NCBI RefSeq assembly: GCF_965638725.1
Contig: NC_134976.1
Coordinates: 1,488,001 to 1,552,000 of the forward strand
DNA length: 64,000 bases
Source of the DNA: Aptenodytes patagonicus
Taxonomy: Eukaryota > Chordata > Aves > Sphenisciformes > Spheniscidae
Direction of reading: 5' to 3'
Shown: positions 1 to 64,000 of the stretch, in pieces
Numbering within the stretch: position 1 is the stretch's first letter
Layout of the letters: each line of letters begins with the position of its first letter
Notes under the pieces: generated by a model
What the model was told of the DNA's origin: nothing
Database searches by the model: none
The model's input: the letters and a program-made list of their open reading frames with translations, nothing else
Made by a program: the position numbers and the translations under genes

Positions 1-321
1 TGGCACCAGGAGGGTCCTGAGAGCTCCTGGGGCTGCACTGGGAGCTACTGGGAGGCACTGGGGCAGCATGAGGAGGGCGGTGGGCCATACTGGGCTATAC
101 TGGGCTGAACTGGGGGTGACTGGTTTGTACTGGGATGGCTGCAGGCAGCATCGCAAAGCGTCTGAGAACTTCAAGGTGGCACCAGGGGGTTCCTGAGAGC
201 TCCTGGAGCAGCACTGGGAGCTACTGGGACACCTTGGGGCAGCACCAGGAGACCGGTTGGGGTTACTGGGCTATACTGGGCTGAACTGGGAGTGACTGGT
301 TTGTACTGGGACCGGCTACAG
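1..321 (+). repeat. Intron 5' of the first visible ALDOA exon, with a tandem duplication of the exon's acceptor edge
   Basis: Two copies of a unit of about 175 bases lie head to tail. The stretch from 1 (TGGCACCAGG...) recurs from 176. The sequence around 121-166, including CAGGCAGCATCG, recurs at 297-343, where it is the true exon acceptor. The upstream copy therefore carries a diverged copy of the 3' splice site and the first bases of the exon (reading like SIAKRL), then runs out of homology. Everything here is intronic. The preceding ALDOA coding exon (start codon through the first base of the split Gly codon) lies upstream of the window. Confidence 0.7.
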
Positions 322-5854
<5,533 letters not shown>

Positions 5855-5938
5855 CGACACGTCACCGCGCGTCAGCACGTCACCGCACGCCCCCGCCGCC
5901 CTCCTTGTCCCCGCCCCCTTTTCCCGCCGCGGCGGGAC

Positions 5939-5944
5939 AATAAA
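5939..5944 (+). terminator. ALDOA polyadenylation signal AATAAA
   Basis: A canonical AATAAA lies 85 bases after the ALDOA stop codon, giving a short 3' UTR of the kind expected for a compact housekeeping gene. Confidence 0.9.
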
Positions 5945-5965
5945 ATGGCGACGGCCTGAGCACAA

Positions 5966-6110
5966 GGGGACCCAGGCGTCCGGGGGCGGGCGGGGTGGGG
6001 GGGTGGCCCGGGGCGCCCGGGGGGGGGTACGGGGGGGAGTCCCGGGGGTCCCGGGGCGGGGCGGGGGACTTCGGCGGAGGCGCCCGGCGGAGGCGCCCGG
6101 CCCCGCGCCC
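5966..6110 (+). other. Intergenic stretch between ALDOA and PPP4C
   Basis: It contains one copy of the GGGACCCAGGCGTCCGGG motif (5969-5986) that forms arrays in PPP4C and OTUB1 introns, followed by G/C-rich low-complexity sequence. No gene is seen. Confidence 0.6.
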
Positions 6111-6194
6111 TCTGGCCCCGCCTCTTCGCGCGCGTCGCTTCCTGCCCGCCGTCGCGCTTCCGCTTCCGGCAGGGGCCGGCCCGGAAGTGACGCG

Positions 6195-6231
<37 letters not shown>

Positions 6232-6250
6232 GGAGGGTCGCGGCCGGTGG
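6111..6250 (+). promoter_or_regulatory. CpG-island promoter and 5' untranslated exon of PPP4C (putative)
   Basis: Dense CpG sequence with ETS-type sites in both orientations (CGCTTCCGGCA near 6161; CCGGAAGTGACG at 6181-6192, an ETS/CRE-like composite), then a CGG triplet run (6196-6238). It ends near a donor-like GGTGGGT (about 6246). The PPP4C start codon is preceded two bases upstream by an acceptor (CCCCAG, 7560), which implies a spliced untranslated first exon; this island is the best candidate for it. Transcription start and exon end are inferred. Confidence 0.6.
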
Positions 6251-6254
6251 GTCC

Positions 6255-7250
6255 GGGGTGATTGGGGGGGGGGGGGGAGGATTGGGGGGGGCTGGGAGGG
6301 GCTCGGAGGGGCGGAAGGGTTGGGGGGCGGAGTTGGGGGGCTGGGGGGGGCCTTGGGGGTGTAGGCGGCGCTTATGGGGCGGCTGGGGGGGGTGTTGGGT
6401 GCGTAGGGAGCGGTTATAGGGCAGCTGGGGGGGCTGGGGGGCCCCCCTACGTGGCTGGGGGTGTAGGGAGCCGTTATGGGGGGGCCTGGAGGGGTTCGTG
6501 GGGCTGTTGGGGGTGCAGGGGGCAGCTATGGGGGGCCTGCAGGGGTTGGGGGGGCTCTTGGGGGTGTAGGGGGCAGTTATGGGGCAGCTGCGGGGGTTGT
6601 GGGGCAGCTCTGTGGGGCTGGGGGGGGCTCTTGGGGGTGCACGGGGCAGTTATGGGGGGCCTGAAGGGGTTGGGGGGGCTGTTAGGGGTGTAGGGGGCAG
6701 CTGGGGGGGTTATGGGGCAGCTCTGTGGGGCTGGGGGGGCTCTTGGGGGTGTAGGGAGTGGTTTTGGGGGGCTAGGGGTGGTTATGGGGCTAGGGGGGCA
6801 GTTATGGGGGGCTGGGGGGCAGTTACGGGGGGACTGGGGGGGTTGGGGGTCCATGGGGGGCAGTTGTGGGCCTGGGGGGGCGCATGTGTGGGGCTGGGGG
6901 GGGCTCTTGGGGGTGCACGGGGCAGTTATGGGGGGCCTGAAGGGGTTGGGGGGGCTGTTAGGGGTGTAGGGGACAGCTGGGGGGGTTATGGGGCAGCTCT
7001 GTGGGGCTGGGGGGGCTCTTGGGGGTGTAGGGAGTGGTTTTGGGGGGCTAGGGGTGGTTATGGGGCTGGGGGGGCAGTTATGGGGGGCTGGGGGGCACTT
7101 ACAGGGGGACTGGGGGGGTTGGGGGTCCATGGGGGGCAGTTGTGGGCCTGGGGGGGCGTATGTGTGGGGCTGGGGGGGGGGGATTGTTGGGATGCGGGGG
7201 GGTACTTGGGCGGCTGGAGGGAACTACAGGAGCAGTTATGGGGCTCACAG
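6255..7250 (+). repeat. G-rich minisatellite in the PPP4C leader intron with a 276-bp duplication
   Basis: An array of roughly 30-50-bp units around GGGGCTCTTGGGGGTGTAGG and GGGCAGTTATGGGGGG. A larger block is duplicated: the segment from about 6661 (TGAAGGGGTTGGGGGGGCTG) recurs from about 6937, an offset of 276 bases. There is strong strand asymmetry (G on +). Confidence 0.8.
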
Positions 7251-7560
7251 ATGCCCCCCCCCCCCCCCCCCCCGGGGCAGTTTTGGGGTCTCTGGGGCGC
7301 AACTGAGGGACCCTGTGGGGCAGTGAGGGCCCCCCATGGGGTAGTTATGGGGCAGCCGGGACTCCATGGGGCAGTTAGGGGCCCTGTGGGGCCCTTAACC
7401 CCCCCCCCCCCAGCCCCATGGAGACCCATCCCCCGCCGTGGGGCCCACAGGACCCTGGTGGGCTCCTGCCCCCCCCCCCCCCCCCCCCCCGGGGGGAGTT
7501 AATTACCCCCCCCCCCCCCGGGGGGGGGGGGGGGGCGCTAATTGCCGCGGTTGGCCCCAG
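7251..7560 (+). repeat. C and G homopolymer cluster upstream of PPP4C start codon
   Basis: Long C runs (7253-7272, 7471-7490, 7507-7519) and a G run (about 7520-7534) form possible hairpins of C-tract against G-tract just before the acceptor at 7559-7560. Such tracts are error-prone in sequencing. No gene is seen. Confidence 0.7.
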
Positions 7561-7562
7561 CC

Positions 7563-10500
7563 ATGGGGGAGCTGAGCGACCTGGACCGGCAGATCGAGCA
7601 GTTGCGGCGCTGTGAGCTGATCAAGGAGAGCGAGGTCAAGGCTCTCTGTGCCAAAGCCCGGTAATTAACACCCCCCCCCCCCCGCGGGTAATTAACACCC
7701 CCCCCCCGGCGTTAATTAGGTTGTTCCTTGGGGGTAAATAATTCCCCCCCCCCCTTTATCCCCAGGGAGATCTTGGTGGAAGAGAGCAACGTCCAGCGGG
7801 TTGATTCCCCCGTCACCGTGAGTCGGGGGGCTGGGGGGGGGGCCTCAAGGGGGCGGGGCTAGGGGGCAGACGTGGGGGTACGGGGGGCTGGGGGGGGGGG
7901 CAAGGATGGGGTGGGTCGGTATCTGGGGGGGGGGGCAGGGGGGGGAGTTTGGGGAGCGGGTATGGGGGTTTAGGGGGGCAGGCGTGGGGGGCTGGGGGGG
8001 ATATGGGGGGTAAGTGTGGGATCGGGGGGGGGGCAGATGGGAGGGGTGTAGGGGGTGGATATGGGGGGCTGGGGGGCAGGCAGGGGGGGTCTAGGAAATA
8101 GGTATATAAGGCTCCATGGGGCAGATATGGGGGGCTGGGGGCACTGACCCCCAGTTTCCCCGCCCCAGGTGTGCGGTGATATCCACGGGCAGTTCTATGA
8201 CCTCAAAGAGCTTTTCAGGGTGAGCTGACCCCCAAGTGCCCCCCCCCCCCCCCCCCCGACCGCTAGCTGACCCCCAAGTGCCCCCTCAGACCTCTAGCTG
8301 CCCCCCAAGTGCTTCTGACAGCCCCCCAACCCCTAAGCGCTCTCCTGGCTCTCGAAGTGCTCTCCAACTGTTCCCTTATTGTCCCCTGACCAACTCCCCT
8401 GCCCCCCAACCGCTCTCTAACTGCTCCCTCTGCCCCCTAACTGTGCCTCCACCCTCTAAGCACCCCCCCAACTGGCCCCCTTGCCCCCCACCTGCCCCCC
8501 CAACCACCTTTTTATGCCCCTTAACTGCCCCCCAACCAACCTCCTGTGCCCCCTTATTGTCCCCAACCACTCCCCGTGCCCCCTAACTGTGCCTCCCACC
8601 CCCTAAGCACTGCCCTCTGCCCCCGAGCTGCCCTCCCTGCCCCCTAACCACTTCCCCAACTGCCTCCCTGTGCCCCCTTGTTGCTCCCCCAACTGCTTCT
8701 CCAGCCCCCCAACCATCCCCTAAGTGCTCCCTGTGCCCCGTAACCACCCCCTAAACACCCCCTGCCCCCCAGGTTGGGGGGGACGTCCCCGAGACCAACT
8801 ACCTGTTCATGGGGGACTTCGTGGATCGGGGCTTCTACAGCGTCGAGACCTTCCTGCTGCTGCTGGCCCTCAAGGTGGGACCCAGGCGTCCGGGGAGGGG
8901 ACCCAGGCGTCCGGGTTGACCCCACGGGGGACCCAGGCGTCCGGGGAGGGGACCCAGGCGTCCGGGTTGACCCCACGGGGGAAAGTGGGTGTCTGGCGGG
9001 GGAACCCAGGTGTCTGGGTTGACCCCATGGGGGACCCGGGTGTCCGGGGAGGGGACCCAGGCATCCGGGTTGACCCCACGGGGGACCCAGGCGTCCGGGG
9101 AGGGGACCCAGGCGTCCGGGTTGACCCCACGGGGGACCCAGGCGTCCGGGGAGGGGACCCAGGCGTCCGGGTTGACCCCACGGGGGAAAGTGGGTGTCTG
9201 GCAGGGGAACCCAGGTGTCTGGGTTGACCCCACGGGGGACCCAGGCGTCCGGGGAGGGGACCCAGGCGTCCGGGTTGACCCCACGGGGGACCCAGGCGTC
9301 CGGGGAGGGGACCCAGGCGTCCGGGTTGACTCCACGGGGGACCCAGGCGTCCGGGGAGGGGACCCAGGCGTCCGGGTTGACCCCACGGGGGAAAGTGGGT
9401 GTCTGGCAGGGGAACCCAGGTGTCCGGGTTGATCTCATGGGGGGACCCGGGTGTCCGGGGTGGGGGACCCAGGCGTCCGGGTTGACCCCACGGGGGAAAG
9501 TGGGTGTCTGGCGGGGGAACCCAGGCGTCCGGGTTGACCCCACTGGGGACCTGGGCGTCCGGGGAGGGGACCCAGGCGTCCGGGTTGACCCCACGGGGGA
9601 AAGTGGGTGTCTGGCGGGGGAACCCAGGCGTCCGGGTTGACCCCACTGGGGACCCAGGCATCCGGGGAGGGGACCCAGGCATCCGGGTTGACCCCACGGG
9701 GGAAAGTGGGTGTCTGGCGGGGGAACCCAGGTGTCCGGGTTGACCCCACGGGGGACCCAGGCGTCCGGGGAGGGGACCCAGGCGTCCGGGTTGACCCCAC
9801 GGGGGAAAGTGGGTGGCTGGCGGGGGAACCCAGGTGTCCGGGTTGATCTCATGGGGGGACCCGGGTGTCCGGGGTGGGGGACCCAGACGTCCGGGCTGCT
9901 CCACGGGGGCACCCAGGCGTCCGGGCGGGGACCCAGGCGTTTGGGCGTGGTAGGTTCGCTACCCGGACCGCATCACGCTGATCCGGGGGGAACCACGAGA
10001 GCCGGCAGATTACCCAGGTCTACGGTTTCTACGACGAGTGCTTGCGCAAGTACGGCTCCGTCACCGTCTGGCGTTACTGCACCGAGATCTTCGACTACCT
10101 CAGCCTCTCCGCCATCATCGACGGCAAGGTCGGCGTGCTTGCACGGGCTACGCACATGCTAAGGGCACGCAAGGGTGTGAGGGGGCTGCGTGTGGCGGGG
10201 CCGCACCGGCAGGTTCGCTCTCTGCAGCCTCCCTGCCGCCGGGGAATGCTCTGTGAGCGCGCTGGGGTTCCCTGGGACATGCTAAGCACATGCTAAGGGC
10301 ACGCAAGCGTGCCGGAAGGTTTGTTTACGGGGGCTTCGCCAGCAGCTTTGCCCTCTGCAGCGTCGTTGCCGTCGTGGGTGGCACGATGAGCGTGCTGGGA
10401 CACGCGGAGGTACGTTAGGACGTGCTTAGGGCAGGCTAAGGTCACGCCAAGCACACACAGGTGTGGGGAGGCAGCTGGGGCTCCCTGCGGGGAGGTTATG

Positions 10501-13374
10501 GCAGCAGCTTTGCTCCCTGCGGTCTTGTTGCCCTCGTGGAACGCCTTGTGAGCACGGTGGGGTATGTTAGGGCATGCTAAGCACGTGTTAACAACGTGCT
10601 AGGACACGCTAAGGTCATGCGAAGCACACGTGGGCGTAGGAAGATCTGTTTCGGCGAGCTGTGCCAGCAGCTTCGCTCTCTACAGTGTCATTACCATCGT
10701 AGCTGGCGTCGTAAGCATGCTGGGATATGTTAGTATGTGCTAAGCACACGTTAAGGACATGCTAAGCACACGCAAGGGTATTGGGGAGGCATCGGGGGCC
10801 GTGCGGGGGGGGGGGGGGGGGCTTTGTTTTTCTCAGCTTTATTGCTGTCGTGGGTGGCACGATGAGCACACTGGCGTATGCTGAGCACGTGCTAGGCCAC
10901 GTTAATGACATGCTAGGGTACGTTAAGGTCACGCTAAGCACACACTAAGGCATGGGGACGCATTGGGGGCTGCATGTTGGTGGGGTGCACTGGTGGCTTT
11001 GCTCTCCGCAGCCCCGTTGCCATCGTGACAGCAGGATGAGCACGCTGGGATACGTTGAGCACGTGCTAGGACACGTTAGTGACGTGCTAGGGCACGCTAA
11101 GCACGTGTGCGGCTGTAGGAAGGTCTGTTTGGGGGGGGGCTGCGCCAGCAGCGTTGCTCTCTGCAGCCTCGTTGCCATCATGGACGGCACGATGAGGATG
11201 TTGGGATACCTTAAGGACATGCTTGGACATGCTAAGGACATGCTAAGCACATATAAGAGTGTGGGACAGCCCCTGGGTCTGCGTGGGGGCCTTGTCTCCC
11301 CTGGGGCCCCTCCAGCCTCGCAGGGGGGTGGGGGGGGGTGGGCATCGCTCACGCCCCCCGCATGCTAAGCGCACGCGTGTTCCCGCAGATCTTCTGCGTG
11401 CACGGGGGCCTCTCGCCCTCCATCCAGACGCTGGACCAGATCCGCACCATCGACCGCAAGCAGGAGGTGCCCCACGATGGCCCCATGTGCGACCTCCTCT
11501 GGTCCGACCCCGAGGGTAGGCCCCGCACACGTGTGTCAGCCCATGTCGGTGCGTGTCCTGCCCTGCAGCCCCGCCCACTAGGGCGGGGAGAGGACAGCTG
11601 CCCCCGTGTCACGTCCCGCGTTGCGCCCCGTGGCCTCCCTGCCGCCATCGGGGTGGCTCCGTCACCTGGGGGTGACGTGTGAGTGTTGTGTGTCGTCACG
11701 TAGAGGTGTCGGATTGGGGCATGTGGGTCCGGGTGACAGGCGTGTGACCCCCCCCCGCAGCCACGCCAAGCTGGTCCACATGATGTGTGTGACCCCATGG
11801 CCATGTTGGGCTAGTCCAGGTGACACACAACACGCGTGTGGGTCACGTGTTCTCCCACATACACACCAACCTGGCCTCTGTGGCTCCGGGTGACACACGT
11901 GTGACTGCCCCCAGCCACGCTGGGTTGGTCCATGAGGCACGCATGTGACCCCATGCTCCGCATGACACATGTGGACACATGTGGGTCACGTGTCCCCACC
12001 CCCCATCTGGCCCATGTGGCTCCATGTGACACACGTGACCCCACAGCCACGCCAGGCTGGTGTGTGTGACACGCGTGACCCCATGGCCACATTGGGCCAC
12101 TCCATGTGACGTGGCCACGCGTGGGTCACGTGTCCTCCCACGTGCACACCAACTTGGCCCGTGTGGCTCAGTGTGGCACGTGTGACCTTTTGAGTCACAT
12201 GGGGCTGCCCCACGTGACACACGTGTGACCCCGCAGCCACACGGGCTGCTCCATGTGACACGTGTAGATACATGTGATACGTGTGTCACATGTTCCTACC
12301 ACACACCCTGCGCTGGCCCGCGTGGCTCCATGTGACACACGCGTGGCCTGCACCAGCAGCCCGTCCGTGTCCCGCCCCACCGCCGTGACACGCGTGTGGT
12401 GTGTCGGCAGACACGACGGGCTGGGGCGTGTCCCCGCGGGGCGCCGGGTACCTGTTCGGCAGCGACGTGGTGGCCCAGTTCAACGCCTCCAATGACATCG
12501 ACATGATCTGCCGGGCTCACCAGCTCGTCATGGAGGGCTACAAGTGGCACTTCAACGAGACCGTCCTCACTGTCTGGTCTGCTCCCAACTACTGCTACAG
12601 GTCAGCCGCACACCAAGCACACGCTAAGCACACGCTAAGGGGACGTGGGGCAAGGGGGCGGGGAGGGGGGACGCGGTGGAGGGCTGCTGGTGGCAGTGGA
12701 ATGGGAGCGTCCTCCTCGGTTGGTCTGGGGTTGACGGTGGGAGTCTTGACGTGCTAAGCACATGCTAAGAACATGCTAAAGTGTGGGAGAGTGAGGGGCA
12801 AAGGGACACAGGGTGGGGAGACACCAGTGGGCGGCGAGTGACACTTGAATGGGACCACCCCCATCATGGGGTTGGCCGCCAGCTCCTGTCACAGGTGAGT
12901 CTCAACATGCTAAGAACATGCTAAGTACATGCAAAGATGTGCTGGGACACGTCGGGGGGGAATGGTGGGGGGGGGACACGGGTGGGCACCAAATGACACT
13001 TGAATAGGACCATCCTCGTCATGGGGTCAGCAACCAACTGCTGCCCCAGGTGAGTTGACATGCTAAGCACACACTAACAACATGCTAAGGACACGCTAGG
13101 ACATGTGACAAGGGGACATGGGGGGGGGACATTGGGAGGGCTCTGAATGACTCTTGAAAGGGACTGTCGCCATCGTGGCGTCGGCCCCCAACTGCTGCTC
13201 CAGGCGTGTCACTGTGCCCATGCCAAGCACATGCTAAGCACACGCTCTGCCCCGCAGGTGCGGGAACGTGGCAGCCATCTTGGAGCTGGACGAGCACCTG
13301 CAGAAGGAGTTCATCATCTTCGAGGCGGCGCCGCAGGAGACACGGGGGATCCCCTCCAAGAAGCCGGTGGCTGA
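7563..13374 (+). CDS. PPP4C: Serine/threonine-protein phosphatase 4 catalytic subunit, 3' end in gap
   Basis: PPP-family metallophosphatase. It acts with PPP4R regulatory subunits in DNA-damage signalling, centrosome function and splicing-related processes. Exons: 7563-7660, 7766-7817, 8169-8219, 8773-8874, 9954-10128, 11389-11515, 12411-12600, 13258-13374. Metal-binding and catalytic motifs are visible: GDIHGQF (exon 3), GDFVDRG (exon 4), the RGNHE region (exon 5), HGG in [16 protein letters not shown] (exon 6), and the late His of [14 protein letters not shown] (exon 7). Exon 5 is 175 rather than 174 bases: the G run at 9985-9990 has six Gs where ATC CGG GGG AAC CAC needs five, so the frame breaks inside RGNHE. 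Everything after it is perfectly conserved, so this looks like a homopolymer error. The sequence enters the N gap at the first two bases of the Asp codon, leaving 13 bases (rest of Asp, Tyr-Phe-Leu and stop, by family) unseen. The start ATG lies right after a splice acceptor, in a good context. Confidence 0.96.
7818..8168 (+). repeat. PPP4C intron 2, G-rich low complexity
   Basis: Repeated GGGGGCTGGGGGGCAG and ATATGGGGGGCTGGGG phrases with many G7-G10 tracts, bounded by GTGAGT (7818) and CCCCAG (8168). No gene is seen. Confidence 0.7.
8220..8772 (+). repeat. PPP4C intron 3, C-rich CCCCCTAACTG array
   Basis: Diverged short tandem repeat of about 20-30 bases based on TGCCCCCTAACTGC and CCCCAACC, with the first unit (GAGCTGACCCCCAAGTGCC) starting in the donor sequence itself. 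It ends at the CCCCCCAG acceptor, 8772. No gene is seen. Confidence 0.75.
8875..9953 (+). repeat. GGGACCCAGGCGTCCGGG minisatellite filling PPP4C intron 4
   Basis: The array starts at the donor itself (AAG|GTGGGACCCAGGCGTCC) and runs to within about 15 bases of the acceptor. The basic unit is GGGACCCAGGCGTCCGGG, alternating with TTGACCCCACGGGGG and with AAAGTGGGTGTCTGGCGGG. A higher-order period of 103 bases is plain at 9504, 9607 and 9710. Roughly 40 copies of the core are present. The same core occurs at 5969 and at 15668-15900. Confidence 0.9.
10129..11388 (+). repeat. PPP4C intron 5, GCTAAG(C/G)ACA array with about 270-bp super-units
   Basis: Short units such as ACATGCTAAGCACATGCTAA recur throughout. 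Larger blocks repeat a fixed order: CTCTGCAGC(C)TCGTTGCC(A/G)TC, then GATGAGCACGCTGGGA, then a run of GCTAAG motifs (near 10355, 10515, 10675, 10830, 11005 and 11160). The block contains an acceptor-like TCTGCAG each time. No coding exon is recognisable in it. Confidence 0.75.
11516..12410 (+). repeat. PPP4C intron 6, GTGACACACGTG / CCACGCCAGGCTGG array
   Basis: Diverged array of about 60-90-bp units rich in ACACGTG palindromes, for example CATGTGACACACGTG and GTGGGTCACGTGT. CACGTG E-box-like hexamers occur many times as a consequence. The array is bounded by the GTAGGC donor (11516) and the GGCAG acceptor (12410). No gene is seen. Confidence 0.75.
12601..13257 (+). repeat. PPP4C intron 7, GCTAAGCACA and duplicated exon-edge-like blocks
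   Basis: Three diverged blocks of about 180 bases each contain GGTGAGT(C/T)-like text followed by CATGCTAAG motifs (near 12890-12930 and 13045-13100) and a phrase resembling the preceding donor (CAGGTCAGCC; CAGGTGAGTC; CAGGTGAGTT). The GCTAAG element is the same as in intron 5. No gene is seen. Confidence 0.65.
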
Positions 13375-13574
13375 NNNNNNNNNNNNNNNNNNNNNNNNNN
13401 NNNNNNNNNNNNNNNNNNNNNNNNNNNNNNNNNNNNNNNNNNNNNNNNNNNNNNNNNNNNNNNNNNNNNNNNNNNNNNNNNNNNNNNNNNNNNNNNNNNN
13501 NNNNNNNNNNNNNNNNNNNNNNNNNNNNNNNNNNNNNNNNNNNNNNNNNNNNNNNNNNNNNNNNNNNNNNNNNN
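13375..13574. other. Assembly gap, 200 N
   Basis: Exactly 200 N, a conventional placeholder, so true size is unknown. It hides the last 13 coding bases of PPP4C, its 3' UTR and probably the end of OTUB1's 3' flank. Confidence 0.99.
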
Positions 13575-13601
13575 AACGTGCACAGCGAGTGGGGCCGCGT
13601 C

Positions 13602-13607
13602 TTTATT
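13602..13607 (-). terminator. OTUB1 polyadenylation signal (AATAAA on minus strand)
   Basis: TTTATT on the plus strand reads AATAAA in the direction of OTUB1, about 236 bases after its stop codon. PPP4C and OTUB1 therefore converge tail to tail across the gap. Confidence 0.85.
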
Positions 13608-13609
13608 GG

Positions 13610-13842
13610 GGGGGGGGGTGGTGCGTGCGAGGCCGCACGAGGGCTCGTGCGAGGGTTGCACGAGGGCCCACAGGGTCCGCGCGAGGCCCGTGCACGGGTT
13701 GCACGAGGCTGTGCGAGGTCACACGAGGCTGCACGAGGCAGCCGCAGGCCCCGTGCAAAGCCCCGTCGCAACCTCGGGAAGCTGCGCCAGGCCTGTGCGA
13801 GGCGCCGCCGGCCTCGTGCGAGGCCTCGTGCGAGGCGGGAGC
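13610..13842 (-). repeat. OTUB1 3' UTR containing CGTGCGAGGC minisatellite
   Basis: Units of about 11-12 bases based on GTGCGAGGC / TGCACGAGG run from the poly(A) signal to the stop codon, continuous in type with the array in the last OTUB1 intron. If the gene model is right, this repeat is part of the mature mRNA. Confidence 0.7.
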
Positions 13843-16800
13843 TCACTTGTAGAGGATGTCGTAGTGGCCGGGGCGGTAGAGGAGGCAGACGCGGGGCTGG
13901 GAGCCCTCGGGGAAGACGTGGGGGTTGGTGGCGCCCCCCTCCCCCCGGTCCATGTATTCCACCAGGATGGAGACGTGCAAGGCTCGTGCGAGGGCGATGA
14001 TGTGGATGTGGTCGCTCTCCTTGCACATGGGTTCCACCTCCTGTCAGGGGAAAAGGGGGTCAGGGGGCCGTGCGAGGGGCGCTCGGAGGCCGTGCGAGGG
14101 CTGTGCAAGGCCGGGCGAGGGTCGTGCAAGGGCGACCGGAGGCCGTAAAGGGCTGCACGAAGCCGTGCAAGGGCAGCACGAGGCCGCGCACACCCGCGGG
14201 GGGGCTGTGCGAGGGCCGTGGGAGGCCGCGTGAAGCTGCGTGAAGCCGTGCAAGGGCAGCGCGAGGGCCGTGCAAGGCCACGCGAGGGCCGCTGGAGGCC
14301 GTGCGAGGGTGCTGGGAGGTGGTGCGAGACCCGTGCAAGGGCAGCGCGAGGCCGTGCAAGGCTCGTGCGAGGCCGCGTGATGCCACGCGAGGGCCACGTG
14401 AAGCCACGCAGGGGCGCTGGGACGTGACGCGAGACCCGTGCAAGGCTTGCGCGAGGCCGTGCAAGGGCAGCGCGAGGCCGTGCAAGGCTTGCGCGAGGCC
14501 GCAAGACGCCACGCAAAGGCCGCAGGAGACCCGGTAAGGACCACGCGGAGCTGCGCGAGGGCGCTGGGCGGTGGCGTGAGGCCCGCGCGACGCTCGCGTG
14601 AGGCCGCGCAAATCCGCGCAAAGCTGCAAGATGCCACCCGAGGGGCCCCGCAAGGACCACGCGAAGCCGTGCGGGGGCCCCGGGCGTTGCGAGACGCCGC
14701 CCAAAGCCGCGTGACGCCACGCAGGGGCCACGCGAGGACCGGGGGAAGCCGCGCGAGGGTGCTGGGAGGCAGCGCGTGGCCCGTGCGAGGCCCGTGCGAG
14801 GCCCGTGCGAGGCCCGTACCTGCTGGCAGAACTCCTTGATGCTGCGGCCGCCCTCCAGGAACTGCTCGAAGAAGCGGCGGTGGCGCTGGAGGCAGCCGGA
14901 GGTCAGCAGGCGCAGGTAGACCACCAGGTAGTCGGAGGTGCTGGGCTCGTTGAAGGCGGCCAGCAGCTCCGGCAGCGGCACGCGGCGCTCCACCCGCTCG
15001 ATCAGCTCCATGAACTGCGGGGCGCGCGCGTCAGGGGGGCGCACGCGCGTCAGGGGGGGCGCACGCGCGCGTCAGGGGGGTACAGGTGTGTCAGGGGCGC
15101 ACGCGCGCGTCAGGGGGGTACAGGTGTGTCAGGGGGGCACACGCGCGTCGGGGGGGCACACGTGGGGTTACGTGCCCCGTCATGGGTCACACAGGGGGTC
15201 ACAGGCACCGTGCCCCCCCCATCTCCCCACGCCCCCCCTCGTCTCCCTGCGCCCCCCCTCGTCTCCCCGCACCCCTCCGTCTCCCCCCGTCTCCCCGTGC
15301 CCCCCATCTCCCCATGCCCCCCCTCATCTCCCCGCGCCCCCCTCGTCTCCCCGTGCCCCCCATCTCCCCATGCCCCCCCTCGTCTCCCCGCGCCCCCCCT
15401 CGTCTCCCCGTGCCCCCCCATCTCCCCATGCCCCCCCTCGTCTCCCCGTGCCCCCCCTCATCTCCCCCCGTCTCCCCGTGCCCCCCCATGTCCCTGTTCC
15501 CCCCCGTCTCCCTGCACTCCCCCCATCTCCCCGTGCCCCCCCCGTCTCCCCGTGCCCCCCCCCGTCCCCGCGTCCCCACCGTGTTGTGGAAGTCCTCGAT
15601 GGTGAACTCGGTGAAGCCCTGCGCCACCAGCTCCTCCTTGCTGCGGGCAGAGACCTCCTTGAACCTGGGGGGGGACCCAGGCGTCTGGGGGGGGACTCGG
15701 ATGTTGGGGGGGGGGGGGGAAGGGGACCCGGGGGGCTCGGGGAGGGGGACACACCCAGGGGACACCCAGGCGTCCAAGCTGGGGACCGGGGGGGCCAAGA
15801 GGACCCAGAGGACTTGGGTGGGGGACCCCCAGGCGTCCGGGGGGGCACCCAGGCGTCCGGGGGGGCACCCAGGCGTCCGGGGGGGGTCCCCGGGCGTGGC
15901 GCACCGCTGCAGCTCCTGGCCGTCCTCCAGCAGAGCCTCCAGGTGGGCGAAGCCGAAGGCTCGGTAGAAGCAGTTCCCGTCCGGCCGCGTCTTCCGGATG
16001 TAGGAATACTTCTGGAGCAGGTCCTGCTCGGGGGGGCGGGCGGTCGGGGGGGGCACGGGGACACCCCGGGGGGGCACCACGAGGGACATCCCAGGGGACA
16101 CGGTACCCTTCAAGGCTCCCCGTCCCCTTCTGGTGCCCCACGGCTGCTCCCCCTCCTGTACTGGTGCCCCACGGCTGCCCCCGTCCCCTTCTGGTGCCCC
16201 ACGGCTGCCCCCGTCCCCTTCTGGTGCCCCACGGCTGCTCCCCGTCCTGTACTGGTGCCCCACGGCTGCCCCCCGTCCCCTTCTGGTGCCCCACGGCTGC
16301 TCCCCCTCCTGTACTGGTGCCCCACGGCTGCCCCCCGTCCCCTTCTGGTGCCCCACGGCTGCTCCCCCTCCTGTACTGGTGCCCCACGGCTGCCCCCCGT
16401 CCCCTTCTGGTGCCCCACGGCTGCTCCCCGTCCTGTACTGGTGCCCCACGGCTGCCCCCCGTCCCCTTCTGGTGCCCCACGGCTGCTCCCCGTCCTGTAC
16501 TGGTGCCCCACGGCTGCCCCCGTCCTGTACTGGTGCCCCACGGCTGCTCCCCGTCCTGTACTGGTGCCCCACGGCTGCTCCCCGTCCTGTACTGGTGCCC
16601 CACGGCTGCCCCCCGTCCCCTTCTGGTGCCCCACGGCTGCCCCCCGTCCTGTACTGGTGCCCCACGGCTGCCCCCCGTCCCCTTCTGGTGCCCCACGGCT
16701 GCTCCCCGTCCTGTACTGGTGCCCCACGGCTGCCCCCGTCCTGTACTGGTGCCCCACGGCTGCTCCCCCTCCTGTACTGGTGCCCCACGGCTGCCCCCCG

Positions 16801-17945
16801 TCCCCTTCTGGTGCCCCACGGCTGCTCCCCCTCCTGTACTGGTGCCCCACGGCTGCCCCCCGTCCCCTTCTGGTGCCCCACGGCTGCCCCCCGTCCCTTC
16901 TGGTGCCCACCTTGATCTTCTGCTGGTAGATGTGGTCGTCCTCGGCGTACTCCTTGTACAGCACCGCCAGCTCCAGCCGCTCCGACACCAGCGGGTTCTG
17001 CACCGCGATCTGCGCCCCGATGGGGGCCGTCAGGATTGGGGGGACCCCCCTAAGGGGGCCGGGAGGGATTTGGGGACCCCCCGAGGAGGTTTTGGGGGGG
17101 TGGTGGTGGGGTTTCTCACCTCTTGCTGGATCCGGTCCTGCTGTGCCATGATGGCCTCATCGTAGGCCAGGCAGTTCACGCCTTTTTGGGGGGATATTGG
17201 GGTTCAGAGGGGCCCCCCGATTTCATAGGGGTCCCCCATGGTCTCTTCACCCCGCCGATGGGGGGTTTGGGGGAGACGGGTGGGGTGGGCACCCCAAAAT
17301 GGATCCTGGGGGGTTTGGGGGGTGGCAGGACGCCGGGGAGATGCCTCTTGGGGGGGTCGGGGTGCTTTGGGGACGGGCCATGGGGGGCATCGGGGTGCCA
17401 GGGGGAGACTATGGGGGTGTTGGGGTGCTGTAGGGGACCTACAGGGGGGTGTTGGGGTGCCGGGGGGGGCCATGGGGGTATTGGGGTGCCGGGGGGAGAC
17501 TGGGGTGCTACGGGGGGCCTGCGGGGGGTATCGGGGTGCTGCGGGGGGCTACAGGGGACGTTGCGGTGCTTGGGGGGGCCCTGGGGCGCTGCGGGGGGAT
17601 TAGGGTGCTGTGGGGGTGCCTCGGGGGGGACGTGGGGGTGCCTCGGGGGGGACGTGGGGGTGCCGGGGTGCTGTGGGGGTGCCTCGGCGGGGCCTATAGG
17701 GGCACCGGGGAACCACGGGGGGGCTACGGGGGTATTGGGTGCCCCGTGGGGGGGAACCGGGCCCCAGCGCGGGGTCCCCCGTAGGGCGCCGGGGTGCTCC
17801 CGGTCCGGGGGTCCCCGGGGGGGTGCCGGGACGCAGGGGGAGGCCCGGGGAGACGGCCCCGGGGGGGACCGGGCCGGGGGCCGTCGGTACCGTCCGCGTC
17901 GCCGCCGAGCGGCTCCGGCTTCTGCTGAGGCTCCTCCGCCGCCAT
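13843..17945 (-). CDS. OTUB1: Ubiquitin thioesterase otubain-1, complete
   Basis: OTU-family cysteine protease specific for Lys48-linked ubiquitin, also known to inhibit E2 enzymes such as UBC13 without catalysis. Exons in coding order: 17945-17891, 17181-17120, 17009-16911, 16023-15905, 15664-15580, 15014-14820, 14040-13843 (stop 13845-13843). They sum to 813 bases, or 270 residues, against 271 in the human protein. Visible features are the N-terminal MAAEEPQQKPEPLG, the catalytic Asp/Cys in RPDGNCFYRAFGF (fourth exon), and the catalytic His in YRPGHYDILYK at the C-terminus. STSDYLVVYLRLLTSG and EYMDRGEGGATNPH are also present. All introns are GT-AG. An in-frame ATG three bases upstream (17948-17946) would add one Met; 17945 is chosen because the family begins MAAEEP. 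No breaks are seen. The gene is convergent with PPP4C. Confidence 0.97.
14041..14819 (-). repeat. OTUB1 last intron, GTGCGAGGCCGTGCAAGGGC array
   Basis: Short units of about 10-12 bases (CGTGCGAGGC, GCAAGGGCAGC, CCACGCGAGG) with looser longer-range order fill the whole 779-base intron. CpG density is high. No gene is seen. Confidence 0.8.
15015..15579 (-). repeat. OTUB1 intron, GTCAGGGGGG and CCCGTCTCCCCGTGCCCCCC arrays
   Basis: Two arrays lie end to end. 15030-15150 holds units such as CGCACGCGCGTCAGGGGGG, and 15215-15570 holds about 25-bp units around CCTCGTCTCCCCGTGCCCC. No gene is seen. Confidence 0.8.
15665..15904 (-). repeat. OTUB1 intron with GGGACCCAGGCGTC motif copies
   Basis: Begins next to the splice junction with GGGGACCCAGGCGTCTGG (15671 on) and ends with three copies of CACCCAGGCGTCCGGGGGG (15836-15890). 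This is the same core as the PPP4C intron 4 array and the ALDOA 3' flank. Confidence 0.8.
16024..16910 (-). repeat. OTUB1 intron, 29-30-bp minisatellite (GGTGCCCCACGGCTG)
   Basis: From about 16120 to 16910 some 26 units of TGGTGCCCCACGGCTG plus either CCCCCCGTCCCCTTC or CTCCCCGTCCTGTAC alternate in runs. Homogeneity is high. Open frames on both strands across it result from the repeat. Confidence 0.9.
17182..17890 (-). repeat. OTUB1 first intron, GGGGTGCCGGGGGG-type G-rich array
   Basis: Units of about 30 bases around GGGTGTTGGGGTGC(C/T)G and CTACGGGGG run from about 17330 to 17760, with strong G bias on the plus strand (C on the transcribed OTUB1 sense strand). The exon 1 donor at 17890 is followed by 100 bases of CpG-rich sequence. 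No gene is seen. Confidence 0.75.
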
Positions 17946-18080
17946 CATCCGCCGCAGCCCCGCCCCGCGCAGCGCTTCCGGGTCACCGGCCGCCGCCAGC
18001 AGCGCTTCCGGGTCAACGACCGCCCCGCCGGAAGCGCGCACGGCCGTAGCAACCGGCTCCTCCCTCGCCCGCGGTCAGGC
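17946..18080 (-). promoter_or_regulatory. OTUB1 CpG-island promoter with repeated ETS-type sites
   Basis: Direct repeat of GCAGCGCTTCCGGGTCA (near 17968 and 17998), plus CCGGAAGCGCGCA near 18030, places three CCGGAAG ETS cores within 100 bases of the start codon. CGTAGCAACCGG (18045) and CCTAGCAACGG (18087) resemble RFX half-sites. Transcription start is inferred. Confidence 0.6.
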
Positions 18081-18365
18081 CCGCCCCTAGCAACGGCCCG
18101 AGTGGGCGAGAGGCCACGCCCCAAGCGACAGGCCACGCCCCTGACGAACGCCCGGGAGCGGGAGGGCACCGCCCCTAGCGACAGGCTCCGCCCATGGAGA
18201 CCGGCCGGGAGCGGGGAGGGCACCGCCCCTAGCGACAGGCTCCGCCCATGGAGACCGGCTGGGAGCGGGGGAGGGCACCGCCCCTAGCGACAGGCTCCGC
18301 CCATGGAGACCGGCCGGGAGCGGGGGAGGGCACCGCCCCTAGCGACAAGCTCCGCCCCTGGAGAC
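18081..18365. repeat. 54-55-bp tandem repeat upstream of OTUB1
   Basis: Four good copies (CACC of CACCGCCCCTAGCGACAG at 18167, 18221, 18276 and 18331) plus diverged ones before them. Each unit contains GC-box-like CACCGCCCCTAGCGACA and GGCTCCGCCCATGGAGACC, so it may multiply promoter elements of OTUB1. Confidence 0.85.
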
Positions 18366-18409
18366 CGGCCCGCCCGGCTCCCTGTCCCCATCTTTCGGGT
18401 CCTCCCCCT

Positions 18410-18670
18410 CCGCCCGTAGCCCCTCGGTGTCTTTCCCTTCCCCGTCCCCCTCCGCCCGGCTCCCGGCCACTGTCTGTGCATTCCTCCCCCTCCGCCCGTA
18501 GCCCCTCGGTGTCTTTCCCTTCCCCGTCCCCCTCCGCCCGGCTCCCGGCCACTGTCTGTGCATTCCTCCCCCTCCGCCCGTAGCCTCGGTGTCTTTCCCT
18601 TCCCCGTCCCCCCTCCGCCCGGCTCCCGGCCACTGTCTGTGCATTCCTCCCCCTCCCGCCCGTAGCCCCT
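18410..18670. repeat. About 81-bp pyrimidine-rich tandem repeat
   Basis: CCCTCGGTGTCTTTCCCTTC starts near 18421, 18502, 18583 and 18667, with CTCCCGGCCACTGTCTGTGC in each unit. It passes into the diverged pyrimidine array that follows. Confidence 0.85.
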
Positions 18671-19735
18671 CGGTGTTTTTGCTGCCCCCGGCTCTCTGCC
18701 CGGCTCCTTGTCCCCGTTGTTCCAGGTCTCCCTTCCCGGCCCTGCAGCACGTCGCGGGTCTGTTTCTGCCTCCATCTCTCTTTATCCCGCTCCCTGCCCC
18801 TCGTTTTGAAGTCCTCCCTCTGCCCTGTCGCCCATCGCTATTTCGCCCTTTCTCCGCGTCGCCCTGTCCCCCTTCCCCTGACTCTCCCCCCCGCCCCCCA
18901 GCCCCTTGCTATAGTCGCCTTTCCCTGTCTCGGTTGGCCTGGCTCCCTGTCCCTCTTCCTTCACCTCTCTGCCCACCGCGTCTTCCCTCCCTCCCTCCCC
19001 CTCTCCCTCGCTGTCCCCATTTTTAAACCCTCCTTTGCCCGGTACCCGCCAGTTGTTTCTCTCTCCGTCTCCCCCTCTCCAACGCCCTGTCCCTGTTTTT
19101 TAACTCCCCCCTCCCTGCCCCGTCGCCGTGCCATCTTTTGCCTTTCTCCCTCTCTCTCCGGCCACCTCTCTGTCCCCGTTCGGTAGTTCCTCCCTCTCCG
19201 CCCTGTAGCCCGTCGCTTTTGTCCTTTCTCCATCTCGCCGGCTCCCCCGTGACCCTATTTTGGAATCCCCCCTATTCTTTCTGTACACGTTGCTCTTCTT
19301 TTTGCTCTCCAGCTCTTTTTTCCGGCTCCCTGTCCCTTCATTCTTCCCTCTCTGCCCGGTAGCCCGTAGCCACGCGGTCTGTTCGTGTGGTCCCCCTCCC
19401 CTCCATCGTTCGCTGTCCTGGCTCCCCTCCCCGTCCTTCTTTCCTCCCCCTCTGTCCTGCTGCCCGTCCCCGCTTTTTCCTGCGTCTCCATCCCGCTCCC
19501 CGTCCTTCTTTCTTGGCCTCTGTCCTGCTCCTTCTCCCTCTTTCTGCTGCCTCCCTTCCTCTCTCCCTGGGGCTTCTTCCTCCCTCTCTGTCGGGCTCCT
19601 CGCCCCCACCTTTCTCTCCTCACGCTCTCGCTACACCCCCGCTGTCCGGCCGGCTGCCGCTTTCCTCTTCCAGTGTCCTGCGCCCCGCTCCTCGTTTTTG
19701 GCGGCCCCCGCCTCTGCCCAGCAGCCCAGCGCTCC
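18671..19735. repeat. Diverged pyrimidine-rich array (unit with CCCTGTAGCCCATCGCTATTTT)
   Basis: Loosely repeated phrases (TCCCTCTCTGCCC, GTAGCCCGTCGCTTTTG, GGCTCCCTGTCCC) at about 80-100-base spacing, the same family as at 24180-25440, 26330-26748, 27300-27585, 28812-29650 and 30385-31400. No gene is seen in its 1.07 kb. Confidence 0.6.
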
Positions 19736-19738
19736 AGG

Positions 19739-19783
19739 AGCCGACCGACCGACCGACCGACCGACCGTCCGTCCGTCCGTTCC
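19739..19783. repeat. (GACC)n / (GTCC)n microsatellite
   Basis: About seven GACC units followed by four GTCC units. Confidence 0.9.
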
Positions 19784-19890
19784 CCACCGGACTGACAAGC
19801 GCGGCTCCGGGAGTGACTGCCACGGCGTCCCCGGGGCGGGGGGAGCGTCAGGGGCCCCGGGGCAGACTCGCCCCCGGGACTTGCTACGTG
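19784..19890. other. GC-rich linker between microsatellite and 21-bp array
   Basis: Non-repetitive CpG-rich sequence. No gene is seen. Confidence 0.4.
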
Positions 19891-20152
19891 CCTGGCTGAA
19901 CAAACGCTCGCCGTGGCTGGATAAACGCTCGCCGTGGCTGAACAAACGCTCGCCGTGGCTGAACAAACGCTCGCTGTGCGTGGCTGGATAAACGCTCGCC
20001 ATGGCTGAACAAACGCTCGCCGTGGCTGAACAAACACTCGCCGTGGCTGAACAAACACTCGCCGTGGCTGAACAAACGCTCGCCATGGCTGGATAAACGC
20101 TCGCCGTGGCTGGATAAACGCTCGCTGTGCGTGGCTGGATAAACGCTCGCCG
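19891..20152. repeat. 21-bp minisatellite (TGGCTGAACAAACGCTCGCCG)
   Basis: About twelve units in which TGGCTGAACAAACGCTCGCC alternates with TGGCTGGATAAACGCTCGCC. Two units carry a GTGCG insertion. Identity between units is high. Confidence 0.9.
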
Positions 20153-20611
20153 TCTCCTTCGCCCTCCCGGCTGGGTTTGCGCTCCCTTTGCAGGGGGCGA
20201 GGGGCCGCGATGGAGCCCAGGGGAGGGGGTGACGCAGGGCGGGGGTCGGGCGATGGCCCCCCCGCCCCTGCTGGGCTCCGGCTGTGGGCTCGGGCCGGAG
20301 GAGCCCCGGGGGCGGGCGGCGGGGCTGATGGCGGCGGCCCCTCCCCGTGAAGGGGCTGCGCTGCCGGAGCGGCTGCGGGGCCGGTGGTGGGGCTGCCGCC
20401 CCCCGGGGGGCCGCGGAGGGGCCGCTGTGAGCCGAGGGAGGGGCGGAGCGGGCGGCGAGCGAGGGGGGCGGCGAGGCGAGGCCGGCGGGGGGAGCCGGGC
20501 GGCGGCGGCTGCCGGGAGCCGCGCCGGGGAGCGCGGGGCTGCGCCGGGGGCCGGGCGGGGGGAGAGCGGCGTCCCCGCAGGGTCAGGGGGCGGGGAGGGC
20601 CGCCTCCCGCG
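20153..20611. promoter_or_regulatory. CpG island, possible promoter
   Basis: Very CpG-dense, G-rich sequence. The part around 20195-20310 (GGGGGTGACGCAGGG... GCTCCGGCTGTGGGCTCGGG) is similar to 29805-29885 (GGGGTGATGTGCTG... GCTCCAGCTGTGGGCTGGGG), so it belongs to the duplicated modules described below. No coding exon is recognised. Confidence 0.45.
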
Positions 20612-22060
20612 GCATGCCGGGAGCTGTAGTCCGGGGCACTGGGCTTCCGGTCGGCCATGTTTGCTCCCCGGAGCATGCCGGGAGCTGTAGTCCCGGGGCA
20701 CTGGGCTTCCGGTCGGCCATGTTGGCTCCCCGGAGCATGACGGGAGCTGTGGTCCCGGGGCACCGGGCTTCCGGTCGGCCATGTTGGCTCCCCGGAGCAT
20801 GCCGGGAGCTGTGGTCCCGGGGCACCGGGCTTCCGGTCGGCCATGTTGGCTCCCCGGAGCATGCCGGGAGCTGTGGTCCCGGGGCACGGGGCTTCCGGTC
20901 GGCCATGTTGGCTCCCCGGAGCATGACGGGAGCTGTGGTCCCGGGGCACTGGGCTTCCGGTCGGCCATGTTGGCTCCCCGGAGCATGACGGGAGCTGTAG
21001 TCCCGGGGCACTGGGCTTCCGGTCGGCCATGTTGGCTCCCCGGAGCATGCCGGGAGCTGTGGTCCCGGGGCACTGGGCTTCCGGTCGGCCATGTTGGCTC
21101 CCCGGAGCATGCCGGGAGCTGTAGTCCCGGGGCACTGGGCTTCCGGTCGGCCATGTTGGCTCCCCGGAGCATGCCGGGAGCTGTGGTCCCGGGGCACTGG
21201 GCTTCCGGTCGGCCATGTTGGCTCCCCGGAGCATGCCGGGAGCTGTGGTCCCGGGGCACGGGGCTTCCGGTCGGCCATGTTGGCTCCCCGGAGCATGCCG
21301 GGAGCTGTAGTCCGGGGCACTGGGCTTCCGGTCGGCCATGTTGGCTCCCCGGAGCATGCCGGGAGCTGTGGTCCCGGGGCACTGGGCTTCCGGTCGGCCA
21401 TGTTGGCTCCCCGGAGCATGACGGGAGCTGTGGTCCCGGGGCACTGGGCTTCCGGTCGGCCATGTTGGCTCCCCGGAGCATGCCGGGAGCTGTGGTCCCG
21501 GGGCACTGGGCTTCCGGTCGGCCATGCTGGCTCCCCGGAGCATGACGGGAGCTGTAGTCCCGGGGCACTGGGCTTCCGGTCGGCCATGTTGGCTCCCCGG
21601 AGCATGCCGGGAGCTGTAGTCCCGGAGCACTGGGCTTCCGGTCGGCCATGTTGGCTCCCCGGAGCATGCCGGGAGCTGTAGTCCCGGGGCACTGGGCTTC
21701 CGGTCGGCCATGTTGGCTCCCCGGAGCATGCCGGGAGCTGTGGTCCCGGGGCACTGGGCTTCCGGTCGGCCATGTTGGCTCCCCGGAGCATGCCGGGAGC
21801 TGTGGTCCCGGGGCACTGGGCTTCCGGTCGGCCATGTTGGCTCCCCGGAGCATGCCGGGAGCTGTGGTCCCGGGGCACGGGGCTTCCGGTCGGCCATGTT
21901 GGCTCCCCGGAGCATGCCGGGAGCTGTAGTCCGGGGCACGGGGCTTCCGGTCGGCCATGTTGCTACCCGGAGCATGCCGGGAGCTGTGGTCCCGGGGCAC
22001 CGGGCTTCCGGTCGGCCATGCTGGCTCCCCGGAGCATGCCGGGAGGTGTAGTCTTCCGTC
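20612..22060. repeat. 62-bp tandem array carrying ZNF143/THAP11-, ETS- and YY1-like sites, about 23 copies
   Basis: Each unit reads GCATGCCGGGAGCTGTAGT, then CCCGGGGCACTGGG, then CTTCCGGTCGGCCATGTTGG, then CTCCCCGGA. On the minus strand the first element is ACTACAGCTCCCGGCATGC, close to the ZNF143/THAP11 promoter motif ACTACAnnTCCCAGCATGC. ACCGGAAG is an ETS (GABP) site, and CAACATGGCCG fits the YY1 core. Variation between units is mainly A/G in TGTAGT versus TGTGGT, C/A in ATGCCGG versus ATGACGG, and single-base indels. The long open frames over it on both strands are repeat products. Confidence 0.92.
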
Positions 22061-22990
22061 GCTCCGCTGCCGTGCGGCCGCGCTGCCTCTGCCGGTGCAT
22101 GCCGGGAGGTGTAGTTTTCACGGACGTGGCTGCCGGGCAGCCGCACGGCTCTCGGGCGCGTGCGGCGCGGTGTAGCCCTTGCTACCGCCGCGGCCCCCAC
22201 GGCGTGGCACGAGGTGTAGTTTTGCTGCCCGTTTCGCGTGGTTTTCGGCGGGCTTCCCGCCGCGCCCGGTCCCCGACGGCGCCGCGCATGCGCTGTGTAG
22301 CCCTACACGGCGCTCGCTGCTGCCGCCCTGTGACCATAATGCGGTACTGCAGTACAGCCGCCGCGCATGCGCCGTGGGTGTTACACCGCGCTCTCTGCTG
22401 CCGCCAGGTGACCATAATGCGGTACTGCAATGCGGTCGCTGCGCATGCGCCGTGGGTGTTACGCCGTGCTCGCTGCTGCCGCCCGGTGACCATAATGCGG
22501 TACTGCAATGCGGTCGCCGCGCATGCGCTGTGCGTGTTACGCCGTGCTCGCTGCTGCCTCCCAACGACCAGAAGTCGGTACTGCAGCTCCGGCGCCGCGC
22601 ATGCGCCGTGCGTGTTACACCGCGCTCGCTGCTGCCGCCCGGTGACCATAATGCGGTACTGCAGTACGGTCGCCGCGCATGCGTCTTCGGTGCTACACCG
22701 TGCTCGCTGCTGCCGCCCGGCGACCGTTATGCGGTACCGCAGCTCCGGCGCCGCGCATGCGCAGATCAGCGTTACACCGCGCTCGCTGCTGCCGCCTGGC
22801 GAGCAAAAGCCGGTGCTGCCGCTCCAGCGCCGCGCATGCGCGGTGGCCCGCGCCGCCCGGCTCGCTGCTGCCGCCGCCTGGCGGCCGAGGCGCGGTACTG
22901 CAGCCCGGCGTCTGCGCGCCGGCTCTGGCCCCTCCGGCGCGCCGTCGGCGTCCCGCGCATGCGCGGTGCCCGGGGGCAGCTTGGCGGCGC
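22061..22990. repeat. About 78-bp tandem array centred on NRF1-like GCGCATGCGC, about nine copies
   Basis: CGCGCATGCGC(C/T) lies near 22285, 22363, 22441, 22519, 22596, 22674, 22753, 22833 and 22956. Each is followed by GCTCGCTGCTGCCGCC and ACCATAATGCGGTACTGCA. The palindrome matches the NRF1 consensus YGCGCATGCGCR. The first 150 bases (22061-22220) are transitional and hold further ZNF143-like tails (GCATGCCGGGAGGTGTAGT near 22098). Confidence 0.88.
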
Positions 22991-23424
22991 GCAGGACGGC
23001 GTTCCCGGCGGCGGGTGAGGGCCCGGGCCGCCGGCGAGGCGGGCGAGCCCCCTCGGCGGGTGCGGGGGTGTCTCCCCCCTCGGCGGGACGGGAAGCTGCA
23101 AACCGCCCGCTGCGGCAGGCTGCCGGTCCGCCGGCGGCGAGGCGGGTCGGGGCAGCCCCGAGGAACTTACCCGAGGGCTGACGGACGGGGAGAGGGGAAG
23201 GAGGCGGACCCCCCCCCCCCCCCCCGGGCGCCTCCCCAACTCGCCGGGGCTCCCCCTGAGCCTCCCCCGGCCCCGCTCGCCCCGGGCAGCTGCCCCCGGC
23301 TCCAGCACCTCCCCTGAAGCCCGTCCCGTAGCCCCAGGCCGCCCCCGGGCCCTGCCGTGACGGTGACCCTCGGCGGCCCTCAAACGTGCGTGACTCCCCC
23401 TCAACGCGGGTGCCGTTAGCAGCA
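22991..23424. other. CpG-rich flank with a strong donor-like site
   Basis: Non-repetitive, very CpG-dense. GGCGGCGGGTGAGGG near 23010 resembles a 5' splice site of a CpG-island first exon reading on the plus strand. A poly-C run lies at 23210-23225. No coding content is recognised. Confidence 0.4.
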
Positions 23425-24180
23425 GCGCGGGGAAGGAGCAGCGTCTCCAGAAGCCCCTGCGGGAGGAGGGGATTCGGCCAGGGGCGAGCTACGGTAGTAA
23501 CGGTGGCTGCTGCTTCTTTCCCTCTCCCAGAGGCCGCGCTGAGGACGGGGTTCTCCGTTCCTCCCCCGGGGATGCCGTTGACTGCGCCCGCCTCAGGCGT
23601 GCGTGGGTTGTCTGCCCGGCCTCGCTCTCCTCGCGGCGTGGGGGTGGAAAGGAACAGGCGGAGCGCTTGCCGGCTGTGGACAGGAGCTGCCGTGGCTGAA
23701 GCCGGAGAGGCCAGAGAAAGGTAAAGAAGACGAAATCGAAGGCTGTCCGGCTGGCAGCTGCCTCCAGCTGCAGCGAAGAGGGAGCCTGCCCGTCCGGGTG
23801 AGGAAGGATCCCTCTTCGTGGTCCGCAGCAGGCCAGGCTGTCCACGTGCACCGCAGGGTCTGTGTGTGTCACCAGCAGCGTGGTACGGCCGCGTGCTGCG
23901 CGAGCGAGCGAGCGAGGCTGCGGGTCTGGGAAGCCTCGTCTGGTAAGAGCTGTGAGACGCCCACGTCTTCTCTTTGGTGGAGGACAGACGAGCGACCGCA
24001 GTTACAGAAGAGGAAGGGAGGAGAGCAGGAGACAAGAAATGTCTGAACCAGCAAATTCTTCCGGCAGCGCCGAGAGCGAGAGCTGCGGTGAGTCTGGGGC
24101 CCCTGGGGCCCTCTTGCCCCTCTTCTGCGTCCCGGTCCCCCCTGCCCCTCCCCATCCCCCTCTCTTTCCCACACCGCTGT
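23425..24180 (+). other. Module copy A: two exon-like segments of an unidentified plus-strand transcript family
   Basis: Similar to 25630-26330 (copy B) with an offset of about 2.19 kb, and weakly to 29900-30385 (copy C). An exon-like piece 23531-23720 is bounded by CCCTCTCCCAG and AAAG|GTAAAG, both conserved in copy B. A second exon-like piece, about 24007-24087, ends GAGCTGCG|GTGAGT and contains an ATG (24039) with the short open reading MSEPANSSGSAESESC up to the donor. Between A and B the reading frame of the first piece is not kept (190 versus 180 bases), which argues for an untranslated or non-coding exon. Product unknown. Confidence 0.5.
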
Positions 24181-25440
24181 GATTTTTTTTTGTTGCTTCC
24201 CTGTACCTCTCCTCTCCTCTCTATTCTTCTGTCCTGCTCCCTCTCCCTCTCTCCCTTTATCTCTCTTGTTCTACTGCTCCCTTTTTTTTTTTCTCTCTGC
24301 GCTTTTGTCCTGCTCCTTCTCTCTCCTTTTTTTTTCATTTTATCCTCTGTCTCTGTCCTGGAGCCCATCGCTGTTTTTTCCTTTTCCATCTCTGTGTCTT
24401 TTCCCTCACAATTTCTCTGGCCTGTTCCCTGGCATTCTTTTCCTCTCCGCGCCTGTACGTGCCGCTCCGTGTCCCTGCCCTCCTGTCTCTCTGCCCCCTT
24501 CCTTCTCTTTCTCTCTCTGACCCTTTGTGCTGCTCCCTGGCCCTATTATTTATTGCTTCACCCCTCTGTCCCGCTCTCTGTCCCCGTTTTCTCTCGTGCT
24601 CCACCTCTCATCCTCTCCGTTGCTCTCGTTGGCTCTCTATCCCAGCGTCCCTGTCCCTCTCTCTTTCGCAGTATCCTGCTTTCTGGCTCCCTGTCCCTCA
24701 CCTGTTTTCTGTATCCCTCTGTCCTTCCTCCTGTCTTTCCTTGTCCCTCTGGCCTGCTACCCGTCACTGCTTTTCACTTCCTTTCTCCATCTCTCTGCCT
24801 CGGTCCGGCCACTCTCCTTCCCTCTCTGTCTCGAACGTTTCTTTCCCCGTCTCTGCCCCGCTCCCTGTCACTTTTCTCTTATTCTCTCTGTCCTCCGTCC
24901 TCCCCCTCACTTTTTGTCTGTGTACCTCCATACCACTGCCTGTCCCATCATTTCTCGCTATATCCCCCCGCCCGGCTCGCTGCCCCGTTGTTCCCCTCTG
25001 TCCTGCTCCCCGGCCTTTTTTCCCATCCTGCAGCCCAGTGCTGTTTTTTCTTTCTCCACCTCTTTGTCCTGATCTGTCTCCCTCTTTTTTCCCCTCAATC
25101 CCTCTGGCTTGTTCCCTATCTTTTTCTCTCCCTCCCTCCTTCCTTATTCCTCTCATTCAGTTTCTCTCTCGATCCGTCTGTTCTGTTCCTCACTCATCAT
25201 TTTCTCTCTCTTTCCCTCTGTCCTGCTCCCTGACCCTGTTTTTCTGCCGCCATGCTCCTGCATGCTCCTCAGGCTCCTCATCCCTTTTTTATTGATTTCT
25301 CCATCTCACTGTCCTGTTCCCTGTACCTTTCTTTCTCTGCTCCTCAGTCCTTCTCCCTCATTTTATTTTTCTCTTTCTGTTCCTCTGTCCTGCCCCCCAT
25401 CGCTGTATTTTCGTTCTCTGTATCTGCTGCTCCATTAACA
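24181..25440. repeat. Pyrimidine-rich diverged array, module A
   Basis: Units of roughly 80-100 bases around CTCTCTGTCCTGCTCCCTG and GCAGCCCAGTGCTGTTTTT; T/C content is very high on the plus strand. Near 25440 the array gives way to the next module. No gene is seen in its 1.26 kb. Confidence 0.65.
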
Positions 25441-26330
25441 ACTGCCGAGCTGTCCCAGGGGAAGGGTGAGTGTTCAGGCACCGAGCCCTGGAGTGGACCA
25501 CTCCTGGGAATTTACACATTAACGAATGAACACTTGCTGTCTCCTTTGCACTCACGGCTGTGTTTGTAGTCCTTCGTACTGGGTGAGGGGCTGTCAGAGA
25601 GTCCAGGGGAGCAGGTTACGCAGTGGGTGTTCGGGGAAGGAGCGGCGTCTCCTGCAGCAGGAGGGGTTCCTGCCTGAGGAGAGCCACGGTCATCGCTGTG
25701 GGTAACAGCTGCTTGTTCTCTCCCTCTCCCAGAGGCAGCACCGAGGACTCTCTCGTCGGTTCCTCTCCGGGGACGCTGTTGACGGCATCTGGCTCAGGTT
25801 TGCGTGGGTTGTCTTTGGCCTCGCTCTCCTGGCGGCGTGGGCGAAAAGGGACGGGCACTTACTGGCTGTGGGCGGGAGCTGCCGCGGCTGAAGCCGGAGA
25901 GGCCAGAGAAAGGTAAAGCAGCTGAAGAATAAAATAAAGAGGATCCAGCCGGCAGCTGCCTCCCGCTGCAGGCAGGAGACAGCCTGCCTCTCCGGGTGAG
26001 GAAGGATCCCTCTTAGCGTAGTCCTCAGCAGATCCGATCACCGACGTGCACGGCAGGGTCTGTGTGCGTTACCAAAATCACAGCACAGCCACGTGGTGTG
26101 TGCGCGAGTGAGGCTGTGTACCTGGGAAGCCTAACGCCTAAGACACCAACCTATTCTCTTCGGTGGATGACAGTCAAGCGACCGGAGCTACGGAGGAGGA
26201 AGAGAGGGGGAGACGGAGAAGGACATGTCCGAACTGTCAAGTTCTCCTCGCAGCTCCAGGAGCGGGAGCTGTGGAGAGTCCTGGACCCCTGGGGCCGTGT
26301 CGTCCCTTTTCTGCATCCTGGTCCCTCCCT
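25441..26330 (+). other. Module copy B: paralogue of copy A
   Basis: Exon-like piece 25733-25912 has the same acceptor context (CCCTCTCCCAG) and the same GGAGAGGCCAGAGAAAG|GTAAAG donor as copy A. The counterpart of A's second piece near 26185-26272 keeps an ATG (26225; MSELSSSPRSSRSGSC) but its donor is changed to GAGAGT. The leading 25450-25580 (CAGGCACCGAGCCC... ATTAACGAATGAA) is similar to 29655-29790 (CGGGCACTGAGCC... ATTAATGAATCAA). Product unknown; B looks decayed relative to A. Confidence 0.5.
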
Positions 26331-26748
26331 GCCCCCCCTTCTCTTCCACTGTTGTCAATTTTTAGTTTCCCTGCACCTCTCCCTCTCTCCTTCTCCAAGT
26401 CCCCCTCTTTCTCTGTTGTTCTGCCTCTCCGTTTCCTTTTTCTTTCTGCGCTTCTGTCCTGTCCTGTCCCTTTTTTCATCCTCGGTCTCTGTCCTGCAGC
26501 CCATCGCTATTTTTGTCTTTCTCCATCTATCTGTCTGTCTTCCTATCCCAATTTTTCCTAATTCCTCCCCGTCTGCCCTTTAGCCCTTCACAGTCCCCCC
26601 CGCCCCTCCATCTGGCCCCACGTCCCTATTTTTAAAACCCTCTCTCTCTGCCCTGTATTCTCGATATGTGTCTTCTTTCTTAGATTCTCTCGTTCCAGGT
26701 CCCTGTCCCTATGTTTTAATCTCTTCCCTCTCTGTCCCATAGCCCATT
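26331..26748. repeat. Pyrimidine-rich diverged array, module B, interrupted by an LTR
   Basis: Same family as 24181-25440, with GCAGCCCATCGCTATTTTTG at 26498. The solo LTR that follows is inserted in a unit of this array. Confidence 0.65.
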
Positions 26749-27294
26749 TGTCCTGGTTTCGGCAGGGATAGAGTTAATTTCCTTCCTAGTAGCTGGTACA
26801 GTGTTTTGGATTTAGGATGAGAACAAAGCTGATAACGCACGGATGTTTTAGTTGTTGCTAGGTAATGCTTACACTAGCCAAGGACTTTTCAGCTTCCCAT
26901 GCTCTACCGACTGAGCAGGCTGGAGGTGCACAAGAAGCTGGGAGGGGGCACAGCCAAACTGGCCAAAGGGACATTCCATACCATGTGACGTCATGCTCAG
27001 TACATAAACTGGGGAAAGCTGGCCGGGGGGGGGGCGGGGCCGCTGCTCGGGGACTGTCTGGGCATCGGTCGGCGGGTGGTGAGCAACTGCACTGTGCATC
27101 ACTTGCTTTGTGTATTATTATTATTATTATCATATTATTATCATTTTATTTCCATTATTAAACTGTTTTTATCTCAACCCACGAGTTTTTTCTCACTTGT
27201 GCTCTTCCAATTCTCTCCCCCATCCCACCGGGCGGGGGGGAGTGAGCGAGCGGCTGCGTGGTGCTCAGTTGCCAACTGAGGTTAAACCACGACA
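26749..27294 (+). mobile_element. Solo LTR of an avian endogenous retrovirus (ERVL-like)
   Basis: 546 bases beginning TGTCCTGGTTTCGGC and ending AAACCACGACA, flanked by a perfect 5-bp target-site duplication, CCATT (26744-26748 and 27295-27299). TG...CA ends plus a 5-bp duplication fit class III (ERVL) elements. A TATA-like CATAAA (near 27004), an ATTAAA poly(A) signal (27157-27162) and an ATT-rich microsatellite (27114-27150) are inside. No internal retroviral genes remain. Confidence 0.9.
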
Positions 27295-27585
27295 CCATTT
27301 TTGTCTTTATCGTTCTCTCCTGTCGCTATTTAATTCCTCTGTCTCTCCCCTTCAGCTCATCGAGGTTTTTTGGGATTTCTCAGTCTCTCTCTGTCCCCTG
27401 TTTTAATTCCTCCCTCTCTGCCCTGTGGCCCATCCCTATTCTTTGGTTTTCTCCATCTCTCTCAGTCTGGCTCCCGGTCTCTTCCACCTCTCTGGCCTGT
27501 CGCCCATTGCTATTTTTCCCCCTCTGCCTCTCCCTTTCCCTATTTTTCAGCCCCCCCCTGACTCTGCCCTGCAGCCGGTCGCTGT
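27295..27585. repeat. Continuation of the module B pyrimidine-rich array
   Basis: Resumes directly after the first LTR's target duplication (CCATTTTTGTCTTTATCG) and runs to the second LTR. No gene is seen. Confidence 0.6.
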
Positions 27586-28811
27586 TGTATTGGGTTTATG
27601 TGGCAAGGTTTTGTTAGCTGGGGGGGGGGGGGCAGGGGCTGCAGGGGTGGGTTCTGTGAGAAGACACCAGGAGTTACCCCCATATCAGGCACAGCCAGCT
27701 CCAGCTCCGAGACGGATCTGCTGCTGGTCAGAGCTGAGCCCATCGGCAACGCTGGCAGCACCTCTGTGATGATGTTTTTAAGAAGGGCTGAAAAATGCTG
27801 TGCAGAAGCTGTGACAGAGAAAATGTGAGCGTGAAACAGCCCTGCAGACACCGGGTCAGTGAAGGGGGAGGAGGTGCTCCGGGCACCGGAGCAGGGATTC
27901 CCCTGCAGCCCGTGGTGAAGACCACGGTGAGGCAGGCTGTCCCCCTGCAGCCCACGGAGGTCCACGGTGGAGCAGACATGCACCTGCAGCCCGTGGTGAA
28001 GACCACGGTGAGGCAGGCTGTCCCCCTGCAGCCCACGGAGGTCCACGGTGGAGCAGACATGCACCTGCAGCCCGTGGTGAAGACCACGGTGAGGCAGGCT
28101 GTCCCCCTGCAGCCCACGGAGGTCCACGGTGGAGCAGACATGCACCTGCAGCCCGTGGTGAAGACCACGGTGAGGCAGGCTGTCCCCCTGCAGCCCACGG
28201 AGGTCCACGGTGGAGCAGACATGCACCTGCAGCCCGTGGAGGACCCCACGCCGGAGCAGGTGGAATGTGCCTGAAGGAAGCCGTGACCCCGTGGAGAGCC
28301 CGTGCCGGAGCAGGCTCCTGTCAGCAGCTGTGGCCCCGTGGAGAGGAGCCCGTGCTGGAGCAGGTTTTTCTGGCAGGACCTGTGGCCCCATGGAGAGGAG
28401 CCCACACTGGAGCAGAAGAACAGGGTGAGGAGGAAGGAGCAGCAGAGACAACACGTGATGAACTGACCGCAACCCCTGCTCCCTGTCCCCCTGTGCTGCT
28501 CGGGAGGAGGAGGTGGAGAAGTCAGGAGTGAAGAGGAGCCCAGGAAAAAAGAGAGGGGCGGGGGGAAGGTGTCTTTTAGATTTGTTCTTATTTCTCATTA
28601 TCCTACTCTGATTTTGATTGACAATAAATTAAATTAATTTCCCCAAGTCGAGTCTGTTTTGCCTGTGACAGGAATTGGTGAGTGATCTCTTTCTCCTTAT
28701 CTCGACCCACAAGCTTTTTTGTTGTATTTTCTCCCCCTGTCATGTTGAGGAGGGGGAGTGACAGAGCGGCTTGGCGGGTACCCGGCAGCCAGCCAAGGTC
28801 AACCCACCACA
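27586..28811 (+). mobile_element. Second solo LTR, with an internal 81-bp tandem repeat
   Basis: Begins TGTATTGGGTTTATGTGGC and ends CAACCCACCACA. AATAAA lies at 28623-28628. Its last 130 bases resemble the end of the first LTR (ATCTCGACCCACAAGC versus ATCTCAACCCACGAG; GGGGAGTGA(C/G)(A/C)GAGCGGC), so the two are related families. No target-site duplication is evident (GCTGT on the left, GTTCC on the right). Length is inflated by the internal array. The open frames inside are not retroviral genes. Confidence 0.8.
27905..28250 (+). repeat. 81-bp tandem repeat within the second LTR, four copies plus a partial
   Basis: CGTGGTGAAGACCACGG starts at 27911, 27992, 28073 and 28154, and a partial copy (CCCGTGGAGGACC) starts near 28234. 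Copies are almost identical, which implies recent expansion. 81 is a multiple of three, so open frames persist. Confidence 0.93.
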
Positions 28812-29655
28812 GTTCCCTTCCATCAGGCTCCCTGTCCCTATTTTTTTTAATTCTTGCCTGTGTTTCTTGTACCCCCATCGCTTTCAAAGCTTGCTTTCTA
28901 CCTCTCTATCCCTATTTTTTAAATTCTTGCATTTTCTTGAACCCAGTCACTTTTAAATTTTCTTGCTACCTTTCCCTCTCTCTGTCTCCCTGACCTAATT
29001 CTAATTTCTTGCTGGTGTTTCTTGTACCCTGTCACTTTTCAAATTTTCTTCTTACGTCTCCCTCTATGCAGCTCCGTGTACCTATCTTTTAATTCTTGTA
29101 TCCTGTCGCTTTCAAAGTTTTCTTTCTACGTCTCCCTCTATCCCTCTCCCTGTCCCTAGTTGTTAATTCTTCCCTCTCTGTCCTGTACCCCGTCACTTTT
29201 TAGACTTTCTTTCCATATCTCCCGCTTTCTATCTCCCTGTCCCTATCTGTTAGTTCTTGCCTATGTTTCTTGTACCCTGCCGCTTTTTGAAATTTTCCGT
29301 CTATGTCTACCTCTATCTGGCTCTCTGTTTCTATTTTTTATTTCTTGCCTACGTTTCTTTTCCCCTTATCACTAGAATTTTCCCCCGTCCCTTGTCTTGT
29401 CTCTATCTTGTTGTCCTGCTGGTCCCTTCTGCCTCTCCCTCCTGCTCCCCGTCTCTCTCATTTATTCCTCCCTCTCCCCCTCCCTGTGTTTTCCCCGCAA
29501 TCTCTCTGCTCTCCTCTCCACACCGTTGTCCTGCTCCCCGTCCCTCTCTTGTCCACAGCGTCCCGTTTCGTGGCTCCCTGTCCCACACCTCTTCTCTATG
29601 TCCCTCTGTCCTTCTGTCCTTCCTCCTGCTTTTCTCTTCCCTCTTTTCCCTCCGT
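28812..29655. repeat. Diverged T/C-rich array (unit with TTAATTCTTGCCTGTGTTTCTTGTACC)
   Basis: Phrases such as TTTTAATTCTTGC, TTTCTTGTACCC and TCACTTTTCAAATTTTCTT recur at about 90-100-base spacing. It is an AT-richer relative of the pyrimidine arrays. No gene is seen in its 0.84 kb. Confidence 0.6.
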
Positions 29656-30384
29656 CCGGCTGCCTTCGGGCACTGAGCCTCGTAGCCAACTCACTGCCAG
29701 GATTTCTTGTGCGCATTAATGAATCAACTTTTCCTGCCTCCCCTGTGCCCCTGGATGTGTTTGCAACTCCTGGGTGCAGAGCTCGTGCCTGTGGACGGGT
29801 GCAGGGGAAGGGGTGATGTGCTGTGGGGCTGGGGTGATGGCCCCCTGTTCCCAATGGGCTCCAGCTGTGGGCTGGGGCAGCCCAGGTGGGACCCGTGAGG
29901 TGAGGGTGGGGCTGGGCCCAGGGTTTAAAAAGGCTGCAGGTGGGGATGGGCCAGGGCAGCTCCAGAGGCTGAGGGTGGAGCTGGTTCTGCTGTGCCCAGG
30001 GGCTCTAGCTGGGGAGGGGGCTGCCTGGGCAGGCCTGCCTGCAGGAGCTGGCTGAGGAGTGAAAGCAAGGGGCTTCCAGAGGCAGCTGCCTCCAGTGAGG
30101 AACGGCTGGTCCCCGCAGCAAGGAAGGATCCCTCCCAGCTGCCCCTGACCGAGCACACCTCCAGCACATGGAGCCGGGAGCTCGGTGCCTCCCTTGGCTG
30201 CACATGTGAGCTGCCGTGCATCTGGGAAGCCTCATGGGAGAGGAGCATCGAGGCACCCCCGCCTCCTCCTGGGTGGGCGAGGGTCGGGCAGCCGGCGCTG
30301 CGGAGGAGGAAGGGGCAGAGGCAGAGAGAGAAGCCTCGGGGCCATGTAGGTCTCCTGCCGGCACCAGGAGCTGTGGTGAGTCAT
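29656..30384 (+). other. Module copy C: third diverged copy of the exon-like module
   Basis: Shares with B the segment around ATTAATGAATCAA (29715), with 20195-20310 the segment GCTCCAGCTGTGGGCTGGGG (29859), and with A and B the phrases AAGGAAGGATCCCTC (30120), TCTGGGAAGCCTC (30220), GCGCTGCGGAGGAGGAAGGG (30296) and the terminal GAGCTGTG|GTGAGTCA (donor near 30376). The ATG seen in A/B is followed by a stop here (ATGTAG), so a coding reading is not conserved. Confidence 0.5.
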
Positions 30385-31400
30385 GCGTTCCCCTCGTGTG
30401 TGTCCCGGCCCATCCCTGCCATGCTTCTCCAGGTCTCTGCCTGCCTCCTTGCCTGTCCCTGCCTCCGTCTCCCTTTTGGGCTGTCTGGCTCCCCAAAGCT
30501 TTTTGCTCTTCTGCTAGCGCTGCCCTGTACACCGCTGCCTTATGTTTCCTTCCTATGCCTCTCCCTGTCCGGCTCCCCACCCACTATAATTTCATTCTTC
30601 CCACGCTGCCTTCTTCCCCGTTGCTTGTGAAAATTGCATTTCCAGGTCTCCCTCTACCCGGCCGGCTCCCTGTGCTCTCCGTGACTCCCTGTTGCCACTC
30701 TTCCCATGTCCTTTCCCTGTGGCTGTCTGTCCAGCTCCCTCTCCCGAAATTTCACTTCTTACCCCTATGGCCAGTACCCTGTTGCTTTCTCAATTTTCTC
30801 CCTACCTCCTCCTTTATCCAGTTCCTTGTCTGTGGTGTTTATTTCTTCCTGCCCATCCTCTACTTCATCGCTTTTTGAATTTTGTTTCAACATCTTCATT
30901 TTTTTTAGTTTGCTGACCCTATTTTTCATTTTTTTCCTCGCTGTTGTTAATCCCTTTGCTTTTCAAATTTTCTTTCCATGTCTCTGTTTTAGTTTGCTGT
31001 CGCTACTTTTTAATTTTTTATTTCCTTAAACCCTGCGACTTTCAAAATTTTGTCTGCTTTTCTTCCTTTCAATGTCTATTTTTTAATTATTTCTTGTCTT
31101 TCCTTAGAAAAGTTAAAAAGGACTGCACTATGTCTCCATTTATTTAGTTTGCAGCCCCTGTGTTTTAATTTTTTCCTCCTTCAATGCCTTTGTTTTCCAA
31201 TTTTTTTCTATGTCTACTTTTATCTAGTTTTCTGTCCCTATTTTCCAATTTTTTCTCCTCTGTTGTGTGTCCTTTTGCTTTTTAACTTTTTTCCTACATC
31301 TACTTTTATCTAGCTGTCTATCCCTATTTTTAATTCTTTCTTGTTTGTCGCATACCATGTCGCTTTTTAAATTTTCTTTGTCGTTTATTTTTTTTCCTCT
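30385..31400. repeat. Diverged T/C-rich array, module C
   Basis: Loosely repeated TTTTCAATTTTTTCC, CCTATTTTTAATT and TATGTCTACTTTTATCTAG at about 80-100-base spacing, grading from C-rich to T-rich. No gene is seen in its 1.0 kb. Confidence 0.6.
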
Positions 31401-33460
31401 TCTCTCGGTTCGTCCCGAGGCTTTACAGGGTCTCCTCGGCACGCTTTTATCTCTGGAGTGTAATTTGTACCCCTCTCGGTTTGTCAGAACATCTCCTCGG
31501 GTCATGCCTCTTCCTCAGAGCGGTCTTTTTGTCCTCTCCTCCATCTCGCTCGCCTCCAAACGCGTCAGCGTCTCCCTCGCGATGTCTGTACTCGGTTCAA
31601 ATTCCCTCCCGAGCACTGCTGTGCCCTCGAGCCGCCTTCTATCTCTCCGGCCCCCTCAGCACCCCTCTACTTCTGTCACGATGCTTCCTGCGAGCGTCCT
31701 TGTGTTCCGTGGCCGTCCTTTAGTTCTGCAGCAGCATTTGTATCTTCCTTATTCAGAGACAACTCTTCTTCAGGCTTCCATTTTGCCCCAGAACCTTCTT
31801 GCCTTCTCTCCGCCATGTCAGATGCCTCCGTTTGGTCCCCGGCCTCCCAAGGACATCTGTACTCTGTTCAAATCCCCTCCAGACTTCCTCCTCGTGTCCC
31901 TGAGCCTCCTCTGGTCTCTCTGGCCCATTCAGGACCCCTCTAACAGTGTCACGATGCCTATTGATGCCTTCGAGGTTGCCCCTAGCATGCTTTTAGCTTT
32001 GTAGCAGACCTTGCACCCCTCTCATTCCCTCAGAAGACTTCTTGAGTCCGTATCCGTGAGCCAGCCCAGTTACTCGGTCCTCTCTTCCCTCTAGCCGTGC
32101 CTCTGTTCATTCCCTGGCCCTCTGATGACATGTTTACTTGGTTTATATCCCCTCTGGATTTCATCGTCGTGTCCCCAGTCCTTTTTAGGTCTCTCTGGCT
32201 CCCCCAGGACAGTTTTTCCTCCCAGTCACAATGCCTGCCGAGACCTTCCTCGTGCTCCACATCCATCCTGTAGCACTTTGAGCCGTAGAGCACTCATTTG
32301 TTCCTCTACGCTATCTAGGATTCCTGCGTTCGGTCCCTGGCCACCCGAGACTATCTGTACTCTGCTCAGGTGACCACCCGAGTTCCTCCGTGTTGTCCCC
32401 AAGCTTTCTTTTCTCTGTCAGCCCCCCTCAACCCCCCTCTCCTCACAGTCACGATGCCTCCTGAGACCCTCCTCGTTCTCCACAGCACCTCGTAGCACTT
32501 TATCTCTCTTTCCATCTCTCTTGTTCCATCAGAGCCTGCTGTCTGTCTTTGCTATGCAGCGCTCCTTCATTTTTCTCTGCCGTGGAGGGTGTCTCTGTTC
32601 GGTTCCTCTCTCACTCGGTCGTCTGTAGTTTGCCTAGATGCCCTCCTGAGGGTCCAAGGCCCTCGCTGTGTCCCCAAGCCTTCTTTCTTGCCCTGCCCCC
32701 TCCTAATTCCTCTGCTGTCTATAATGATGTCATCTGAGTCCTTTCTGGTACCCCACAGCACTCTTGTAGCTCCTTTAGAATTTTTTTTTATGTGCCCTTC
32801 AGAGGGCTCTTACCTTACTCTTTGCCGTTTAGGTGCCTTCGTTCATCCCCTGACGGCATCTGTACTTTGCTCAAATCCCTTCGGAGTTCCTCATTGTTAC
32901 CTGTGAGGCTTCCTTGGTCTCTCAGGCCCCCTCAGGACTCCTCCGCTCCCGTTGCTGAGCTCTTGTGAGACATCCCCTACGCCCCAGAGCCCCGTTCTAG
33001 CTCAGGGGGGCACTTTGCACCCCTCTTTTCCCCTCAGAACCCTTCCTGAGTCGGCATCTGTTACCCCAGTCGCTCTTTCTGTCCTCTCACCCGTTTGCTG
33101 CACCTCTGTTCGGTCCCCTGAGGACATCTGTGCTTTGTTCCATTCCCTTTTGAGCTCACTGCACCCCTGAGACTCCTTTGGTGTCTCCGGCCCCTTTGGG
33201 ACCCCTCTAATCCCTGTGACGATGCCTCTTGTTCTGTCAGAACCTTTGCCGAAGCCGTCTTTGTGCTCCACAGCAGCCTGTTTTCTGTCTTATAGTCTGT
33301 TTCTGTTTGGTATCTGGTACCCGAAGATGTCTGTCGTCGGCCCAGATCCTCTCGAGTTTTTCAGAGAAGGCGACAGCCTTCATCTGTTTTTGCTGACGCA
33401 GCTCCCGGGGTGTTTTTTGTTGCGTTTTGCAATTCAGTTTTGCTCTAGGTCCTTAGGTGT
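31401..33460. repeat. Diverged tandem array of about 220-280-bp units
   Basis: The phrase CATCTGTACTCTGTTCAAAT or a variant recurs near 31583, 31853, 32130, 32350, 32865 and 33127. It is followed each time by a CTGG(T/C)CTCTCTGGCCC-like stretch, then AGTGTCACGATGCCT, then CTCCACAGCA(G/C)C. Identity between units is perhaps 65-75% by eye. No gene is seen. Confidence 0.65.
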
Positions 33461-34630
33461 TAATTAGGCTGCTTCATACAGCTTCTGATACCCCATGGAA
33501 ACACAAGAAATGTTTTTGTGTTTTCTGTCCTTTGGGACTCCGCTAGTTCTGTTAAGGGAGCCAGTCGGAGAGGTGGTCGAGGTGACTCTGAATCGTCGGT
33601 CACTTACAGTAAATAATCTACTCTGCAACCAGAGATGTTTCTGAGAAGGGATTCTTACGGGATCTGGTTCTGCTTTGTCATTCAGTCCTATCCAGAACGT
33701 AGTTCTGGTAGAAGTTCGGTAGCACACGTGGTCTTGCTAGAAATGAGGTGTAGCCCCATAGCATTTTGGTTTTTTATAGGAAACTAAAGCATGTAATTTT
33801 TTGGTAATAGCATTGTTATTGCATTTAACGAGCTACTTTCCTACATAGCTTAGTATAACATCTACCTTTTTCTATCTACGCCCCAGAAAAATTAACTTTA
33901 GTTCCCTACCCGGTCGCGGTGCTGACGCAATAGACATCGTTGTAGTAAGAGAGCAGGTATTGTCCTTTCCAGTAAGGGTGGCTTCCTCTAGGCAGATGAG
34001 AGAACTCTCTGTTGCTTCTCCAGCCACCTTTATACTTTTGGGTGGTTCGTCCCTCCCCTCTCCCAGGGAAGGGTGGGAAGGGTGGTGGGTGGGTCCCGGG
34101 GTATATGAGCCACAGCCTCTGCTGGGGGGGCTCATTCTGCTCCTGGGCTTCTCTGGGGTCAGGGCTCTGCTGTTCCTCCAGTCAACTGCAGCCTTTGAGC
34201 TGGTGAAGGGAGTTGGGACCTCTTGTCCTCGCAGCTTCATTCATTGGGCCATCTCAGTCGCTGCACGGGACCGTGTCCCGTCTTCCCGAGCTTTCTGGGT
34301 TTTCCGTATTTTTCTGGTTTTTGGTTAGAAGTCGTCTTGGCAGGGTTTCCTTAGTTTATTCCTGCAGGTAGAGCCTGGTCTTCTTTTTGGCTTCCGGGTC
34401 CCTGCAGCTCGCTCTCCTCTCCTTTTTGCTAGATATCTTCACCGGTGTTTTCCCACGACGAGAGCAGCAGAGAGGGGAGCGGGGCGCTGCGCCGGGGCAC
34501 CCAGGGAGGCCGCATCAGGCCTCCCCTCACCTCTGCAGGGCTGACCCTGGGGCTGTCCCGTACGAGGGTCCCTTGTGTAAGTACATGGTCCGTGGCTGCA
34601 CTAATCCCTCTCGGAGCGTGTCACAGGGTA
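33461..34630. other. Relatively unique island with a TATA-like site and exon-like end
   Basis: AT-richer, non-tandem sequence. CCCGGGGTATATGAGCC (34096-34112) has a TATA-like core after a GGGAAGGGTGGGAAGGGTGG stretch. A piece from a CCTGCAG-type acceptor (near 34406 or 34536) to CACAGG|GTAAGG (near 34627) could be an exon. Translations give no recognised family. Function is unknown and could be nil. Confidence 0.35.
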
Positions 34631-35660
34631 AGGATTTTGCTCCATTTTGGGGGGAGGCGGGGGTTGCTGCTGCTTCATTTTGGGGTGAAGAATTTGTTGC
34701 ACTTTTATGGGGAGAAGTGGTGCTGCTCCCTCTCAGGGTGGAGAGGGGCCGCTGCTCCCTTTTGGGGCAGGGGGAGAGCTGGTGCTGCTGTTTTTGGGGG
34801 GGGGGGGGGGGGGGGAGAGAACTGCCGCTGCTCCATGTTGGGGAGTGGACTTGCTGCTGCTCTGTTTTGGGGGGGGGGAGGTGGGGGTGGCCGCTGCTCT
34901 GGTTTTGTGGTGAAGAATTTGCTGCTCTGTTTTGGGGGGGAGGGTTGGTGCTGCTCCATTTTAGGGCGGAGAGTTGGTGCTGCTCCATTTTGGGGAGGGG
35001 AGAGGGGCTGCTGCTCTGTTTGGGGGGCGGGTTGGTGCTGCTCCATTTTAGGGGGGAGAGTTGGTGCTGCTCTATTTTGGGGAGGGGAGAGGGGCCGCAG
35101 CTCCGTTTTGGGGAGGTGAGGGGCTGCAGCTCTGTTTTCAGCTCTGTTCCAGGGGGGAGAGTTGGTGCTGCTCCTTTTTTGGGGGGGAGAGTTGGTGCTG
35201 CTCCCTTTAGGGGAAGAGAGGGGCTGCTGCTCTGTTTTGGGGTGGTTGAGTGGTGATGCTCCGTTTCAGGGGGGGGGAAGGGGGCGCTGCTCCATTTCGG
35301 GGGGGGGGGGGGGGGGAGGGGCTGCTGCTCTGTTTCTGGGGGGGGGGGGAGAGGGGCCGCTGCTCTGTTTTGGGGTGGTTGAGTGGTGATGCTCCGTTTC
35401 GGGGGGGGGGGAAGGGGGCGCTGCTCCATTACGGGGGGGGGGGGGAGAGGGGCCGCTGCTCTGTTTCTGGGGGGGGGGAGGGCCGCTGCTCTGTTTCTGG
35501 GGGGGGGGAGGGCCGCTGCTCCGTTTTGGGGGGAAGAGTGGTGCTGCTCTGTTATGAGAGGATAAATGGTGATGCTCCATATTGAGGAGGGAGGGTGGTG
35601 CTGCTCCATTTCGGGGGGGCGGAGTGGTGCTGCTCTGTTTTGGGGCAGAGAGTTGCCACA
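34631..35660 (+). repeat. G-rich minisatellite, heterogeneous left part
   Basis: Units of about 30-45 bases around GGTGCTGCTCCGTTTTGGGG with GAGAGTGGTGATGCTCC variants. Unit spacing and sequence are variable. Poly-G runs of 7 to 18 occur in most units. Confidence 0.9.
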
Positions 35661-38600
35661 GCTCCGTTTTGGGGGGGGGGTGAGGGCCCGCTGCTCCGTT
35701 TCGGGGGGGGGGGGGGGGGTGAGGGCCCGCTGCTCCGTTTCGGGGGGGGGGGGGGGGGAGGGCCCGCTGCTCCGTTTCGGGGGGGGGGGGGGGTGAGGGC
35801 CCGCTGCTGCTCCGTTTCGGGGGCGGGGGGGGTGAGGGCCCGCTGCTCCGTTTCGGAGGGGGGGGTGAGGGCCCGCTGCTGCTCCGTTTTGGGGGGGGGG
35901 GTGAGGGCCCGCTGCTGCTCCGTTTCGGGGGGGGGGTGAGGGCCCGCTGCTGCTCTGTTTTGGGGGGGGGTGAGGGCCCGCTGCTGCTCTGTTTCGGGGG
36001 GGGGGGGGGGTGAGGGCCCGCTGCTGCTCCGTTTTGGGGGGGGGTGAGGGCCCGCTGCTGCTCCGTTTTGGGGGGGGGTGAGGGCCCGCTGCTGCTCCGT
36101 TTTGGGGGGGGGGGTGAGGGCCCGCTGCTGCTCCGTTTTGGGGGGGGGGTGAGGGCCTGCTGCTGCTCCGTTTTGGGTGGGGTGAGGGCCCGCTGCTGCT
36201 CCGTTTCGGGGGGGGGGTGAGGGCCCGCTGCTGCTCTGTTTTGGGGGGGGGTGAGGGCCCGCTGCTGCTCTGTTTCGGGGGGGGGGGGGTGAGGGCCCGC
36301 TGCTGCTCCGTTTCGGGGGGGGGGGGGTGAGGGCCCGCTGCTGCTCTGTTTTGGGGGGGGTGAGGGCCTGCTGCTGCTCCGTTGCGGGGGGGGGGGGGTG
36401 AGGGCCCGCTGCTGCTCCGTTTCGGGGGGGGGGGGGGGGTGAGGGCCCGCTGCTGCTCCGTTTCGGGGGGGGGGAGGGCCCGCTGCTGCTCCGTTTTGGG
36501 GGGGGGGGGGTGAGGGCTCGCTGCTGCTCCGTTTCGGAGGGGGGGGTGAGGGCCCGCTGCTGCTCCGTTTCGGGGGGGGGTGAGGGCTCGCTGCTGCTCC
36601 GTTTCAGGGGGGGGGGTGAGGGCCCGCTGCTGCTCCGTTTCGGGGGGGGGGGGGGGGTGAGGGCTCGCTGCTGCTCCGTTTCGGGGGGGGGGGTGAGGGC
36701 TCGCTGCTGCTCCGTTTCGGGGGGGGGGGGTGAGGGCTCGCTGCTGCTCCGTTTCGGGGGGGGGGGTGAGGGCCCGCTGCTGCTCCGTTTTGGGGGGGGG
36801 GGGTGAGGGCCCGCTGCTGCTCCGTTGCGGGGGGGGGGGGGGGGGGGGTGAGGGCCCGCTGCTGCTCCGTTTCGGGGGGGGGGGGGGTGAGGGCCCGCTG
36901 CTGCTCCGTTGCGGGGGGGGGGGGGGGGGGTGAGGGCCCGCTGCTGCTCCGTTGCGGGGGGGGGGGGGGGGGGGTGAGGGCCCGCTGCTGCTCCGTTTCG
37001 GGGGGGGGGGGGGGCGGGGGGGTGAGGGCCCGCTGCTGCTCCGTTTCGGGGGGGGGCGGGGGGGGGGGTGAGGGCCCGCTGCTGCTCCGTTTCGGGGGGG
37101 GGGGTGAGGGCTCGCTGCTGCTCCGTTTCGGGGGGGGGGGGTGAGGGCTCGCTGCTGCTCCGTTTCGGGGGGGGGGGTGAGGGCCCGCTGCTGCTCCGTT
37201 TTGGGGGGGGGGGGGTGAGGGCCCGCTGCTGCTCCGTTGCGGGGGGGGGGGGGGGGGGGGGTGAGGGCCCGCTGCTGCTCCGTTTCGGGGGGGGGGGGGG
37301 GGTGAGGGCCCGCTGCTGCTCCGTTGCGGGGGGGGGGGGGGGGGGTGAGGGCCCGCTGCTGCTCCGTTGCGGGGGGGGGGGGGGGGGGGGGGTGAGGGCC
37401 CGCTGCTGCTCCGTTTCGGGGGGGCGGGGGGGCGGGCGGGGGTGAGGGCCCGCTGCTGCTCCGTTTCGGGGGGGGGCGGGGGGGGGGGGGTGAGGGCCCG
37501 CTGCTGCTCCGTTTCGGGGGGGGGGGGGGGGGTGAGGGCCCGCTGCTGCTCCGTTTTGGGGGGGGGGTGAGGGCCCGCTGCTGCTCCGTTTTGGGGGGGG
37601 GGGGTGAGGGCCCGCTGCTGCTCCGTTTTGGGGGGGGGGGGTGAGGGCCCGCTGCTGCTCCGTTTTGGGGGGGGGGGTGAGGGCCCGCTGCTGCTCCGTT
37701 TTGGGGGGGGGGGGTGAGGGCCCGCTGCTGCTCCGTTTTGGGGGGGGGGGTGAGGGCCCGCTGCTGCTCCGTTTTGGGGGGGGGGTGAGGGCCCGCTGCT
37801 GCTCCGTTTTGGGGGGGGGGGTGAGGGCCCGCTGCTGCTCCGTTTTGGGGGGGGGGGTGAGGGCCCGCTGCTGCTCCGTTTTGGGGGGGGGGTGAGGGCC
37901 CGCTGCTGCTCCGTTTTGGGGGGGGTGTGAGGGCCCGCTGCTGCTCCGTTTTGGGGGGGGGGTGAGGGCCCGCTGCTGCTCCGTTTTGGGGGGGGGGTGA
38001 GGGCCCGCTGCTGCTCCGTTTCGGGGGGGGGGTGAGGGCCCGCTGCTGCTCTGTTTTGGGGGGGGGTGAGGGCCCGCTGCTGCTCTGTTTCGGGGGGGGG
38101 GGGGGGTGAGGGCCCGCTGCTGCTCCGTTTTGGGGGGGGGTGAGGGCCCGCTGCTGCTCCGTTTTGGGGGGGTGGTGAGGGCCCGCTGCTGCTCCGTTTT
38201 GGGGGGGGGGTGAGGGCCCGCTGCTGCTCCGTTTTGGGGGGGGGGTGAGGGCCCGCTGCTGCTCCGTTTCGGGGGGGGGGTGAGGGCCCGCTGCTGCTCT
38301 GTTTTGGGGGGGGGGTGAGGGCCCGCTGCTGCTCTGTTTCGGGGGGTGGGGGGGGTGAGGGCCCGCTGCTGCTCCGTTTCGGGGGGGGGGGGGGGTGAGG
38401 GCCCGCTGCTGCTCCGTTTCGGGGGGGGGGAGGGCCCGCTGCTGCTCCGTTTCGGGGGGGGGGGGTGAGGGCTCGCTGCTGCTCCGTTTCGGAGGGGGGG
38501 GTGAGGGCCCGCTGTTGCTCCGTTTCGGGGGGGGGGAGGGCCCGCTGCTGCTCCGTTTCGGGGGGGGGGTGAGGGCTCGCTGCTGCTCCGTTTCGGGGGG

Positions 38601-41600
38601 GGGGGGTGAGGGCTCGCTGCTGCTCCGTTTCGGGGGGGGGGTGAGGGCCTGCTGCTGCTCCGTTTCGGGGGGGGGGGGGGGGTGAGGGCTCGCTGCTGCT
38701 CCGTTTCGGGGGGGGGGGGGGGTGAGGGCCCGCTGCTGCTCCGTTTCGGGGGGGGGGGATGAGGGCCCGCTGCTGCTCCGTTTCGGGGGGGGGTGTGAGG
38801 GCCCGCTGCTGCTCCGTTTCGGGGGGGGGGTGAGGGCCTGCTGCTCCGTTTCGGGGGGGGGGTGAGGGCTCGCTGCTGCTCCGTTTCGGGGGGGGGGGTG
38901 AGGGCCCGCTGCTGCTCCGTTTCGGGGGGGGGGGTGAGGGCCCGCTGCTGCTCCGTTTCGGGGGGGGGTGAGGGTTCGCTGCTGCTCCGTTTCGGGGGGG
39001 GGGGGGTGAGGGCCTGCTGCTGCTCCGTTTCGGGGGGGGGGAGGGCCCGCTGCTGCTCCGTTTCAGGGGGGGGGTGAGGGCTCGCTGTTGCTCCGTTTCG
39101 GGGGGGGGGTGAGGGCCCGCTGCTGCTCCGTTGCGGGGGGGGGGGGGGGGTGAGGGCCCGCTGCTGCTCCGTTTCGGGGGGGGGGGGGTGAGGGCCCGCT
39201 GCTGCTCCGTTTCGGGGGGGGGGGGGGGTGAGGGCCCGCTGCTGCTCCGTTTCGGGGGGGGGTGAGGGCTCGCTGCTGCTCCGTTTCGGGGGGGGGGGGT
39301 GAGGGCTCGCTGCTGCTCCGTTTCGGGGGGGGGGTGAGGGCTCGCTGCTGCTCCGTTTCGGGGGGGGGGGGGGGGGGGTGAGGGCTCGCTGCTGCTCCGT
39401 TTCAGGGGGGGGTGAGGGCTCGCTGCTGCTCCGTTTCGGGGGGAGGGAGGGCCCGCTGCTGCTCCGTTTCAGGGGGGGGGTGAGGGCTCGCTGTTGCTCC
39501 GTTTCGGGGGGGGGGGGGGTGAGGGCTCGCTGCTGCTCCGTTTCGGGGGGGGGGGGGGGGGGGGGGGGTGAGGGCTCGCTGCTGCTCCGTTTCGGGGGGG
39601 GGGGGGGGTGAGGGCCCGCTGCTGCTCCGTTTCGGGGGGGGGGTGAGGGCCCGCTGCTGCTCCGTTTCAGGGGGGGGGGTTAGGGCTCGCTGCTGCTCCG
39701 TTTCGGGGGGGGGGGGGGGGGTGTGAGGGCCCGCTGTTGCTCCGTTTCGGGGGGGGGTGAGGGCTCGCTGTTGCTCCGTTTCGGGGGGGGGGAGGGCCCG
39801 CTGCTGCTCCGTTTCGGGGGGGGGGAGGGCCCGCTGCTGCTCCGTTTCGGGGGGGGGGGGGTGAGGGCCCGCTGCTGCTGCGTTTCGGGGGGGGGTGAGG
39901 GCTCGCTGCTGCTCCGTTTCGGGGGGGGGTGAGGGCCCGCTGCTGCTCCGTTTCGGGGGGGGGGGGGGGGGTGGGGGAGGGCCCGCTGCTGCTCCGTTTC
40001 GGGGGGGGGGGGGGGGTGAGGGCCCGCTGCTGCTCCGTTTCGGGGGGGGGGGGGGGGTGAGGGCCCGCTGCTGCTCCGTTTCGGGGGGGGGTGAGGGCTC
40101 GCTGCTGCTCCGTTTCGGGGGGGGGGAGGGGGCCCGCTGCTGCTCCGTTTCGGGGGGGGGGGGGTGAGGGCTCGCTGCTGCTCCGTTTCGGGGGGGGGGG
40201 TGAGGGCTCGCTGCTGCTCCGTTTCGGGGGGGGGGGGGTGAGGGCCCGCTGCTGCTCCGTTTCGGGGGGGGGGGGGTGTGAGGGCTCGCTGCTGCTCCGT
40301 TTCGGGGGGAGGGAGGGCCCGCTGCTGCTCCGTTTCAGGGGGGGGGTGAGGGCTCGCTGTTGCTCCGTTTCGGGGGGGGGGGGGGGTGAGGGCTCGCTGC
40401 TGCTCCGTTTCGGGGGGGGGGGGGGGGGGGGGGGGTGAGGGCTCGCTGCTGCTCCGTTTCGGGGGGGGGGGGGGGTGAGGGCCCGCTGCTGCTCCGTTTC
40501 GGGGGGGGGGTGAGGGCCCGCTGCTGCTCCGTTTCAGGGGGGGGGGTTAGGGCTCGCTGCTGCTCCGTTTCGGGGGGGGGGGGGGGGGTGTGAGGGCCCG
40601 CTGTTGCTCCGTTTCGGGGGGGGGTGAGGGCTCGCTGTTGCTCCGTTTCGGGGGGGGGGAGGGCCCGCTGCTGCTCCGTTTCGGGGGGGGGGGGTGAGGG
40701 CCCGCTGCTGCTGCGTTTCGGGGGGGGGTGAGGGCTCGCTGCTGCTCCGTTTCGGGGGGGGGGGTGAGGGCTCGCTGCTGCTCCGTTTCGGGGGGGGGTG
40801 AGGGCCCGCTGCTGCTCCGTTTCGGGGGGGGGGGGGGGGGGGGGGTGGGTGAGGGCCCGCTGCTGCTCCGTTTCGGGGGGGGGGGGGGGGTGAGGGCCCG
40901 CTGCTGCTCCGTTTCGGGGGGGGGGGGGGGGGGTGAGGGCCCGCTGCTGCTCCGTTTCGGGGGGGGGGTGAGGGCTCGCTGCTGCTCCGTTTCGGGGGGG
41001 GGGAGGGGGCCCGCTGCTACTCCGTTTCGGGGGGGGGGGGTGAGGGCTCGCTGCTGCTCCGTTTCGGGGGGGGGGGTGAGGGCTCGCTGCTGCTCCGTTT
41101 CGGGGGGGGGGGGGGTGAGGGCCCGCTGCTGCTCCGTTTCGGGGGGGGGGGGGTGTGAGGGCCCGCTGGTGCTCCGTTTCGGGGGGGGGGGGGGGGTGAG
41201 GGCCCGCTGGTGCTCCGTTTCGGGGGCGGGGGGGTGAGGGCCCGCTGCTGCTGCTCCGTTTCGGGGGTGGTGAGGACCCGCTGCTCCGTTTCGGGGGGGG
41301 GGTGAGGGCCCGCTGCTGCTCCGTTTCGGGGGGGGGGGTGAGGGCCCGCTGCTGCTCCGTTTTGGGGGGGCTGAGGGCCCGCTCCTTCTCTGTTTCGGGG
41401 GGGGGGTGAGGGCCCGCTGCTGCTGCTGCTCCGTTTCGGGGGGGGGGTGAGGGCCCGCTGCTGCTGCTGCTCCGTTTCGGGGGGGGGGGTGAGGGCTCGC
41501 TGCTGCTGCTCCGTTTCGGGGGGGGGGTGAGGGCCCGCTGCTGCTGCTGCTCCGTTTCGGGGGGGGGGGGGTGAGGGCCCGCTGCTGCTCCGTTTTGGGG

Positions 41601-42560
41601 GTCGGGGTGCGGGCCCGCTGCTGCTCCGTTTCGGGGGGGGGGGGGGGTGAGGGCCCGCTGCTGCTCTGTTTCGGGGGGGGGGGGGGGTGAGGGCCCGCTG
41701 CTGCTCCGTTTCGGGGGGGGGGGGTGGGGGGTGAGGGCCCGCTGCTGCTCCGTTTCGGGGGGGGGGGGTGAGGGCCCGCTGCTGCTCCGTTGCGGGGGGG
41801 GGGGGGGGTGAGGGCCCGCTGCTGCTCCGTTTCGGGGGGGGGGGGGGGGGGGGTGTGAGGGCCCGCTGCTGCTCCGTTTCGGGGGGGGGGGGGGTGTGAG
41901 GGCCCGCTGCTGCTCCGTTTCGGGGGGGAGGAGAGTGCTGCTGCTCCGTTTTGGGGGGGGGGTGAGGGCCCGCTGCTCCGTTTCGGGGGGGCGAGGGCCC
42001 GCTGCTCCGTTTCGGGCGGGGCGAGGGCCCGTTGCTGCTCCGTTTCGGGGGGGGCGAGGGCCCGTTGCTGCTCCGTTTCGGGGGGGGCGAGGGCCCGTTG
42101 CTGCTCCGTTTCGGGGGGGGCGAGGGCCCGTTGCTGCTCCGTTTCGGGGGGGGCGAGGGCCCGTTGCTGCTCCGTTTCGGGGGGGGCGAGGGCCCGTTGC
42201 TGCTCCGTTTCGGCGGGGGCGAGGGCCCGTTGCTGCTCCGTTTCGGGGGGGGGGGCGTGAGGGCCCGCTGCTCCGTTTCGGGGGGGGCGTGAGGGCCCGC
42301 TGCTCCGTTTCGGGGGGGTGGTGAGGGCCCGCTGCTCCGTTTTGGGGGGCGGGGGTGAGGGCCCGCTGCTGCTCCGTTTCGGGGGGCGGGGGTGAGGGCC
42401 CGCTGCTGCTGCTGCTCCGTTTCGGGGGGGGGGTGACGGCCCGCTGCTGCTCCGTTTCGGGGGGGGGGGGGGTGAGGGCCCGCTGCTGCTCCGTTTCGGG
42501 GGGGGGGGTGAGGGCCCGCTGCTGCTCCGTTTCGGGGGGGGTGAGGGCCCACTGCTCCGT
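35661..42560 (+). repeat. G-rich minisatellite, homogeneous core (about 185 units)
   Basis: Nearly every unit reads TGAGGGCCCGCTGCTGCTCC, then GTTTCG or GTTTTG, then a G run of about 7 to 26. Period is 33-45 bases, set by the run length. Subtypes form blocks: GAGGGCTCGC, CCGTTGCGGGG, CTCTGTTTT and, at 42000-42250, seven copies of GCGAGGGCCCGTTGCTGCTC. Internal segmental duplications are visible (see findings). Long minus-strand open frames here are repeat products. Confidence 0.93.
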
Positions 42561-45500
42561 TTTGGGGGAGGAGAGTTGCTGCTGCTCCGTTTTGGGGGGG
42601 GGAGGAGAGTGCTGCTGCTCGGTTTCGGGGGGGCAAGGGGCTGCTGCTCCATGTCGGGGGGCGGGGAGAGGGGCCACTACTCTGTTATGGGGGGGAAGAG
42701 TGGTGCTGCTCCGCATTGAGGAGGAGGGTGGTGCTGCTCCATTTTGGGGAGGGGATGGGGGCTGCTGCTCCCTTTTGGGGGGGTGAGGGGCTGGTGCTCC
42801 GTTTTGGGGGGGGGGAGAGTGGTGCTGCTCCATTTTGGGGGGGGAGTGGTGCTGCTCCGTTTTGGGGGGGGGCGAGGGGCCACTGTTCCGTTTTGGGGGG
42901 AGAGGGCCCAGAGCTCCGTTTCAGCGGGTGAGGGAGCCCTGCGCCATTTCAGGCCGATGAGCTGTTGCTGCTCCGTTTTGGGGGGGAGGGGGCTGCTGCT
43001 CTGTTTTGGGGGGGGGAGAGTTGCCACAGCTCAGTTTTGGGGGGGGCGAGGGGCCACTGCTCTGTTTCTGGGGGGACAAGGGCTGCTGCTCTGTTTTGGG
43101 GGGGGGGGGAGAGTGGTGATGCTCCGTTTGGAGAGGAGAGATGGTGATGCTCCGTATTGAGGAGGAGGGTGGTGCTGCTCCTTTGGGGGGGGGGGGGGGG
43201 AGTGGTGCTGCTCCGTTTTAGGTCAGAGTTGCCACAGCTTGGTTTCGGGGGGAGAGGGAGCCCTGCTCCGTTTCGGGCTGATGAGCTGCTGCTGCTCCGT
43301 TTTGGGGGGGAGGGTGGTGCTGCTCTGTTTTGGGGGGGACAAGGGCTGCTGCTCTGTTTTGGGGAGGGGATGGGGGCCGCTGCTGCTCTGTTTTGGGGGG
43401 GAGGGTGGTGCTGCTCTGTTTTCGGGGGGACAAGGGCCGCTGCTCCATTTTGGGGGGGGGAGAGTGGTGATGCTCCGTTTTGGGGGGGAAAGTGATGCTG
43501 CTCTGTTTTGGGGAGGAGATGGGCCGCAGCTCCGTTTTGGGGGGGGCGAGGGGCCACTGCTCCGTTTTGGGGGGGAGAGTGGTGCTGCTCTGTTTTGGGG
43601 GGGACAAGGGTCGCTCCTCCGTTTTGGGGGGGGTGAGAGTGGTGATGCTCCGTTTTGGGGGGGGAAGGTGATGCTGCTATGTTTTGGGGGGGGAGGGAGA
43701 GTGATGATGCTCCATTTTGGGGTGTGTGGGGGGAAGAGTGGTACTGCTCCGTTTTGAGAGGAGGGAAGGTGCCGCTCCATATTGAAAAGGAGGGTGGTGC
43801 TGCTCCGTTTTGGGGAGGGGATGGGGGCCGCTGCTCTGTTTCAGGGGGGAGCGTGGTGCTGCTCTGTTTTGGGGGGGACAAGGGCCGCTGCTCTGTTTTG
43901 GGGGGGGAGAGTGGTGATGCTCCGTTTTGGGGGGGAAAGTGATGCTGCTCTGTTTTGGGGAGGAGATAGGCCGCAGCTCCGTTTTGGGGGGGAAGAGTGG
44001 TACTGCTCCGTATTGAGGAGGAGGGTGGTGATGCTCCATTTTGGGGAGGGGATGGGGGCTGCTGCTCTGTTTCGGTGGGGGCGAGGGGCCACTGCTCCAT
44101 TTTGGGGGGGGGAGAGTGGTGCTGCTCCATTTTGGGGGGGGGGGGGAGAGTTGCCACAGCTCGGTTTTGGGGGGGGTGAGGGGCCGCTGCTCTGTTTCTG
44201 GGGGGACAAGGGCTGCTGCTCCGTTTCGGGGGGGGAGAGTGGTGATGGTCTGTTTTGAGGAGGAGGGTGGTGCTGCTCCTTTTTGGGGAGGGGACAGGGG
44301 CTGATGCTCCTTTTTGGGGGGGGAGTGGTGCTGCTCTGTTTTAGGTCAGAGTTGCCACAGCTTGGTTTTGGGGGAGAGGGAGCCCTGCTCCGTTTCAGGC
44401 TGATGAGCTGCTGCTGCTCTGTTTCGGGGGGGAGGGTGGTGCTGCTCTGTTTTGGGGGAGACAAGGGCTGCTGCTCTGTTTTGGGGGGGGGATGGGGGCC
44501 GCTGCTCTGTTTCGGGGGGGAGGGTGGTGATGCTCCGTATTGAGGAGGAGGATGGTGCTGCTCTGTTTTGGGGAGGGAATGGGGGCCGCTGCTCTGTTTC
44601 GGGGGGAGGTGTGCTGCTCCATTTTGGGGGGGAGGGTGGTGCTGCTCTGTTTTGGGGAATAGGGTGGTGCAGCTCCGTTTCGGGGGCGTGAGGGGGCTGC
44701 TGCTCTGTTTCTGGGGGGAGAGTGGTGCAGCTCTGTTTCGGGGGGGGGGAGAGAGTGGTTCTGTTCCGTTTTGGGGGGGGAGACGTGGCCGCTGCTTACT
44801 TGCATGGGGGAGAGTGGTGCCGCTCTCTTAAGGGGGGGGAGTGGGTGTTGCTCCGTTCTGGGAAGGAGGGTGGTGCTGCTCAGTTTTGGGGGAAGACAGA
44901 GGATGCTGCTCAGTTTCTGGGGGGACAAGGGCCGCTGCTCCATTTTGAGGGGGAGAGGGGCCACTGCTCCGTTTCAGAGGGGGAGTGTGGTGCTGCTCGG
45001 TTTCAGGGGGGCGAGGGGATGCTGCTCAGTTTTGGGGGGGGGGGGAGTGGTGCTGCTCAGTTTCAAGGAGGAGAGGTGGTGATGCACCATTTGGGGAGGA
45101 GAGTTGCCGCTGGTCCATTTTGGGGGGGAGAGGGGCTGCTGTTCCGTTTTGGGGGGGAGAGGGGCCACTTCTCCGTTTCAAGGGGTGTGAGGGGCTGCAG
45201 CTCTGTTTTTGCAAGGGGAGAGTGGTGCTGCTCTGTTTTGGGGTGGGTGGGGTGGGTGGTGCTTCTCTGTTAAGGGGGGGGAGAGTGGTGCTGCTCCGTT
45301 AAGAGGGGGGGAGTGGTGATGCTCTGTTCTGGGGAGGAGGGTGGTGCTGCTCCGTTTTGGGGGGGGAGAGTGGTGCTGCTCTGTTAAGGGGGGGCAGTGG
45401 TGATGCTCTGTTCTGGGGAGGAGGGTGGTGCTGCTCTGTTTCAGGGGAAGACAGAGGCTGCTGTTCCATTTCTGGGGGGACAAGGGCGCTGCTCCGTTTT

Positions 45501-45700
45501 GGGGAGGAGAGTTGTCCCTGCTCTATTTTTGGGGAGGAGAGTTGCTGCTGGTTGGGTTCGGGGGGGAGAGGGGCCGCAGTTCTGTTCTGAGGGGGTTAGG
45601 GATTGCAGCAGCGTTCTGGGGAGAAGAGTTGCTGCTGCTCTGTTTTGGGGAGGAAAAGATGGTGCTCTGTATGGGGGAGAAGTGACTGCTCTCTTGCGGG
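42561..45700 (+). repeat. G-rich minisatellite, heterogeneous right part
   Basis: Units around GAGAGTGGTGATGCTCCGT and ACAAGGGCTGCTGCTCTG with TTTTGGGGGG runs, the same element type as 34631-35660. Blocks recur at about 400-600-base spacing (for example TTTTAGGTCAGAGTTGCCAC at 43216 and at 44339). Confidence 0.9.
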
Positions 45701-46234
45701 AAATGTTGCTTGATGCTCTGCTTAGGGGAGGTGGTTCTGCTCTGCTTAGAGGAGGAGTTGCTGCTTACTCCTGGGTAGTGGGTGCTGTGTTCACTTGGGG
45801 AGTTTCTGCTGCTCTGATTTGGGGAGAAAAGCTGCTGCTGCTCGGTTTTTGGGAGAAGAGTGTTGCTATTGCTTTTTAGGGAGAATTTGCTGCTCTGTTT
45901 TTGGGGAGAAGAGTTGCCGATCTCTTGTGAGGAAGAGTTGCTGCCGCTCCCTTTTGGGGCGGAAAAGATGGTGCTCTGAACTGGGTAGAAGTGACTGCCG
46001 TCTTCTGGAGTGGACTTGCTTGCTGCTCTGTTAAGGGGAGGCGTTGCTGCTCTCCTTAGTGGAGGAGTTGCTGCTTACTTCTGGGTAGGTAGTGCAGTTT
46101 TGTTTTGGGGAGAGTTTCTGCTGCTCTGTTTTGGAGATAAGAGTATTGCTGCAATGTTTGAGAGAAGAGTTGCTGTTACTCCGTTCTTAGCACAAGATTT
46201 GCTGCCGCTCTGTTCATTGCGGAAGACTTGCTGC
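45701..46234 (+). repeat. Degenerate edge of the G-rich minisatellite
   Basis: G runs shrink to 3-5 and units decay (TTGCTGCTGCTCTGTTTTGG, AGGAGAAGAGTTGC), ending at TTGCTGC directly against the first satellite unit. No gene is seen. Confidence 0.75.
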
Positions 46235-49200
46235 TGGCCCTCGCCTTCCCTTGGCAGCCCTTCCACAGCCCCACAGACAGTGGGGCTCCGGGCTCGCCAG
46301 CCAGCTCAGGGTGCCGACGTTGTTGCCTGCTCGCTGTCTGCGCCGCCTCCAGAGCCTAGCTCCGAAATTGCGAACGTCCAGCGACTGCTGCCACACGAAA
46401 GGAGCGAGGGCTGCCAGGTGTGGCTGGCCCTCGCCTTCCCTTGGCAGCCCTTCCACAGCCCCACAGACAGTGGGGCTCCGGGCTCGCCAGCCAGCTCAGG
46501 GTGCCGACGTTGTTGCCTGCTCGCTGTCTGCGCCGCCTCCAGAGCCCAGCTCCGAAATTGCGAACGTCCAGCGACTGCTGCCACACGAAAGGAGCGAGGG
46601 CTGCCAGGTGTGGCTGGCCCTCGCCTTCCCTTGGCAGCCCTTCCACAGCCCCACAGACAGTGGGGCTCCGGGCTCGCCAGCCAGCTCAGGGTGCCGACGT
46701 TGTTGCCTGCTCGCTGTCTGCGCCGCCTCCAGAGCCCACCTTGGAAATTGCGAACGTCCAGCGACTGCTGCCACACGAAAGGAGCGAGGGCTGCCAGGTG
46801 TGGCTGGCCCTCGCCTTCCCTTGGCAGCCCTTCCACAGCCCCACAGACAGTGGGGCTCCGGGCTCGCCAGCCAGCTCAGGGTGCCGACGTTGTTGCCTGC
46901 TCGCTGTCTGCGCCGCCTCCAGAGCCCAGCTCCGAAATTGCGAACGTCCAGCTCCGAAATTGCGAACGTCCAGCGACTGCTGCCACACGAAAGGAGCGAG
47001 GGCTGCCAGGTGTGGCTGGCCCTCGCCTTCCCTTGGCAGCCCTTCCACAGCCCCACAGACAGTGGGGCTCCGGGCTCGCCAGCCAGCTCAGGGTGCCGAC
47101 GTTGTTGCCTGCTCGCTGTCTGCGCCGCCTCCAGAGCCCAGCTCCGAAATTGCGAACGTCCAGCGACTGCTGCCACACGAAAGGAGCGAGGGCTGCCAGG
47201 TGTGGCTGGCCCTCGCCTTCCCTTGGCAGCCCTTCCACAGCCCCACAGACAGTGGGGCTCCGGGCTCGCCAGCCAGCTCAGGGTACCGACGTTGTTGCCT
47301 GCTCGCTGTCTGCGCCGCCTCCAGAGCCCAGCTCCGAAATTGCGAACGTCCAGCGACTGCTGCCACACGAAAGGAGCGAGGGCTGCCAGGTGTGGCTGGC
47401 CCTCGCCTTCCCTTGGCATCCCTTCCACAGCCCCACAGACAGTGGGGCTCCGGGCTCGCCAGCCAGCTCAGGGTGCCGACGTTGTTGCCTGCTCGCTGTC
47501 TGCGCCGCCTCCAGAGCCCACCTTGGAAATTGCGAACGTCCAGCGACTGCTGCCACACGAAAGGAGCGAGGGCTGCCAGGTGTGGCTGGCCCTCGCCTTC
47601 CCTTGGCAGCCCTTCCACAGCCCCACAGACAGTGGGGCTCCGGGCTCGCCAGCCAGCTCAGGGTGCCGACGTTGTTGCCTGCTCGCTGTCTGCGCCGCCT
47701 CCAGAGCCCAGCTCCGAAATTGCGAACGTCCAGCGACTGCTGCCACACGAAAGGAGCGAGGGCTGCCAGGTGTGGCTGGCCCTCGCCTTCCCTTGGCAGC
47801 CCTTCCACAGCCCCACAGACAGTGGGGCTCCGGGCTCGCCAGCCAGCTCAGGGTGCCGACGTTGTTGCCTGCTCGCTGTCTGCGCCGCCTCCAGAGCCCA
47901 GCTCCGAAATTGCGAACGTCCAGCGACTGCTGCCACACGAAAGGAGCGAGGGCTGCCAGGTGTGGCTGGCCCTCACCTTCCCTTGGCAGCCCTTCCACAG
48001 CCCCACAGACAGTGGGGCTCCGGGCTCGCCAGCCAGCTCAGGGTGCCGACGTTGTTGCCTGCTCGCTGTCTGCGCCGCCTCCAGAGCCCAGCTCCGAAAT
48101 TGCGAACGTCCAGTGACTGCTGCCACACGAAAGGAGCGAGGGCTGCCAGGTGTGGCTGGCCCTCGCCTTCCCTTGGCAGCCCTTCCACAGCCCCACAGAC
48201 AGTGGGGCTCCGGGCTCGCCAGCCAGCTCAGGGTGCCGACGTTGTTGCCTGCTCGCTGTCTGCGCCGCCTCCAGAGCCCAGCTCCGAAATTGCGAACGTC
48301 CAGCGACTGCTGCCACACGAAAGGAGCGAGGGCTGCCAGGTGTGGCTGGCCCTCGCCTTCCCTTGGCAGCCCTTCCACAGCCCCACAGACAGTGGGGCTC
48401 CGGGCTCGCCAGCCAGCTCAGGGTGCCGACGTTGTTGCCTGCTCGCTGTCTGCGCCGCCTCCAGAGCCCAGCTCCGAAATTGCGAACGTCCAGCGACTGC
48501 TGCCACACGAAAGGAGCGAGGGCTGCCAGGTGTGGCTGGCCCTCGCCTTCCCTTGGCAGCCCTTCCACAGCCCCACAGACAGTGGGGCTCCGGGCTCGCC
48601 AGCCAGCTCAGGGTGCCGACGTTGTTGCCTGCTCGCTGTCTGCGCCGCCTCCAGAGCCCAGCTCCGAAATTGCGAACGTCCAGCGACTGCTGCCACACGA
48701 AAGGAGCGAGGGCTGCCAGGTGTGGCTGGCCCTCGCCTTCCCTTGGCAGCCCTTCCACAGCCCCACAGACAGTGGGGGCTCCGGGCTCGCCAGCCAGCTC
48801 AGGGTGCCGACGTTGTTGCCTGCTCGCTGTCTGCGCCGCCTCCAGAGCCCAGCTCCGAAATTGCGAACGTCCAGCGACTGCTGCCACACGAAAGGAGCGA
48901 GGGCTGCCAGGTGTGGCTGGCCCTCGCCTTCCCTTGGCAGCCCTTCCACAGCCCCACAGACAGTGGGGCTCCAGGCTCGCCAGCCAGCTCAGGGTGCCGA
49001 CGTTGTTGCCTGCTCGCTGTCTGCGCCGCCTCCAGAGCCCACCTTGGAAATTGCGAACGTCCAGCGACTGCTGCCACACGAAAGGAGCGAGGGCTGCCAG
49101 GTGTGGCTGGCCCTCGCCTTCCCTTGGCAGCCCTTCCACAGCCCCACAGACAGTGGGGCTCCGGGCTCGCCAGCCAGCTCAGGGTGCCGACGTTGTTGCC

Positions 49201-52200
49201 TGCTCGCTGTCTGCGCCGCCTCCAGAGCCCAGCTCCGAAATTGCGAACGTCCAGTGACTGCTGCCACACGAAAGGAGCGAGGGCTGCCAGGTGTGGCTGG
49301 CCCTCGCCTTCCCTTGGCAGCCCTTCCACAGCCCCACCGACAGTGGGGCTCCGGGCTCGCCAGCCAGCTCAGGGTGCCGACGTTGTTGCCTGCTCGCTGT
49401 CTGCGCCGCCTACAGAGCCCAGCTCCGAAATTGCGAACGTCCAGCGACTGCTGCCACACGAAAGGAGCGAGGGCTGCCAGGTGTGGCTGGCCCTCGCCTT
49501 CCCTTGGCAGCCCTTCCACAGCCCCACAGACAGTGGGGCTCCGGGCTCGCCAGCCAGCTCAGGGTGCCGATGTTGTTGCCTGCTCGCTGCCTGCGCCGCC
49601 TCCAGAGCCCAGCTCCGAAATTGCGAACGTCCAGCGACTGCTGCCACACGAAAGGAGCGAGGGCTGCCAGGTGTGGCTGGCCCTCGCCTTCCCTTGGCAG
49701 CCCTTCCACAGCCCCACAGAGAGTGGGGCTCCGGGCTCGCCAGCCAGCTCAGGGTGCCGACGTTGTTGCCTGCTCGCTGCCTGCGCCGCCTCCAGAGCCC
49801 AGCTCCGAAATTGCGAACGTCCAGCGACTGCTGCCACACGAAAGGAGCGAGGGCTGCCAGGTGTGGCTGGCCCTCGCCTTCCCTTGGCAGCCCTTCCACA
49901 GCCCCACAGACAGTGGGGCTCCGGGCTCGCCAGCCAGCTCAGGGTGCCGACGTTGTTGCCTGCTCGCTGTCTGCGCCGCCTCCAGAGCCCAGCTCCGAAA
50001 TTGCGAACGTCCAGCGACTGCTGCCACACGAAAGGAGCGAGGGCTGCCAGGTGTGGCTGGCCCTCGCCTTCCCTTGGCAGCCCTTCCACAGCCCCACAGA
50101 CAGTGGGGCTCCGGGCTCGCCAGCCAGCTCAGGGTGCCGACGTTGTTGCCTGCTCGCTGTCTGCGCCGCCTCCAGAGCCCAGCTCCGAAATTGCGAACGT
50201 CAGTGACTGCTGCCACACGAAAGGAGCGAGGGCTGCCAGGTGTGGCTGGCCCTCGCCTTCCCTTGGCAGCCCTTCCACAGCCCCACAGAGAGTGGGGCTC
50301 CGGGCTCGCCAGCCAGCTCAGGGTGCCGACGTTGTTGCCTGCTCGCTGTCTGCGCCGCCTCCAGAGCCCACCTTGGAAATTGCGAACGTCCAGCGACTGC
50401 TGCCACACGAAAGGAGCGAGGGCTGCCAGGTGTGGCTGGCCCTCGCCTTCCCTTGGCAGCCCTTCCACAGCCCCACAGACAGTGGGGCTCCGGGCTCGCC
50501 AGCCAGCTCAGGGTGCCGACGTTGTTGCCTGCTCGCTGTCTGCGCCGCCTCCAGAGCCCAGCTCCGAAATTGCGAACGTCCAGCGACTGCTGCCACACGA
50601 AAGGAGCGAGGGCTGCCAGGTGTGGCTGGCCCTCGCCTTCCCTTGGCAGCCCTTCCACAGCCCCACAGACAGTGGGGCTCCGGGCTCGCCAGCCAGCTCA
50701 GGGTGCCGACGTTGTTGCCTGCTCGCTGTCTGCGCCGCCTCCAGAGCCCAGCTCCGAAATTGCGAACGTCCAGCGACTGCTGCCACACGAAAGGAGCGAG
50801 GGCTGCCAGGTGTGGCTGGCCCTCGCCTTCCCTTGGCAGCCCTTCCACAGCCCCACAGACAGTGGGGCTCCGGGCTCGCCAGCCAGCTCAGGGTGCCGAC
50901 GTTGTTGCCTGCTCGCTGTCTGCGCCGCCTCCAGAGCCCAGCTCCGAAATTGCGAACGTCCAGCGACTGCTGCCACACGAAAGGAGCGAGGGCTGCCAGG
51001 TGTGGCTGGCCCTCGCCTTCCCTTGGCAGCCCTTCCACAGCCCCACAGACAGTGGGGCTCCGGGCTCGCCAGCCAGCTCAGGGTGCCGACGTTGTTGCCT
51101 GCTCGCTGTCTGCGCCGCCTCCAGAGCCCAGCTCCGAAATTGCGAACGTCCAGCGACTGCTGCCACACGAAAGGAGCGAGGGCTGCCAGGTGTGGCTGGC
51201 CCTCGCCTTCCCTTGGCAGCCCTTCCACAGCCCCACAGACAGTGGGGCTCCGGGCTCGCCAGCCAGCTCCGGGTGCCGACGTTGTTGCCTGCTCGCTGTC
51301 TGCGCCGCCTCCAGAGCCCAGCTCCGAAATTGCGAACGTCCAGCGACTGCTGCCACACGAAAGGAGCGAGGGCTGCCAGGTGTGGCTGGCCCTCGCCTTC
51401 CCTTGGCAGCCCCTTCCACAGCCCCACAGACAGTGGGGCTCCGGGCTCGCCAGCCAGCTCAGGGTGCCGACGTTGTTGCCTGCTCGCTGTCTGCGCCGCC
51501 TCCAGAGCCCAGCTCCGAAATTGCGAACGTCCAGCGACTGCTGCCACACGAAAGGAGCGAGGGCTGCCAGGTGTGGCTGGCCCTCGCCTTCCCTTGGCAG
51601 CCCTTCCACAGCCCCACAGACAGTGGGGCTCCGGGCTCGCCAGCCAGCTCAGGGTGCCGACGTTGTTGCCTGCTCGCTGTCTGCGCCGCCTCCAGAGCCC
51701 AGCTCCGAAATTGCGAACGTCCAGCGACTGCTGCCACACGAAAGGAGCGAGGGCTGCCAGGTGTGGCTGGCCCTCGCCTTCCCTTGGCAGCCCTTCCACA
51801 GCCCCACAGACAGTGGGGCTCCGGGCTCGCCAGCCAGCTCAGGGTGCCGACGTTGTTGCCTGCTCGCTGTCTGCGCCGCCTCCAGAGCCCAGCTCCGAAA
51901 TTGCGAACGTCCAGCGACTGCTGCCACACGAAAGGAGCGAGGGCTGTCAGGTGTGGCTGGCCCTCGCCTTCCCTTGGCAGCCCTTCCACAGCCCCACAGA
52001 CAGTGGGGCTCCGGGCTCGCCAGCCAGCTCAGGGTGCCGACGTTGTTGCCTGCTCGCTGTCTGCGCCGCCTCCAGAGTCCACCTTGGAAATTGCGAACGT
52101 CCAGCGACTGCTGCCACACGAAAGGAGCGAGGGCTGCCAGGTGTGGCTGGCCCTCGCCTTCCCTTGGCAGCCCTTCCACAGCCCCACAGACAGTGGGGCT

Positions 52201-55200
52201 CCGGGCTCGCCAGCCAGCTCAGGGTGCCGACGTTGTTGCCTGCTCGCTGTCTGCGCCGCCTCCAGAGCCCAGCTCCGAAATTGCGAACGTCCAGCGACTG
52301 CTGCCACACGAAAGGAGCGAGGGCTGCCAGGTGTGGCTGGCCCTCGCCTTCCCTTGGCAGCCCTTCCACAGCCCCACAGACAGTGGGGCTCCGGGCTCGC
52401 CAGCCAGCTCAGGGTGCCGACGTTGTTGCCTGCTCGCTGTCTGCGCCGCCTCCAGAGCCCAGCTCCGAAATTGCGAACGTCCAGCGACTGCTGCCACACG
52501 AAAGGAGCGAGGGCTGCCAGGTGTGGCTGGCCCTCGCCTTCCCTTGGCATCCCTTCCACAGCCCCACAGACAGTGGGGCTCCGGGCTCGCCAGCCAGCTC
52601 AGGGTGCCGACGTTGTTGCCTGCTCGCTGTCTGCGCCGCCTCCAGAGCCCAGCTCCGAAATTGCGAACGTCCAGCGACTGCTGCCACACGAAAGGAGCGA
52701 GGGCTGCCAGGTGTGGCTGGCCCTCGCCTTCCCTTGGCAGCCCTTCCACAGCCCCACAGACAGTGGGGCTCCGGGCTCGCCAGCCAGCTCAGGGTGCCGA
52801 CGTTGTTGCCTGCTCGCTGTCTGCGCCGCCTCCAGAGCCCAGCTCCGAAATTGCGAACGTCCAGCGACTGCTGCCACACGAAAGGAGCGAGGGCTGCCAG
52901 GTGTGGCTGGCCCTCGCCTTCCCTTGGCATCCCTTCCACAGCCCCACAGACAGTGGGGCTCCGGGCTCGCCAGCCAGCTCAGGGTGCCGACGTTGTTGCC
53001 TGCTCGCTGTCTGCGCCGCCTCCAGAGCCCAGCTCCGAAATTGCGAACGTCCAGCGACTGCTGCCACACGAAAGGAGCGAGGGCTGCCAGGTGTGGCTGG
53101 CCCTCGCCTTCCCTTGGCAGCCCTTCCACAGCCCCACAGACAGTGGGGCTCCGGGCTCGCCAGCCAGCTCAGGGTGCCGACGTTGTTGCCTGCTCGCTGT
53201 CTGCGCTGCCTCCAGAGCCCAGCTCCGAAATTGCGAACGTCCAGCGACTGCTGCCACACGAAAGGAGCGAGGGCTGCCAGGTGTGGCTGGCCCTCGCCTT
53301 CCCTTGGCAGCCCTTCCACAGCCCCACAGACAGTGGGGCTCCGGGCTCGCCAGCCAGCTCAGGGTGCCGACGTTGTTGCCTGCTCGCTGTCTGCGCCGCC
53401 TCCAGAGCCCAGCTCCGAAATTGCGAACGTCCAGCGACTGCTGCCACACGAAAGGAGCGAGGGCTGCCAGGTGTGGCTGGCCCTCGCCTTCCCTTGGCAG
53501 CCCTTCCACAGCCCCACAGACAGTGGGGCTCCGGGCTCGCCAGCCAGCTCAGGGTGCCGACGTTGTTGCCTGCTCGCTGTCTGCGCCGCCTCCAGAGCCC
53601 AGCTCCGAAATTGCGAACGTCCAGCGACTGCTGCCACACGAAAGGAGCGAGGGCTGCCAGGTGTGGCTGGCCCTCGCCTTCCCTTGGCAGCCCTTCCACA
53701 GCCCCACAGACAGTGGGGCTCCGGGCTCGCCAGCCAGCTCAGGGTGCCGACGTTGTTGCCTGCTCGCTGTCTGCGCCGCCTCCAGAGCCCAGCTCCGAAA
53801 TTGCGAACGTCCAGCGACTGCTGCCACACGAAAGGAGCGAGGGCTGCCAGGTGTGGCTGGCCCTCGCCTTCCCTTGGCAGCCCTTCCACAGCCCCACAGA
53901 CAGTGGGGCTCCGGGCTCGCCAGCCAGCTCAGGGTGCCGACATTGTTGCCTGCTCGCTGTCTGCGCCGCCTCCAGAGCCCAGCTCCGAAATTGCGAACGT
54001 CCAGCGACTGCTGCCACACGAAAGGAGCGAGGGCTGCCAGGTGTGGCTGGCCCTCGCCTTCCCTTGGCAGCCCTTCCACAGCCCCACAGACAGTGGGGCT
54101 CCGGGCTCGCCAGCCAGCTCAGGGTGCCGACGTTGTTGCCTGCTCGCTGTCTGCGCCGCCTCCAGAGCCCAGCTCCGAAATTGCGAACGTCCAGCGACTG
54201 CTGCCACACGAAAGGAGCGAGGGCTGCCAGGTGTGGCTGGCCCTCGCCTTCCCTTGGCAGCCCTTCCACAGCCCCACAGACAGTGGGGCTCCGGGCTCGC
54301 CAGCCAGCTCAGGGTGCCGACGTTGTTGCCTGCTCGCTGTCTGCGCCGCCTCCAGAGCCCAGCTCCGAAATTGCGAACGTCCAGCGACTGCTGCCACACG
54401 AAAGGAGCGAGGGCTGCCAGGTGTGGCTGGCCCTCGCCTTCCCTTGGCAGCCCTTCCACAGCCCCACAGACAGTGGGGCTCCGGGCTCGCCAGCCAGCTC
54501 AGGGTGCCGACGTTGTTGCCTGCTCGCTGTCTGCGCCGCCTCCAGAGCCCAGCTCCGAAATTGCGAACGTCCAGCGACTGCTGCCACACGAAAGGAGCGA
54601 GGGCTGCCAGGTGTGGCTGGCCCTCGCCTTCCCTTGGCAGCCCTTCCACAGCCCCACAGACAGTGGGGCTCCGGCTCCCCAGCCAGCTCAGGGTGCCGAC
54701 GTTGTTGCCTGCTCGCTGTCTGCGCCGCCTCCAGAGCCCAGCTCCGAAATTGCGAACGTCCAGCGACTGCTGCCACACGAAAGGAGCGAGGGCTGCCAGG
54801 TGTGGCTGGCCCTCGCCTTCCCTTGGCAGCCCTTCCACAGCCCCACAGACAGTGGGGCTCCGGGCTCGCCAGCCAGCTCAGGGTGCCGACGTTGTTGCCT
54901 GCTCGCTGTCTGCGCCGCCTCCAGAGCCCAGCTCCGAAATTGCGAACGTCCAGCGACTGCTGCCACACGAAAGGAGCGAGGGCTGCCAGGTGTGGCTGGC
55001 CCTCGCCTTCCCTTGGCAGCCCTTCCACAGCCCCACAGACAGTGGGGCTCCGGGCTCGCCAGCCAGCTCAGGGTGCCGACGTTGTTGCCTGCTCGCTGTC
55101 TGCGCCGCCTCCAGAGCCCAGCTCCGAAATTGCGAACGTCCAGCGACTGCTGCCACACGAAAGGAGCGAGGGCTGCCAGGTGTGGCTGGCCCTCGCCTTC

Positions 55201-58200
55201 CCTTGGCAGCCCTTCCACAGCCCCACAGCCAGTGGGGCTCCGGGCTCGCCAGCCAGCTCAGGGTGCCGACGTTGTTGCCTGCTCGCTGTCTGCGCCGCCT
55301 CCAGAGCCCACCTTCGGAAAATTGCGAACGTCCAGCGACTGCTGCCACACGAAAGGAGCGAGGGCTGCCAGGTGTGGCTGGCCCTCGCCTTCCCTTGGCA
55401 GCCCTTCCACAGCCCCACAGACAGTGGGGCTCCGGGCTCGCCAGCCAGCTCAGGGTGCCGACGTTGTTGCCTGCTCGCTGTCTGCGCCGCCTCCAGAGCC
55501 CAGCTCCGAAATTGCGAACGTCCAGTGACTGCTGCCACACGAAAGGAGCGAGGGCTGCCAGGTGTGGCTGGCCCTCGCCTTCCCTTGGCAGCCCTTCCAC
55601 AGCCCCACAGACAGTGGGGCTCCGGGCTCGCCAGCCAGCTCAGGGTGCCGACGTTGTTGCCTGCTCGCTGTCTGCGCCGCCTCCAGAGCCCAGCTCCGAA
55701 ATTGCGAACGTCCAGCGACTGCTGCCACACGAAAGGAGCGAGGGCTGCCAGGTGTGGCTGGCCCTCGCCTTTCCTTGGCAGCCCTTCCACAGCCCCACAG
55801 ACAGTGGGGCTCCGGGCTCGCCAGCCAGCTCAGGGTGCCGACGTTGTTGCCTGCTCGCTGTCTGCGCCGCCTCCAGAGCCCAGCTCCGAAATTGCGAACG
55901 TCCAGCGACTGCTGCCACACGAAAGGAGCGAGGGCTGCCAGGTGTGGCTGGCCCTCGCCTTCCCTTGGCAGCCCTTCCACAGCCCCACAGACAGTGGGGC
56001 TCCGGGCTCGCCAGCCAGCTCAGGGTGCCGACGTTGTTGCCTGCTCGCTGTCTGCGCCGCCTCCAGAGCCCAGCTCCGAAATTGCGAACGTCCAGCGACT
56101 GCTGCCACACGAAAGGAGCGAGGGCTGCCAGGTGTGGCTGGCCCTCGCCTTCCCTTGGCAGCCCTTCCACAGCCCCACAGACAGTGGGGCTCCGGGCTCG
56201 CCAGCCAGCTCAGGGTGCCGACGTTGTTGCCTGCTCGCTGTCTGCGCCGCCTCCAGAGCCCAGCTCCGAAATTGCGAACGTCCAGCGACTGCTGCCACAC
56301 GAAAGGAGCGAGGGCTGCCAGGTGTGGCTGGCCCTCGCCTTCCCTTGGCAGCCCTTCCACAGCCCCACAGACAGTGGGGCTCCGGGCTCGCCAGCCAGCT
56401 CAGGGTGCCGACGTTGTTGCCTGCTCGCTGTCTGCGCCGCCTCCAGAGCCCAGCTCCGAAATTGCGAACGTCCAGCGACTGCTGCCACACGAAAGGAGCG
56501 AGGGCTGCCAGGTGTGGCTGGCCCTCGCCTTCCCTTGGCAGCCCTTCCACAGCCCCACAGACAGTGGGGCTCCGGGCTCGCCAGCCAGCTCAGGGTGCCG
56601 ACGTTGTTGCCTGCTCGCTGTCTGCGCCGCCTCCAGAGCCCAGCTCCGAAATTGCGAACGTCCAGCGACTGCTGCCACATGAAAGGAGCGAGGGCTGCCA
56701 GGTGTGGCTGGCCCTCGCCTTCCCTTGGCAGCCCTTCCACAGCCCCACAGACAGTGGGGCTCCGGGCTCGCCAGCCAGCTCAGGGTGCCGACGTTGTTGC
56801 CTGCTCGCTGTCTGCGCCGCCTCCAGAGCCCAGCTCCGAAATTGCGAACGTCCAGCGACTGCTGCCACACGAAAGGAGCGAGAGCTGCCAGGTGTGGCTG
56901 GCCCTCGCCTTCCCTTGGCAGCCCTTCCACAGCCCCACAGACAGTGGGGCTCCGGGCTCGCCAGCCAGCTCAGGGTGCCGACGTTGTTGCCTGCTCGCTG
57001 TCTGCGCCGCCTCCAGAGCCCAGCTCCGAAATTGCGAACGTCCAGCGACTGCTGCCACACGAAAGGAGCGAGGGCTGCCAGGTGTGGCTGGCCCTCGCCT
57101 TCCCTTGGCAGCCCTTCCACAGCCCCACAGACAGTGGGGCTCCGGGCTCGCCAGCCAGCTCAGGGTGCCGACGTTGTTGCCTGCTCGCTGTCTGCGCCGC
57201 CTCCAGAGCCCAGCTCCGAAATTGCGAACGTCCAGCGACTGCTGCCACACGAAAGGAGCGAGGGCTGCCAGGTGTGGCTGGCCCTCGCCTTCCCTTGGCA
57301 GCCCTTCCACAGCCCCACAGACAGTGGGGCTCCGGGCTCGCCAGCCAGCTCAGGGTGCCGACGTTGTTGCCTGCTCGCTGTCTGCGCCGCCTCCGGAGCC
57401 CACCTTGGAAATTGCGAACGTCCAGCGACTGCTGCCACACGAAAGGAGCGAGGGCTGCCAGGTGTGGCTGGCCCTCACCTTCCCTTGGCAGCCCTTCCAC
57501 AGCCCCACAGACAGTGGGGCTCCGGGCTCGCCAGCCAGCTCAGGGTGCCGACGTTGTTGCCTGCTCGCTGTCTGCGCCGCCTCCGGAGCCCACCTTGGAA
57601 ATTGCGAACGTCCAGCGACTGCTGCCACACGAAAGGAGCGAGGGCTGCCAGGTGTGGCTGGCCCTCGCCTTCCCTTGGCAGCCCTTCCACAGCCCCACAG
57701 ACAGTGGGGCTCCGGGCTCGCCAGCCAGCTCAGGGTGCCGACGTTGTTGCCTGCTCGCTGTCTGCGCCGCCTCCAGAGCCCAGCTCCGAAATTGCGAACG
57801 TCCAGCGACTGCTGCCACACGAAAGGAGCGAGGGCTGCCAGGTGTGGCTGGCCCTCGCCTTCCCTTGGCAGCCCTTCCACAGCCCCACAGACAGTGGGGC
57901 TCCGGGCTCGCCAGCCAGCTCAGGGTGCCGACGTTGTTGCCTGCTCGCTGTCTGCGCCGCCTCCAGAGCCCAGCTCCGAAATTGCGAACGTCCAGCGACT
58001 GCTGCCACACGAAAGGAGCGAGGGCTGCCAGGTGTGGCTGGCCCTCGCCTTCCCTTGGCAGCCCTTCCACAGCCCCACAGACAGTGGGGCTCCGGGCTCG
58101 CCAGCCAGCTCAGGGTGCCGACGTTGTTGCCTGCTCGCTGTCTGCGCCGCCTCCAGAGCCCAGCTCCGAAATTGCGAACGTCCAGCGACTGCTGCCACAC

Positions 58201-59891
58201 GAAAGGAGCGAGGGCTGCCAGGTGTGGCTGGCCCTCGCCTTCCCTTGGCAGCCCTTCCACAGCCCCACAGCCAGTGGGGCTCCGGGCTCGCCAGCCAGCT
58301 CAGGGTGCCGACGTTGTTGCCTGCTCGCTGTCTGCGCCGCCTCCAGAGCCCACCTCCGGAAATTGCGAACGTCCAGCGACTGCTGCCACACGAAAGGAGC
58401 GAGGGCTGCCAGGTGTGGCTGGCCCTCGCCTTCCCTTGGCAGCCCTTCCACAGCCCCACAGACAGTGGGGCTCCGGGCTCGCCAGCCAGCTCAGGGTGCC
58501 GACGTTGTTGCCTGCTCGCTGTCTGCGCCGCCTCCAGAGCCCAGCTCCGAAATTGCGAACGTCCAGTGACTGCTGCCACACGAAAGGAGCGAGGGCTGCC
58601 AGGTGTGGCTGGCCCTCGCCTTCCCTTGGCAGCCCTTCCACAGCCCCACAGACAGTGGGGCTCCGGGCTCGCCAGCCAGCTCAGGGTGCCGACGTTGTTG
58701 CCTGCTCGCTGCCTGCGCCGCCTCCAGAGCCCAGCTCCGAAATTGCGAACGTCCAGCGACTGCTGCCACACGAAAGGAGCGAGGGCTGCCAGGTGTGGCT
58801 GGCCCTCGCCTTCCCTTGGCAGCCCTTCCACAGCCCCACAGACAGTGGGGCTCCGGGCTCGCCAGCCAGCTCAGGGTGCCGACGTTGTTGCCTGCTCGCT
58901 GTCTGCGCCGCCTCCAGAGCCCAGCTCCGAAATTGCGAACGTCCAGCGACTGCTGCCACACGAAAGGAGCGAGGGCTGCCAGGTGTGGCTGGCCCTCGCC
59001 TTTCCCTTGGCAGCCCTTCCACAGCCCCACAGACAGTGGGGCTCCGGGCTCGCCAGCCAGCTCAGGGTGCCGACGTTGTTGCCTGCTCGCTGTCTGCGCC
59101 GCCTCCAGAGCCCAGCTCTGAAATTGCGAACGTCCAGCGACTGCTGCCACACGAAAGGAGCGAGGGCTGCCAGGTGTGGCTGGCCCTCGCCTTCCCTTGG
59201 CAGCCCTTCCACAGCCCCACAGACAGTGGGGCTCCGGGCTCGCCAGCCAGCTCAGGGTGCCGACGTTGTTGCCTGCTCGCTGTCTGCGCCGCCTCCAGAG
59301 CCCAGCTCCGAAATTGCGAACGTCCAGCGACTGCTGCCACACGAAAGGAGCGAGGGCTGCCAGGTGTGGCTGGCCCTCGCCTTCCCTTGGCAGCCCTTCC
59401 ACAGCCCCACAGACAGTGGGGCTCCGGGCTCGCCAGCCAGCTCAGGGTGCCGACGTTGTTGCCTGCTCGCTGTCTGCGCCGCCTCCAGAGCCCAGCTCCG
59501 AAATTGCGAACGTCCAGTGACTGCTGCCACACGAAAGGAGCGAGGGCTGCCAGGTGTGGCTGGCCCTCGCCTTCCCTTGGCAGCCCTTCCACAGCCCCAC
59601 AGACAGTGGGGCTCCGGGCTCGCCAGCCAGCTCAGGGTGCCGACGTTGTTGCCTGCTCGCTGTCTGCGCCGCCTCCAGAGCCCACCTTGGAAATTGCGAA
59701 CGTCCAGCGACTGCTGCCACACGAAAGGAGCGAGGGCTGCCAGGTGTGGCTGGCCCTCGCCTTCCCTTGGCAGCCCTTCCACAGCCCCACAGACAGTGGG
59801 GCTCCGGGCTTGCCAGCCAGCTCAGGGTGCCGACGTTGTTGCCTGCTCGCTGTCTGCGCCGCCTCCAGAGCCCAGCTCCGAAATTGCGAAC
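46235..59891 (+). repeat. 190-bp satellite array, about 72 units
   Basis: Head-to-tail units of 190 bases starting TGGCCCTCGCCTTCCCTTGG and containing CTCCGGGCTCGCCAGCCAGC, GGTGCCGACGTTGTTGCC and CACACGAAAGGAGCGAGG. Most units differ by one or two bases. Two main subtypes differ at AGCCCAGCTCCGAAATTGCG versus AGCCCACCTTGGAAATTGCG; the second occurs in about eight units (46737, 47517, 49037, 50369, 52079, 57400, 57590 and 59690). Irregularities include a 22-base duplication near 46950, a deletion near 54672, and single-base indels near 48776, 51411, 50203 and 59000. The consensus has no stop in any plus frame, which creates apparent frames of up to thousands of codons. Confidence 0.98.
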
Positions 59892-60091
59892 NNNNNNNNN
59901 NNNNNNNNNNNNNNNNNNNNNNNNNNNNNNNNNNNNNNNNNNNNNNNNNNNNNNNNNNNNNNNNNNNNNNNNNNNNNNNNNNNNNNNNNNNNNNNNNNNN
60001 NNNNNNNNNNNNNNNNNNNNNNNNNNNNNNNNNNNNNNNNNNNNNNNNNNNNNNNNNNNNNNNNNNNNNNNNNNNNNNNNNNNNNNNNNNN
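59892..60091. other. Assembly gap, 200 N, between two satellite arrays
   Basis: Exactly 200 N, a placeholder of unknown real length. Satellite orientation and subfamily change across it. Confidence 0.99.
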
Positions 60092-63000
60092 CCTGGCCCT
60101 TTGGTGTGGAGCAGGCGCTGGACGTTTTCCATTTGGGAGCTGGCTTTCGGAGGACTGAGAGCGAGCAAGGGCAAGACGTCGGCACCCTGAGGTGGCTGGC
60201 AAGCTCAGAGCGGCAGTGTCTGTGGGCGTGTGGAAGGGCTGCCAAGGGAAGGGGAGGGCCAGCAACAGCTTGCAGTCCTGGCCCCTTTGGTGTGGGAGCA
60301 GGCGCTGGACGTTTTCCATTTGGGAGCTGGGCTTTCGGAGGACTGAGAGCGAGCAAGGGAAAGACGTCGTCACCCTGAGGTGGCTGGCAAGCTCAGAGCG
60401 GCAGTGTCTGTGGGGCTGTGGAAGGGCTGCCAAGGGAAGGTGAGTGCCAGCAACAGCTTGCAGTCCTGGCCCCTTTGGTGTGGGAGCAGGCGCTGGACGT
60501 TTTCCATTTGGGAGCTGGGCTTTCGGAGGACTGAGAGCGAGCAAGGGCAAGACGTCGGCACCCTGAGGTGGCTGGCAAGCTCAGAGCGGCAGTGTCTGTG
60601 GGGCTGTGGAAGGGCTGCCAAGGGAAGGTGAGGGCCAGCAACAGCTTGCAGTCCTGGCCCCTTTGGTGTGGGAGCAGGCGCTGGACGTTTTCCATTTGGG
60701 AGCTGGGCTTTCGGAGGACTGAGAGCGAGCAAGGGCAAGACGTCGGCACCCTGAGGTGGCTGGCAAGCTCAGAGCGGCAGTGTCTGTGGGGCTGTGGAAG
60801 GGCTGCCAAGGGAAGGTGAGGGCCAGCCACAGCTTGCAGTCCTGGCCCCTTTGGTGTGGAGCAGGCGCTGGACGTTTTCCATTTGGGAGCTGGGCTTTCG
60901 GAGGACTGAGAGCGAGCAAGGGCAAGACGTCGGCACCCTGAGGTGGCTGGCAAGCCCAGAGCGGCAGTGTCTGTGGGGCTGTGGAAGGGCTGCCAAGGGA
61001 AGGTGAGGGCCAGCAACAGCTTGCAGTCCTGGCCCCTTTGGTGTGGGAGCAGGCGCTGGACGTTTTCCATTTGGGAGCTGGGCTTTCGGAGGACTGAGAG
61101 CGAGCAAGGGAAAGACGTCGGCACCCTGAGGTGGCTGGCAAGCTCAGAGCGGCAGTGTCTGTGGGGCTGTGGAAGGGCTGCCAAGGGAAGGTGAGGGCCA
61201 GCAACAGCTTGCAGTCCTGGCCCCTTTGGTGTGGGAGCAGGCGCTGGACGTTTTCCATTTGGGAGCTGGGCTTTCGGAGGACTGAGAGCGAGCAAGGGAA
61301 AGACGTCGGCACCCTGAGGTGGCTGGCAAGCTCAGAGCGGCAGTGTCTGTGGGGCTCTGGAAGGGCTGCCAAGGGAAGGTGAGGGCCAGCAACAGCTTGC
61401 AGTCCTGGCCCCTTTGGTGTGGGAGCAGGCGCTGGACGTTTTCCACTTGGGAGCTGGGCTTTCGGAGGACTGAGAGCGAGCAAGGGCAAGACGTCGGCAC
61501 CCTGAGGTGGCTGGCAAGCTCAGAGCGGCAGTGTCTGTGGGGCTGTGGAAGGGCTGCCAAGGGAAGGTGAGGGCCAGCCAAGCTTGCAGTCCTGGCCCCT
61601 TTGGTGTGGAGCAGGCGCTGGACGTTTTCCATTTGGGAGCTGGGCTTTCGGAGGACTGAGAGCGAGCAAGGGCAAGACGTCGGCACCCTGAGGTGGCTGG
61701 CAAGCCCATAGCGGCAGTGTCTGTGGGGCTGTGGAAGGGCTGCCAAGGGAAGGTGAGGGCCAGCAACAGCTTGCAGTCCTGGCCCCTTTGGTGTGGGAGC
61801 AGGCGCTGGACGTTTTCCATTTGGGAGCTGGGCTTTCGGAGGACTGAGAGCGAGCAAGGGAAAGACGTCGGCACCCTGAGGTGGCTGGCAAGCTCAGAGC
61901 GGCAGTGTCTGTGGGGCTGTGGAAGGGCTGCCAAGGGAAGGGGAGGGCCAGCAACAGCTTGCAGTCCTGGACCCTTTGGTGTGGAGCAGGCGCTGGACGT
62001 TTTCCATTTGGGAGCTGGGCTTTCGGAGGACTGAGAGCGAGCAAGGGCAAGACGTTGGCACCCTGAGGTGGCTGGCAAGCTCAGAGCGGCAGTGTCTGTG
62101 GGGCTGTGGAAGGGCTGCCAAGGGAAGGTGAGGGCCAGCCACAGCTTGCAGTCCTGGCCCCTTTGGTGTGGAGCAGGCGCTGGACGTTTTCCATTTGGGA
62201 GCTGGGCTTTCGGAGGACTGAGAGCGAGCAAGGGCAAGACGTCGGCACCCTGAGGTGGCTGGCAAGCCCATAGCGGCAGTGTCTGTGGGGCTGTGGAAGG
62301 GCTGCCAAGGGAAGGTGAGGGCCAGCAACAGCTTGCAGTCCTGGCCCCTTTGGTGTGGGAGCAGGCGCTGGACGTTTTCCATTTGGGAGCTGGGCTTTCG
62401 GAGGACTGAGAGCGAGCAAGGGAAAGACGTCGGCACCCTGAGGTGGCTGGCAAGCTCAGAGCGGCAGTGTCTGTGGGGCTGTGGAAGGGCTGCCAAGGGA
62501 AGGGGAGGGCCAGCAACAGCTTGCAGTCCTGGCCCCTTTGGTGTGGGAGCAGGCGCTGGACGTTTTCCATTTGGGAGCTGGGCTTTCGGAGGACTGAGAG
62601 CGAGCAAGGGAAAGACGTCGGCACCCTGAGGTGGCTGGCAAGCTCAGAGCGGCAGTGTCTGTGGGGCTGTGGAAGGGCTGCCAAGGGAAGGTGAGGGCCA
62701 GCCACAGCTTGCAGTCCTGGCCCCTTTGGTGTGGGAGCAGGCGCTGGACGTTTTCCATTTGGGAGCTGGGCTTTCGGAGGACTGAGAGCGAGCAAGGGCA
62801 AGACGTCGGCACCCTGAGGTGGCTGGCAAGCCCATAGCACCAGTGTCTGTGGGGCTGTGGAAGGGCTGCCAAGGGAAGGTGAGGGCCAGCAACAGCTTGC
62901 AGTCCTGGCCCCTTTGGTGTGGGAGCAGGCGCTGGACGTTTTCCATTTGGGAGCTGGGCTTTCGGAGGACTGAGAGCGAGCAAGGGAAAGACGTCGGCAC

Positions 63001-64000
63001 CCTGAGGTGGCTGGCAAGCTCAGAGCGGCAGTGTCTGTGGGGCTGTGGAAGGGCTGCCAAGGGAAGGGGAGGGCCAGCAACAGCTTGCAGTCCTGGCCCC
63101 TTTGGTGTGGAGCAGGCGCTGGACGTTTTCCATTTGGGAGCTGGGCTTTCGGAGGACTGAGAGCGAGCAAGGGCAAGACGTCGGCACCCTGAGGTGGCTG
63201 GCAAGCTCAGAGCGGCAGTGTCTGTGGGGCTGTGGAAGGGCTGCCAAGGGAAGGTGAGGGCCAGCCACAGCTTGCAGTCCTGGCCCCTTTGGTGTGGAGC
63301 AGGCGCTGGACGTTTTCCATTTGGGAGCTGGGCTTTCGGAGGACTGAGAGCGAGCAAGGGCAAGACGTCGGCACCCTGAGGTGGCTGGCAAGCCCATAGC
63401 GGCAGTGTCTGTGGGGCTGTGGAAGGGCTGCCAAGGGAAGGTGAGGGCCAGCAACAGCTTGCAGTCCTGGCCCCTTTGGTGTGGGAGCAGGCGCTGGACG
63501 TTTTCCATTTGGGAGCTGGGCTTTCGGAGGACTGAGAGCGAGCAAGGGAAAGACGTCGGCACCCTGAGGTGGCTGGCAAGCTCAGAGCGGCAGTGTCTGT
63601 GGGGCTGTGGAAGGGCTGCCAAGGGAAGGGGAGGGCCAGCAACAGCTTGCAGTCCTGGCCCCTTTGGTGTGGGAGCAGGCGCTGGACGTTTTCCATTTGG
63701 GAGCTGGGCTTTCGGAGGACTGAGAGCGAGCAAGGGAAAGACGTCGGCACCCTGAGGTGGCTGGCAAGCTCAGAGCGGCAGTGTCTGTGGGGCTGTGGAA
63801 GGGCTGCCAAGGGAAGGTGAGGGCCAGCAACAGCTTGCAGTCCTGGCCCCTTTGGTGTGGGAGCAGGCGCTGGACGTTTTCCATTTGGGAGCTGGGCTTT
63901 CGGAGGACTGAGAGCGAGCAAGGGCAAGACGTCGGCACCCTGAGGTGGCTGGCAAGCTCAGAGCGGCAGTGTCTGTGGGGCTGTGGAAGGGCTGCCAAGG
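60092..64000 (-). repeat. 188-bp satellite array, about 21 units, inverted relative to the first
   Basis: Plus-strand units read CCCTTTGGTGTGGGAGCAGG, GACGTTTTCCATTTGGGAGC, GGTGGCTGGCAAGCTCAGAG and GGGCTGCCAAGGGAAGGTGA. Reverse-complemented, they align along their length with the 190-bp satellite (shared CCTTCCCTTGGCAGCCCTTC and CCACAGCCCCACAGACA; AACGTCCAGCG), with clear subfamily differences elsewhere. Diagnostic variants (GTGGAGC/GTGGGAGC, GGGAAAG/GGGCAAG, AAGCCCATAG/AAGCTCAGAG, AAGGGGAGG/AAGGTGAGG) recur with a 3- and 6-unit rhythm. The array runs off the window end. Confidence 0.97.

Follow-up and report, generated by a model that had tools for sequence, protein, structure and literature searches.

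Human TERRA promoters are subtelomeric CpG islands built of 61-29-37-bp repeats and carrying NRF1 sites, and Peg3 contains a cluster of YY1 sites; Michaud et al. reportedly found, in 2013, HCFC1 together with ZNF143, THAP11, YY1 and GABP. A YY1-site cluster is also described, in a section of PMC2743690, for the first intron of vertebrate YY1. Excerpts of the literature on ZNF143 indicate that this protein facilitates initiation and that ZNF143 sites, NRF1 and ETS motifs are promoter-initiation elements (PMC11118474), that the ACTACA submotif steers both THAP11 and HCF-1 to ZNF143 loci (PMC7154149, citing Vinckevicius 2015), and that depletion of ZNF143 reveals no general looping activity (PMC11687419). 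Dot-chromosome "sequence stuttering" was described for introns and exon borders (PMC12954441, 2026), and the words promoter, upstream and CpG island are absent from the main text of that paper. A limited search through excerpts of the literature, combining ZNF143 with minisatellite and dot-chromosome stuttering, found no array of the kind described below.

The window (the whole stretch of 64,000 nucleotides analysed here, C28:1488001-1552000) belongs to contig C28 of a 1.35-Gb assembly of Aptenodytes patagonicus; at 2.87 Mb, GC- and repeat-rich, this contig has the size and composition of a dot chromosome. TRF arrays cover 64% of the known bases of the window, and 60% lie in arrays with at least three copies and a period of at least 20. 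The features considered are as follows (SBS, ZNF143/THAP11-type site).

7578 to the gap at 13375, plus strand: phosphatase of the PP2A family (PP2A ranked first in a structure search), which we take from its peptides to be PPP4C
13846..17945, minus strand: OTUB1 (coding ends), with ETS cores CCGGAAG just upstream at 17975, 18005 and 18028
20139..20312, plus strand: left flank, similar to 25526-25635 and 29802-29889
20612..22053, minus strand: 62-bp array comprising 23 units plus the opening SBS of unit 24 (TRF; unit and motif counts)
22034..22158, minus strand: two diverged units to the right of the array, with SBS at 22034-22052 and 22097-22115
22202..22220, minus strand: degenerate SBS-like site, score 14.4 against a maximum of 12.6 in 200 simulated regions
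22276..22846, plus strand: 78-bp array (TRF), 7.3 copies, with seven GCGCATGCGC sites, presumably NRF1-like, and an eighth at 22955
23428..24085, plus strand: putative exon region of an inferred plus-strand transcription unit, preceding a GTGAGT donor at 24086
25632..26363, plus strand: diverged duplicate of the putative exon region, without the promoter arrays (sequence comparison)
30221..30448, plus strand: third and weaker copy of the terminal part of the putative exon region (alignment score against shuffled sequence)
34823..45650, plus strand: G-rich 28-35-bp arrays (TRF), with related 33-bp arrays near the ends of contigs C4, C5, C6 and C17

Between the OTUB1 start and the array, which is upstream of it, lie 2.67 kb. 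A 55-bp array at 18110-18370, with GC-box and RFX-like strings, adjoins the OTUB1 start and is a second promoter-side array in the window. The third copy of the exon region scores 44 against the first copy (A; shuffled maximum 35) and 55 against the duplicate (B; shuffled maximum 31). Pyrimidine-rich DNA, a G-rich array and a 190-bp satellite lie to the right of the putative exon region, and the stretches 26750-27300 and 27600-28660 resemble what we take to be solo LTRs of bird retroviruses. The satellite and its inverted 188-bp relative occupy 46233-59891 and 60092-64000 and meet at a 200-N gap; on C28 the satellite continues to at least 1581500, 29.5 kb past the window, and this region is a candidate for the centromere of C28. 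Searches of the window yielded no Rfam match and no tRNA, and prokaryote and viral collections contained no match to two patterns of the unit.

The first-pass annotation reported about 23 near-identical 62-bp units, and TRF bears this out, with a 62-bp period, 23.3 copies and 96% matches at 20612-22053. Twenty units are 62 bp long, two have 61 bp and one has 60 bp; 13 of the 62 columns vary among the 23 units, and both the start and the end of the array coincide with an SBS. The SBS of the two diverged edge units agree with that of an array unit at 18 of 19 positions and with each other at 19 of 19, and the spacers of these units are 68-78% identical; an in-register SBS-like site at 22158 scores 6.6, below the simulated maximum of 12.6 (200 regions). 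The spacing had also been described as near six helical turns, which applies between neighbouring units and not farther along the array, because 62/10.5 gives 5.90 turns and each unit adds a drift of 34 degrees. A coding reading was discarded: open minus-strand frames cross the array, but its 62-bp period is not divisible by three, and no evidence supporting a protein from these frames was found.

The SBS-type site, the ETS core and the YY1-like core of each unit are all read on the minus strand. The statement that every unit holds all three motifs is correct for the ETS core, ACCGGAAG, present in 23/23 units, and does not hold for the other two as exact strings: the SBS as first quoted, ACTACAGCTCCCGGCATGC, is exact in 7/23 units and CAACATGGCCG in 20/23, and the three strings occur together in 6/23. 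Within the SBS, ACTACA is found in nine units and is replaced by ACCACA in 14, so that the commonest variant departs from the ACTACA submotif; CCCGGCATGC is found in 18 units and gives way to CCCGTCATGC in five. Judged by the SBS core (ACTACANNTCCC with CCCRGCATGC), both ACTACA and CCCGGCATGC are complete in seven of the 23 units. The retention of ACTACA in only nine units implies that the array drifted from the consensus while growing.

Chance was estimated with consensus strings, 400 kb of simulated background with the local dinucleotide content, and random 74-mers. At the closeness found in the units (3, 4 or 5 mismatches), the SBS consensus occurs in random 74-mers at frequencies of 0, 0.00014 and 0.0004, respectively, and the ETS consensus, at two mismatches, at 0.05; the YY1 promoter consensus has three mismatches in 20 units and four in three units, for which the random frequencies are 0.11 and 0.51. 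When a doubled unit was dinucleotide-shuffled 20,000 times, the three core strings never came together, and this motif excess counts as one observation, not 23, because the units are copies of one another. Scored in this way, the SBS is solid, far beyond chance, the ETS site modest and the YY1 site weak, near background, and the initial description of the array and its motifs is confirmed in part. Among the tested arrays with at least three copies, SBS, ETS, YY1 or NRF1 cores are present only in the 62-bp and 78-bp arrays. One CTCF-like pattern matched neither the unit nor any TRF consensus tested.

A 21-base pattern of the unit, GCATGMCGGGAGCTGTRGTCC, occurs 193 times genome-wide, including 23 times in this array, and its reversed control not at all. 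The promoter family was collected through this SBS pattern alone, and 100 of the 193 matches were listed, so the family may be larger; the listed matches comprise 23 in this array, 15 in an array on contig C27, 30 in pairs on C28, 20 near contig ends and 12 solitary ones. At least 20 copies, here called end copies, are found at distances of 6.8-81 kb from the tip of a contig, on 11 contigs other than C28 (C3, C4, C5, C6, C7, C12, C14, C15, C17, C20 and C22). All 20 listed end copies contain the 62-bp unit a single time, and more SBS-like sites come after it at intervals of 61-63 bp; the unexpanded promoter has three SBS with this spacing. On C3, the promoter belongs to non-coding units that follow one another in tandem every 12.4-12.7 kb.

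The C27 copy is 94-97% identical to the window at 15.7-34.2 kb and, in the same assembly, has 15 units compared with 23 in the window. All 11 distinct C27 units, including the two edge units, also occur in the window. The left flank of the C27 copy is identical to the window at 450/450 bases; 578 of 778 columns align on the right flank, where the shortfall is mainly due to array length, and GCGCATGCGC sites number 11 in the C27 copy and eight in the window, flank included. This copy is possibly an allele assigned to a different scaffold.

Outside the window, C28 carries at least 15 promoter pairs (L009, L010, L012, L031-L042) with two SBS each, which form a tandem family of large units. The pairs are 70-230 kb apart, with a wider gap around the window, and belong to two types (12 and 3). 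About 185 bases of their promoter core are shared with the window, with 80-83% identity in three pairs examined. A Pfam search with five ORFs gave one match, a reverse-transcriptase piece in L044.

The single-unit relatives allow conservation to be assessed apart from the array. The family alignment includes 14 distinct sequences from 15 of the 20 listed end loci; L005, L006, L008, L022 and L023 were left out, their compared stretch being the same as that of L004, L007 or L013. SBS2 and SBS3 vary at 5/38 columns compared with 59/128 nearby (spacer 1 without its ETS and YY1 sites, spacer 2 and the 60 bases that follow), with a Fisher P of 2.4e-4 that takes columns as independent in copies that are related; the sites thus appear to be under selection in the single-unit relatives. 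The two variable SBS2 columns are the free positions of ACTACANNTCCC, which is kept three times in 13 of the 14 sequences and twice in the remaining one; SBS1 was required by the search pattern and, for this reason, its conservation cannot be judged. The ETS (2/8 columns variable) and YY1 (4/10) sites are not significantly conserved in this alignment. GCGCATGCGC is present 2 to 25 times in 14 of the 15 aligned end loci, the exception being L018, which also lacks the AACATGG core. The two diverged edge units alone give P values of 0.007-0.013 for constraint, and the family test is preferred, since these units were found by their SBS and the site at 22158 is no better than background.

The end copies have a direction: 19 of the 20 listed, on 11 contigs, point to their contig end, and the window copy itself is internal and faces the satellite. 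In the end samples of C4, C5, C6 and C17 a G-rich array is distal to the promoter, as in the window, and the C3 and C7 samples finish in pyrimidine-rich sequence; the C5 tip and the sampled stretches from C12 (10 kb), C20 (20 kb) and C22 have no match in the window. Samples of the contig starts of C12, C14, C15 and C20 (L051, L052, L067, L065) consist entirely of N. The C3, C7, C5, C12, C20, C22 and N samples count against a uniform end plan. Samples of 1.5 kb from nine readable contig ends, six of them family-bearing, contain no telomere array, and among 100 of 1545 listed matches the telomere pattern reaches a contig tip only at the other end of C3, so that contig ends are mostly unresolved in the assembly. 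As the C28 unit faces a satellite that is still present at 1581500, the family-bearing ends could be centromeric; that no chromosome has the family at both ends carries no weight, being expected fairly often (P=0.30) from random placement of 11 among 56 ends.

The array is a real promoter-derived minisatellite, as unexpanded related copies, their conserved SBS and the NRF1-like sites that follow it attest, and the first-pass interpretation is partly supported. We consider it rather likely, judging from sequence, that a repeated, plus-strand and probably non-coding transcription unit has a CpG-island promoter of which the array is the upstream part, produced by the expansion of a single SBS-to-SBS interval; the parent promoter is probably functional. 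The unexpanded promoter has three SBS at 61-63 bp from one another, the first interval holding an ETS site and a YY1-like core, and NRF1-like sites lie downstream. On the dot chromosome, this first interval would have grown to 23 units in the window and 15 in the C27 copy, with slippage or unequal exchange likely acting on the repeated SBS; expansion between these direct repeats seems the simplest route because the array is bounded by SBS and the unexpanded form has the same spacing. Binding of ZNF143, THAP11-HCFC1 and an ETS factor, predicted from the motifs, would help Pol II to start, and ACCACA units should recruit THAP11-HCFC1 less. Higher occupancy, or an island held open, may result from the additional units, which makes the proposed "super-array promoter" possible; such units do not seem to be needed, because a single one is present in most relatives. 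All six aligned end copies retain the GTGAGT donor and none of them the ATG, which suggests a spliced non-coding RNA from the plus-strand unit. A coding plus-strand gene was accordingly rejected, the ATG of MSEPANSSG... being found in the window and C27 copies and in none of the six aligned end copies. CpG decay was likewise dismissed as a sign of an unmethylated germline (C-to-T loss 0/230 compared with 14/1959 in the satellite, P=0.39). Set against the preferred reading are this CpG result, the lack of significant ETS and YY1 conservation, the drift of most units away from ACTACA, the incomplete right-flank alignment of the C27 copy, and L018 with neither GCGCATGCGC nor the AACATGG core.

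Dot-chromosome DNA that multiplies locally might also have caught a promoter fragment in passing, in which case the ancestral promoter would matter and the added units would be inert. This is possible, though in our opinion doubtful: it agrees with the large share of the window taken up by TRF arrays, with the off-consensus ACCACA of 14 units, with relatives that manage with a single unit and with the local repeat expansion described as general on chicken dot chromosomes in sections of PMC12954441. The restriction of SBS, ETS, YY1 and NRF1 cores to two of the tested arrays speaks against such a passenger, but this argument is weak because both arrays lie in the promoter region.

A distal part of the OTUB1 promoter would explain why all three motif types lie on the minus strand, like OTUB1 itself, and face that gene across 2.67 kb; OTUB1 has ETS cores adjoining its own start, however, and at C3 the promoter recurs in its tandem non-coding units with OTUB1 not seen in the compared stretches, which makes this explanation very improbable. 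The first-pass annotation had also offered a boundary element and a transcription-factor sink. Dense ZNF143 sites in one orientation could act as an insulator or loop anchor, and ZNF143 has long been discussed as a looping factor, as passages of PMC7154149 recount, but the unit does not match the CTCF-like pattern and the part of PMC11687419 on ZNF143 depletion argues against general looping, on which grounds a boundary role is disfavoured; a sink is not favoured either, and with 23 of 193 genome-wide occurrences of GCATGMCGGGAGCTGTRGTCC it would be modest. Taken together, an insulator, anchor or sink seems the most far-fetched of these explanations, and the expanded upstream part of a non-coding promoter is retained as the preferred reading.

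If this reading is true, repeat instability of dot chromosomes also multiplies promoter modules, and the number of transcription-factor sites can change quickly. The presence of 1, 15 and 23 units of the same module in one genome would then offer a natural series for homotypic site number, and the ACTACA and ACCACA units would allow THAP11-HCFC1 recruitment to be compared within a single array. With relatives that lie near contig ends and point toward them, end-directed non-coding transcription becomes open to direct testing in birds.

The proposed promoter resembles the mammalian ZNF143/THAP11/HCFC1 CpG-island promoters treated in parts of PMC7154149 in having a ACTACANNTCCC-type site, an ETS core and a YY1-like core in CpG-rich DNA, with several SBS in one promoter, and differs from them in its 23 tandem copies at a fixed 62-bp step and in that the sites here are predicted. 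Like the YY1-site clusters of the YY1 intron and Peg3, the array is a homotypic cluster of a regulatory site; unlike in those clusters, YY1 gives the poorest match among the three motifs here. The family shares with human TERRA promoters the CpG-rich repeats near chromosome ends, the end-pointing direction and NRF1-like sites, and differs in that no telomere array was found at the nine readable contig ends sampled. It is conceivable, although we regard it as speculative and rather unlikely, that birds have dispersed ZNF143/THAP11- and NRF1-type CpG-island promoters which would fire non-coding RNA toward the chromosome end, telomere or centromere, as a counterpart of human TERRA promoters of possibly independent origin, and which on dot chromosomes would stutter into minisatellites of transcription-factor sites, their strength varying with unit number. 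The closest likeness is to avian stuttering, as outlined in portions of PMC12954441: a small GC-rich chromosome, imperfect tandem blocks of tens to hundreds of bases that were born locally (here, 62-bp units 96% alike, with single-unit relatives) and a length that differs between copies (23 and 15 units, alleles and loci not being separated). In those portions, the affected sequences are introns and exon borders, whereas the source here is a promoter interval, and the array is best read as the promoter form of avian dot-chromosome sequence stuttering.
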